Shown piece after piece: positions 1 through 64,000 of a stretch of 64,000 bases of DNA. Location: assembly GCA_037501455.1 (NCBI GenBank), contig CM074858.1:81442501-81506500 (forward strand), in the 5' to 3' direction. The DNA is from Lantana camara (taxonomy: Eukaryota; Streptophyta; Magnoliopsida; Lamiales; Verbenaceae). Each line of letters opens with the position of its first letter. Within the stretch, counting starts at the first letter, position 1. The notes under the pieces were generated by a model. It was not told the DNA's origin. It ran no database searches and saw only the letters and a program-made list of their open reading frames with translations. The translations under genes and the position numbers were made by a program.

Positions 1-1028
1 ATTGTGGATAGATTGACTAAGTCGCCCATTTTCTTGCAGTTTGGATGTCGGATAAGATAGGTAAGTTGGCTAAGAAGTATTGTCATGAGATTGTTCGGTT
101 ACATGGAGTGCCAGTTAGTATTGTCTCAGACAGGGATCCGAGGTTCACTTCCAAATTTTGGCAAGAATTACAGAGATGTTTGGGGACCAAGCTTCAGTTT
201 AGTACAACTTTTCATCCACAGACTGACGGGCAGTCCCAGAGATTAATTAGATATCTTAAGGATATGTTAAGGGCATGTGCGTTGGATTTCTCAAGTTCAT
301 GGAATGAACAGTTGCCCTTGATTGAATTTGCCTACAATAACAGTTATCAAGCTTCTATAGAAATGGCACCGTATGAGGTTCTTTATGGAAGAAAGTGCCG
401 ATCCCCGTTGTTTTTCGATTTGGAAGAATGGAAGTGGAGCAAGCAGGAAGGTGTGAAACGAGGGGAGAAGAAAGAAAAACCTTCCAAAGTTATTCAGGAT
501 GCTATCGAAAAGGTTCAGGTTATTTGGCAACGGATGAAAGCAGCTCAAAATCGACAGAAAAGCTATGCAGATAAGCAAAGGAAAGATCTTGAATTCGAAG
601 TTGGGGATAGAGTGTTCCTGAAAGCCTCACCTCATAAAGGATTCACCAGAATTGGAAAGGGAGGAAAACTGAATCCATGGTATTTGGGACCCTATGAGAT
701 TCTGGAGAGAATCGGAGATACAGCTTAAAGGTTGGATTTACCTCCAAGTTTGATGGGTATTCATAATGTTTTCCATGTATCACAACTTCGGAAGTACTAC
801 CCCGATGATTCAGTGATCATACCGGTTAAAGAAATTGAGCTTGAATCGAATCTTACTTTCATTCAGAAACCAGTTAAGATTCTGGATCAGAAATTTCAAG
901 AACTTCGAAACAGACGTTTTCCCTTGGTGAAAGTATTGTGGCGAAGTGATAAGACAGAGGAAGCCACGTGGGAAACAGAAGAGAAAATGAAGAAGTTCTA
1001 CCCCGAATTGTTTCCAAGTGAGCAATGA
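1..1028 (+). pseudogene. Element A pol remnant: integrase C-terminal half plus chromodomain-like tail
   Basis: The reading frame from 45 carries the integrase core from MSDK onward, including SDRDPRF and the HPQTDGQ block, followed by the linker ending VGDRVFLKASP and the [17 protein letters not shown] motif. A chromodomain-like tail follows ([18 protein letters not shown]). Three lesions are visible. A one-base loss near 24-26 puts the upstream part in another frame. The catalytic glutamate of the D-35-E pair is a CAG (Gln) codon at 237-239. A TAA stop at 726-728 separates the last 98 codons (732-1028). The protein would have joined retrotransposon cDNA to chromosomal DNA in the nucleus, but this copy cannot be functional. 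Confidence 0.92.
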
Positions 1029-1062
1029 ATCCGAGGACAGATTCTCTTTAAGGGGGAGAAGT

Positions 1063-2867
1063 TGTAACGCCCCGTGTTTTCACGCGTGCATGTAAGTGTT
1101 ACGTGTGCATTTACATTTAATTATATGATTTTATATTTTGATTAATTGGTTTAAACTCGTTTATAATTTGCGTTATTTGTTTAAATCTCATATGAATTCC
1201 AATGTGTGCTATGAATATATGAATGAAATTGTGGAAATGTGAATTTCGGGAATTTGGTGTTAATTGAAATCTTTCGTGTTATATGTGCGTGCCGTGGGCT
1301 TGATTGTAACTTATTTGAATGTTTTGGACTCAATTGGAAATTGAGTTTGGGCTTAATTGCCACTTTTTGAAAGTTGAGGGACCTATTTGTATAATAGGCA
1401 ACCCTGAACGGTTTTCGCGATATCTTGAGCTCCAGACCTCGAAATCGAGATCCGTTTTCGGCGTTGAACTCATTTCGACGATACCTATTCTTTAAACTTG
1501 ACCTTGTACCTTTTTGATATTGTTTGAACCTTCGACAACGATCCTTTCCATGGCCTCGACTTTATAACTTGTTTTGAACCTTTTACTCAAACAAACCGGA
1601 CTTGGACCGACCCGAATCCTACCCATTTCTCCACTAGATATCAGCATTTCCTTCCTTATGCTTCCCTTTTCATCGATCATTAGCCATCCCAAGAGACAAG
1701 GAAGCTCCAAGAAAACCCTCCTTTTGATCTTCCATAATTTGAGCTCAAGATCAACTTTCATCCAATCTTCTTCCAAGGTAATTGGTGATTTGCAACCTCC
1801 ATCTTCTCCTCTATCTTTTCATCTATGGAAACTTGGCATGAGTGGAGAATTCATATGGTTTGAATGAAAGCATGATTTGGGGTTTGGTTCTTGGTCATTG
1901 GATTTCATGATTTAAAGTGAGATTTGAGGCATGGAAATTGTTACTTGAAGCTTCCTTATCGTTTCTATATACTTGAATTTCATATTGATTGATTATAGCA
2001 TGAGTTACCATTGAAGGAGCTTAAAGCTTCCATGTTTGAAGGCTTGATTTTGGGTGATCATTTGCCAACCTTATGCATGAATTCTTGTAAATATGAATAA
2101 GTTACATAATTTGTATGAATTATATGGATTGAATTCGTATCTAAGTGTACCTAAGAGCTTCCTTGTTGCTGCCCCTGCTCTTCAAAGCTTTTCCCTCGCT
2201 AAAACAGAACTTCTGCTCTGTTTTTCCTCGCAAGACGACGAGCTGACACGGCCGTGTCAGCTTTGAACTGAAAACGGACACAGCCGTGTTGGGCTCTCGA
2301 CTTGTGAAAAATAATTTCAGAAAATCGGACACAGCCGTGTCCAAATCCTTTGAAAATGTAACAAGGCCGTGTCATTTGAATTGGCAGCTTTGGGGAACCT
2401 CTTTTCTTGCTTCTATCACATTTATTGTTCGTATTCGTGAATTATTCAACGTGACTCCATTCAAGCTTTGAAGTATGATTGATTTATGACCTTGAAAGTT
2501 ATATAAATGCAAGAATGAAGGTTATGAAAGTCATGAATGGAAATGAATACGATTGTATCGTATATTGAACGAAACTTGGTGAATTATGTGTTTAATTGAA
2601 TTCCATGGTATTCATGATCATATTTGGACATGTTCTTATGTTTCAAGCAATCCATAACATGTCATTGCATAGCCGAGCGTCAAATGTGGTCATATTTGAG
2701 TCTCACACTACCTTTGTCACACAGATATTGATCCTGTGGGAGACGAGGTTGAGCAGTGAGGTCTTTGTCGTGTTCTTCTGTCTACCAGGTGGGTTTTTCT
2801 TCTATTAGCTAAAGATATGACCCAAAACACCTAATGTACAAGATTTTGGCCAAAGCTATATAAAGAT
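1063..2867 (+). repeat. Element A 3' LTR, proximal part
   Basis: The LTR begins TGTAACGCCCC directly after the purine tract. It contains a cluster of palindromes (2242-2374), a block GCCGAGCGTC with GAGTCTCAC downstream (about 2671-2710), and a splice-donor-like CAGGTGGG near 2788, in the same order as in other LTRs here. It stops at the AAGAT target duplication of element B (2863-2867) and continues at 17648, for a total near 2.8 kb. No protein-coding gene is supported inside it. Confidence 0.85.
2242..2374. repeat. Palindrome cluster in LTR A (core ACGGCCGT)
   Basis: Four short dyads lie within about 130 bp. The first, GCTGACACGGCCGTGTCAGC at 2242-2261, is a perfect 20-bp palindrome. The others, at about 2275-2291, 2327-2342 and 2361-2374, are imperfect copies built on GACACNGCCGTGTC. 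Other LTR families carry different palindromes at the same relative position. Confidence 0.85.
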
Positions 2868-5164
2868 TGTAACATCCCGCTCGCCCGATTTATGAGGTAC
2901 GCCAGGTTTCAACCCTTTTATGTGTTTCATTATGTGATTTTATATTTTCGTGGCCCTATTTTGAACTCTTTTAGAGTTTAGGGGCCCTTTTGTAATTTTC
3001 TCTTTTTAGGGGTCTTTTGGTCATTTCTCGTTCGATCGAGTTTTCGACCTTTTTGACCCCCTCAACGCGTTCGGGGCATCGAGACGAGTCCGTAGACTCT
3101 GAGTTTGCTCAATTCTGACTTCGTTAGCCCGTTCTTCCGATCGTTTTTGCGTACGAGGACCCGAGATTTCTACCCCGAATCCTCGTAATTCGTGCCAAAA
3201 GATCAGACCTCAGCCTGCATCGTCTTCCTCCAGCGAACAACACTGTTCACACACTCGAAGGTGTGATTTCACACACATGCTCGTTCTCCATCGTTTCTCG
3301 ACGGAATTCGATGAATCAATAGTCGAAATTCATCAGCTCGATGAGCCCGTCACAACCGTACCAACTTCGTGGCCAACCGACGACCCACGGCGGCACAGCG
3401 GCGGCCTGAAAGTGGCGGGTGGCGCCACCACTTCGTCGCGGGTGATCCGGCGACTTTCGCCGGCCAACCACTACCCTACCCTACGTTTTTTACCCTTCCC
3501 GTTCCATTTCCGGCCTCCTTTTTGAGCGAATCGCTGCGGAGACGGCGGAATCTGCGGTGGCGCGGCAGTAGAACTTCGGCGGCGATTTGGGCCCTTTTTC
3601 GGGCCGATTTTGGTGTTGGTCGCTTCACGAAAGTTGCTTAGAACGACGGAAACTAGCGGATGGCCTTGGCCCCGACTCGAGAATCGGCCGGCGGCGGCGA
3701 ACTGGTGGCGGACCGGGCCTGGACCGACGGTCGGATTTTCCGGTGACTTTTTCCGGGTTTTGGCTAGGGGCTTTCGTAGAGCTCGTTACGGGCTTTCCAA
3801 CGGTATGTCCGGATTTTATTTTCATTTAGCGGTTTGTATTTAATTTCAGTTTTTGTACTAGGATTTTGGTTCGGTTTTTCGTCAAGGAAGTCCGGCGTGT
3901 TTGGTATTTTCTGAAATTGATTGAGGGTTTTTGTCGAGCAGGCCGAGACACACGTTTCTGTCCTTCCGGGGATTTTTCCGACCACCGGAGGCGGTGTTCC
4001 GGTGGCGGCCGGTGGCTGTTCGGCCGGCTACGGTGGCGGCATTCCGGCAACTTTCGGACAGTAGGTCCGTTTCTTTGTGGTGACTCCAACGCCACTTCCC
4101 GTTCGTCAATCGGATGTCCGGTTGATTTGTTGTGATTTATTTTGTACAACTTGAATATTTGAAATTAATTGTTTTAATTGCTAATAGCTTGATTTGTCGA
4201 TCGAATTGTATTTCAATGAGTACGAAATCATGTATTAGATGAATTATGGATTATATTGATGCTTTGATATGCCATTTGAATTCCGATGTATCGAATTTGA
4301 GCTATTTGGCTATCTTGAAGGGGGTGTATATGTAATTTCACTAAACATATAAATTGTATGAACTTGGTAATAATGAATAACATAATTGGAATTTGATATA
4401 TGACTTCGTAAGCTTAAAGGGATTCGTAACGTGCTATTATGTGAATTTTGTATAAAATGTGATATGTAGACTTGCGTGATTTGAATTAATTGAACTTCAA
4501 ATTTGTCACTTGGTAAATAAATATGTTAATCACGTAAATTGGAATTTGATATGTAACTTCGTGATCTTTAAATAGAATTTGTAGCATGTTATTATATGAT
4601 TTGTTTGGCTTTATAATACGTATAAATTTATGAAATGTTATCTGTGAATTCTATTGCCTTTTAAGTCCCCTTAATTGTATTAATTGTGCTTATGGACATA
4701 CCTTAATGTTTTGTTTTGCCTGAAATTAATATGGATTTGAATCCTGCTTATGTGATTGCATTTGTCGTGCGTCCCTGTGTGGTTGTCTGAGTTGAGTCTG
4801 AGCCTTGTGGTCTGTTTTGTGTGTTCAGTTGGTTCAGGTGCACCCGGGGTGGTGACAAGTGAATCGTGCAGGTTCCGGGGTGGACCTTCTGCTTTGTGTT
4901 CGGCTGTGTTTGGTACCAGGTGAGGTTAGGTTATAGTTATACCCTATTGATATGTGCCTATATGTTGCATGCGAATATAAGCCTTACGTATATATGTAGA
5001 TACGTGTGCAATACGAATATGTGTGACTTGGTGTTATGTTGGTTATAAGATATGCAAGTACGATATGTATGATTGTACATGTTATGTTTGAGAATGAGTA
5101 TGTGGGATGTGTGCGTTGTGATATGTTTCGTGTTGATTCGAATGTGTAAACTATGATATGATTA

Positions 5165-5290
5165 TGATTATGAACGTGGCGTGCGTGCGTGCGTGAGTTT
5201 GTGAGTGCGTGCGTGAGTTTGTGAGTGCGTGCGTGTGTGTGTGCGTGAGTGGTGGTGCGTGTATGTGAGTGCGTGTGTGGGAGTGTTGTG
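5165..5290. repeat. GTGCGTGC/GTGTGT low-complexity tract in LTR B
   Basis: Alternating purine-pyrimidine GTGC and GTGT repeats, with interspersed GAGTTTGTGAGT units, fill this stretch. A close copy lies at 16408-16535 in the second LTR. Alternating tracts of this kind are prone to slippage and Z-DNA formation; no coding is seen. Confidence 0.8.
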
Positions 5291-5303
5291 TGTGTTGGTG
5301 TAG

Positions 5304-5575
5304 GGCCGGTGATTATGGGTAAGGAGCCTCGGAGAGTCGTGTATTACTCCTGTGCATGGTCATCGAGATGTGGGTAAGGAGCCTCGGAGCGTCGAGTATT
5401 ACTCCTGTGCACATTTTCCCTCTGATTTGATGGTTTGACTCTGCTTTGCTTGGGGGCCCGGTGATTATGGGTAAGGAGCCTCGGAGAGTCGAGTATTACT
5501 CCTGTGCATGATCATCAGGATGTGGGTAAGGAGCCTCGGAGCGTCGAGTATTACTCCTGTGCACATTTTCCCCTT
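5304..5575. repeat. Four-unit tandem repeat in LTR B
   Basis: A unit of about 40 bp, GGTAAGGAGCCTCGGAG followed by a GTCGAGTATTACTCCTGTGCA-like part, occurs at about 5316, 5373, 5469 and 5524. Units 1 and 3 are preceded by GGTGATTATG and units 2 and 4 by a GATGTG context, so the true period is a two-unit block of about 150 bp. The array is repeated at 16540-16810. Confidence 0.85.
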
Positions 5576-6413
5576 TTGTCTGAACATTTGCTTGGTGTGT
5601 TTGTTTTGTTAAGTTAGTTTGTTAGGAAATGGTTCGGGAAACGGGAGTGGATTTCTAATTAATAAAATTTGGATTGTTTTGGCCTTTGGCCTAACTTTTT
5701 TACTCCCCTATATCTAGTATCACATGAGAAATATTTTAGAATGCAAAAACCGCGTCCTGGTTCACGAACTCCCCTTTATGATATGTGTTGTGCTCTGTAT
5801 ATGTATATACGCGTGTGTGTGTAGCCCCTCGCTCAGTCTTTGGACTGAGCCCTCCCCTTTTATGTTTTTAGTTTACAGGCATTGCTTTGGTGTTCGTTGG
5901 AGTTCGTGCTAGGTGGCGGTGTGTCGTCTCTGTCGAGTCTGTGTCTGCACGTTTCAGTTTGTTAAGTATTTTATTCTGATTTATGGTTCGTAAACTCTGT
6001 ATAAGATATGTTTGTGCAGGTTTGCATTTATGATTTGAATTTATGGAATTCGGGACAGGTTAGGACAGGTGCTTGGATTAGTTGAACCCATTGTGAATAT
6101 ATGATTACTCGGGACAGGTTAGGACAGGTTTGCTGGATTAGTCGAACCCGTTTAGTTCATTTTGATGTTTGTATGGTACTGTGCGTTTAAGGTATGAAAG
6201 CTTTTGAAAGTTGGCATTTCGTACTACTTCCGCTGTCATGCTTCGCATATCTTCTTTTGTACAGGGTTAGGTACCGCCTAGCTAGTGTGTGCGTTTTCGT
6301 TTGTCACCCGTTCGCTGTGACTTGGTGCATGTGCGGACTCTCCATTTCGTACACGTGTCGGGTCATAATGCGGGGGATGTGGCGCCTCACGTGCGGGGTG
6401 TTACATCTATAAG

Positions 6414-6426
6414 TGGTATCAGAGCT
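6414..6426 (+). other. Primer-binding site of element B
   Basis: TGGTATCAGAGCT lies 8 bp after the LTR end. It matches the initiator methionine tRNA complement used by most plant Ty3/gypsy elements. Elements D (28828) and E (minus, 58766-58777) carry the same site. Confidence 0.9.
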
Positions 6427-6896
6427 ACCAGGTTCAGAACTGGTGCTCTGGAGTCGTGTCGTGTCAGTTTAGGTCGTACGGCATAGGAATATGTGCGCAT
6501 TGCATCCGTTTGGCCTGTAATTTTGCTTCCTCAGTTTGAATTGTACTGAGTTATGTGATTAAGTGCGCAATATGATTACGATTGTGCATACATTTTATCA
6601 ATGTGCCTTTAATTGCTTTTATTGTTGTGCTTACATGACATAGATGTCACATTACATTTGCATTCTTAACCCTCATGCACCAATTTAGTGTTTTAACTAC
6701 AGGGCTGCTTTAGCAACAATGTAATCACCTTTCTTGGTCAAGGCTTCCAATACTACGGTGAACGGTACATTAAGCATGCATGACACGAGCATACATGCAT
6801 TCTTTATTTGATTAACCCTTGATATTACGTGATATATCTGTCAATTGTGATACTTACTAATTGTTGTGATTTTAATTTTGCTTTTGTGCTTGAGTG

Positions 6897-7234
6897 AGAG
6901 AGATTTGATTCTCTCTATTTATGTGCTAGGGGGATGTTAATTCTTCCTACTTGTGTGTTAGAGAGATGCTGGATTCTCTCTATATTACGTGACAGAAAGA
7001 TGTTGGATTCTTTCTGAGTTTTGTGTACAGGAGATGCTGGATTCTCTTGTTCTTAGGTATTCGAGGGCTGCTGGATTCCCTTGAATTTAGGGTTTGAGAA
7101 ATGCCGGATTTTCTCAAACTAGATTGTCTGAGAGATGTGGAATCAATCAGACTTAGGTTGAGAAACGGGTTTTCTCTTTTGTGTGCCGAGGGACGGGGTT
7201 CCTTCGCTTGTGTGTCGAGAGATGGGATTCTCTC
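6897..7234 (+). repeat. Tandem array of eleven hairpins with covarying stems
   Basis: Eleven consecutive units of about 20-28 nt each fold into a short stem and loop, separated by linkers resembling TTGTGTG. Stems are 6-10 bp and differ between units, for example TAGAGAGA/TCTCTCTA (6959-6982), CAGAAAGA/TCTTTCTG (6993-7016) and GTTTGAGAAA/TTTCTCAAAC (7092-7119). The loop is nearly constant, TGYTGGAT or TGCCGGAT, in units 3, 4, 5 and 7. Differences are compensated on the other arm or by G-U wobble. The structure sits in the only non-LTR part of a coding-free element, so a role in RNA packaging or dimerisation is plausible but inferred. Confidence 0.88.
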
Positions 7235-7542
7235 TCTTGTTTGTTGCGGTTGCGTTACTTTTGGCCAGACGACAGCTTGCAAGCAACGAGGACGTGACGG
7301 TATCAAGCTTCGGGTGCAGTGGCCTAGTGGTGAGCGAATGAGTTGAAGTGACCAACGGTCAAGTGCTCAGTGGGACCTCTATGACAACGAATCACCATGA
7401 AGGGAGTTGATGCCAGCCAAGGGAGAAGTATCCTACAGAGATTGCAGTCCGCCTAGATCAGAGTTGCGCAGCGGAAGCTTGAAGTGGAATTCGTTTCAGC
7501 TCCATTAAATATCTGACCTTAGGACCTGAGGACAGGTCCTTT

Positions 7543-7557
7543 TGAAGGAGGGGAGTT
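7543..7557 (+). other. Polypurine tract of element B
   Basis: TGAAGGAGGGGAGTT directly precedes the second LTR and would prime plus-strand DNA synthesis. The upstream GAGGACAGGTCC is shared with element C at about 14293-14304. Confidence 0.85.
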
Positions 7558-9713
7558 TATAACATCCCGCTCGCCCGATTTATGAGGTACGCCAGGTTTC
7601 AACCCTTTTATGTGTTTCATTATGTGATTTTATATTTTCGTGGCCCTATTTTGAACTCTTTTAGAGTTTAGGGGCCCTTTTGTAATTTTCTCTTTTTAGG
7701 GGTCTTTTGGTCATTTCTCGTTCGATCGAGTTTTCGACCTTTTTGACCCCCTCAACGCGTTCGGGGCATCGAGACGAGTCCGTAGACTCTGAGTTTGCTC
7801 AATTCTGACTTCGTTAGCCCGTTCTTCCGATCGTTTTTGCGTACGAGAACCCGAGATTTATACCCCGAATCCTCGTAATTCGTGCCAAAAGATCAGACCT
7901 CAGCCTGCATCGTCTTCCTCCAGCGAACAGCACTGTTCACACACTCGAAGGTGTGATTTCACACACATGCTCGTTCTCCCTCGTTTCTCGACGGAATTTG
8001 ACGAATCAATAGTCGAAATTCATCAGCTCGACGAGCCCGTCACAACCGTACCAACTTCGTGGCCAACTGACGACCCACGGCGGCACAGCGGCGGCCTGAA
8101 AGTGGCGGGTGGAACTACCACTTCGTCGCCGGCGATCCGGCGACTTTCGCCGGCCAACCACTACCCTACCCTACGTTTTTTACCCTTCCCGTTCCATTTC
8201 CGGCCTCCTTTTTGAGCGAATCGCTGCGGAGACGGCGGAATCGGCGGTGGCGCATCGGCAGAACTTCGGCGGCGATTTGGGCCCTTTTCCGGGCCGGTTT
8301 TGGTGTTGGTCGCTTCACGAAAGTTGCTTAGAATGACGGAAACTAGCGGATGGAGTTGGCCCCGACTCGAGAACCGGCCGGCAGCGGCGAACCGGTGGCG
8401 GACCGGGCCTGGACCGGCGGTCCGATTTTCCGGTGACTTTTTCCGGGTTTTGGCTAGGGGCTTTCGTAGAGCTCGTTACGGGCTTTCCAACGGTATGTCC
8501 GGATTTTATTTTCATTTAGCGGTTTGTATTTAATTTCAGTTTTTGTACTAGGATTTTGGTTCGGTTTTTCGTCAACGAAGTCCGGCGTGTTTGGTATTTT
8601 CTGAAATTGATTGAGGGTTTTTGTCGAGCAGGCCGAGACGCACGTTTCTGTCCTTCCGGGGATTTTTTTGACCACCGGAGGCGGTGTTCCGGTGGCGGCC
8701 GGTAGCTGTTCGGCCGGCTACGGTGGCGGCATTCCGGCGACTTTCGGACAGTAGGTCCGTTTCTTTGTGGTGAGTCCAACGTCACTTCCCGTTCGTCAAT
8801 CGGATGTCCGGTTGATTTGTTGTGATTTATTTTGTATAACTTGAATATTTGAAATTAATTGTTTTAATTGCTAATAGCTTGATTTGTCGATCGAATTGTA
8901 TTTCAATAAGTACGAAATCATGTATTAGATGAATTATCGATTATATTGAGGCTTTGATATGCCATTTGAATTCCGATGTATCGAATTTGAGCTATTTGGC
9001 TATCTTGAAGGGGGTGTATATGTAATTTCACTAAACATATAAATTGTATGAACTTGGTAATATTGAATAACATAATTGGAATTTGATATATGACTTCGTA
9101 AGCTTAAAGGGATTCGTAACGTGCTATTATGTGAATTTTGTATAAAATGTGATATTTAGACTTGCGTGATTTGAATTAATTGAACTTCAAATTTGTCACT
9201 TGGTAAATAAATATGTTAATCACGTAAATTGGAATTTGATATGTAACTTCGTGATCTTTAAATAGAATTTGTAGCATGTTATTATATGATTTGTTTGGCT
9301 TTATAATACGTATAAATTTACGAAATGTTATCTGTGAATTCTATTGCCTTTTAGGTCCCCTTAATTGTATTAATTGTGCTTATGGACATACCTTAATGTT
9401 TTGTTTTGCCTGAAATTAATATGGATTTGAATCCTGCTTATGTGATTGCATTTGCCGTGCGTCCCTGTGTGGTTGTCTGAGTTGAGTCTGAGCCTTGTGG
9501 TCTGTTTTGTGTGTTCAGTTGGTTCAGGTGCACCCGGGGTGGTGACAAGTGAATCGTGCAGGTTCCGGGGTGGACCTTCTGCTTTGTGTTCGGCTGTGTT
9601 TGGTACCAGGTGAGGTTAGGTTATAGTTATACCCTATTGATATGTGCCTATATGTTGCATGCGAATATAAGCCTTACGTATATATGTAGATACGTGTGCA
9701 ATACGAATATGTG
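7558..9713 (+). repeat. Element B 3' LTR, proximal part
   Basis: This is a near-identical copy of 2868-5023, including the GC-rich block. It breaks off after ACGAATATGTG at 9703-9713, where the element C fragment begins. The LTR resumes at 16252 without loss, and the same 11 bp also stand at 16241-16251. Confidence 0.9.
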
Positions 9714-9834
9714 AATTATTTGCATTCATCTATACATTTATGTGAATTAATTGTTTAAAATTTTAATTAATTGCTTCCATGAACATACATTGAACCCCAT
9801 GCATCAATATTTTCTTGATTTGTGAATTTTCAGG

Positions 9835-12800
9835 ATGCCTCCACGAAGGAGAAATGATAGGGAACAAACCCCGGATCTTAATCAACCTCCTCCACAAGCA
9901 CCACCACCTCCTCCATTGAATGCAGAAAATATTGTTCAGGCTCTCTTAAACCAGTTGCAACAGAATCAAAGGAATAATCCTTATGGGGAGGCTCAAGAGG
10001 GTCAAGTTACCTCGGCTTTTAGGGAATTTCGGAACAACAACCCTCCGAAGTGGTACGTCGGTGATGATATTAAAGCAGAGGAATGGTTGTCAGAAATTTC
10101 GGGGATTTGGGAAATATGCCCTGCACCATCTCATGAGAAGGCAGTTTGCACGGTTCGTTTTGTTCAGGGTCCCGCCTCTAATTGGTTGAAGGCTATGAGA
10201 GCTCGGTTAGAAAGAATGGGTGAAGAGTTTAACTGGGAAAGCTTCATAAGAGAATTTCACCACAAGTATATCCCACCAAATGCCCGTGAAAGAAGACTCC
10301 AGGAATTCACGGAGTTAAAACAAGGGAATCGTTCTGTTGAAGATTATATTTTGGAATTTGAAAGACTCGCCCCGTATGCCCCTCACATCACTAACGATGA
10401 TACTCAGAAAGCCCGGAATTTTATTCATGGGCTGAGGTATGACGTTCAGAATGCTCTAAAGGCCGCTACTGTGGACACTTGGGAGAAGGCTACAAGGAAG
10501 GCACTGAAAGTAGAAGCTCATAATTTGAGGATGAAACCTCCGGCTTACTCTTCGGGGCAAGGTTCGAGCACCGGATCAAATTTGGGTAAGAGGCCTATCT
10601 CTCAACGTGGGCCTCCGGTCTTCAAGCCCAAAGGTTCTAATCTTTTTAATAAGAAGCCCCGACCTCAAGGACAAGCTGTGGTACCCGCTCTACCGGCCCC
10701 AATTGAGTGTTCTTATTGCGGGGGTCCCAATCATACCCAGGAGACATGCCGAAAGAAATTGGGAAGGTGCTATGGTTGTGGGGAGCCCGGTCACATGATC
10801 AACGCTTATCCTAAGAAGAAGGATCCTCAACCCTTGAATACTAGGCCTCCGAGAGCTCCTATCCAAGCCAGAGCCTATGCACTTGAAGGTGAAGAAGAGG
10901 ATGCCGAGGTGGATGCAAATGCCGTCGTTGAAGGTACTATTAGCATTCATGGCATTCCATTACATGCATTATTTGATCCGGGAGCAACGCATTCTTTTAT
11001 TGCTTCCCGGTGTGTTCCTGCACTTTCTTTGCCTGTTGCTTGCTTTGATGATTCCTTTGTTGTGAGTTCCCCACTCGGGGGCAGTTTGGTAGTGGACCGT
11101 GTGTTTCGTGGGTGCCCGGTTGTTGTTGAAGATCAAGAGTATCCGGCAGATTTGATTGAGATGCCTATCAAGAGATATGGGGTAATTTTAGGGATGGACT
11201 GGTTGTTTCGACACCGAGCCATGATGGATTGCTTCGCTAAGAAGGTGACATTGGGTTCTACGGTATTTGCGGGTCAGAGATTGAAGGCCTGCCTGTTTAT
11301 ATCCTTTATGGAAGCAAGTAAATTGTTCCGGGACGGTGCAACGGGCTACGTGGCCTACCTTTTGAATAAACCGAAAGATCAGGCCAAGCTCGAGGAGACG
11401 GAGATCGTGAAGGAGTTCCCCGATGTTTTTCCGGAGAATTTGGGGTCTTTGCCTCCGGATCGGGACGTCGAATTTATAATAGATCTCTATCCCGGAGCGG
11501 AACCTTATGCGAAATCTCCCTACAGGATGGCTCCAGCGGAGTTGAAGGTGCTGAAGGCGCAACTTGATGAGCTCTTAGAGTGTGGTTACATTCGCCCGAG
11601 CACTTCTCCGTGGGGTGCTCCTGTCCTGTTTGTAAAGAAGAAAGACGGGACATTGCGGATGTGTATTGACTACCGTGAGCTGAGCCGGTTAACGGTTAAA
11701 AATAAGTACCCACTTCCTCACATTGAAGAGTTGTTCGATCTTCTTCAAGGTTCGTGTGTTTATTCTAAGTTGGATTTAAGACAAGGGTACTATCAGTTGC
11801 GTATCCGGGAGGAAGACATATCGAAGACGGGTTTCAACACTCGTTATGGGCATTTCGAGTTCGTGGTCATGCCTTTTGGTCTTACTAATGCCCCAGCCGC
11901 GTTCATGCATATGATGCACCGAATATTCCGGCCCTACCTCGATAAATTCGTGGTCATCTTTATAGATGATATTCTGGTGTATTCGAGGTCCGTTGAAGAT
12001 CATGCGCGGCATTTGAGAATGGTATTGTCAACACTTCGAGAACATAGATTGTTCGCCAAGTTCAGTAAGTGTGAGTTCTGGATTGAACGGGTTTCATTTT
12101 TGGGTCACTTTATCTCAGGGAATGGTGTTGAAGTGGATCCAGCAAAGATAAAAACGGTTATGTTATGGAAACAGCCGAAGAATGCCTCTGAAGTGAGAAG
12201 TTTTCTAGGGTTAGCGGGGTATTATAGGCGCTTTGTGAAAGACTTCTCGAAGATTGCTTCCCCGTTGACTCGGTTAACAAAGAAAGAGGTTAAGTTCGAG
12301 TGGGACGAGGCGTGTGAGAAGAGTTTTCAAACTCTTAAGGAGAGATTGACTTCTGCACCGGTTTTAACCCTACCCGACGGTTCTGAAGGTTACTCGGTTT
12401 ATACCGATGCATCGAAGGAAGGGCTCGGTTGTGTCTTGATGCAAAATGGTAAAGTAGTAGCATACGCCTCGAGGAAGTTAAAAGATCACGAGAAAAATTA
12501 TCCCACTCATGATTTGGAATTAGCTTCGGTTGTTTTTGCTTTGATGAAATGGCGTCATTATCTCTATGGGGTTACTTTTGAAGTTTTTACCGACCACCAA
12601 AGCCTTAAGTATTTGTTTACACAGAAGGATTTAAATGTAAGGCAAAGACGTTGGGTTGAGCTACTTGAGGACTATGATTGTAGAATTCAATACCATCCGG
12701 GTAAGGCTAATGTGGTTGCGGATGCTTTGAGCAGAAAGGTTAGTATCTCGAATTTGGGAGCAGGTTCAAGTAAACAGAGTTCGGTATCCTTGGTTTTAGA

Positions 12801-14295
12801 GGCCCGTTTGGCAAATATATCAGTACAACCGGATTTGAGGCAAAGATTGATTGAAGCTCAATCTAATGATTTGGAAATTCAAAGATTAGTAGCTAAGGCA
12901 AGGATTGATCCAGAGACAAAATTCGGGTTTGATGATTCGGGATTATTCCGGTTTAAGGCTCGGGTGTGTGTTCCAGATGAACTTAAGCAGTTGGTGTTGG
13001 ATGAGGCGCATAAGTCGGCTTATACGGTACATCCCGGTACTACTAAGATGTATAGAGATTTAAGAAGTTTGTATTGGTGGAACGGCATGAAAAGAGATGT
13101 GGCCAATTATGTAAGAAGGTGCCAAACATGCCAAGTGGTGAAAGCTGAACATCAAAAACCGGGGGGAACTCTCCAACCACTTCCAATTCCTGAATGGAAG
13201 TGGAAACAAGTGACGATGGACTTCGTGTCCGGCTTGCCAAGGACCAAAGGAGGTTTCGATGGAATTTGGGTCATAATTGATCGGTTTTCGAAGTCGGCTC
13301 ACTTTCTCAAGGTCCGGATATCCGATAAAGTGCCTAAGTTGGCCAAGTTGTACCGGAAAGAAATTGTGAGATTACATGGTGCACCTGTCAGTATTGTTTC
13401 AGATAGGGATCCACGGTTTACAGCGAGTTTTTGGCAGGAATTACAGAAGTGTATGGGAACGAAACTTCAGTTTAGTACTGTATCTCACCCACAAACGGAT
13501 GGACAATCCGAGAGGTTAATTAAATATCTTGAGGACATGCTTCGTGCTTGTGCTTTAGACTATCAAGACTCGTGGGATGAGTATTTGGATTTGGTCGAGT
13601 TCGCCTATAATAACAGTTTTCAGACTTCGATTGGTATGGCTCCGTATGAGGCATTATATGGAAGGAAATGTCGATCACCTTTATTTTGGGATATTGATGA
13701 ATGGAGATGGACAAAGGATGGTAAGCTCGACAGAGCTAAGAAACCAAAGGAGATCCAAGATACCATCGAGAAAGTGAAAGTGATTCGACAAAGGCTAAAG
13801 GCGGCTCAGGACCGACAGAAAAGTTATGCGGACAAAAGAAGACGACCCTTGGAGTTTGAAGCGGGAGATAAGGTTTTTCTAAAAGCATTTCCTAGAAAAG
13901 GGTTTGCTCGGATTGGTAAAGGCGGGAAGCTTAACCCGCGTTACTTAGGCCCCTTTGTGATTCTTGAACGAGTTGGGGAAGTAGCCTACCGGCTTGATCT
14001 ACCACCGAGTTTGACCGGGATACACAATGTTTTCCATGTCTCTCAACTCCGAAAACACTATCCCGATGAGTCTTCTATAATTCCAATCAAAGAGGTGCAA
14101 CTAGAGCCGGATTTGACAATCAAGAAGTACCCGGTTAAAGTTTTGGACCGGAAGATGCAAGAATTGAGAAACCGGCAAATCCCCTTGGTAAAAGTCTTGT
14201 GGCGTGATCAGAAATCCGAAGAAGCCACTTGGGAAACCGAGGAGAAAATGAGACAGTTGTACCCGGAACTTTTCAAGACCTCGCTTCGGACCTGA
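9835..14295 (+). CDS. Element C gag-pol polyprotein, 1486 codons
   Basis: A single uninterrupted frame encodes the full Ty3/gypsy order. The Gag domain lies at about residues 60-240 and two CCHC-type knuckles at about 291-330. The aspartic protease motif (residue 381) reads D-P-G instead of D-S/T-G. Reverse transcriptase has FIDDILVYS (Asp711-Asp712), RNase H has [10 protein letters not shown] (about 855), and integrase has [15 protein letters not shown] and QSE. A chromodomain-like tail (about 1450-1480) completes it, pointing to a Tekay/Del-type chromovirus. The second knuckle has Tyr for its last Cys (codon 10807-10809). The start is the first ATG, immediately after an acceptor-like TTTTCAGG. 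The ORF is intact but has no 5' LTR here to drive it. Confidence 0.93.
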
Positions 14296-14309
14296 GGACA
14301 GGTCCTTTT

Positions 14310-14323
14310 GAAGGAGGGAGGTT
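14310..14323 (+). other. Polypurine tract of element C
   Basis: AAGGAGGGAGGTTT lies between the gag-pol stop and the LTR start TGTAACATCCCGACC at 14324. It is nearly the same as the tract of element B. Confidence 0.85.
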
Positions 14324-16240
14324 TGTAACATCCCGACCGATCAGACTTTCAGGTATATTTTTATGTGTGCGATTTAATTAATTAATTACGTGAATGTTTG
14401 ATGTTTATTAAATTCTTATGTGGAAATTTGATAATTATTTGATTTAAGAATGAATTTTGTTTTGAATGTTTAAACCCTCTACGCTTGAAATTTTACCCTA
14501 TTCGTGTCCGATTTCAATTCTGTTTCTTGCGAATTTTTGATATGCGTGAATTACTTGAGTTAGGAACTTGACTATATGTTCATTTTATATTTTGTAATTT
14601 GTTTGGTTTGTCTTTTCATTTTAATTTTGGAGACGGAACCTAAAGGAGGCTAAAGAGCATTTAGAGCGCCTTAGGTTCCGAGAAGCACAAATTGAGCTCG
14701 GGAATTCAGATTCGAATTCCGTCACCTCCGTTGAACTCGTATCCATGATTCGGGTTCAATAAACATAGCCTCATATTTTTCTAAGCTCATTTAGACCTCC
14801 GAAATTTAACCGAAACAAGCCTCGTATGCCATTTTAGACCTTTGCCCACTCTTTTATTCATAACTTTTGATATATTTGACCAAATTAAATAAACCTTGTC
14901 CCCACATACTCCTAACATACTCCTATATCAGCCATAAGCCCCTCATTTCGTTCCAACCTTGGAGAGAAGGGAGAAATAGCTGCTCAAAACCGAGACCAAG
15001 AAGGAAGCAAAATTATACTATTCATCTTCCAACCTTTTGAGCTCAAATCCTCATCAAATCCTTCCATTTTCGAAAGGTAAGCTTGTAATTTGTTTCTCCA
15101 TCTTCTCTTCTTTGTTTAGATACCTTATTTGCTCAATTTGGTGGTGATTTGATCAAGATATGAATATTTCTATGAATAGTAAGGGTTTTGCTAATTTTGA
15201 AGATATAGCTTGATCTCTTGGAGTTTTGTTGGAGTTTTTGTATCCTAATTGATCTTGTGACATTATAATATAAGTGTATGGTCTGATTTTGCATGAGAAT
15301 CTAGGAATCTTTAGGTTTCAATTTGGGTTTTTGGCATAAACTTGAAGATATGTATATCTCTTGCATTCCTTCATTTGAATCTTGATGTTTAGCTTGGATT
15401 TTGACATGGATTGAGTGAATATATGACATATTATGATCCTAATATGTTCTATCTTGAGTTTTCATGAATTTGGATGAGTTTTGGAGAGTTTTGGGGCTGA
15501 AAATTCGAGTTTTTTTGGCTTCCGACTCAAATCCACGGGGGTGGATTTTCCCTTTGAAAAAAATCCGCCGGGGTGGATTTTCCCTTTGAAAAAAATCCGC
15601 CGGGGTGGATTTGAGTCAGAAACTCCTGGAAAATCCATGGGGGTGGATTTTCCCTTTGAAAAAAATCCACCGGGGTGGATTTAGGTCAGTAGCTCCTTTT
15701 GCCCCAAACTTTGGTTTTCTTGTTTTGTTTCATTTTTTTTTTCGCTTTCCCAACCCTAATTTGATCCCCATGCTTCTTATAACATGTTATATTGTGTGTT
15801 AAGATTTATGTTATGAATTTATAGTTCGTTTTACATCCTTGTTTATGATATGTGAGTTCATATGCAATGTGTGACCTTATATGACCTAAACATGAATTCA
15901 TCTCATTTCATTTGCATCATTTACACGCATGTGCATTTGCCGAGCGTTTATGTGGTACATTGTGAGTCTAAGATTATCCCTTGTTATTTGTTTTGTGTAG
16001 TTGACCCTCCCGTTGACGACGAGGTTGTCCCTTAGGCGTCCGGTTCGCTTTCTTTTGTCACCGCTACGCGTTCGGAAGGTGAGGTTTTATTCTTTTAGAT
16101 ATTATGACCTAAAACCCTAAATGTTTTTAATCCCGCATGCGATTTATGTATACTATATGTTAAATATATGTATGGTATGTACTTTGAGGACTTGTTCTCT
16201 TTGTTATAAGTTTTTCAAAACGATTTGTATAAGTATATAA
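14324..16240 (+). repeat. Element C 3' LTR, truncated
   Basis: The LTR opens TGTAACATCCCGACCG and carries an ATCCA-type palindrome cluster, a GCCGAGCGTT...GAGTCTAAG block near 15939 and a donor-like AAGGTGAGG near 16077. It then stops at the junction with LTR B. By comparison with complete LTRs here it lacks roughly its last third. The open frames 15481-15684 and 15605-15802 are translations of the palindrome repeats, not genes. Confidence 0.85.
15527..15683. repeat. Palindrome cluster in LTR C (AATCCACNGGGGTGGATT type)
   Basis: Five units of the dyad AAATCCRCSGGGGTGGATTT lie within about 155 bp, several joined by TTCCCTTTGAAAAA spacers. The same dyad occurs four times in LTR D (about 27168-27290), next to a different palindrome type. 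Confidence 0.88.
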
Positions 16241-16251
16241 ACGAATATGTG

Positions 16252-17642
16252 TGACTTGGTGTTATGTTGGTTATAAGATATGCAAGTACGATATGTATGA
16301 TTGTACGTGTTATGTTTGAGAATGAGTATGTGGGATGTGTGCGTTGTGATATGTTTCGTGTTGATTCGAATGTGTAAACTATGATATGATTATGATTATG
16401 ATTATGAACGGTGCGTGCGTGCGTGCGTGAGTTTGTGAGTGCGTGCCTGAGTTTGTGAGTGCATGCGTGTGTGTGTGCGTGAGTGGTGGTGTGTGTGTGT
16501 GAGTGCGTGTGTGGGAGTGTTGTGTGTGTTGGTGTAGGGCCGGTGATTATGGGTAAGGAGCCTCTGAGAGTCGAGCATTACTCCTGTGCATGGTCATCGA
16601 GATGTGGGTAAGGAGCCTCAGAGCGTCGAGTATTACTCCTGTGCATATTTCCCCTCTGATTTGATGGTTTGACTCTGCTTTGCTTGGGGGCCCGGTGATT
16701 ATGGGTAAGGAGCCTCGGAGAGTCGAGTATTACTCCTGTGCATGATCATCAGGATGTGGGTAAGGAGCCTCGGAGCGTCGAGTATTACTCCTGTGCACAT
16801 TTTCCCCTTTTGTCTGAACATTTGCTTGGTGTGTTTGTTTTGTTAAGTTAGTTTGTTAGGAAATGGTTCGGGAAACGGGAGTGGATTTCTAATTAATAAA
16901 ATTTGGATTGTTTTGGCCTTTGGCCTAACTCTTTTACTCCCCTATATCTAGTATCACGTGAGAAATATTTTAGAATGCAAAAACCACGTCCTGGTTCACG
17001 AACTCCCCTTTATGATATGTGCTGTGCTCTGTATATGTATATACACGTGTGTGTGTGTAGCCCCTCGCTCAGTCTTTGGACTGACCCCTCCCCTTTTATG
17101 TTTTTAGTTTACAGGCATTGCTTTGGTGTTCGTTGGAGTTCGTGCTAGGCGGCGGTGTGTCGTGTCTGTCGAGTCTGTGTCTGCACGTTTTAGTTTGTTA
17201 AGTATTTTATTCTGATTTATGGTTCGTAAACTCTGTATAAGATATGTTTGTGCAGGTTTGCATTTATGATTTGAATTTATGGAATTCGGGACAGGTTAGG
17301 ACAGGTGCTTGGATTAGTTGAACCCGTTGTGAACATATGATTGCTCGGGACAGGTTAGGACAGGTTTGCTGGATTAGTCGAACCCGTTTAGTTGATTTTG
17401 ATGTTTGTATGGTACTGTGCGTTTAAGGTATGAAAGCTTTTGAAAGTTGGCATTTCGTACTACTTCCGCTGTCATGCTTCGCATATCTTCTTTTGTACAG
17501 GGTTAGGTACCGCCTAGCTAGTGTGTGCGTTTTCGTTTGTCACCCGTTCGCTGTGACTTGGTGCGTGTGCGGACTCTCCATTTCGTACACATGTCGGGTC
17601 ATAGTGCGGGGGATGTGGCGCCTCACGTGCGGGGTGTTTTCA
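16252..17642 (+). repeat. Element B 3' LTR, distal part
   Basis: Collinear with 5024-6405 of the first LTR, including the tandem repeats (about 16540-16810), the CAGTC/GACTG hairpin and the terminal GTGCGGGGGATGTGG block. It ends TGTTTTCA and is followed by the AAGAT duplication at 17643-17647. Confidence 0.9.
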
Positions 17643-17647
17643 AAGAT

Positions 17648-18645
17648 ATATATCGAGTTTTCAACGAGTCAATGTTTTAATGTAAAGCCTTTAATTTGAA
17701 TATCCTACCAAATGTTTTGGCGAGAAATGAATGTTCACCATGAATGGGGACCCGGGACTTAGTGTATTTGGTGAACCGGGGAAGCTTGGGATGACGGGAA
17801 TCCACATATACTAGTTCCATCAATTACGGTAACCTAGACTTCACTAGGAGATTAGTGAAAGAAGGGGATCCGAGCTTTTGGGGATTCATGTACCCCTCTA
17901 GCACCAATAAATGAGGGTTCGGGCCTTGCAAACCCGTTCCCTAACCGGTGGAAGAAGGAGTATATGAATGATCGAATGAATGTGCACAAAAGAATGAAAT
18001 GCATGAACGAATGAATGAATAAATGATTAATGAATTACACAAGGTGTTGGTTGGAGATAATGCACGCCCTCTCGCTGGGCCACAAAGAACCTAATGAATG
18101 AAATGAATTATTATAATCCTATTCGTTGTATTTGACATCCCGCTTGGGAAAATTATTCCAAAACCTCGATTAAGGATTATAGCTTGCATGTATGTGTTTA
18201 AATTCCGCTATATTATGATATTAAGCCTGTTTTATACCCACCAGTCTGTCTAAGACTGAACCCGGAGTTGTTTCAGTTCTCTTTACAGGAAGGGATGCTA
18301 GGCAGGATACAAGTCTGAGAGAGTCTTGCATAGTGTCTAGCCTTTCTTTCTTTACACTCATACGCTTATTTTATGGTATTTTGGATATTGTATATGAATT
18401 CGAGCGTACATGTATTTGGTATTGGTATTGATCTTCCTTGAACTTAAATGTTGGTACCTAGAGCATATAGCTCAATATATGGAATATGAATTGTTGTTGG
18501 GGTTTAAGTGATAGGTTAGTCCCGCCTGGCTTAGCTAGTGTGTATGTCCCCTTTCGCTATGATTTGGCACGTGTGTGGAAATCCATTTCATATACGGGTC
18601 AGGTCATAGTGCGGGCGATGTGATGTCTCGCGCTTGGGCATTAGA
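17648..18645 (+). repeat. Element A 3' LTR, distal part
   Basis: This continues the LTR interrupted at 2867. It carries a CCAGTCTGTCTAAGACTGAA hairpin near 18240, an acceptor-like TTTACAGG near 18283 and the block GTGCGGGCGATGTGATG just before the end. The exact end is eroded (GGGCATTAGA instead of GGTGTTACA), so the boundary is good to about 5 bp. Confidence 0.75.
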
Positions 18646-19764
18646 ATTAATGCCTGCATTGAGTACAACAAGGGAATTTTCATACGGCCATTGTTTTTAT
18701 ATTGGTTGCTATATCTCAAGATTGACAAAGGCCATTTGCGAGACTTACTTTGTTTTGGTTAAACACTCAACTAGACGAAGTATTGTAAGTGGTATTGACA
18801 CTTAACTTTTGGCATTTTGGTTGGCATATGTATGATATTATATATTAGGCTTGCACCCAGCTTTGTAAATAATATTATTTTGGTTTGGAAATTATGTGAA
18901 CATATTATTATTACGTAATTTGATCCGGTTTATTTAATTTAGTTGTTGCTTACATTTATTTGTAGAGACTAAATAATTTGAATAGAATTACATTTATTAC
19001 AGAAAATAAGATTTTAATATTAATATTAATTATATAAATATAATTTATAATTATCTTATCATGACACTTTAATCCGTCATAATATATGTTTTCATGACGC
19101 TATATTGTCATTATACAATCTATTATGACGCTATACTCCATACTAATACAGACTATTGTCACGCTTTAAAGCATCATAACAACATTAGTGGGGCGATAAC
19201 ATCGTCATAATAGTATTTATAATGACGAAGTTAAGCGTCTTAATACATTTATTGCGACGCTATAAAGCGTCATAAAAGAACTTCTAATGATGCTCTTTAG
19301 CGACTTAATACATTTATTGGGACGCTAATTCGGACGAAAATCAGTGAATTATGACACCACACAGAGTCATAATAAACTTTTTAACGACACTATATGGCGT
19401 CTTATTAGATATATTGCGACGCTTTTCAGAGTCATATTTGTGGTCTTTAATGTCGATTTCCACTGTCATAAAACACTTTTTAGTGATGCTTTTATGACGT
19501 CCTAATACACTGTATAATGACGCTAAATGGGGTCATATTATTTCATAGTTGCGTTAGACAAACCTATATAATGACGCCTAAAAGCGTCGCAAGAACAGTT
19601 TTTAACGACACTAAAAAGCATCATAACAAAGGTGTCACAATATATTGTATTGAGAGGGTATCTCAAGTGACGATTTTATATAGCGTCACAACAGCGAAAG
19701 CGTTACGAAAAGGCACTTTTTGTGATGCTTTCCAGTGTCAGAAAATCCGGTTTTTCTAGTAGTG
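18646..19764 (+). mobile_element. CACTA copy II, 3' end only
   Basis: From about 18657 the sequence parallels 54337 onward of CACTA I (ACAACAAGGG, ATATTGGTTGCTAT, CTCAAGATTGACA). It ends in the inverted terminus TTTTTCTAGTAGTG at 19751-19764. No transposase exon is in view; the rest of the copy would lie left of element A, outside the window. The terminus differs from CACTA I just inside the first 14 bp. Confidence 0.85.
19050..19745. repeat. Subterminal repeat array of CACTA copy II
   Basis: Some twenty or more degenerate copies of ATGACGCT or AGCGTCAT stand in both orientations, often with A/T spacers of about 25 bp. In CACTA elements such subterminal motifs are bound by the TNPA-type protein before transposition. 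The same motif fills the ends of CACTA I. Confidence 0.82.
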
Positions 19765-20980
19765 AGCAGCTTCGTTGAGCTGTTGTTGCTACTGTAATTC
19801 AAAGGCAAAAAAAAAGCAAGAAACAGGGCAGGAGTAGGGCTAAGAGATAAGAAACAAACTTAACAATTTAAGGCACAAAACCATGCTCATAACAACAGTA
19901 AATCAGTCCTACATGAAGCACACACAACCAGCAAGTGCAAGGAGTTCAAATTCATCTATAAAAAACTTCAAGAAACTCAAGGTATTTCAATGGTGGATCA
20001 ATCCACACCATACATACATCAAATACAAGTTTAGGAAAAGAATAAGCATGCTTCAAGGATCACAAAACACTTCTTGAATCAAGAAACGAAGCAAGAATGT
20101 GCAAGATATTCACAAATTCACATCAAACCCTTACTATTTATACTCATGCTCATATCATGCCCAATTCGTAATGAAAATGTATAAATCATGGCTTAAAAGA
20201 ACAAGAATATGTGCTTACCTCTTGAATCGGAGAAGAAATGGTGAAGATATGAGCTCGAAATGGCAAGAAGGTGAATAGTTCCGGGTTTCCTCCTTTTCTT
20301 TCTTTCTTCCCTCTCTCTCTATTGCTTTCTCATTTCTCTGCTGGTGGGGACTAAAATTTGAGGGTGTGGGAGGGTATATGGTTATGTTAGGGTGGTTTGG
20401 GTCCATGAAACGGGTCAAACGGAGTTAAAACGAGTCAAATACGGGCAAAAAGGTAAAGGGTGGCAGTTCTGCACGTGAGGCTCGGTTCGGTGAAGTTTTA
20501 GAGGTTCAAACAAGCTTAGAAAAATATAAGGCTTGGTTCTTTAGATTTGTAATTTTGATAAGAGTCCAACGATGATTTTGGAATTCGAATTGAAATTCCC
20601 GAGCTCAAGTTACGCCATCCGGAACGCAAGGCGCTAAATTCTCTTTAGGCCCTTAACTCCCAATTTCATAAAAATGGTCCAAGACCACTTCAAACAAGTT
20701 CGAAAACATTTAACGAGCATATAAACAAGTTCATAACACATATAATTCATGCATATCACGTATTCACAAAAATCAAAATCAAATCTCGAATCAAACAGAT
20801 TAAAAATGGATTCAAAAGGAAAAATACGTTCAAATTCCACATACGTATTCAAAGTATAAATCAAGTATTAATTCATATATTTCAAGAATATCATATAATT
20901 ACAAAAAATAAATAATTTTAATGCACAGTTAGCACTCTCGTGATGTCATACCTGTACAGTCGAAAAATAGGGGTGTCACA
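19765..20980 (-). repeat. LTR J (minus strand), start of an LTR interrupted by CACTA II
   Basis: On the minus strand the LTR begins TGTGACACCCC at 20980 and reads toward lower coordinates. About 20580-20640 contains GAGCTCGGGAATT and GCGCCTTGCGTTCCGG, matching the layout of LTR C near 14670-14720. It is cut at 19764 by CACTA II. No purine tract is evident just above 20980, so it may be a solo LTR. No gene is seen. Confidence 0.65.
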
Positions 20981-21250
20981 ATTCGCTCCACAATGCATAA
21001 GAAGAAACGACGATTTGGGGAAATAGGTATGGCTGCATCCCAAAATAGCCATTTAACCCATTTAAGCACAAACGAATGAACGGGAGTTCCAAAACCTACC
21101 CCTGTTTTTCTTCCATAGCTTGGCAGCAACAATATGCATGTAACAATAACAATAAAATGGCAGCAACAGCCAAGATAACAAATCTAATGATTACAACCCC
21201 CAAAACCATGCATTTTCATGTAATAATTCATGCAAATCATTCACCACTTT
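20981..21250. other. Unassigned spacer between LTR J and element E
   Basis: These 270 bp contain CAGCAAC-rich sequence on the plus strand and no convincing ORF, terminal repeat or RNA gene. They are probably remains of an older element into which J and E inserted. The last five bases, ACTTT, are the left side of a possible target duplication of element E. Confidence 0.4.
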
Positions 21251-24200
21251 TGTACCACCCGAGCTCAAGATACTACATCCCCCGCATCGAGAATCAACCC
21301 GCATATGAAATGGGTAATCCATACACGAGCTAACTCACGACGAACGGGGACAAACACACACGCAATGCTAGGCGAGACTAACCCTTAAACCACTCAATAA
21401 CTTAAAGATAACCAAAATCAGAGTAGAAACAACAAAGCGGAAGCATTAAACATCATATATCATTTACAGTGACCATTCAAGCTCCAAAAATAGAATATTT
21501 ACAACACTAACATGCCATCACGACTCAAACATGTACGCCTAAGTCATAAGTTATATACAATAGTCATAATTCTGAGTATGAGTGTGTAAGATACAAAATA
21601 AAAGAGCTAGAAGCAAATGCGAGACACACCGACTCGAGTTCCTACCTAACTCCTCTTAGACCTGCACAACACAACTGAAAATAATCTGGGTTTAGTCTAT
21701 AGGAGACTGGTGGGTATAAAACGACGCATAATAGATATTATCGCGGAAATTAAACACATACATGCTAGTCATAGTCCCGTGTGAAGTTTTATAACATTTT
21801 CCCAAGTGGGTAAAACAAAGAAAAGCATCAACGAGATTATAACTATCATTTTCAATTATTAGGTCATTCGTGAGCCCGGCAAGAGGGCATTGTCTGCACC
21901 CTACACCTCGTGTAATCATTATAAATTTATTAAGTTATCATACAAAATTCTTTTGCGCACATTCATTCGGTCATTCACAATCGTTCATATACAACTTTTT
22001 CCTCCGGGCGGTGGACGGGTTTGCAAGGCCCGACCACTTCATTCATTGACCAGTGGGGTTTCATGAGTTCCCCAAAGGTGCTTATCTTCCTTCCCTCACT
22101 AATCCTATAGTGAGGTCCGGACTCTATAAATTGGTGGAACTAGTGTACGGGTTCACCATCAGAGCTTCCCCGGATAGCCACGTACAGTAAGTCCCAGGGC
22201 CCCCATTCGTGCATTCATTCAACTCGCCAAACATTAGGTAGGGATTCAAGAAGGGCTATACGTTCAAAATTATTTACTCTAAAAGACTTGATATATTTAT
22301 ATATAATAATTTTGATTTAAATCTTTTGTACATTGGGATGTATATATCGGGTCAAGTAACTATTAGTAGAGAAACCCACCTTAAAAGACAAAAGAACCGA
22401 CAAAGAACACTCGCCTCCGACTGGACCCGAATCTGTGCAAAGCAAGTGAAGTGAGACTAAAAATGACCAATTACGACGCATGGCGATGCAATGTTCATGG
22501 TATGAAGTTCATAAGACATGTAATCATGTCATGAAGATGTTCTTATGTACTATTAATGTCACATAAGCACATAATCGAGCAATTCATTCAATATACGGAA
22601 GAACCGTATTCATTCATAATCATATATTCAATCAAGGTTCATATCAAGTCACGTTCGTATCACGGAATCACATTACACGTATTTAAGACAACCAATTCGT
22701 AATAAAAAAGATAGCACATCCATGATCATTCAATATACGAGTCATTAACAAAATTAAAACAAGGTTAAGGCATAACTGAAACAAGATTAACAAAATAATT
22801 AACACACAAACGAATTAAAGGATACAGGGGGGTAACGGGGGTTACCCCCTCCAGGGTCATCTTCATTAACGCCCGTTAAGAAGGTCAGGCGCTCCATTCT
22901 TGGTGTTAACGGGGCTTTACCATTCTCCAGTTCATTTGGGGTAACGGGCGTTACCCTAGGCAGTAGCTCAATGTTGGCGAAGGCATGGAGGTAACGGGCG
23001 TTACCTCCTTTCAGTGCAGACGGGGTAACGGGTGTTACCCCTGGAAGACGAACCTCCCCTGTATTCTTTCTTCTTCTTCTCCAACGGTGAAAATTTCCAT
23101 GAACACCAAACCCCTATTCAAAAGCTAAGAAAAGGCAAGGAATCCAATACTCCAATAGCACCAAATGATCACATAATCAAGGCTAATCAAAATACACTCA
23201 TGCTTGATCAAGAATCTAAGAAAAAGAAAGGAAAAGGAATGATCAAGGAATTCATCTTCAAGCTCAAGAAACCAAATCTATTAATGGTGGATCATTCAAT
23301 GGCCAACTACTATTAAAAGTAAGTTCATAAATACAATAAGGAGTAGAAATTGATCAATAAACATGATTCCAATCAACCAAAACTCCAAGGAATGAAAATG
23401 ATCAAGAATTTATCCAATAACTATTCAATCATTTCTTCAAAACATGATCAAAACTCCATGAAAATTTGCAAATCATAGCTTCAAATAACTACAAGGAAGT
23501 GCTAATCATAAATACATGCTCGCCTTCCGGATTGGTGGGGGTTGGAAGAAGTTATGAGCTCAAATGATAGGGATGATGAACAGTGGCGAGATGGGGTTTT
23601 CCTTCCTTGACTTTAGCTGAAATTTTCTCTCTTCTTTGTGTGAGAAATGAAATGAGGGAGTAAGGATCAGCTAGGGTTCAAGTGCTGAGCTTTTGGGTCC
23701 AAAGTTTACTTAATTTTGTTAAGTATGGAGTTAACTATGGTTAAAATGGCTAAGTGTGGCAAATCTGCGAATAAGCCTTGCTTCGGTTGAATTTCAGAGT
23801 GTCAAACGGGATTAGAAAAATAGGAGGATTAGTTCATTGAACCTGAATCGTCGATACGAGTCCAACAAAGTTGACAGAACTTAAATCCGAGTTCTCGAGC
23901 CTAAGATATCACACTCGGAACTGAAGGTATGCTAGTTGCTCGTTAGCCCCCGTTTTGGTCCCAAAACTCAAAATAAATTCAAAACTCAAACAAACGAATC
24001 CGAAAATATAAAACGAACATATATACACATTCATAACACGTATATCTCCATCATATTAAATTTCCATGAAATTTCTAATTCAAATCATGTAGAAACGGCA
24101 CACAAACATATCACTTAAGTGCATATTGTTCAAGAATTCATATAAATTCAATTCAAATAATTCAAATATTCAAGAATTTCAAATAATAAGAAAATTAAAT

Positions 24201-24288
24201 CATATAATTATATAATTATAATAATTTAAATACGTAAATAGTGAGCACACAAGTTATACCTGAACGACCGAAATATCGGGGCGTCACA
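21251..24288 (-). repeat. Element E 3' LTR
   Basis: On the minus strand it starts TGTGACGCCCCGATATTTCG at 24288 and ends GGGTGGTACA at 21251. It carries a palindrome cluster (22827-23042), a donor-like AAGGTGGG near 22382, a CCAGTCTCCTATAGACTAAA hairpin near 21710 and the terminal ATGCGGGGGATGTAG block. About 21250-21420 on the plus strand reads as the reverse of the conserved LTR terminus. No gene is supported within it. Confidence 0.85.
22827..23042. repeat. Palindrome cluster in LTR E (GTAACGGGCGTTAC type)
   Basis: Six dyads with the core GTAACGGGCGTTAC or a close variant stand at about 22827-22850, 22866-22879, 22905-22920, 22938-22956, 22989-23006 and 23022-23042. The units with complete arms are near perfect, and flanking bases extend the symmetry (GGGG...CCCC). 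Confidence 0.88.
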
Positions 24289-24306
24289 ACCTCTCCCCCT
24301 TAAAAG
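24289..24306 (-). other. Polypurine tract of element E
   Basis: Read on the minus strand it is TTTTAAGGGGGAGAGGTT, directly before the LTR start. The same AAGGGGGAGA precedes LTR A at 1050. Confidence 0.85.
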
Positions 24307-24321
24307 AATCCATCCTCGGAT

Positions 24322-25455
24322 TCACTGATTATCCGAAAACAACTCGGGGTGGGATTTCCTTATTTTATCCTCCGTCTCCCACGTAGCTTCCTCCATTTTA
24401 TCACTTCTCCATAAGACTTTAACTAGTGGGATCTGCCGATTTTTGAGTTCTTGAAATTTCCGATCCATAATCTTAACCGGTTTTTGAATGAAGGTGAGGT
24501 TAGGTTCAAGTTCCACCTCTTCAATGGGTAGGATCTCGGACTCATCCAGGTAATACTTCCATAGTTGAGAAACATGAAATACGTTGTGAATTCCGGTCAA
24601 ACTCGGAGGTAGATCCAAACGATAGGTTATATCCCCGATCTTCTCAAGAATCTCAAATGGGCCTAATTAACGAGGATTTAATTTCCCTCCTTTTCTAATC
24701 CTTGCGAACCCTTTTCTTGGAGAAGTCTTTAAGAAGACTCTATCTCCTATTTCTAACTCAAGATCCATTCTTCGTCGATCAGCATAGCTCTTTTGTCGAT
24801 CTTGAGCTGCTTTCATCCGTTGTTGAATCAACTGGACCTTATTAATCGCCTCTTGCACAACCTTAGAGGGATTTTCCTTTTTCTCCCCTCTTTTCACTCC
24901 TTCCTGCTTGGTCCAATTCCATTCTTCTAAGTCGAAGAACAACGGAGATCGACACTTTTTTCCATAGAGAGCTTCATAGGGTACCATTCCTATCGAAGCT
25001 TGGTAGCTCTTGTTATAAGCAAATTCGATCAACGGCAACTACTCATTCCAAGAGCTCTAGAAGTCCAAAGCATACGCTCTTAGCATATCCTCTAAATACT
25101 TGATCAACCGTTCAAATTGCCCGTCCGTCTGAGGATGAAAAGCGATGCTGAAATGAAGCTTCGATCCCATATTCCTTTGCAACTCTTGCCAAAATCGGAA
25201 GGTAAACCTCGGGTCTTGATGGGATACAAAACTCACCGACACTCCATGAAGTCGAACAATCTCATCACAATATTTCTTAGCCAGTTTCGTCACTTTATCG
25301 GACATCCGAATAGCAAGGAAATGAGCCGACTTTGTCAACCGATGCATGATCACCCAAATTCCATTAAAACCACCTTTCACTCGTGGAAGACCCGAAACAA
25401 AATCCATTGCCACTTGTTGCCATTTTCGTTCGGGGATAGGTAGCGGTTAAAGTAG
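24322..25455 (-). pseudogene. Element E pol remnant: integrase and chromodomain-like tail
   Basis: Three collinear fragments (25413-25057, 25038-24667, 24618-24322) encode the integrase core, linker and chromodomain-like tail. Stops at about 25057 and 24667 and a frame change around 24640 separate them. The second catalytic aspartate is lost (VSHQDPRF where SDRDPRF is expected), although the glutamate remains (QFE). The fragment ends at 25455, where CACTA I begins; the missing upstream part continues at 55281. It is close to the element A tail and clearly non-functional. Confidence 0.9.
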
Positions 25456-25458
25456 CCC

Positions 25459-25740
25459 CACTACTAGAAAAAGGGGATTTCGTGAAGCCATATTGTGACG
25501 CTTTTGAAAAGGCGTCACAATATACAGCCTGTTGTGACGCTTTATATAGAAATGCCCAATTATGTATAATTTATTTTATATATTAAATTACTTATTAATA
25601 TAAATCAATAGTATTAAGACACTTTTATAATGAGCGTCATAATATGGTAGTGTTATCGGGACGCTCAATTAAAAGCGTCATAATAGATTACGTTTATCAT
25701 GACATTGTCAATTAAAAGTATCTTAATAGCTTAGAGTAAT
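25459..25740. repeat. CACTA I 5' terminal inverted repeat and subterminal array
   Basis: After the terminal repeat come copies of TTGTGACGCTTT and its reverse complement at about 25494, 25515, 25534, 25643, 25675 and 25700. The motif is the same as at the 3' end and in CACTA II, and is the likely TNPA binding site. Confidence 0.85.
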
Positions 25741-25833
25741 CATAAAATTATACTGGAGAGTCAGACCAAAATTGGCGGTTCCAGCTAAAAAAAAAGGAGG
25801 GAACAAATATGGAAGATTGAAAGTGCTTTAACC

Positions 25834-26081
25834 CTATAATTTTCTATTGCCCGTCTGAAAGATTGAGAACTTCAACTTTTCACCTATTTTGCAATTATCA
25901 GCTAAAAGAAGAAATTGGAGAGGACACCACTGCGGAGCAGCCAGCGATTCGTCACCTGGCTTCGCTTCCACCATTTTTGTCCGTCGACTTCGTTCCGAGA
26001 CCCATCTGCACCGCCACCGCCGATGATTGTGGACCTCCGCCGCCCGCCTCAACCGCCGCCGACTTCCTACTCTTGACTGTA
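25834..26081 (+). other. Possible leader exon near the 5' end of CACTA I
   Basis: A short open stretch rich in CCGCC and ACCGCC codons ends in a donor-like CTTGACTGTAAG at about 26076. It is GC-richer than its surroundings and resembles the first exon of a plant gene. It could be the leader of the transposase transcript or a captured host exon. No protein family is recognised, and element D inserted about 95 bp downstream. Confidence 0.4.
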
Positions 26082-26177
26082 AGAATTCACCACTATTCTT
26101 CTCCTTCTCCGTTCAATTAGAAACCAAGAGTAGATTTCACCCTTTTGGTTTTCGCCTATGGAGGAACTGATTGTTTT

Positions 26178-28819
26178 TGTAACACCCCGACTCACAGTCG
26201 GTACAGGTAAATTATGTGATTTAATATTATTTGCGTTTTAGATTATTTGTATAGGACTATTTTTGAATTATTTGAACTTATATGAATTATGTGAATGAAT
26301 GTTGCATGAGATTTATTCGTTTTAATTTGAGTTGGCCTTATTTGGACCCGTAATTGTTGAACCGAACCAACTTGAACCGGGAACCTTGAACCGAACCCGT
26401 GAACCGACCGGTCCAGCCTTAAAGGCTGAACCATTTTTCTCCTCCTTCTTTCACGTTCATTTTCAGCAACAACCAAGCCAAGCTAGAGCTTGAACCCCAA
26501 GTTGATCATTCCAACTTCCCAAGCCAATATCTCTCTCGTTTCTTTGTCTTTTCTCGAACTTAGGTATGTTTCTGAATCCCCTCGTCGTGCTCGTCGTTTC
26601 TATGGTTTAATTTCCGAGTTTGGAGTGAGTTTAGTGTGCCTTTGCTTCCTTACGTGAATGGTAAGGGTTAGCTATAAAATGTGAATACTTGCTCTTTGCT
26701 TGAGGTACTTGATCCCTAGCTTCATATATGAGTTATATAGGTTGTATGTGTTGCATTTATTGCATTTAATCCATGGTTAGTTGAGCATTTATGAATGATC
26801 ATGATTTTTGCTTGAATATTGCATTCCCTTGATCATGCCTTTTAATTCCGTTTTCTTGAGTTATTTGAGTGTTTATATGTCAAGCATGATTTATTTGAAT
26901 TGTTTGTGCATTTTGAGAAGTTGTGGCAATTTTAAGGGTTGAATTTTGGCCATTTTGGCAAAATTTTGAGCTTCCCCTGTTTCTGCAATGGAAATTCTGT
27001 TCCAGCTTTTCGAACCAGGCCGGAACGGCCGTTCCCGCCCAGTTTCAAACTGGGAACGACCGTTCCCAGGCCATTTACTGTTCATGCCGAGAGTGGGAAC
27101 GACCGTTCCCAGTTTGTACTGGGAACAGGAACGGCCGTTCCCATGGCCGGAACCCTTCTACTGGGTCAAATCCGCGAGGGTGGATTTTTTCCTTTGGAAA
27201 AATCCATGGGGGTGGATTTGAGGCAGTAGGTCTGGAAAAATCCGCGAGGGTGGATTTTTCCCTTTGGAAAAATCCATGGGGGTGGATTTTGCCACTTTTT
27301 CTCTTTGCCTTAATTATGCAATTTCATGACTTTAAATGCTTTTCTTTTGCATATTAATTGTTATAATTTGATTGCTTTGCATAATAAATTGTGAATAATT
27401 ATGTTATACTATGATTTGTGTATTATATGACTTAATTGTGATATTTTACATGTGAACATGAATCATGCATTTGGCCGAGCGTCTTCTTTGGTTCATATAG
27501 AGTCTAAGTCTTGGGCTTTCGTGTTTTCTTTTCAGAGGAGGTTCCAGTTGACGAGCCCGAGGCGTAGGTTGTTCACGTCGGCTCGCTTTTTGTCACGCAC
27601 AAGGTGAGGTTTAGGACTTTTATTAGCTAAGCGACCTAAAGCCTTATGTGATGTTTTCAGGCCGTGCATGTGACTATATATTATATATATAGATATGTAT
27701 GTGTTGATTAGAATATGATTATGATCTTGTGAACAACTTTGTTTTGGGAAAAGATATTATATAAGCATATGTAAGCTATGTTTTGGAAAAGGCTTTACAA
27801 ATCTGTTAGCGAGAGCGCCATGAAAGATTTGGCATATGATATGATTTGTGTTTGTGGATCCAAGGAGCTATGGGTAAGGAACCCTCGGGACAGTTCGGGC
27901 CGTCGAGCTTCGGCCTGTGCGTAGTCTCCATCCGATATATCACACGCGACCCCTGGGAGTTTGGGAAGGTGTGATATTTCGATGCCTTCGGCGTAAAAAC
28001 CGGGGAGGGCACGATGTGGGTTCGCTACCCCTCGTGAGTCTGTTTATGTATGGATGGTTAGGGCCGCCGGTGGCTCTTCCATCATTGGTGTAGAGGTTGA
28101 TATGTATGATTTCCGTTTTGTTTGTTCTGAGGAGTAAAGGTTGGAAGCTCGTTCTCGCCGAGCATTATGTATGTTGTGTATGTTTGAGAAGTATGAATCG
28201 GGATAGTGTTTATGAAATGTTCTAAAGTATATGTATATGTTTTGGAAAGTTTTAGTTTGTAAAACCTATTCCGGTTCATAATATCACCCTTTGCTTTGTG
28301 CTCTGCTTTATATATATATCGGGTGTGGGTGTGCGTTAGCCCCCTCACTCAGTCAGTTGACTGACTCCTCGTTTACTCTTTTAGTTGCAGGTTTTGGGAG
28401 CGTGAGCTAGGCGGAGAAGTGTGTCTTCTGTTGCACTTGTCAGTCTAGGTCTCGTTAGGTGCATTTACATACCTGCACTTTATTATTTTGTAGTTGTATA
28501 GTTATGATTTGTATATACTTACTTACTATTTTGTTCAAGCCGGGATGGCTTTTGTACAGGATGTGTTGGTACTTATACGTAAATACTATATGGATAGGTG
28601 TGTGTTGGTACCTATATATATATATATGTGATGTTTTGCTTGTGGCTTTTATTTATTCGCTTCCGCATACTCTGATTCTGTTTGGTTTAGCTCCGCCTAG
28701 TCTAGAGTGTGTGTTTGGTCTCCTGTTCGCTATGATTCGGATTCGGGTGCGGACATTCCATTTCGTATTCGGGTTCGGATTATGGTGCGGGGGATGTGGC
28801 CCTACGTGTGGGTGCTACA
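26178..28819 (+). repeat. Element D 5' LTR
   Basis: It runs TGTAACACCCCGACTC to GGGTGCTACA. In order it shows two palindrome types, GCCGAGCGTC with GAGTCTAAGTC (27474-27510), donor-like AAGGTGAGG (27600), a GGTAAGGAACCCTCGGGAC block (27871), the CAGTCAGTTGACTGACT hairpin (28351) and acceptor-like TTGCAGG (28385). Confidence 0.93.
27019..27290. repeat. Two palindrome types side by side in LTR D
   Basis: Four units of GGGAACGRCCGTTCCC (about 27021, 27051, 27094 and 27128) are followed by four units of AAATCCRNGNGGGTGGATTT (about 27168, 27199, 27237 and 27268). The first type is also in LTR F and the second in LTR C. The second D LTR repeats them at about 38248-38519. Confidence 0.9.
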
Positions 28820-28827
28820 TCCTTAAG

Positions 28828-28840
28828 TGGTATCAGAGCG
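28828..28840 (+). other. Primer-binding site of element D
   Basis: TGGTATCAGAGCG begins 8 bp after the LTR end TGCTACA and matches initiator-Met tRNA. Confidence 0.92.
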
Positions 28841-29059
28841 CGGTTGCCAAACCGGGCTCTAGTGTCGTGTGGGTCTGTGTAGGTCGTACGGCTTAGGACA
28901 CCGTGATTGTGTGATCGGGTGTAAATGTGCATGTATGATTTGAGTATGTGATTACTTGACTAATTGATTACTTGATTACTTGATTATTTTCTTAAATTGT
29001 ATACATATTCATACACTAATTCACATGCATCCATATTGCTTGAATTTGTGAATTTCAGG

Positions 29060-30352
29060 ATGCCTCCAAGGAGACATAACAATCGTGAACGAACCCCCGA
29101 TTTGAATGAACCGGCTCCACATAACGCACCTCCGCCACCACCTATGAACGCGGAGAATATTGTTCAAGCCCTACTCAATCAACTCCAAAACAATCAAAGG
29201 GGTAATGCAAATCCAGGTGAAGGACAAGATATTTCCGCCGTATATAGGGACTTCCGGAACAACAACCCTCCAAAGTGGTATGGAGGTGATGATATCAAGG
29301 CGGAAGAGTGGTTGTCTGAGATCCAAGGTATATCGGAGATATGTCCAGGGACTTTCCAGGACAAGGCTATTTGCACGGGGCGTATTATTCAAGGGCCAGC
29401 GGCTATTTGGCTTAGGAGTGTGAGATCCAAGCTTGAGAGAATGGGTATGGAATTCAACTGGGAGACGTTTGTGCAGGAATTCCATGAGAAATATATCCCT
29501 CATAGTGCACAAGAACGTCGCCTCCAAGAGTTCACAAATTTGAGGCAAGGAAATCGGACGGTGGAGGGTTATATTTTGGAGTTTGAGAGGTTAGCTCCGT
29601 ATGCCACTCACATTACCGACCATGATGATCATAAGGCCCGAGCGTTTCTTCATGGACTTCGTCGGGATATTCAAGAAGCTTTACAGGCTGCCAATGTGAG
29701 TACTTGGGCCAAAGTTACAAAAAGGGCAATTCAAGTTGAGGCCCAAATGGCTCGGTTGAAGCCTCCACCTTTCTCTTCGACTCGAGGATCGGGATCAGGT
29801 TCTGGATTGGGTAAGAGGCCCATTTCTTATGCTCCACGAGCTCCTGTCCCACCGGCTTTTCGTCCCCAGGGTTTAGGGAACAAAAAGCCCCGTATTACCG
29901 GTCCCGTAGCACCTCCTGTTGCTCCAGTTCGACCGGCTCCAGCTCAGGGACCACCCGTTTGTTCTCATTGTCAGGGGAGACATCCAGTGGAGAAGTGTTG
30001 GAAGCTTCTGGGCAAATGTTATGCGTGCGGGTCTTCTGATCACTTAATTGATGCTTGCCCGAATAGGAGACCGGTTGTGCAGGCTCGAGTGTTTGCTCTG
30101 GAGGGAGAGGAGGAAGCTGCTGATGTCGACCCAAACGCCGTGATAGAAGGTACAATAAACATTCATGGCATATCACTACATGCATTGTTTGATCCCGGGG
30201 CTACGCATTCATTTATTTCCCGGGATATTGTTGCTTCTTTGCCATTACTTGATGAATTATCTGCGCATGTGTATGTGGTGAATACTCCTTTGGGAGGATC
30301 TTTGGAAGCTGACAGGGTGTTCAGGGAGTGTCCGGTGGTGTTTGAGGGCTGA
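29060..30352 (+). CDS. Element D gag and protease, ends at an in-frame TGA
   Basis: The true start is the ATG at 29060, just after an acceptor-like TTTCAGG; the frame is open upstream to 28997 without an ATG. It encodes a proline-rich N-terminus, a Gag domain (about residues 60-240), a basic linker, a full CCHC knuckle (CYACGSSDHLIDAC) and an aspartic protease whose active site reads D-P-G at residue 378, as in element C. The frame stops at TGA (30350-30352), one codon before the GTTTT duplication of insertion I. Without I, the same frame would continue into pol at 34224. The stop is therefore a separate lesion or a recoding site; a lesion is more likely because C reads through here. Confidence 0.88.
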   Translation: MPPRRHNNRERTPDLNEPAPHNAPPPPPMNAENIVQALLNQLQNNQRGNANPGEGQDISAVYRDFRNNNPPKWYGGDDIKAEEWLSEIQGISEICPGTFQDKAICTGRIIQGPAAIWLRSVRSKLERMGMEFNWETFVQEFHEKYIPHSAQERRLQEFTNLRQGNRTVEGYILEFERLAPYATHITDHDDHKARAFLHGLRRDIQEALQAANVSTWAKVTKRAIQVEAQMARLKPPPFSSTRGSGSGSGLGKRPISYAPRAPVPPAFRPQGLGNKKPRITGPVAPPVAPVRPAPAQGPPVCSHCQGRHPVEKCWKLLGKCYACGSSDHLIDACPNRRPVVQARVFALEGEEEAADVDPNAVIEGTINIHGISLHALFDPGATHSFISRDIVASLPLLDELSAHVYVVNTPLGGSLEADRVFRECPVVFEG

Positions 30353-30357
30353 GTTTT
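30353..30357. other. Target duplication of insertion I, left copy
   Basis: GTTTT here and at 34219-34223 flanks insertion I. Element D itself is flanked by the same five bases. Confidence 0.85.
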
Positions 30358-33300
30358 TGTAACATCCCGCTCGTCCTATAAATGAGGTACGTCACTTTTA
30401 AACCTTCTTATGTGTGTAATTATGTGATTTTGTGCTTTGCACGACCCTATTTTGAACTCTTTAAGAGTTCAGGGGTTTGTTTGTAATTTTCTCTTTTTAG
30501 GGGTTTTTCGGTCATTCCTCGTTCGATCGAGATTTCGACCTTTTTGACCCCTTCTTTGCGTTTGGGGCAGCGAAACGAGTCCGTAGACTCTGAGTTTGCC
30601 CAATTCTGACTTCGTTAACCCCTTCTCCCGTCCGTTTTTGAGTACGAGGACCCGAGATTTATACCTCGGATCCTCGTAATTCGTGCCAAACGGATCAGCA
30701 GCTCTCTCTCTCTCTCTTCTCCCGCTGCTTCTCTCTCCTCTCTCACGACACACTCACACACACTTGAGGTGTGTTTTCACACACACGTCCAAACTCGCTC
30801 GTTTCTCGACGGATTTCGACGAACCAATAGTGCTTTTCGACGAGCTCGACGACGCGGTCACAACCGTACCAAGATCTCGACCAACCGACGAGCGGTGGCG
30901 GAGATATGGCTGATTTTCAGACGTGGCGGAATAGGAGTGGCGGAGCCGCCACTTCGCCGGCGTCCCGCGGTGGCTTCCGGCCACCCTCCGGCGACACGCG
31001 CCCCCAGGCCAGGTAAAGGGGCTTCCGGCGTGTCTTTCTGGACAAGCGGCGCCGCCATCGGGGCGGCGAGGAGGCCGCACGCGCCGCCTGAAGCCCGCGG
31101 CGGCGGCGGCGGTTACTGTAGCGGCGTGTTTCGCCGCTTTCCGGCGACTTTTTCCGACGGGGCTTAGTGGTTTCCGGATGTTTTCGACCTCCTGAACCCA
31201 TTTCCGGCATCAGATTTGGACGAATCGCGGCGTAGGTGGTGGTTCCGGAGAGTGGCGCACCGGCGGCTTTTCGGCGGCGGATTTGGCCCTTTTCCGGTGG
31301 GTTTTTGGTGGTGGTTCCTTCACGGAAGTTGCTCAGAATATCGAAACGTAGCGGATAGCATTGGCCCCGACTCGAGAACCGACCGGCGGCGGCGAACCGG
31401 TGGCGGACCGGTCTGGACCGGCGGTCCAATTTTCCGGCGACTTTTTCCGGGTTTTGGCTTGGGGCTTTCGTAGGGCTCGTTACGGGCTTTCCAACGGTAT
31501 GTCCAGATTTTATTTTCGTTTAACGGTTTGCGTTTAATTTCTGTTTTCGTTCTAGGGCTTTGGTTCGGTTTTTCTTTAACGAAGTCCTGTGTGTTTGGTA
31601 TTTTCTGAAATTGGTTGAGGGCTTTTGTCGAGCATGCCGAGGCGTACGTTTCTGTCCTTCCGGGGAATTTTCCGACCACCGGAGGTGGTGGTCCGGCGGC
31701 GGCACGTGGCGGTCCGATTGGTTCCGGGGGCGGCGTTCCGACGCCCTTTGGGCAGCAAGTTCCTCTCGTCGTGGTGAGTCCAACGCCACTTTCCGTTCGT
31801 CAATCGGGTGTCCGGTTGATTTTATATGAATTTTCGAAGTTATTGTATTTATTTTCGTTAATTGTTTTAATTGTAAATTCGGCTTTGTATGAACTCTGAA
31901 ATGGAAATTGTGAATTGTATGATATATGAAAGCTTGATTCGTGATTTAGTGAATTTAATTGCCTCGTTATTTGCCTACTTATTTGAGAATAATTATTGTT
32001 AAGGGGTGTTAGTTTAATTTTTAGAAATTAATTGATTATGAATTTCATGAAATGTAAGAAATAAATTATGAAAAGATACGTTGTTTTTAATTTGAATAAA
32101 TTGATCAAGTATGCCAATTATTTTTATACCGTGAAATATGCCAATGTATAATTTATAAATATATTGCTATGTAATTCATGTTTAATTTCGTGAGACTGTG
32201 TGCATAGTTTGATTGAATTCTTTATGTCTTAATTTATCCTATGTAATTAATGTTAGGAATTTTATAAGCTATGCATATTTTGATATGTATTATGAATTGT
32301 AATATGCTCTGAATGACTTGATTGAATAAATATGGATTATATGTTGCATCATTTGTATTCGTAAGCATGGCCGTGCGTCTGTTTGGTTGTTTTTGGAGTC
32401 TGAGTCTGTGTTGTGTGTTCAGTTGTTCAGGGGTTATCCAGGAAGTGTCTGTCAGCTGTCTGGGTTTCAGTGGGACTTCTTGGCCAGTGTTTTCCGTGTT
32501 CGTCGGTGTACGGTGAGGTTTTCTTTCTTTTAGTTAAAGCGACCTAAAACCCTACGTGTATTTTGAAGCCTGCATGTGAACTATATATATATATGTATAT
32601 AGATATGTGTTCGGATATGTATTTTGTGGGAATTGACCCCTTTGTTATGAAATCATTTGAAAAACGGTTTGGTATACGTATATGTATTTTATGTTTGTTT
32701 GTTTTGAAAAGGGTTGGTGTGTGTGAACGTTTTGAAAATAGCGAGATTACGACTCTGGAGTTATGTCGGAAAATTATGAAATTTCGAAATCAACTAAAAA
32801 TATGAATTATGAATTATGAATTATGAACTTTGAAATGGGCCCCGGGGAAGTGGTATGTGATTCTCGGGTCGACCATGGGGTCGCCGGGCTCTCACATCAA
32901 CACGACTCCACCAACGGGAGACGTAGATCTCCTATGCCGACGGAGCGCTTCGGGCTGGCCGTCGAAGGAGCGGGCGGGATCCCCCGACTCATGTTATGAC
33001 GAGAGAACGGGGTTGAGGATGGCCATCCTCATCCCTAACCGGAGATAGAGGATTGTTTATGGATTTTGTAAGTTTTGTTCGCTTTGATTATGATTATGAA
33101 AGGAGTAAGTTGGTTCGAAACTCGTTCTCGCCGAGTTAGTTTGATTTCGATTATGGAAATGGTTCGTGAAACGGGAATGGACTAATAATTAATAAAATTG
33201 GTTGATTTTGGCCTCTGCGCCTTAACTCCTTTATATATTTACTATCACGGGGAAAATGTTTTGGATTGCAAAAACCATGCCCCGGTTCATGAACTTTTAA

Positions 33301-34218
33301 ATTTGATATATGCTCTGCTCGTATGTATATGTATGGGTGCGTGTGTTAGCCCCCTCACCAGTCATTAGGACTGACCCCTCTTCGTTGTTTCTTTTTCCCC
33401 CTTCTTTTGTTTGAGTTGCAGGTTTGCTTTGGGAGCTCGTTGGTGCTAGGCGGTTGAGTCGAGTCTTTTGTTTTGTTCGGGTTGAGTCGGTCTTTGGATT
33501 TGTATAGGTTTTGCATTCGTTTGAATTTGATTTAATTTGTTTAATGTAGAAGTTTAATTTATTCGCTTTGTTATGCCACTATGAATAGATTTATGTTTAA
33601 GTTTTGAATATATGCATTTTCGGGACAGGTTAGGACAGGTGAGTGGAACTAGTTGAACCCGTTTAGTTGATGTTTATTTATTCTCTGGATTGTATGAATT
33701 CGGTTCGTTGCATGAAGTTTTTGAAAGTTCATATTTTGAAATGCTTCCGCATTCTGCTTTTGTTTTCTCTTGCGTACTCTGTACAGGGTCTAGACCGCCT
33801 AGCCTTAGGTTGGATTTTGGTTTGTCACCCGTTCGCTGTGACTTGGGGCGTGTGCGGATTTCCCATTTCGTACACGTGTCGGGGCATAGTGCGGGGGTGT
33901 GGCGCCCAACCGCTTGGGGTGTTACATCTTAAGTGGTATACCCCGAGCGGTTGGGCGCCACAACCCCGCACTATGCCCCGACACGTGTACGAAATGGGAA
34001 ATCCGCACACGCCCCAAGTCACAGCGAACGGGTGACAAACCAAAATCCAACCTAAGGCTAGGCGGTCTAGACCCTGTACAGAGTACGCAAGAGAAAACAA
34101 AAGCAGAATGCGGAAGCATTTCAAAATAGGGTCGTGCAAAGCACAAAATCACATAATTACACACATAAGAAGGTTTAAAAGTGACGTACCTCATTTATAG
34201 GACGAGCGGGATGTTACA
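30358..34218. mobile_element. Insertion I: LTR joined to an inverted, shortened LTR
   Basis: A complete LTR of the B family (30358-33926, TGTAACATCCCGCTCG to GGTGTTACA) is followed by TCTTAAG and six bases of a primer-binding site (TGGTAT). An inverted copy of the LTR end (33940-34119) follows, joined to an inverted copy of the LTR start (34128-34218). Both outer ends of the insert are therefore the same LTR start, in inverted orientation. The 5-bp duplication GTTTT on both sides shows integration as one unit. No coding is present; the GC-rich block near 30900-31450 is LTR sequence. Confidence 0.9.
33940..34218 (-). repeat. Inverted internally deleted LTR arm of insertion I
   Basis: Read on the minus strand, the first 99 bases match 30358-30456 and the rest matches 33732 to about 33920. 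The join falls in TATTTTGAA, which occurs at both 30448-30456 and 33732-33740, a 9-bp microhomology. About 3.3 kb of LTR is thus missing from this arm, as is the terminal GTTACA. Confidence 0.9.
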
Positions 34219-34223
34219 GTTTT

Positions 34224-37200
34224 TCCTGCAGACTTGATAGTTCTACCGTTGAAGAAGTATGAGGTTATTCTTGGTATGGATTTTCTCTTCAGATACCGAG
34301 CTCTGTTGGACTGTCATGAGAAGAAAGTTTCTTTGGGGTCCGTGGTCTTTACGGGTGAGAGGTTGAAGTCCAGCCCGTTTGTGTCTTTTATGGAAGCAAG
34401 TAAGCTCCTCCGGGACGGTGCGACAGGTTTTGTGGCCTATCTTTTGAATAAACCGAAGGATCAGGCCAAACTTGAGGAGACAGAGGTCGTGAGTGAGTTT
34501 CCCGATGTTTTCCCTGAGAATTTGGGTTCTTTGCCACCTGATAGGGACATCGAGTTTGTCGTCGACCTTTATCCTGGAGCTGAGCCTTTCTCTAAGACAC
34601 CGTATCGGATGGCTCCTGCTGAGTTGAAGGAGTTGAAAACTCAGCTGGATGAGCTCTTGACTTGCGGTTACATCCGTCCGAGTACATCCCCGTGGGGTGC
34701 TCCTGTGTTATTTGTGAAGAAGAAGGATGGGACTTTGAGGATGTGTATAGACTACCGTGAGTTGAACCGGATGACAGTGAAGAATAAGTATCCTCTACCT
34801 CATATCGAAGAGTTGTTTGATATCTTGCAAGGGTCGCAGGTGTACTCTAAGTTAGATTTGAGGCAGGGGTATTACCAACTTCGTATCCGGGAAGAGGATA
34901 TCTCTAAGACTGCGTTCAATACCCGTTATGGACACTTCGAGTTTGTAGTGATGCCGTTTGGGTTAACTAACGCTCCAGCCGTGTTCATGGATATGATGCA
35001 CCGAGTGTTTAGACAGTATCTTGACAAGTTTGTGGTCATTTTCATAGACGACATCTTGGTGTATTCTAAGTCTGCAGAAGAGCACGCGTCTCATCTCAGG
35101 ATTGTGTTGGAGACACTTAGAGAGCACAAGCTTTATGCCAAATTTAGCAAGTGCGAGTTCTGGCTCGACATAGTGGCTTTTCTGGGTCATATAATTTCAG
35201 GTGAGGGGATTGAAGTTGATCCTTCCAAGATTGAGACCGTGGTTCAGTGGGAACGACCGAAGAATGCCTCCGAGATAAGAAGTTTTCTCGGGTTAGCGGG
35301 TTACTATAGGAGATTTGTGAAGGACTTCTCCAAGATTGCTTGCCCGTTGACTCGATTAACTAAAAAGGAGGTGAAGTATGAGTGGGATAATGGGTGCGAG
35401 AGAAGTTTCCAAGCTTTGAAGGAAAGATTAACTTCAGCACCAGTTCTTACCCTACCCGAGGGATCCGAGGGTTATTCGGTTTTTGCAGATGCTTCTAAGG
35501 AAGGACTCGGATGTGTATTGATGCAAAATGGCCGAGTGGTGGCCTATGCTTCTAGGAAGTTGAAGGAACACGAGAAGAACTACCCCACTCATGATCTTGA
35601 GCTTGCAGCGGTGGTATTTGCTTTGAGGAAGTGGCGTCATTACCTCTATGGGACAACTTTTGAGATATTCACGGATCATAAGAGCCTCAAGTATCTTTTC
35701 ACTCAGAAGGAGCTGAATAATAGACAGAGGCGTTGGATGGAATTCTTAGAGGATTATGACTGCACGATTCAGTATCATCCGGGCAAGGCTAATGTCGTGG
35801 CAGATGCTTTGAGCAGGAAAGCAAGTGTTTCAGGTTTGAGTGCAGAGTCGTCAGGACAGGGTTCGACGGTTTTGGTTTCAGTGGCTCGGTTAGCTAACAT
35901 CTCAGTTCAGCCGGATTTGAAACAGAGGTTGTTGGATTCTCAGGCTTCGGATACAGAGATTCAGAGATTAGTGGTTCGGTCTAGGATAGACCCCGAGACG
36001 AAGTTTGGGTTTGATGATTCCGGTTTGTTCAGGTTCAAGACCAGGGTTTGTGTCCCAGAAGACCTCAAGAGGTTGATACTTGAGGAAGGACACCGTTCTG
36101 GATATTCCATTCACCCCGGTGGTACGAAGATGTACCGAGATTTGAAGGAATACTTCTGGTGGAATGGTATGAAGAGAGATGTCGCGAACTTTGTGAAGCG
36201 GTGTCTCACGTGTCAAGTGGTGAAGGCAGAACACCAGAAACCGGGAGGAACTCTCCAACCACTTCCAATTCCTGAGTGGAAGTGGGAGCAAGTGACTATG
36301 GACTTCGTGTCCGGCTTGCCAAGATCAAGAGGAGGTTATGATGGAATTTGGGTGATAGTTGACCGATTGACCAAGTCTGCTCATTTTCTCAAGGTGAAGA
36401 TGTCTTACAAGACTCCGAAGTTGGCCGAATTGTATTGTGATGAGATTGTGAGACTTCATGGGGCGCCTGCTAGCATTGTCTCAGATCGTGATCCGAGGTT
36501 CACAGCTAAGTTTTGGCAGGATCTTCAGAGTAGGTTGGGTACGAGGCTTAATTTCAGCACCGCTTTTCATCCTCAGACAGATGGACAATCAGAGAGACTG
36601 ATTAAGTATTTAGAGGATTTGTTGAGGGCGTGTGCTTTGGATTTCCAGGAAAAGTGGGATAAGCATTTAGCTCTGGTTGAGTTTGCCTATAACAACAGTT
36701 TTCAGACTTCTATTGGTATGGCTCCCTATGAGGCACTATATGGAAGGAAGTGTAGATCGCCTCTATTTTGGGATATGGAAGATTGGCGGTGGACCGAGGA
36801 GAATAAGCTTGAAAGAGCAACACCTCGAGAGAGATTGGATAAGACCACTGCTAAGGTTAAGTTAATTCAACAGAGAATGAAGGCGGCTCAGGACCGTCAG
36901 AAGAGCTATGCGGATAAGAGGAGAAGGCCCCTTGAGTTTGAAGTCGGAGATAAGGTGTTCTTGAAAGCATCTCCGAGGAAGGGATTTTCTCGAATAGGCC
37001 GAGGTGGGAAGCTTAACCCGAGATACCTTGGACCTTTTGAAATCCTTGAGAGAGTTGGAGAAGTGGCGTATAGGTTGGACCTACCGCCGAGACTGACCGG
37101 GATACATAATGTGTTTCACGTCTCGCAGCTCAGGAAATATTATCCCGAAGAATCAACTATTCTCCCTATGGAAGAGGTACAACTTGAGACGGATTTGACA

Positions 37201-37470
37201 ATAGTAAGACACCCGGTTGAGATTCAAGACCGGAAGATACAAGTGTTGAGGAATAAACAGATTCCCTTGGTCCGAGTTCTTTGGAGAGATCGGAAATCTG
37301 AAGAGTCTACTTGGGAGACCGAGGAGAAGATGAGACAGTTGTACCCAGAATTGTTCTCAGGTCAGACAGTTAACCTGGGGACCAGGTTCTCCGAAGGGGG
37401 GGAGGTTGTAACACCCCGACTCACAGTCGGTACAGGTAAATTATGTGATTTAATATTATTTGCGATTTAG
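34224..37470 (+). CDS. Element D pol: reverse transcriptase, RNase H, integrase, chromodomain-like tail
   Basis: The frame is open from the edge of insertion I and in phase with gag-pro once I and one GTTTT are removed. It has GVKP-type RT motifs ([37 protein letters not shown]), RNase H ([18 protein letters not shown]), the integrase zinc finger (H..H..CLTCQ), the catalytic core ([18 protein letters not shown]) and the tail [18 protein letters not shown]. All catalytic residues seen are intact. The frame runs through the purine tract and 64 bp into the 3' LTR before stopping. It acts in virus-like particles and the nucleus to copy and integrate element RNA. Confidence 0.92.
37392..37406 (+). 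other. Polypurine tract of element D
   Basis: GAAGGGGGGGAGGT precedes the 3' LTR start TGTAACACC at 37407. It lies inside the open pol frame. Confidence 0.88.
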
Positions 37471-40046
37471 ATTATTTGTATAGGACTATTTTTGAATTAT
37501 TTGAACTTATATGAATTATGTGAATGAATGTTGCATGAGATTTATTCGTTTTAATTTGAGTTGGCCTTATTTGGACCCGTAATTGTTGAACCGAACCAAC
37601 TTGAACCGGGAACCTTGAACCGAACCCGTGAACCGACCGGTCCAGCCTTAAAGGCTGAACCATTTTTCTCCTCCTTCTTTCACGTTCATTTTCAGCAACA
37701 ACCAAGCCAAGCTAGAGCTTAAACCCCAAGTTGATCATTCCAACTTCCCAAGCCAATATCTCTCTCGTTTCTTTGTCTTTTCTCGAACTTAGGTATGTTT
37801 CGGAATCCCCTCGTCGTGCTCGTCGTTTCTATGGTTTAATTTCCGAGTTTGGAGTGAGTTTAGTGTGCCTTTGCTTCCTTACGTGAATAGTAAGGGTTAG
37901 CTATAAAATGTGAATACTTGCTCTTTGCTTGAGGTACTTGATCCCTAGCTTCATATATGAGTTATATAGGTTGTATGTGTTGCATTTATTGCATTTAATC
38001 CATGGTTAGTTGAGCATTTATGAATGATCATGATTTTTGCTTGAATATTGCATTCCCTTGATCATGCCTTTTAATTCCGTTTTCTTGAGTTATTTGAGTG
38101 TTTATATGTCAAGCATGATTTATTTGAATTGTTTGTGCATTTTGAGAAGTTGTGGCAATTTTAATGGTTGAATTTTGGCCATTTTGGCAAAATTTTGAGC
38201 TTCCCCTGTTTCTGCAATGGAAATTCTGTTCCAGCTTTTCGAACCAGGCCGGAACGGCCGTTCCCGCCCAGTTTCAAACTGGGAACGACCGTTCCCAGGC
38301 CATTTACTGTTCATGCCGAGAGTGGGAACGACCGTTCCTAGTTTGTACTGGGAACGGGAACGGCCGTTCCCATGGCCGGAACCCTTCTACTGGGTCAAAT
38401 CCGCGAGGGTGGATTTTTTCCTTTGGAAAAATCCATGGGGGTGGATTTGAGGCAGTAGGTCTGGAAAAATCCACGAGGGTGGATTTTTCCCTTTGGAAAA
38501 ATCCATGGGGGTGGATTTTGCCACTTTTTCTCTTTGCCTTAATTATGCAATTTCATGACTTTAAATGCTTTTCTTTTGCATATTAATTGTTATAATTTGA
38601 TTGCTTTGCATAATAAATTGTGAATAATTATGTTATACTATGATTTGTGTATTATATGACTTAATTGTGATATTTTACATGTGAACATGAATCATGCATT
38701 TTGCCGAGCGTCTTCTTTGGTTCATATAGAGTCTAAGTCTTGGGCTTTCGTGTTTTCTTTTCAGAGGAGGTTCCAGTTGACGAGCCCGAGGCGTAGGTTG
38801 TTCACATCGGCTCGCTTTTTGTCACGCACAAGGTGAGGTTTAGGACTTTTATTAGCTAAGCGACCTAAAGCCTTATGTGATGTTTTCAGGCCGTGCATGT
38901 GACTATATATTATATATATAGATATGTATGTGTTGATTAGAATATGATTATGATCTTGTGAACAACTTTGTTTTGGGAAAAGATATTATATAAGCATATG
39001 TAAGCTATGTTTTGGAAAAGGCTTTACAAATCTGTTAGCGAGAGCGCCATGAAAGATTTGGCATATGATATGATTTGTGTTTGTGGATCCAAGGAGCTAC
39101 GGGTAAGGAACCCTCGGGACGGCTCGGGCCGTCGAGCTTCGGCCTGTGCGTAGTCTCCATCCGATATATCACACGCGACCCCTGGGAGTTTGGGAAGGTG
39201 TGATATTTCGATGCCTTCGGCGTAAAAACCGGGGAGGGCACGATGTGGGTTCGCTACCCCTCGTGAGTCTGTTTATGTATGGATGGTTAGGGCCGCCGGT
39301 GGCTCTTCCATCACTGGTGTAGAGGTTGATATGTATGATTTCCGTTTTGTTTGTTCTGAGGAGTAAAGGTTGGAAGCTCGTTCTCGCCGAGCATTATGTA
39401 TGTTGTGTATGTTTGAGAAGTTTGAATCGGGGTAGTGTTTATGAAATGTTCTAAAGTATATGTATTTGTTTTGGAAAGTTTTAGTTTGTAAAACCTATTC
39501 CGGTTCATAATATCACCCTTTGCTTTGTGCTCTGCTTTATATATATATCGGGTGTGGGTGTGCGTTAGCCCCCTCACTCAGTCAGTTGACTGACTCCTCG
39601 TTTACTCTTTTAGTTGCAGGTTTTGGGAGCGTGAGCTAGGCGGAGAAGTGTGTCTTCTGTTGCACTTGTCAGTCTAGGTCTCGTTAGGTGCATTTACATA
39701 CCTGCACTTTATTATTTTGTAGTTGTATAGTTATGATTTGTATATACTTACTTACTATTTTGTTCGAGCCGAGATGGGTTTTGTACAGGATGTGTTGGTA
39801 CTTATACGTAAATACTATATGGATAGGTGTGTGTTGGTACCTATATATATATATGTGATGTTTTGCTTGTGGCTTTTATTTATTCGCTTCCGCATACTCT
39901 GATTCTGTTTGGTTTAGCTCCGCCTAGTCTAGAGTGTGTGTTTGGTCTCCCGTTCGCTATGATTCGGATTCGGGTGCGGACATTCCATTTCGTATTCGGG
40001 TTCAGATTATGGTGCGGGGGATGTGGCCCTACGTGTGGGTGCTACA
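37407..40046 (+). repeat. Element D 3' LTR
   Basis: Near-identical to 26178-28819, with about 20-25 substitutions and one short TA-repeat length change by eye. It ends GGGTGCTACA and is followed by GTTTT at 40047-40051. Confidence 0.95.
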
Positions 40047-40095
40047 GTTTTCCTTGGGTAAAGTTCTTTCATAGTTCTTTTTAATAATTTTTTAG

Positions 40096-40241
40096 CTCAA
40101 AATTTTTGTGGGATTAGATATTTTCTGAAAAATGCTTTCTTTGAAGATTGGAAAGTGCCTGAGCAAGGAATTATTTTCACTGTTTGCTGGCGTTCTGGTC
40201 CAGGCAGACGTTCCTCCCAAGTAGGATGGATGATTGAAGAG
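40096..40241 (+). pseudogene. Unidentified captured exon in CACTA I
   Basis: An acceptor-like TTTTTTAG precedes and a canonical GAG|GTATGT follows an open stretch of 146 bp. In frame it reads FLKNAFFEDWKVPEQG, continues FTVCWRSGPGRRSSQVG and ends WMIEE. The composition, many aromatic residues and clean splice sites look like a real host exon, but I do not recognise the family. It belongs neither to TNP2 nor to TNPA. It may come from the same donor as the leader at 25834 or from another gene. Confidence 0.5.
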
Positions 40242-41964
40242 GTATGTATCTCCAACGACTTCTTCTTGCTCAAAATTTAGATAGATGAGTAGTGGAGCGA
40301 AAATCAGTTAGCCAAACTCCCAATTCCTTGATCAGCTATGATTTTTTAGACTGCAAATGTGCTTCTGATATTGAAATGCCTTTGTTGTACTGTTACTCAA
40401 CATTGAGGTTCGATTTTAACTTTAATTAACATACATGTTTTTCCATGAATCTTTTCCTCGGTCTTGAGATAATTGTCTGAATTATCAAGAGGTGGTACTT
40501 GCGACTGTTGTTACTTGTTAAGGCTGAATATTAAATTACTGTAATGGGGAATTTTAAGCTAAAAAAGAGGGAAAATTACTTGTTAATGGTGTTGTGTGTT
40601 GTGTTAGGCTGTTAGTTACATGATTTATTTTGTGAGAACTTCATACCTAACCTAATATTGAATAGTTGATACAAATGTTTAACCAAAAATATGTTCTTCT
40701 GTGAAAATCTGTCGACTTTCTGATGCGAAGAAACTTTTGATGCAGTTTGGCTGGGGAAATTACTAACTGTCTGGGAGAAGACCGGGAAATTAGAAATGAT
40801 GGAGAGTTTTTGCGAACTGGTGTGAATTCAGGTTTGGATAGTAATGTATTTTGTTTGAAAATGGCCTTTGCCTAGCATAATTTGGGGAAAGGGATTAGCT
40901 TTCTAGTTTCTTTAATTGCTGAAGAAAGATTATGACTTTTACACTCCTAACACTGAAATGGAGATGGGTCACTTGGGTTGGTTTCGTTTTATGTCTTCAG
41001 TGGGAAAGTTGTCCTTTCAGCTTTTAGTTTGTTATTATTGCATTTCCTTGCTGATCAATAATCTCTTAGGTTACCTGAGAATCAGTGTATTTATTGTAAT
41101 AGACTTTTCATTCTTTCAGTATCTTTAAAGCTATGGACGGGCATTGTTTTTAAAAAGTAGTTTCTGAGTCAGACACGATAACAGTGTCAAATTGCTTTCA
41201 GCTAAGGCATGTAGTGGTTGTGACTCAATGGCCCTTGTCTAATGAAATAAAATATTATTGGCTTCTGCATCAGTTTCAGTTCCAGTTACCTTATATGTAT
41301 AACTGATAGCACAAACACATTCACCCCTGCCTTCGAGTTTCTGTAATTTGTGTACTATTGCTGTAAAAATAGCGTAGATTACATTTAGCCGTAAAATCTT
41401 TGTAATGGGCAGTGTTTTGCTATTTGTTTTCCTTCCATGAACAAGGAAATAACTTGAAAAACATAAGGTTCTTTGAAACGAACAGTTGGGAGTCTTGCTA
41501 ATTTGTAAGTGTTCTTTGCATTTTTGATCAAATCTTTTTCTCCTGGACCATAGCAGCTAGCAGCAATAGCTGACTTAGTCATTAGACCTTAGCTTTGATC
41601 GGCAAATTGTCTTTCTCATGGGACCACCACAAGTTGATACAGTGATTCAACCCTAACTGTTGCCCGTTTAGAAAAAAAGAAGTAAAATTCACGTGTAAAG
41701 CTAGACTAAAGTATACCCCTCTGCACGTAAGAGGGTGTGTTAGAGATGTTTATATATTTCATGATACTCTTTTCTAAGAATTTAAGACCCAAGCAAGATA
41801 AGTGTTTATGCATGATTTTCCTTAATTGCTTAAATGGTAGTTTTATAAATGTAATTTATTAATTGTTTTGTTCTAAGAAGAAATTTCAACTGCGAATAAT
41901 TTGACTATGTAAATTGTCCTTATTTTGTAATTGTCAACCACTGAACCTTTAACTTCTGTTTCAG
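40242..41964. other. Non-coding interior of CACTA I
   Basis: A/T-rich sequence with no ORF above background, no terminal repeats and no RNA gene that I can support. It looks like intron or flanking DNA carried along with the captured exons on either side. Confidence 0.5.
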
Positions 41965-42204
41965 GATTCAAGTTGAGTTGCAAGGAAGCAGACGCTATAC
42001 TGGATATAAGTATCAGAAAATTAACATCACTAGAGGTTGTAAACTTGTGTCATATGTTCATGTCTTATTTTGTAGTGGTTTCGTCGCATCTAAAAACCAT
42101 CTGTTTTCTTCAGAAAAACAAGTTTGTGGACGAAGGAAAATCTGTATCAGTGCAATTGTCAAAGCTGCAGGTGCTTCTGTCAAGCCAAAAGTTAATACTC
42201 TGTG
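41965..42204 (+). pseudogene. GYRA: DNA gyrase subunit A fragment: two exons and an intron captured by CACTA I
   Basis: Exon 1 (41965-42035, after TTTCAG) encodes FKLSCKEADAILDIS followed by IRKLTSLE. This fits the gyrase A coiled-coil/C-gate region (EAxAILDxxLRxLTxLE in the family). A GT...AG intron (42036-42113) follows. Exon 2 (42114-42204) encodes NKFVDEGKSVS and LSKLQVLLSSQKLI, the next gyrase A helix, and ends at a GTAATT donor. The reading frame is continuous across the splice. Plant gyrase A works in chloroplasts and mitochondria. Only about 54 codons are present, with neither the active-site tyrosine domain nor the beta-propeller, so this is a transduplicated fragment carried with its intron. 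The match is from memory of the family, not a search. Confidence 0.75.
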
Positions 42205-42445
42205 GTAATTTTCTGATGTTGCTTCATTACTATATCTTTCTTGTATCTATTTGAACAAGTAGTGTGGATGTAGTCTGATTAGTTGGAAATTTTGCAAGTT
42301 ATGATGGGATTAAAACCTCAGATAGAGTTATATACTTGCTTACGGTAGGACTAGATTGGGAGATAGATTCCTTGTTGAATTCATGACTTTGGTTCGTTTA
42401 AATTCTGGGATACAGAATGAGTTGATGAACTTTGTGGTTTTAATA
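42205..42445. other. Non-coding CACTA I sequence between gyrase fragment and solo LTR F
   Basis: This probably continues the captured gyrase intron. It ends at the GTTTC duplication (42446-42450) of solo LTR F. Confidence 0.45.
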
Positions 42446-43160
42446 GTTTCTGTAGCACCCCGTACACGTGGAGGTGCCACACCCCCTCACTATAGATCAA
42501 TTCACATACGAAATGGCCAATCCGTACATGAACCAACCTATAGCGAACGGGTGACAATGCAATACTCGACAAGCTAGGCGGGATAACTAAAACATGCAAT
42601 AAGATAAAGCGGAAGCATAAAGTAACACTATCACTTATTTCCATTTGTCCAATCATGACATTTCTCGTTTACCAAATAAAATATATTTCAAATTATCATA
42701 TCAATACATTATCATCTCCAATTTAACAATAACAATAACTACAATTCCATAATAAATAAATACACGAACCACAGATGACATGACTACATGAACTGGACTC
42801 GACTCTACTCAACTCCCGCCTAGCACGCACCTGCAGTAACCTGAAAGGTGGAGGTGTCAGTCTGTGAAGACCGAGTGAGGGGTTTAAATACATATTAGCG
42901 CAGATAACATGCAAGTCATATTCTCGGGTAAAGGTTTATAAAAGATAAATATACAAGCTCAATAATAATATAGCTTCGCCCGAGAATACAACTATCAATA
43001 TTAAACACTTGTTCTTTCATGCAATCGATGTACATACTTGCTTGCTTGATAATCATTAGGTGATCACGCAATTCAATTACCGTGCAATCATGCAATAGTG
43101 TAGTCATATAACACGTTCATGAAATGGAGATCATGCAATCACTACAAGGCTTGCTTGTAA

Positions 43161-43465
43161 CACGATGGGTTGTTTCTCCTGTGGTTGGACGGATAACCAC
43201 CAGCTCGAAAACCAGCCCAGCACCCTCCCTAAGGAGAACCTGGCCAGGAGAACACGGGTACACGATAGGCCTTTGTTCTTCTTGTGGTTGGACGGACAAC
43301 CACCGGCTCTAAGACCGGTCCAGCGCCCTCACTAAGGAGAACCTGGCCAAGAGAACACACGAACACGATATGGTATTGTTCTTCCTGTGATTGGACGGAC
43401 AAGCACCGGCCCGAGGATCGGTCCAGCGCCCTCCCTAAGGAGGACCTGGCTAGGAGAACACATGG
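43161..43465. repeat. Three tandem repeats of about 100 bp in LTR F
   Basis: Units begin CACGAT at about 43162, 43262 and 43366. Each contains TTGGACGGA, an ACCACCGGCTC-like block, CCAGCGCCCTC and AAGGAGAACCTGGCC. They occupy the same LTR position as the four-unit repeat of LTR B. The short ORFs in both directions here only translate the repeat. Confidence 0.85.
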
Positions 43466-43956
43466 CTTGCTTTCATGACATGAAATGCTTGATTCATGCA
43501 CACTAACATAACCTACTTGCTCGATTCATGAACAATAACATGCTTGGAATGATAAGAGCTTTCATAAAACTATAAATATAAATACCTTTGGGCCAAAACC
43601 CACGTAAAGGTTATACGGGTTCTATATAACTAGAAATTAAACCTCACCTGACAGGCGACACATGACTCGTGAATGCGTGAACGTGCTCATGATCCACAAT
43701 CTCCGCCCTGGAGAATAACTGGACAAGAAACGGGACAATGTACGTGCATGAGACTACAATTCAAGCATATTATTCCATATAATGACGCACGGCATGATCA
43801 TGCACGAGACATCGAGCAATACATAATGTAGCATGATAACATATTGTTTCGACATATAATCAATCATATAATAGCAATTTGGGGTCAAATAAGCCATTGG
43901 AACGAGGTCCCAAAATTCTATTTTTATGCAGAAAGTTTCTGCACTAACAGAGAGCT

Positions 43957-44154
43957 GGGAACAGCCGTTCCAGGCTTCAGTTCAAAGTGGGAATGGCCGT
44001 TCCCGCTATCGGGCTCCCCGAAGATGGGAACGGCCGTTCCCGTCTGTAAGACAAAGTGGGAACGGGCGTTCCCGTCCTCGCCGCCTGGCACATTATTCAA
44101 ACAATGGGAACGGCTGTTCCCCTTTTGCAAAAGGGGCGGGAACGGCCGTTCCCG
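43957..44154. repeat. Palindrome cluster in LTR F (GGGAACGGCCGTTCCC type)
   Basis: Six dyads stand at about 43957, 43989, 44025, 44058, 44105 and 44138. A different perfect palindrome, CCCCTTTTGCAAAAGGGG (44119-44136), sits between the last two. Confidence 0.9.
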
Positions 44155-45098
44155 TTACACAGAAGGTTCAGAAACAGGGGAGAAGAACAGGGCATGCACG
44201 AACCACTCCCAAATCTCACCATAATCATCATAATTCACTTCCAAACATTATAACTCATGAAGGAAAATATATACACATGCTTGAGAGGTAATAAAACCCA
44301 ATATAAACACATGTTTCATGCCTTGATCATCACAATTCTCACTTCAAGCTCAAATATCAAATTACCATATCCATTCATGATCTTCAAGAATTCAAGTTCC
44401 AATTCATGTCAAAAGCTTCTAATCATGCTTCTAACATCTAAAGCACATGATAATCCATCTAACCTCAAACCCTAGCTTCATGAATTATCATCAAGAAATC
44501 ACATAAATGATCATATATACCTTCAAGTGAAAATAGATGGAAAAGATGATGAACATGGGTGTTTGAGCTTGAATTCCCTAGCTTTCTCGTAAAATAGCTT
44601 GAAGATGAAGGATTTCTCTTCTTCTTTCTTGGAGGGTTATGGTTCAGTGGGGAGAAGAGCAAACATGGGATGATTGGTATCAAATGAAGATGATTGAGAG
44701 AGAGATGCATATAACGTGATATTTGGGGAAAATATACAAGATTTGCAATTAAGTCCCTAATGTTTATAAGTCATGCAATTGAGTATACCAAGTTTGGAAA
44801 AGATCAATTAGGTCCAAAAGGTTTTCATGCAATTGGGTCCTTAAAGAAACGGAATTGAGCAATTAAGATACATTCGGCAATTAATTCACGTAACAATAAA
44901 TTCAATATGTAACATGATTCCCAAGTTGGCATACATTTCATATATTTTCACGTAATCATGTTGGATCACAATTTATAAAATTAATATAACACTTATAAAT
45001 TGAATAAATAAAAAAAATAATAAAATAAGATCCTAACGCTCGAGACTCACACGTGTCGAGCGTACCTGACTGTCTGAAAATCGGGGCGTTACAGTTTC

Positions 45099-46136
45099 GA
45101 AGGCCTGGATTATTAGTTTGTTTAACAGTTTAAATGCTTAGGAGTGATGTAGTTTTCTTTTGGCATGAATTCTTGGTTTTTGCTTATGTGACAGCATGAA
45201 TGCACTCATTTCAAATCTAAATTCCGAGCTCGTGCGATCCCGTTTTGAAAAACTGTTTTAACTGGAGATTAATAGCATATTAAAGTACATATCTGCCAAA
45301 TTTTGTAATTATCCGAGTCCATTTGATACCCGAGAAAAATTCGGAACAACTCAGTTGTCCCCTGTTTTGTGGTCTGGATTAACGCCTTGAGAAGAGTGAG
45401 TAAACGTACGAATTTCTCAAAACTGTTTTACAGGGGTACTTATGAATGTATCGAGTATATCCCTATAAACTTTCAGATTAATCCAACTTCAATTGATAGG
45501 GTAACGGTAAACTTTTTGGAAATGTGTTTCTGCAGTGATAATTCTGTTTTCCATCGCCTTTGCTCTATAATCTGTACTTTTACAGAAACACCCTGGGATT
45601 GAGACTTATGGCATTTAAAAGATCTATATGTCTAGTTTACTAGGAATTTTGCGGTTCGTTAAAATACTTCCTGAGCAATAAGTTATGACGAACTTTCTAC
45701 AACTTGTGCATGAATAACGTTTCTGCTCAAATGTGCTTGTGTGAATGTTGCATAAACTTGTTGTATACTTGCCCTAGCTCGTTTCCTTGGTTTTCAAAGT
45801 ATCTATTGTAGATTTTCAGCTACATACTTGTTACCTTGCATATGATATTTGCTCCAATATATTAAAACTTTAATCTGACTAACTAATTTGCAATTTATTA
45901 TGATTAAACTTGTTATTCTTTTATCACATACAAATTTGTTTAGTTGTGACAGATTATTATATATCTCATTGTTCAACTAAACCAAGAGGGGAAAACAAAG
46001 TCATGATTGCACATCCAAATTGGCTGTTGCAATCATGACTTCTCCAGTCACAGATTGCATATATAGATATTGCCTGAATTTAGCGTATACTTATTGTATA
46101 TATTTATATATATATATATATATTTTTTGTTTGTAG
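45099..46136. other. Non-coding CACTA I sequence upstream of the transposase gene
   Basis: A/T-rich, with a TA repeat at about 46104-46122. No ORF of interest is seen. It may hold an intron of the transposase leader, since an acceptor-like site lies at 46136. Confidence 0.45.
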
Positions 46137-46195
46137 ATAAGTTCAATTCTTGTTCCTGTTGAAGCTCCAGATTTGAAATTGTCATCACTTAGAAG
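46137..46195 (+). other. Possible short leader or captured exon before TNP2
   Basis: TTTGTTTGTAG precedes and AGAAG|GTAACT follows a 59-bp stretch that reads SSILVPVEAPDLKLSSLR in one frame. It is either a leader exon of the transposase transcript or part of a captured gene; I cannot identify it. Confidence 0.4.
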
Positions 46196-46225
46196 GTAAC
46201 TACGTTTTGATCATTGAACAATATT

Positions 46226-49200
46226 ATGGATAGGACATGGATGAACCTGCATAGGGCTAGTAATGAATATCGGAATGGGGTGAAATATTTTTTGGATATT
46301 GCCTTTTCAAATTCGAATGGAGCTCCAATCTTATGCCCTTGCAAGAAGTGTAAAAATGCCTTATTAAAAAAAAGGAGCATTGTAGAAGAACATCTTCTTT
46401 GGCATGGATTTTTAGCTGGATACACTAAATGCGTTTTACATGGTGAGTTGTCATCTAACGGTAGGTCGACAATGTATGTTTATGATGACCAAAATTGTTC
46501 AAATAATATGCGAGAAATGTTAAATGATGCTTTTAGAGTGCAAGATAATATGGACAATATTGAAGGAACACCGGGAGTTCTTGAACATGATAAACCTTGT
46601 AAAGAAGCTGAAAATTTTTATAAACTCATGGAAGATGCAGAACAAGAACTTTACCGGGGGTGTAAAAATTTTTCCAAGCTTTATTTTATTGTTCGAATGC
46701 TCCAAATTAAGTGTCTTGGGAACTGGAGTGATAGTTCCTTCACTATGATGCTTGAGTTATTAAGGGAGTCATTTCCCGAAGGTGTTCAACTTCCGAAAAA
46801 CTACTACGAAACTAAGAAGATATTAAAAGATCTGGGGTTGAATTACAAAAAAATTGATGCTTGCCGAAATGATTGTATGTTGTATTGGGGTTTGAATGAA
46901 GGCAAAACAAAGTGTGACACATGTGATGAGCCACGGTGGCTAGTGGCTGCACCCGGAGCTAGTGTGGATAATGGACAAGATACCTCTAAAATATCCAAAA
47001 GGAACAAGAAGATACCGGCGAAGATGGTATGGCACTTCCCTCTGAAGCCAAGGTTACAAAGACTTTTTATGAATAAGGCAACTACATCCCTTATGAGGTG
47101 GCATGATACAGAACGCATCAAAGATGGGGTAATGAGACATCCAGCAGATTCTCCAACTTGGAAAACCTTTGACTTCCAGCATCCAGAGTTTGCAAAAGAT
47201 CCTCGAAATGTAAGGTTAGGCTTGGCTACCGATGGTTTCAATCCATTTAGAACCATGAGTGTCGTTCATAGTACCTGGCCAGTGATCTTGATTCCGTATA
47301 ATTTGCCGCCTGGAGACTGCATGAAAAAGACATACTTGATGTTGTCCTTGCTTATACCTGGGCCCTCCGGACCAGGTAACAACATTGATATATATCTACA
47401 GCCGGCTGTTGCAGAGATAAAAGAGATGTGGGAAGAGGGAATAAATACGTATGATGCATCAACTAAGGAAAACTTTCAACTACGTGCAGCTCTATTATGG
47501 ACCATAAGTGATTTCCCCGGCCATGCAGCTGTATCGGGGTGGAGTACTAAAGGAGAATATGCATGCCCGGTTTGTCATAAGTACACAAATTCAGTTTGGT
47601 TGGATAGATCTCGCAAGTTTTGTTATATGTGCCACCGTATATTCTTACCTGAAGATCATCCGTATAGGAGGGATAAAAGTTCATTTGATGGAACAGTAGA
47701 GCACCGAACACCAGCCCCATATTTGAAAGGATCTGTGGCATTTGATGAAGTAAAGGACAATGAGAACAAATTTGGGAAAAAGGTCGGGGACCAGAAGCTG
47801 CCATATAATTGGAAGAAGAAGAGTATTTTCTTTGATCTACCGTATTGGGAAACGAATTTAGTGAGACACAATCTTGATGTTATGCATATTGAGAAGAACG
47901 TATGCGACAAGGTGTTATATACATTGTTGGACTCGGATAAGTCAAAAGATAATTACAATGCTCGTTTGGATTTGCAAATTATGGGGATAAGATCAAAACT
48001 CCATCCTTTTCTTGATGAGCTTGGACAAGAATGGCTGCCAGCAGCATCCTTTGCGCTGGATAAGAGTGAGAAGGACAGATTTTGCAAACTATTGAAAAGC
48101 ATTAAAGTTCCAGACGGCTATGCTTCAAATATCTCAAGGTGTGTTCACATTAAACCTCCCAAGATATTTGGATTAAAGAGCCATGACAGCCATGTGTTGA
48201 TGCAACAATTGCTACCACTTGCATTGCGTAAGCTTCTGCCGAGCCCAATACGCAAATCCTTGATTCATTTGTGTCTCTATTTTAAAGATTTGTGTTCTAA
48301 GACACTTAATCCCAATGATTTATCCCGATTGGAAAAAGAGATTGCTATCATACTTTGCCAGTTGGAGAAAATTTTTCCACCATCGTTCTTCGATATCATG
48401 GTACATTTGACAGTACACTTGATCACTGAGGCAAAGTTGGCTGGACCTGTCCATTATCGTTGGATGTTTCCCATTGAAAGGTATAGCTGGTCCTTTTAAT
48501 GTTAAAGCTGCACTATTTTATAAGATATTTTACTCATGTAATCATTCATACATTGATCTATTCAGGTATTTGAGTACTTTGAAGTCATATGTGCGTAACA
48601 GAAGTCGTCCGGAAGGCTCAATTGCAGAGGGATACTTGGCAGAGGAGTGTTTATCTTTCTGTTCTTTATACTTTGATGAGAATGTTAAAACAAGGCATAA
48701 TCGACCTAGCCGTAATGATGATGATGGGGCTGCGACAAACACAACAAGTATTGACATTTTCTCAATTACTGGAGCTTCATTGTGGAAAGGAAAGCCGATT
48801 GTTTTGAATAACAATCAACTAACGAAGGCTCACCGGTATGTCTTATTCAATTGCGATGACATTCAACAATTTAGAGAGTAAGTCACTTAACCCAATTATC
48901 TTCTCTGTAATTCTATGTTGTTCATTACAGATTCGTGAAATAGATAGTAATAGTGTAAGATTTATGTTAATTATACAGGGAACATGAAGCTCAGGTCAGA
49001 CGTAAGAAGCATCGATCAAGGGAACATGAAATCAAAAGAATCCATAGTGATACCTTTGCTACCTGGTTTAAGGGTCAGGTTAGTGATATCTGAAGGAATT
49101 GTACAATGAACTTTCTTAGTTAAATTTATTTTGTATATTCATAGTTAGTTGTTATTGCAGGTTGAAGAACTAAGTTCTGATGAAAATGACCCAAAATTGA

Positions 49201-49706
49201 GTGATATCAAAAGGCTTGCAAGGGGGCCTATCCCCGTTGGAACACAATATAAGGGCTTCAAAGTGAACGGCTTTCGATTTCATACGAAGGAAGTAGAGAG
49301 AAGGAGAAAAACTCAAAATAGCGGAGTGATGGTCCAAGCAGGTACAACAAGTTTTGCAAGCAAAAGGGATATGAGACCTATCCACGAAGAGATGGCGTAT
49401 TATGGAATTATAAATGATATAGTCGAACTAGATTACACGGGTGGGAGAAAAGTTGTGTTATTTGATTGTGCTTGGGTCTCTAAGGGAAGCAAACTCAAAG
49501 AAGATAACGATGGATTTACGTTAGCCAATTTTGCAAATATCAAGCGCCAAAATGAGCCTTTTTCTCTCGCAGCTCAGGCTGAACAAGTTTTTTATGTGGA
49601 TGATCCCAATGAAAAGGATTGGAAGGTTGTGATTAAAACAAAAGCTAGGGATCGGTTTGAAGATGGCAGCCACCTGTCGACCGATGATATTGACACTATA
49701 TTATAG
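46226..49706 (+). CDS. TNP2: TNP2-like CACTA transposase, four exons
   Basis: The start is the ATG of MDRTWMNLHRAS, the usual opening of the plant transposase-associated domain. It has a Cys-rich motif (CPCKKCKN), the large transposase core with YWGLNEGKTKCDTC, DGFNPFRTMS and NLPPGDCMKK, and the block HNLDVMHIEKNVCD. A C-terminal region (about 49200-49650, including VVLFDCAWVSKG) is typical of TNP2 relatives. Predicted exons are 46226-48480, 48566-48877, 48979-49078 and 49161-49706, all with GT-AG borders. They total 3213 nt with phase kept, giving about 1070 residues. It would cut and rejoin CACTA ends in the nucleus. No stop or frameshift is seen inside the exons. Confidence 0.92.
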
Positions 49707-49948
49707 AGCACATCTAGTCGCAATCTTCCACTTGAAGAAGAAGAAGAGTTTGATTTGATTCGTGAAGGGGCTCCAAGAATTTATGTAGATGATTTGGATA
49801 AAAATGATTTTCAGGAAATTTAGGGTGAACCTGTGGAAAAAAAAGTTCTTATTTGTTAATTTGTTAATTTCTGTTCTTTTACATGGTTATTGAGCTATAG
49901 TATTATGCTTTTACTACATTGGGTCAGGTTATATTTATATCGGTAGGT

Positions 49949-52351
49949 ATGAGACGCCCTAAACGTGGCCGAGGGATAGTCCAAACTAGTGGCCGAGAAT
50001 CTCAGATGCAGCCATCCAAATTACACGACGAAGAAGAAGAAAATGCAGGTGAAATAAGTTTATGCATTCAGCTTTACATGAAATTTAATATTGTTGCAAA
50101 ATGGGTATATTTTTTTGGGTACCATCCTTATAATTAATTTAATTTTCTCAAATTTCTGCATGTGTGATTGGTGTCTGAGTAATATATGTTGATATAATTA
50201 ATCTAGGGAAAGGATTTATGAAAAAGATTATAACTCGTGTTGCTGTTATTTCTGCTCTAAGACAGTTTTCAGACTTGATTGATTGTCCCTTGTAGAAGCA
50301 AAGAAGTTGATGTTGCTGTGACACACAAAATAATCTTTGATTGATTGTCCCTTGTAAAAGCAAATGATCTCATTTGTAACAGGGATCATTCTGGGTTTTC
50401 AGATTTGACATTCAAGCCGGTGGTTCAGATTTCCTTTTTTGTTGGAAATCTTTGTCAGAAACCCCCTTGCTGTATATCCCAATGGGTTCAAAGTTCCAAA
50501 AGACCCAACTGTAGGAAATAAGTTTATTTTGAAATACTGACTGTAATATACATCATTAGATGCAGCTACACGGACTACATGAGGTAGAGCTGGTGTTGAA
50601 AGCTCTTCAACGGAAATCCATTTAAATAATACGGAAGTTGACGTGGCTGATAATGAAGGTATGGTTGGAGTATATGTTTTTTCACATTTTATATCCGTTT
50701 TCAATTAATACTTTTATATGTTTTAAGTTGAAGTGATATTACATTCCAAAAAATATATGGTTTTCATGTTATAAAATATTTTACATTCCTTAACTTTTGA
50801 AAGAATCAGAAGTCGTAACGTTATATTAATAGTTTAATCAAGTAATGAAAATGACAAAACTTTGGCCAAAAATAAAATTCCATATAAAACGAAGAGCTGT
50901 AAGTTATTATTATATCCATTTTATATGGTTTGAGTTAGAATTTGACGGTGATGTTTTCAATTATTAGTGTATGATTATTGTAACATTTTTCTAGGAAATA
51001 TGGTGAAGGCAAAGACTCGAGGATGTACTAACATGCCACGTGTTTGGGCTAGAAAAGAACAAGTAAAAGTGATGTTCGATAATCTTGGAAAGCCAGTAGG
51101 ACCCAACAAAAGTGAATATGTGGAGTTTATAGGTACTTTAGTTAGAAATGGATCCTTGATTCCACTTGATTATGAAGATTGGCATAAAGTGCCGATGTCT
51201 ATTAAGAAAAACTTGATCGATTTGATAAAGGTGAGTTTGCGTACTGCGATTAACATACATTATTTATGCGTTTTGTGATTATGTAGCTGATTTGACTTCT
51301 ATTTTGTAGGAGAAATTTTGTGGATCCTTTGACCTTGAGAATGTAGCTTGGGATACCTTATCAAAAAATTGGAGAGCTTGGAAAAATAGAGTTAAGAATA
51401 AATATTTTGACCCAAACTCGTCAATAGAAGAAAACTTGCGCAAGCGGCCTGATACGGATGACGAAAGATTTCTCCCTGATCAATGGAAGAATCTGGTTAT
51501 CCGCTGGAGTAGTGACAAAGCTCGGGTAAGATTTTTTTGAATGAATAATAGTTACGGTTCATACTTTCATATCAATATAACTTATACGGTCTGTTGCATT
51601 CTTCTCAGAAAATAAGTGCTCAAAATAAGGAGAATAGGGCACAAAAGAAAATGATGCATGTCACCGGAAAAAGAAGTTTCTCTCAAATCAGAGATCAATT
51701 GAAGGTTTGATTTAGTTGCTTCTCTAAAATATGATATTGTCATGTTTAACATATATTACATTACTTCTCAGAAAGAAGCAAAGGTATCAAGTAGTGCAGA
51801 GAATGATGTTAGTGATGCAACTGGGGAGACTGAAGATGGTGATGACCCGACTAGGGTGGCCTTATTCGAGAAATGCTATACAAAGAATGGGGAGACTACT
51901 AATCCTACTGTAGCGGAAACATGGGTAAGATAAGTTATATTTCGTTAATATTTTTATTTTGTAAGACGAATCAATACAGCAAATTGGAAGTGTACATGCT
52001 GATAATCCTGTGTGTTGTATTTAATGTTATATTTGGTGGGTTAGTTAATTGCGTTTATATAGCTTGAGAACAGTACATTGTGAAATATATTTTAAATTTT
52101 TAATACTTTTGTCAACGCACATCAAATATATAATTTAAATGTGATGATTGATCAGAAATTCATCCAATAAGCTGCATGAAACCTAGGGATAAGCCAATAC
52201 TGCGACTTCAATATTATTCCCTTTAACTATGCTGCTTAATGGCACATTTATTTAATTTTGCTAAGTTTAGTGCAGTATTTTACTGCATTATGCGATTACA
52301 ACAGAAGGGTTTTCCAATGAATAGTTAGTGGAGAATCTTGCTAAATGAAGT

Positions 52352-52387
<36 letters not shown>

Positions 52388-54277
52388 CTGACTATTAATG
52401 CCAACTAAGAAGGGGTCCCATTGACCCTGATTTATATAATGGCGTTTCGATCAGGTCGTTTTTGCTTTTAATTGAATTTGTTGTTAGTTCCACGTACAAT
52501 TTTTCCTTAACATTGAAATTAAAACACTTTTCATGCTTCTACCAACAGAAAAAAATGCAAGACAAAGTAAAAGACCTTTCTCCCAATTCAAAAGATGTTG
52601 GGCCAAATGATATATTTTCTCAAGTTGTTGGAGAAGACAAATGGGGAAGAGTCCGGATGTATGGCTATGGGATATCTACATGTGATGTATATGGTGATAT
52701 CGCTGTTCGAGGTAAATCTTCTCGGATGCATGTGAGTTACAAGAAAGATATTGATGAATTGAAGCAGATTGTACTAGAACAAAATAGACAAATACAAGAA
52801 CTGCTGAAAGTGAACATGCAACGATCACTGCATAACTCTCCTCCAGAAGAAACAAGAGTCCCTTCATCGTCATCATCTCGATTTCATGCCACAACGATTC
52901 GACCCTCCACAACATCATCAATGAACAACATGCCTCTTCAGGTAATTAATTAATCAAGTACATTTCATTTGCAATTTTTCTACTGTTTCGTAGCTATTTT
53001 TATGAGCACATTGGTTAGTCAGGTTTATATTACATTTGAATCAATGACTTTCGATGGGGTCTTCTCTAATTCTTTTTCATAAATATCCTATTTTTCCCTT
53101 GACACTAACTCGTTAATGACGTGTTAGCCAAACCTCAGGGTATGTCTGGGACTTGGGGGAAGTTTTTTGTAATTTCTCAAACCTTGGGGGAGAGTTTGTG
53201 TAATTACTCAAAACATCAGGGTACGTCGCAGTAATTATCCATAAAAATTAAGTACAAATATTGCCAATTGCAGTGCGGTTCTCCTGTTGTTCCACGGAAA
53301 CATGTTTTATTGCTCTATCTCAGACAACAATATGAATATGAGATCAAATTACCTTCCCACAATTCTCATAGTGGCAAGCATATTGTCTCTCCCCATGAAT
53401 GTGAGCATGTTTCCTCAAAGCTCCAGCATCAATAAATGTCTTTCCACAGCCTTGCAAAATAATCTTCATCTCTGTTCTGCATGAAGACTGAATAATTGAT
53501 TTATCTTATTTGTTGGTTGGTACTTAATACTTATACTGACATACTCCGTGGATTGGTTGGAACGCCTTAATTTATTCTAATTATATAAGTACGAGACATT
53601 ATTTGCTTAAAGTGTAAATTATAATGTGAATTTCGGATTAGTAGCAAAAGTAATATGTTATTTGATTAAAGTAGTGTAAATTATAGGATCAATTTTCGAT
53701 TAGGAGCAAAATTAAGTTAGCTGATTCAAGTATAAATTATAAAAGCAATTTCGTATTCGAAGCAAAATTGATATTTTTTCAAATAAATTTAAAGAAAATA
53801 AACAAATATTTATTTGAAATTTAATCATGGCAACTTCAAAAATCCACGAGCTACATCCTTTTCTAGAACTTAGCCAAGAATGTGTTAAATGTAAGGATTA
53901 TGGGTTCAGCACTTCTTGATATTTTTCCCAGTACCTTTCTCCTCAATTTGTTGATATTGTTAATAGCAAGTTGCACTATTTAACATTTTCCCTGTTGGTG
54001 ACTAAATGGAATTTGCTTACATTTTGTTTAACTGGTATAGGTTGGGTCAAAAGTATTATTAAAGAGTGCGTTTGATTCATCGAAAACTGTGGCAATTGGT
54101 TGTGTTCGAACTTTAGATCCTTCGGAAAGAGTTGGACAAGTATCTTTGGGAAACAATTGGTGTGAGGTGGTCATTAATGTTGCCGTGGAAGCTGATGAAG
54201 AGTTAATTCGTCCTACATCACATTTCAAAACTATTGGTGATGCGATTGGGGAGGTCATTCCATGGCCAAAAAATATG
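49949..54277 (+). CDS. TNPA-like second CACTA protein (plant transposase 24 type), at least eight exons
   Basis: Predicted exons are 49949-50048, 50584-50658, 50995-51230, 51310-51525, 51609-51704, 51772-51924, 52549-52941 and 54041-54277. The phase holds across all of them (1506 nt). The conserved core is in exons 3-5 (TRGCTNMPRVWARKEQ, WDTLSKNWRAWKNRVKNKY, KKMMHVTGKRSFSQ). It is followed by an acidic stretch, the GRVRMYGYGIS block and a coiled coil (DELKQIVLEQNRQIQELL). The last exon carries CVRTLDPSERVG and a GxxWCEVVI motif. The protein is known to bind subterminal repeats and to assist TNP2. The first two exons and the C-terminal end after 54277 are uncertain. Confidence 0.8.
52352..52387. 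repeat. (AAT)n microsatellite
   Basis: About twelve ATA/TAA triplets in a row within the predicted sixth intron of the TNPA-like gene. Confidence 0.95.
52942..54040. other. Long intron of the TNPA-like gene
   Basis: This lies between donor CAG|GTAATT and acceptor GGTATAG|GTTGGG. A small ORF at 53287-53484 has no recognisable motif. The sequence is otherwise A/T-rich with no terminal repeats seen. Confidence 0.55.
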
Positions 54278-54629
54278 GTAAGTACAGGTCATTTGCTCTA
54301 CCTAAAATTTCTTTCGAGGTATATTTAATATTGACTACAACAAGGGATTTTTTATATTGGTTGCTATGGCTCAAGATTGACACCGGCCATTTGTGAGATC
54401 ACTTGCTATGTTTTAGTTATTCAATACACAATTACACTAAGTATTGTAAGTGCTATTGCACTTTCATCCTTTTGTCAGTTTGGTGGCGTTAGGCAAATAT
54501 TATTATATATTCGGTACCCTTTCTCACTAATATTATTTTGGATTTGAGATTTTACAAACATACTAATATTAAGTTATTTGATTTTGTTTTTTTAATTATG
54601 TTGTTACTTAAATTTTTTTTGTATAGACT

Positions 54630-55277
54630 AAATTCTGACGCTTTTTCCCGCCGTAATATATGTTTTAATGGCACTTTTTTTCGTCATAAGAAAACCTATT
54701 ATGACGCTATACACCGCCATAATATATTTTATGACGCCGATTTGTTTCGACATTATATAAATTTTAATGACGCCGAAAAGCGTCATAATAGGTACTATTA
54801 TGACGCTAATAACCCCGTCTCAATATAACTTATTGTGACATTATATTCCATCACAACAACATTTTGGTGACGCTTTATACCGTCATAACACTATTTATTG
54901 TGACGCTTTACAGCATCATAATACCGTTTATTGTGGCGCTTTATCCGTCATTAAATCTTTTACGGTGACACTAAAATACTCGTCATTACATCGTTTATAA
55001 TGACGCTTTAATTGCGTCATAATACATGTTATTGTGACGCCTTTTACCGTCATATTAGCAGGTTAGTTATGTTAGTTACACATCAAATATGACGCGCAAA
55101 AGCGTCACAATATATACTCTTTAATGACACTTTATCCGCGTCATAATAAAAGCGTCACAATAACCTATTGCCACGGTGACTCAAGTGACGCTTTTAGTTG
55201 GCGTCACAAAAAGAAAAGCGTCACAAAAAATTTTGTGACGCTTTTCAGCGTCACTAAATCCCCTTTTTCTAGTAGTG
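54630..55277. repeat. CACTA I 3' subterminal array and terminal inverted repeat
   Basis: At least fifteen copies of TGACGCTTT or AAAGCGTCA and variants stand in both orientations. Some are paired into longer dyads, such as GACGCCGAAAAGCGTC at 54769. The array becomes densest just before the terminus ending TTTTTCTAGTAGTG at 55277. Short ORFs here (54538-54828, 55124-55342) are translations of the repeats. Confidence 0.9.
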
Positions 55278-55280
55278 CCC

Positions 55281-57600
55281 TGACGGTTTCTGATGCTCGG
55301 CTTTCACCGTCTGACAAATCATGCAATGTTTTACAAAATTGATTACATCCCTATTGAGTCCATTCCACCAATAAAACTTTTTTAAATCCTTATACATCTT
55401 GTTTCCTCCAGGATGTATCGAATACGCTTACCTGTGTGCTTCTTCAAGTATAACCCATTTCAGTTCTTCCGGTACAGCCACTCTAGTTTTAAACCTTGGA
55501 AGCCCGATGTCATCAAATCCAAACGGAAACTCTGGATCAATTCTAGGTTTCTCAGCTAATCTCTGAACCTTGGGATCCACTCTCTGAGCCTCAAACAATC
55601 TTTGTTGAAGATCCGGTTGAATCGTGGTATTAGAGACTCGAGCCTTTAGCTTAATCAGCTCTAACTCATCTCCAACACTCACTTCTATATTAGACACGCT
55701 AGCCTTCCTACTAAGTGCATCCACAACCACGTTGGCTTTTCCGAGATGGTATTTAATTATACGATCATAGTCCTCGAGAAATTCCATCCAACGCCTTTGT
55801 CTCATGTTTAACTCCTTCTGAGAAAACAGGTACTGGAGACTCTTGTGGTAGGAGAAGATCTCAAATGAAATTCCATATAGATTATGCCTCCATTTCCCCA
55901 AAGCAAATACAACTGCTGCGAGTTCGAGATCATGCGTGGGATAATTCTTTTCGTGTTCCTTTAACTTCCTAGAGGCATAGGCGTTCACTTTCCTATTCTG
56001 CATTAATACACAACCCAAGCCTTCCTTAGAGGCATCCGTATAAACCGTATACCCTTCGTTACCTTTGGGAAGTGCTAACACAGGTGTAGTGGTTAACTTC
56101 TCCTTCAATAACTGAAAGCTCGCCTCACACGCCGAATCCCACTCGAATTTAGCCTATTTCTTAGTCAATCGGGTTAAAGAAGCGAAAATCTTTGAGAAGT
56201 CTTGAACGAATCTGCGGTAATAACCCGCTAAACCCAAGAAACTTCTTACCTCTGAGGCATTCTTCAGAGTTTACCACTGTAAGACCGTCTCAATTTTTGA
56301 AGGATCTACTTCCAAACCCTTACTTGAAACGATGTGGCCTAGAAAGCAACCCGGTCAATCCAAAATTCGCGCTTACTAAACTTCGCATACAACCGGTGCC
56401 CTCTCAATGTATCCAAAACCAATCTGAGATGTCGGGCATGATCTTCAACTGTCCGTGAATACATAAGAATGTCATCGATAAAGATCACCACCAATTTGTC
56501 GAGATAGGGACGGAAAATTCTATGCATCATATCCATAAACTCATAATGTCCGTACAGGGTGTTAAATCCTGTCTTGGGAATATCTTCTTTCCGGATTTTC
56601 AACTGATAGTACCCTTGTCTCAAATCCAGTTTCGAGTACACCCCTGAACCTTGTAACATATCGAACAAATCCTCAATGTGGGGTAGTGGGTACTTATTCT
56701 TTATAGTCATCCGATTCAATTCCCGGTAGTCTATGCACATTCTCAACGTCCCATCCTTCTTCTTAACAAAAAGAACCAGAGCACCCCAAGGAGATGAACT
56801 CGGTCGGATATACCCAATTTGAAGCAACTCTTCAAGTTGTATCTTCAATCCTTTCAATTCTGCCGGAGCCATCCGGTAAAGAGTCTTGGAATACGGTTCT
56901 GATCCCTGATATAAATCTATTACAAACTCAATTTCCCGGTCTGGCGATATAGAACCCAAAATTTTCGAAAATAAATCGGGATATTCCTTCATGACGGCGG
57001 TCTCCTCAAACCGTGATTGATCCTTCAGTTTAATGAGGACATAGGCAATAAATCCCTTGGCTCTATCCCTTACTAACTTGTGAGATTTTGTGTAAGACAA
57101 CAATGGTACCGTCTTCATCCCCGATTTCCCCAATAATCTCTCCACCCAACTGAATCTTCTTTACAAAACAATTAACCTTAGCCTGATGCCTGAATAACCA
57201 GTCCATTCCCAGAATTACCCCATATTTTCTCATCGGCATTACAATGAAATATGCGGAGTAATCTTTGCCTTCCAAAATAACCGAACACCCTCGGACCACC
57301 TGATCAGTTTCAAGACTTCCCCCGAGGGGGCAACTAACAACATAGCAAGAATGTATACAAGTAACAGGCAAGCATAAAGTAGCAGCTAGTCTAGAAGAAA
57401 TAAAGGAATGCATAGCACCCGAATCGAAAAGTACATGTATGTTCATGTTATATATGCAAACGGTACCTTCCACGATGGCAGTAGGGTCGCCCTCCATATT
57501 CTGCTCCTCGCCCTCGAGGGCATAAGCTCGTACTTGAATTAGGGGCCTCTGAACTCCAGCTTGATAGCCCGGATTCTTATCGGGGCAAGTATTTGCCATG
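55281..57600 (-). pseudogene. Element E pol remnant: protease, reverse transcriptase, RNase H, integrase zinc finger
   Basis: Read on the minus strand, the protease (DSGAMHSFISS, normal D-S-G) is in 57599-57063, reverse transcriptase in 57145-56339 and RNase H in 56108-55428. The integrase zinc finger (HPGGNKMY, CMICQ) then runs to the CACTA I insertion. Frames change between protease and reverse transcriptase and between reverse transcriptase and RNase H, and a stop precedes the zinc finger. Reverse transcriptase has lost about 14 codons containing MPFGLTNAP, joining GHYEF directly to [15 protein letters not shown] remains. The polyprotein continues at 25455 on the far side of CACTA I. Confidence 0.9.
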
Positions 57601-58569
57601 TGAGTTCCCTTGCCATAAATGAGACATAGACCGAATCTTTTCCGATAATTATTGTAAGCGTGGGTCGATACATGGTGGTATTTCCTGTCGATTCCCTTTT
57701 TGAGCCTGTGGTGCTGGTGGTTTGAAAGCAGGTCCGGACGTGTGGGGCTTCTTGTGCAGGCCTTTGTTTAGGGGAGTAGAATAAGAAATTGGTTTCTTGC
57801 CCGGATTGAATCCCGATCCCGAGCCCTGTCCAGAACGATAAGTACTCCTCTGGCTTATAACTTCATCCTCAACTTTCAATGCTTTTGATGTTGCTTTCAC
57901 CCATGTGCTCGTGTTACTGGCCTCGATAGCCGTTTGAATATCCGGCCTCAATCCCTGCACGAATTGCATCGCCTTGTGTGCATCATCATTTGCAATATTT
58001 GGAGCATAGAGAACCAATCTATCAAACTCTGAGATATATTCCGAAAGAGTCCGATTCCCTTTCTTTAATTCCATGAATTCCTTTAGTCTTCGAGTTCTTG
58101 CAGAAGGGGGAATGAATTTTCCTTTGAATTCCCGGACAAATACATCCCAAGCGGCATCTAATTGACTCTTGTTTGTTTCCCACCAAGAATAAGCTTGTCC
58201 TTGTAATATGGCAATAGTGCACCTCGCCTTTTCTTGAGAACCACAAGGAATAAGCTCCCAAATCCGCTCGATCTCCTTAAACCATTGTTCAGCTTGTGTA
58301 TCGTTTCTAGTATAGAATTTAGGAGGATTCTGATTCCTGAACTCCCTATATACCGCCGTTATTCCACCTTCTTGAACAAGTGTCGGTGTCGGTGCAGGTG
58401 GTACTGGTGGAATATAATCCCGAAGCCTCTGATCAATAATATTTATCACAGAGTTAACAAAAGCCTCAGCTTGTGGTTGTTGTGGTGGTGATTGGTGTTG
58501 AGGAGAAGGAGAACAATCACGGCGACGGCACCGATCAGGAGATCGATCCCCATATCTTCGAGGAGGCAT
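57600..58569 (-). pseudogene. Element E gag
   Basis: The start is MPPRRYGDRSPD at 58569; the nine codons above it are open but lie in the leader. The Gag domain is intact (FYTRNDTQAEQWFKEIERIW to FVQGLRPDIQTAIEAS). The frame ends at 57649, and a frameshift separates it from the zinc knuckle. In the shifted frame the knuckle reads CLIYGKGTHMANTC, with Tyr replacing the second Cys. As in C and D, the start codon directly follows an acceptor-like YAGG (TTATAGG). Confidence 0.88.
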
Positions 58570-58794
58570 CCTATAAGATAAAACATTAAAATGCATGCTA
58601 TGTTCAGTTCATGCATGAAAATACAAGATAATTCAATCAAAATACAAGAGATAAGCACATAAGCACGTAAGAAATGCATAAGAATCACGTTGATAAGTAA
58701 TTCCTAATATCGTACGACTTAGACAGACTCAACACGACACAAGAGCCCGGGTTTGACAACCTGAAGCTCTGATACCACTTAAGGATGTAGCACC
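58570..58794 (-). other. Element E leader, primer-binding site and last 9 bp of its 5' LTR
   Basis: The primer-binding site TGGTATCAGAGC reads on the minus strand at 58777-58766. Only TGTAGCACC (58786-58794 on plus) remains of the 5' LTR before the insertion of LTR G; the rest would lie beyond H and G, outside the window. Confidence 0.85.
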
Positions 58795-61700
58795 TGTGAC
58801 ACCCCGTCTCTCTGACGAGCCAGGTATGACGTCACGAGAGGTTTTTCCGATGTTTTAATTCTTCTTTTGATTTAATTTATTCGTTGAATTAATTGTTTAA
58901 GTGATTTATATGCTCTAATTGTTTAATTTTCATGTTTTAACTTTTGTATTTGATTTTCCTATTTTGAATTTAATTCCCGAGCATGCTAATTTCATGAATT
59001 ATGTGGAATACGTGATTTAAGGATGTAATTGTATGATTTTTAAAATTATTGGACTTAATTGGAATTTCGAATTTGGACCTAATTGCAACTTTTTGAAAGT
59101 TTTGGACTCATTTGGAAAATGAATGATTTTAGTACACGTGTGTACATTTTAATTTATATCTTGAGCTACGGCACTCGGATTCGAGTACCGTCTTCGGCGT
59201 TCAACTCCTTTCGACGATCCCGATGCAATGGAACAAGTTTCGTAATTTTTCGATGTCGTTTCGACCCCCCGACGAAGCATATTTCAGCCACTTGTACTCT
59301 AAAACACCCTTATGGCCTATGTTGGAGCTATTAAACCTAATCCCTAATCATTTCTCTGACTTAATCTCAACCTAAACCATTCCTATCCCTCTCCCATACC
59401 TGCTGATCGATTCACATTGGGAGAAAAGAGGGGAAAAACGAGCAGAGGAAGAGGAAAGAAAGAAAAAAAAGGAAACCTCCACTTTTGGCCAATCTTTGAA
59501 TCAAACCCTCCAATTCTTTGCTTCTTCTTCAAAATCAAGGTATGATTCTTAATCTCCATATTCTTGTGATCATTTTCCACTATTTGAATCATGTATTTTG
59601 TTAGAGAATCCATGTATATGCCTTACTTGATGAATAGCTAGGTTAAACTTGGAAATTCTTGATTAAATGTTACCATGTACGTACGAGACTGAAATTTCAT
59701 GAAATCTTGCCTGTTTCTCATGGTTTTAACTGCTGTTTTGTACCCATAACTACTGCATCGAACTGCTGTGATTTATGGAGGAAAAACAAGGGATTTGCGA
59801 ATGAAAATGTTGAGTTGTTTCCCTTCTTTGTTGCTGTTACGTTTTTGTCGCTGCTGTGTGTTGATTTAGGCCTGAAATTGCTGCGTTAGTTTGAATTGTT
59901 GTTGTTGTCAATTTGCTGCGTTAATTGCTGCTGCGTATGCCCTGATTCTTGCCATGTTTTGAGCTGCTGAACTGCTGTTCTCGTGCTGCTGCATGTGTGT
60001 GACTGCGTTGCTGCGTTCTTTGTGCTATTTTGCTTTGAATTGTTGCTCCATGACTGCCTTTTTGTTGCTGCTTCGTTCCCCTGTATATTTTCCCCTGTTT
60101 TTGCACTTTTGGAACTGTTGCTGCTGCTGTTACTCCGCTGCTGTGACAACCTTACCCGGGCGGGGAGAAATTTCAAGGCCGGGGACTTTTCATACAGAAA
60201 CTGGGGTTGCTTTTGTTATGTGCTTGTGTGCGTGGTTGTGCATGATTTGTGTAAGTCCATGCATGTGTGTGTGCAAGTGTGTGCATGCATGAATTGAGGG
60301 TGTGTGCGTGAGTGTTATATATATATTTAAAGCTAGAATGTGTGCATGGGCATGGCTGTTGCATTCATTTATTTGATGTTGTTCATTAAATTTGTACATT
60401 TAATTTGCATGCATGCATGTTTATGTGTACGTGTGTGTTTGTCTATATAAATATATATATATATATTATAATGCATGAATGTGCATGTATATTATATTGT
60501 ATATATATATGTTAAATATTAATTGTTAAATTTGAAATGCATATGTTTGTATGTTATTCAATTATAAATATTATATAAGATGCGGATATATATAAATATA
60601 TATATATATATTACTATGTATGTCATGCACTAAATTGTGGAATTTATTTAAAACGAATTTTAATGTTGTTAATTTTGAATATTTTAAATAGTATGATCTC
60701 TAGAATTTGAATTTTTCATGCATGACTTTCGTGCACTACAAGAAAAATGACTTGTTACTACAAATTTTTTTACTACGATCATTTGATCGTAGTAAAAGGT
60801 AATCATTTACTACGATTTGTTGGCCGTAGTAAATACCGTAGTAAAAGACAATCATTTACTACGATTTATTGTTCGTAGTAAAAAATTATGTAAAACGACG
60901 TAGTTTTGAATTTTTTTTTTTTTGATATTTCTTTTTTCTTTTTGTTGCTATTGGTTATAATTAAACTTGTTTAGTAAATACCGTGGTTCGTTTTGTGCTT
61001 TCTAATGCCTTCTTTTAATTGTTTATGACTTATATGCTATGTGAATATGTTGAATTAAATGTTAAATGTCTTAAATTAATTTTATGGATTCATTTTATAT
61101 GAATTTTACGTGATCTGAATTTGAACATTTAAAATGGTACCTTTCTTGAATTCTTTTGACACTATAAGTGGTTTCTTTTGCCTCTAAACTTATCCTATGA
61201 TATTGATTAACGAATAAACAATGTGTTATGATATCAATATGAGATCTATGTTATGATATTGACAAGGGAAGAACATGAAATGAAATTTGTAAACGTTTAA
61301 GTGTTGATTTGGTATTTTATTGCATTCATAGCATCCAATTGCATCGTCGTGCGTCTAAGTGGTACATGTTTGAGTCTAAGTCTTTAGTATTACGTTTGTT
61401 GTCACAGGGGTGCTTCCGGGAGGAGTCGTGCCCGGAGTTACGTTGTTTGGGATTGTTTTCTCGCACCACACTACACTTTTGTTCAAAGGTGAGGTTTAGG
61501 TTCTCTTCTTTTTAGTTAAGCGACCTAAGACCCTTAAATGCTCGTTTTCAATCGCGCATGCGAATATATACTATATGTATATTAAATATGTGTCTTACGA
61601 TATGTTATGAATTTAGTTAATTCGATTTGATATGAATCCATCTGAAATTATACGTATGGGCGTATATAAGCTTAAAATGGTTTTGCAACGAGGCTATGCT

Positions 61701-62257
61701 CCAAACCGTGTATCGTCAAGCGAACTATGGATCTCCTTCAGCTTATTATGAATTTGGAAGACACGGAGAGGTACGTGTATAGCATATGCCGAGTTGCACG
61801 GTAAGGTATGTTTTCCTATGGTATGTTTCTTAAGTTATGAATCTTATGTTTTTATGTTTCGCGAGTTAAGTATGTTTCTTTATGAGTCTTATGAATCCAT
61901 ACGAATCTATTTGAATCCCTGGGCCCCGGAGGTGTGGGTAAGGGAGACCCGGTGCGACTGTTGGGGTCGCCGGTTAGCACCCCTGTGCACACGCTCCTTT
62001 GAAGTACCTACGCGCGACTCTGAGGGAGATGGAGAAGGCGTGGTGCTTTGAGCCTTCGGCTAAGGCCGGAGAAGGTACGTTGTGGGTTCGCGACCCCACG
62101 TATATTGAGCTGCACGGTGTTGGCCCGTAACCCGCGTGAAGAATTCCGGAGAAGGTTGGAATACGGGAATATGAATCTATGAATTTATGAATCCTATGAA
62201 TTTTATGAGTTTATGCTTCCTTTTGAATCTTTTGATTAAGGAGTAAGGTTGCAGACC
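58795..62257 (+). repeat. LTR G (plus strand), start of a Ty3/gypsy-type LTR
   Basis: It starts TGTGACACCCCGTCTC, like LTR J. A TGCTGC-rich block (59710-60150), an orphan CACTA end (60734), the GTCGTGCGTC...GAGTCTAAGTC block (61346-61383), donor-like AAGGTGAGG (61487) and a GGGTAAGGGAGACCCGG block (61935) follow. It is interrupted at 62257 by LTR H before its hairpin and terminus. ORFs in it have no family features, so no gene is called. Confidence 0.75.
60734..60985. mobile_element. Orphan CACTA-type end inside LTR G
   Basis: CACTACAAGAAAAATGAC is followed by at least five copies of TTTACTACGA or TCGTAGTAAA in both orientations, the layout of a CACTA subterminal region. The motif differs from CACTA I and II, so this is another family. 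No partner terminus (CTTGTAGTG) is seen downstream. The right border, set near a second TAGTAAATACCGT at about 60973, is uncertain. Confidence 0.65.
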
Positions 62258-64000
62258 TGTAACACCCCGGAGCGAAGGGCGCCACATCCCCCGCACCATA
62301 ACCCAACACGTGAAGCGAAATGGGAACTCCGTCCACGTATCAAGTCACGGCGAACGGGTGACAAACAAAAATCCAACCTAAGCTAGGCGGTCTAGACCCT
62401 ACTCAGAGCACGAAATAAAACAAGTAACGAATGCGGAAGCACCAGAATCTCATAAAGCAAATAAACATACTCAAGACATATCAAACTTTCGATTCAATCT
62501 ATACAAACTTTACAATTTCGAATTGGAGGCATAACTTATACATAATTCAGAATTAGCCAAAAAGCATAAAGAAACGAAAATGCCATGCATGAGACTTAAG
62601 CTATCCTCAAACCCGACTCAAAGACAACCGCCTAGCTCCAACACCTCAGAACGAGTACCTGCAACTCAAAACAAAGGGGGAAAAGATAGAAATAACGAGG
62701 GTCAGTCCTAGAGACTGGTGAGGGGGCTAACACACGCACCCATACATATACATAAGAGCAAAGCATATACAAAGCTTAAAGGGTTCATGAACCGGGCACG
62801 GTTTTTGCATTCTAAAACATTTAACCCGTGGTAATATATATAAAGAAAGAAGTTTGGGGCCGAAGGTCAAATTCAGTCAAGTTTTAGAGTTTAGAAATCC
62901 GCCCCCGTTTCACAACCATAATCGAAACATAACGAACCGAAAGCTTAGAACCAACTCACTTACTCCTGAAACGAAGGCGAAGCGAAACACAAAACAAATC
63001 ATAAATCAATCCCACCTCCACACCATTTGGGGAAGAGAGGTGCCCCTCTCAACCCACCACAGAACGAAACGTGTGAACCGGAGGATCCCGCCCGGTTCCT
63101 TCGACGGCCAGCCAAAATGCGCTCCGTCGGCATAGGAGAACTAAGTCTCCCGTTGGTGGAGAAGTGCACAGGGGTCGTAACCGGCGACCCCGATGGTCGT
63201 CCCGGGTCTCCCTTACCCACAACTCCGGGGCCCAAACAGATCACAGAACTCACACAGACAGACAGACAGACAGACAGACATAACCTGTGCATATCGTACT
63301 TACCATATGAAGCTCCTCTGCAAATCATACCACGCTTACACACACACACACACTCTTATCAAAGCTTATCAAAACAACCGAAAATAGAGTTTATAGACTT
63401 ATAAAAGCGTTTTCAAAGCTTCTTGACAAACGGGACAAAACCCACAAAATACTTATCAAAACACATATTTACATATGTATACATATATGTATCGCATGCG
63501 GGTTCGAAATACAAATAGGGTTTTAGGTCATCATAACTAAAAGGAAAGAAAACCTCACCTGGACGAGCAAACCAACCAAAACGGACCAAAAGGAGTCAAA
63601 CGAACCACTTCCTCAACAACGGGACGAACCTAAGAGCAAAACAAAGAGCAAGAGGCAAACTTAGACTCAAATGAACCATATTGACGCTCGGCGAATGCGT
63701 ATGAATACATAAGAGATGCTATTATGTCATGAACACGTTCATGTGCACTATTAAGGAATTTAAATCATATAATCAAATCATTCAATCCTTCGCTCACTTT
63801 CATTCGAATTCATAATTACATGTTTCCAATCAATTCAAGAAATTCAAGGCACAAGATTTAACATTTAGGCAAATAAGAGCATTGAAGCAAATTAAGTTCG
63901 ACACATATTCAAACGTATTCAATCTTACACAAAACTCTACTACATACACCCTATTACATAATATAACATATTTCCAAAGTTTGAAAACAAGAACAAATCA
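62258..64000 (-). repeat. LTR H (minus strand), running off the window
   Basis: On the minus strand it ends CCGGGGTGTTACA at 62258. Above that lie the conserved terminal block (GGTTATGGTGCGGGGGATGTGG), a CCAGTCTCTAGGACTGACC hairpin near 62703-62722, donor-like CCAGGTGAGG near 63557 and CGCCGAGCGTC near 63690. The start of the LTR is beyond 64000. It interrupts LTR G. Short ORFs near 63000-63400 run through a repeat region and are not called as genes. Confidence 0.85.
63250..63281. repeat. (ACAG)n microsatellite in LTR H
   Basis: About seven ACAG units. The flanking sequence matches the position of the tandem repeats in LTRs B and F. Confidence 0.92.

What the first reader, a model, noticed from the sequence alone, without database searches (positions are those of the whole stretch)
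6897..7234. Eleven tandem RNA hairpins with covarying stems and a constant loop in a coding-free retrotransposon
Stem-loops stand at about 6897-6916, 6927-6949, 6959-6982, 6993-7016, 7027-7050, 7059-7086, 7092-7119, 7126-7152, 7160-7176, 7187-7206 and 7217-7234. Stem sequences differ between units but pair within each one, including G-U pairs (6927-6949 has two, 7027-7050 one, 7059-7086 one). The loop TGYTGGAT hardly changes in the middle units. Such compensatory change indicates selection on RNA structure. The array fills the centre of the only non-LTR part of element B, so it may be a packaging, dimerisation or protein-capture platform that lets a coding-free element exploit an autonomous one. 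I know of no described counterpart in plant LARD elements.
Basis: seen in the sequence. Interest (0 to 1): 0.9.

Follow-up and report, generated by a model that had tools for sequence, protein, structure and literature searches.

The report
Hairpin array in coding-free plant retrotransposons
A string of about eleven small RNA hairpins in a plant jumping element that encodes no protein is real, recurs near the 3' end of related protein-less elements, and tends to keep its base pairing as its sequence changes, so it is probably a working RNA part, though what it does is not yet known.

Summary
Eleven hairpin units of ~33 nt stand at 6896-7236 in a non-coding LTR element (LTRs 3.5 kb, internal domain 1,152 bp). 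Folding beats 100 of 100 shuffles (z -4.33). Arms pair within their own unit far better than across units (Watson-Crick: 0 of 200,000 permutations). In the 1.27-Gb host assembly, an array-blind sample of 60 primer-binding sites (2,148 in the genome) shows the array at 36; 24 were not followed to their 3' end. It occurs in three element types whose middle sequences share only short stretches. It starts 0.5-2.9 kb after the primer site but ends 323-384 nt before the 3' LTR. One hairpin has 3,942 genomic matches, control 0. Between blind copies, shared stem variants keep pairing in 14 of 20 cases against ~36% expected (p=0.002; G-U 8, A-C 1); some other measures show no excess. Sequence conservation above the flanks, seen at first, was mostly sampling bias. 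Best reading: a 3'-anchored RNA module selected for pairing, probably a multivalent protein-binding platform (packaging, else export or stability). Function is inferred. Template-switch repair plus common descent is the main rival.

The parts
2863..2867 (.). target-site duplication AAGAT, 5' copy
   Evidence: matches 17643-17647
2868..6405 (+). 5' LTR of element B (3,538 bp, TGTAACATCC...GGTGTTACA)
   Evidence: 97-98% match to 7558-9713 plus 16241-17638
6414..6425 (+). primer-binding site TGGTATCAGAGC (initiator-tRNA-Met type, name recalled)
   Evidence: sequence; 2,148 genomic matches to the extended 31-nt site at up to 3 mismatches, control 0
6420..6450 (+). hairpin that takes in half of the primer-binding site
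   Evidence: fold in B; analogous hairpins with a different inner stem in elements C and D
6896..6917 (+). array unit 1
6927..6949 (+). array unit 2 (two G-U pairs)
6959..6982 (+). array unit 3, loop TGCTGGAT
6993..7016 (+). array unit 4, loop TGTTGGAT
7027..7050 (+). array unit 5, loop TGCTGGAT
7060..7085 (+). array unit 6, loop contains TGCTGGAT
7092..7119 (+). array unit 7, 10-bp stem, loop TGCCGGAT; a 30-nt pattern on it has 3,942 genomic matches at up to 3 mismatches, control 0
7126..7152 (+). array unit 8, 8 of 10 pairs in register
   Evidence: and the sequence
7158..7178 (+). array unit 9
7186..7207 (+). array unit 10
7215..7236 (+). array unit 11
7522..7539 (+). perfect hairpin GGACCTG-AGGA-CAGGTCC before the polypurine tract; also in A and, by a strict pattern, perfect in 13 of 20 copies examined
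7544..7556 (+). polypurine tract
   Evidence: sequence
7558..9713 (+). 3' LTR of B, first part
9714..16240 (+). nested chromovirus A lacking its 5' LTR (gag-pol ORF 9826-14295, chromodomain match below curated cut-off)
16241..17642 (+). 3' LTR of B, second part
17643..17647 (.). target-site duplication AAGAT, 3' copy

Best explanation
A tandem array made by unit duplication (by length, 11 units in 3, about 13 in 26 and about 15 in 1 of the 30 distinct close copies) forms a row of short hairpins in the RNA of a large group of non-coding LTR retrotransposons. Pairing is kept by selection on the RNA while stem letters drift. The module sits 0.32-0.38 kb before the 3' LTR in three element types that otherwise share the LTRs, the start of the internal domain, the region next to the 3' LTR and a few short stretches. 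Inferred step: the repeated stem with a G-containing loop is a multivalent landing site for a protein, most likely the Gag/nucleocapsid of an autonomous chromovirus (packaging), with nuclear export or RNA stability as close second choices. Shown: encoded structure, covariation, recurrence, 3' anchoring, absence of coding in what was read. Inferred: selection at the RNA level (my estimate about 0.65) and Gag binding (about 0.3).
For: Fold z -4.33 (B), -4.85 (type X copy L133), -4.18 (type Y copy L137). Within-unit Watson-Crick pairing: 0 of 200,000 permutations in B and again in L133 (73 of 88 against 59.4; with G-U 79 against 69.7, 11 of 200,000). Unconstrained simulations of matched divergence never reach it (0 of 4,629 matched runs, ten units without U8). 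Array-blind sites: array in 16 of 60 within 1.8 kb of the primer site, in 10 of 10 further sites extended, and at 10 more by exact unit-7 matches listed; 24 not followed. (26 blind copies + B, U4-U8): 1,007 of 1,042 cells paired, 18 of 2,000 shuffles reach it; both-sided cells 12 against 1.9, 1 of 2,000; shared variants 14 kept, 6 broken, p=0.002; G-U 8 to A-C 1. (16 blind copies + B, 63 pairs): cells paired 93.8% against 92.6%, 0 of 500; both-sided cells 18 against 8.3, 3 of 500; array match end to LTR 338-384 nt in 19 copies and 323 in B; array start 484-2,905 nt after the primer site. A's Gag has a CCHC knuckle; loops are 39% G against 28% for the region.
Against: Within B the other strand folds with a better z. 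Loop conservation does not exceed spacer conservation significantly, and between copies loops vary as much as spacers (0.169, 0.167). Array identity is not consistently above flank identity in the array-blind sample. In one search the number of pairs with a both-sided change (7 against 5.5, 140 of 500) and of further pair types (443 of 500) are not in excess. Private stem changes are not significantly biased (18 of 40 kept, p=0.15) and shared do not differ significantly from private (p=0.18). Stem diversity is lower than elsewhere but not significantly (p=0.11). In the Y copy the MFE mixes local hairpins with long-range pairs, and in B U7 and U9-U11 are displaced. No array or TGYTGGAT loop is in the leaders of C and D. 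3' anchoring fits a 5' packaging signal poorly. No expression or binding data.
Confidence: 0.45

Rival explanations
1. Neutral tandem repeat of quasi-palindromes. Units multiply by slippage or strand transfer, and intra-hairpin template switching during reverse transcription or replication copies one arm onto the other, so arms change together without selection. Copies share the array by common descent.
For: [quoted passage not shown] that paper concerns DNA replication). Tandem-repeat regions in 3' UTRs of Ogre/Tat elements are common and have been ascribed to illegitimate recombination or abnormal strand transfer (PMC7004042, passages). Unit number varies by whole units. Palindrome arrays recur elsewhere here (LTRs of A and C). 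Array divergence is like that of the LTR start. Several covariation measures show no excess.
Against: Repair by template switching should give Watson-Crick stems, and later decay should give G-U and A-C alike, yet G-U exceeds A-C on the transcribed strand (5:0 within B; 25:13 one-sided, p=0.036; 8:1 shared). The array persists in three types whose middle sequence differs and at a near-constant 3' distance.
Confidence: 0.3
2. A 3'-proximal RNA export, stability or 3'-processing element, like the constitutive transport element of simple retroviruses (comparison recalled), that moves or protects an untranslated genomic RNA.
For: 3' anchoring within 0.4 kb of the LTR in the 20 copies measured, B included; B has no long sense ORF; element A has pol ending at its polypurine tract and no room for an array.
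Against: No Rfam match at gathering threshold; no expression data. The paper search on this point failed.
Confidence: 0.2
3. A DNA-level array of protein-binding sites such as the tandem insulator sites of Drosophila gypsy (recalled); the hairpin shape is incidental.
For: Repeated unit with a constant core TGCTGGATTCT in the middle units; about 33-bp period.
Against: Palindromic binding sites should keep arm letters, but between units arms vary more than loop or spacer and covary; G-U excess over A-C has meaning only in RNA.
Confidence: 0.05

Closest known systems
LARD elements such as Sukkula of barley (Kalendar et al. 2004, recalled; paper not held)
   Same: Long LTRs, non-coding internal domain, presumed trans-mobilisation; RNA secondary structure reported as conserved in LARDs and TRIMs (PMC7215508, passages).
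   Different: Here the structure is a defined tandem array of short covarying hairpins anchored to the 3' end; the internal domain of B is short (1.15 kb). What the 2004 paper shows could not be checked.
BARE2, a Gag-less barley element packaged into particles (PMC3735527, passages)
   Same: A parasitic element that cannot make Gag, is found in particles and keeps packaging and dimerisation signals.
   Different: Copia superfamily, keeps coding sequence beyond gag; no tandem hairpin array in the passages read.
Retroviral packaging signals (psi), groups of stem-loops with exposed G (recalled)
   Same: Multiple short stem-loops, some with G-rich loops, in genomic RNA.
   Different: Psi lies in the 5' leader; this array follows the 3' end, has 11-15 tandem units and is absent from the leaders of elements C and D in the window.
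Tandem repeats in 3' UTRs of Ogre/Tat elements (PMC7004042, passages)
   Same: Tandem repeats between the coding part and the 3' LTR of Ty3/gypsy plant elements.
   Different: Those are described as hypervariable and as sources of satellites; this array keeps stem pairing and sits in non-coding elements of a chromovirus-like group.

Membership tests
LARD (large retrotransposon derivative) | Two LTRs, primer-binding site, polypurine tract, target-site duplication | tested here: met
   LTRs 97-98% alike, PBS 6414, PPT 7544-7556, AAGAT on both sides
LARD (large retrotransposon derivative) | Internal domain without protein coding | tested here: met
   Longest sense frame in the internal domain 82 aa; tblastn of A and C polyproteins gives only 18-20 aa matches, best E 0.004. 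No sense gag-pol match in the first 1.8 kb of 60 array-blind loci nor in the 10 extended loci
LARD (large retrotransposon derivative) | Many dispersed, structurally uniform copies with no coding member | tested here: inconclusive
   2,148 PBS-site matches and 3,942 unit-7 matches, but only a sample was read, and three internal-domain types were found, so structure is not uniform
Packaging (psi-like) signal | Binds Gag/nucleocapsid and directs RNA into particles | not testable with these tools
   needs binding or particle assays
Packaging (psi-like) signal | Shared with the helper element's RNA | tested here: inconclusive
   absent from leaders of C and D and from the pol-LTR gap of A; A's leader is truncated and the helper is unknown
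Packaging (psi-like) signal | Position in the 5' leader near the primer site | tested here: not met
   0.5-2.9 kb from the primer site but 323-384 nt before the 3' LTR
Known RNA families (Rfam 15) | Match at gathering score | tested here: not met
   0 matches in the window; one match at E 0.3 far below its gathering score
Template-switch-maintained hairpins | Watson-Crick arm repair without strand bias in mismatches | tested here: inconclusive
   G-U exceeds A-C but numbers are small and copies are related

The most novel reading that the evidence does not exclude
Coding-free elements of this plant carry a common 3'-anchored RNA 'ticket' of 11-15 tandem hairpins, kept by selection on pairing while middle sequences were swapped, which captures the proteins of autonomous chromoviruses and let the non-coding group spread to thousands of copies.
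Probability: 0.25. Interest if true: 0.85.

Novelty: new variant of a known kind. Interest (0 to 1): 0.6.

Why it matters
How protein-less retrotransposons get their RNA recognised by another element's machinery is an open question in plant genomes. This array is a small, defined module with recognisable unit structure, shared by three non-coding element types in one genome and absent from the autonomous elements in the window, so deletion, scrambling and stem-swap tests are direct. If it is neutral, it is a good natural case of covariation produced without selection, which would be a warning for RNA-structure inference.

Tried and rejected
Conserved island: copies found by querying with the array itself had arrays 93-97% identical to B while the left part of the internal domain was 72-96% (six copies). 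An array-blind sample did not repeat this consistently (for example 79.0/82.3/69.8% and 82.5/79.9/78.0% for left/array/right), so it is put down mainly to ascertainment and not used. The test (11 of 15 shared and 15 of 26 single stem changes kept; null 0.32) is on those array-selected copies; the array-blind tests are the ones relied on. Part stopped with an error after its table; one search replaced the rest.

Known RNA family: none. Coding origin: none found. Viral and prokaryote collections: exact 20- and 24-nt patterns gave 0; a degenerate 17-nt pattern gave 15 loci with one match each, not followed and taken as chance on my own estimate; the PPT pattern and a gag query gave none. Host name: not established; the first seven named hits to A's polyprotein are plant proteins at 42-54% identity.

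Loop motif as a shared helper signal: TGYTGGAT has 11 sites in the window against 6.05 expected (3 of 100 shuffles reach it), 4 of them in the array and 2 in the LTRs of B; none in the leaders of C or D. Not pursued.

Rows dropped: leave out L090 and L121 (unit 1 missing); one search uses U4-U8 only because U1-U3 differ by unit loss; one search leaves out unit 8; identical rows counted once (30 of 40 copies; 37 rows). One search was given 10 of the 16 blind B-like copies; for three of the other six (L077, L088, L105) the coordinates give 375, 327 and 355 nt to the LTR start, and the last three (L090, L121, L128) have no LTR match in the piece held. U8 was mis-registered and corrected; arms were registered by hand with folds in view.

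Literature: searches answered were made; none listed a paper on tandem covarying hairpins in LARDs by title or abstract start, but subscription papers are mostly absent. Searches failed, so packaging, insulator and export comparisons are from memory.

Full report
What is there. The window is plant DNA (host assembly 1.27 Gb, window at C4:81442501-81506500). Element B is a non-coding LTR retrotransposon: 5' LTR 2868-6405, internal domain 6406-7557, 3' LTR 7558-9713 plus 16241-17642, target duplication AAGAT on both sides. Its 3' LTR is interrupted by a chromovirus, A (9714-16240), that lacks its 5' LTR and has an open gag-pol frame with gag, protease, reverse transcriptase and integrase zinc-binding matches above cut-off; the integrase core and chromodomain matches are below their cut-offs. 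B's internal domain has a primer-binding site at 6414, a polypurine tract at 7544-7556, no sense frame above 82 codons and no credible gag-pol match.

The array. Eleven units of about 33 nt, each a purine-rich 5' arm, a loop and a pyrimidine-rich 3' arm, fill 6896-7236. The region folds better than 100 of 100 shuffles on the transcribed strand (z -4.33) and on the other strand (z -8.25). A chain of 7 hairpins with stems of 7 bp or more is not matched in 200 shuffled windows (longest 4); with stems of 6 bp the margin is 7 against up to 6 in 30. The key test is whether arms match their own partner: 74 of 88 positions are Watson-Crick within units against a mean of 54.9 when 3' arms are dealt among units, 0 of 200,000; with G-U counted 2 of 200,000. 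Five middle units change on both sides at 6 of 8 pairs. Simulated unconstrained divergence from a perfect hairpin never reaches the observed pairing in 4,629 matched runs. Pairs that are not Watson-Crick are G-U five times, A-C never, and other mismatches nine times; G-U without A-C is expected if the plus-strand RNA is what matters, but the number is small. In the whole internal domain the predicted ensemble forms U1-U6 and U8 well, and U7 and U9-U11 hardly; in the MFE U7 and U9 pair with each other.

Other copies. After many unanswered requests the genome search returned 53 matches, 40 of them separate copies including B, from 2,997 candidates of which 40 were scored. Of the 40 copies 30 arrays are distinct; by length 3 have 11 units, 26 about 13 and one about 15. 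These copies had been picked by array similarity, and their arrays looked more conserved than flanks. I therefore took a sample blind to the array: a 31-nt primer-site pattern has 2,148 matches at up to 3 mismatches and none for the reversed control; 60 of the 100 listed sites (40 of one mismatch along chromosome C1, 20 of zero mismatch) were fetched with 1.8 kb downstream. The array is in 16 of 60 at 78-90% identity; one has gag-pol, in antisense and 99% like element C, so a nested insertion; 43 had neither. In this sample array identity is about that of flanks and LTR start, so the island was mostly sampling.

Three element types. The 44 loci without an array in 1.8 kb fall into two groups (26 plus the array-bearing L090; and 15) and three singletons. 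They match B mainly for the first 60-183 nt after the primer site (one singleton for 385). Types X and Y and B's left part share a few further stretches of 49-90 nt, some of them just upstream of the array, and otherwise show no match. Ten loci extended, five of each group, all have the array further down at 76.7-82.5% identity, with the LTR start following in the nine whose piece is long enough. Ten more of the 40 chromosome-1 sites have an exact unit-7 match 2.0-3.1 kb downstream in the same orientation, read by hand from the list. So the array is shown at 36 of 60 blind sites (16 + 10 + 10), and the other 24 were not followed to their 3' ends. It starts 484-2,905 nt after the primer site, but the array match ends 323 nt before the 3' LTR in B and 338-384 nt before it in 19 copies; three more give 327, 355 and 375. 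No sense gag-pol match is in the 60 pieces or the 10 extensions; the stretches between those pieces were not read in all copies. Unit 7 alone has 3,942 genomic matches at up to 3 mismatches, control 0; how many lie in such elements was not counted.

Is pairing kept between copies? In the 16 blind arrays plus B, 93.8% of 1,013 cells are paired; shuffles give 92.6% (0 of 500 reach it) and slid partners 38-64%; both-sided cells are 18 against 8.3 (3 of 500), while the number of pairs with both-sided change (140 of 500) and of further pair types (443 of 500) show no excess. Stem variants keep pairing in 33 of 65 cases against 36% expected from the loop and spacer spectrum (p=0.009); one-sided transitions give G-U 25 and A-C 13 (p=0.036). 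Shared variants are biased (15 of 25, p=0.012), private ones are not (18 of 40, p=0.15), as expected if private changes arose after insertion, but the two classes do not differ significantly (p=0.18). With types X and Y added (27 rows, U4-U8), paired cells are 1,007 of 1,042 (18 of 2,000 shuffles reach it), both-sided cells 12 against 1.9 (1 of 2,000), shared variants 14 kept and 6 broken (p=0.002), G-U 8 and A-C 1. The within-unit permutation test repeats in the type X copy L133 (0 of 200,000 for Watson-Crick pairs, 11 with G-U). Copies are related, so these p-values are too small by an unknown factor.

Meaning. Two readings remain. In one, the RNA hairpins do something and selection keeps them paired. 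In the other, template switching repairs arms and common descent spreads the array. PMC8794818 (passages) makes the second a serious rival. G-U over A-C, retention in three types whose middle sequence differs, and near-fixed distance to the 3' LTR favour the first. I put selection on RNA pairing at about 0.65. Which function is open: a Gag/nucleocapsid landing platform is the most natural for a protein-less element, and BARE2 is the precedent of a Gag-less element that keeps packaging signals (PMC3735527, passages). The 3' position fits export or stability elements as well.

Known and new. LARDs are known, and conserved RNA structure in LARDs and TRIMs is stated in print (PMC7215508, passages). 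Tandem repeats in 3' regions of plant elements are known (PMC7004042, passages). A 3'-anchored array of 11-15 short covarying hairpins shared by several non-coding element types was not found in the search listings answered.

Noticed in passing
6420-6450; about 28834-28860; minus strand near 58776: Half of the primer-binding site is paired into a hairpin in elements B, C and D; the inner stem differs between them but stays paired.
   Followed up: partly
7522-7539 and 14288-14305: A perfect 7-bp hairpin GGACCTG-AGGA-CAGGTCC stands just before the polypurine tract in B and A; a strict pattern finds it or a perfect loop variant in 13 of 20 further copies.
   Followed up: partly
15529-15682; 27168-27289; 38397-38518: LTRs of A (5 units) and C (4 units per LTR) hold another hairpin array, AAATCC(A/G)(C/T)-G-rich loop-GTGGATTT. 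Stem variants are G-U, none A-C.
   Followed up: partly
27020-27150: Four near-palindromes of the GGGAACGGCCGTTCCC type in the LTR of C.
   Followed up: no
30359-34217: A B-related insertion in element C with duplication GTTTT: LTR plus start of the primer site, then an inverted and largely deleted LTR, so both outer ends are LTR 5' ends, a head-to-head LTR arrangement.
   Followed up: partly
9703-9713 and 16241-16251: Truncated chromovirus A inside B's 3' LTR is flanked by a direct repeat of about 11 bp (ACGAATATGTG), longer than the 5 bp of B.
   Followed up: no
G000 C5:69273605-69287586, C1:49570092-49579961, C10:80142250-80152611, C11:59618225-59632832: Array copies recur at even spacing (about 4.74, 4.75, 5.0 and 7.1 kb), which suggests chains of alternating LTRs and internal domains.
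   Followed up: no
60726-60940: CACTACAAGAAAAAT-type end with hairpin-forming subterminal repeats, probably a CACTA transposon end (family recalled).
   Followed up: no
6301-6450 and 7601-7750: Among 150-nt pieces of 2401-18000, the LTR end with primer site (z -5.8) and a stretch near the LTR start (z -4.9) have lower z than any piece of the array (-3.4 at best); 40 shuffles each.
   Followed up: no
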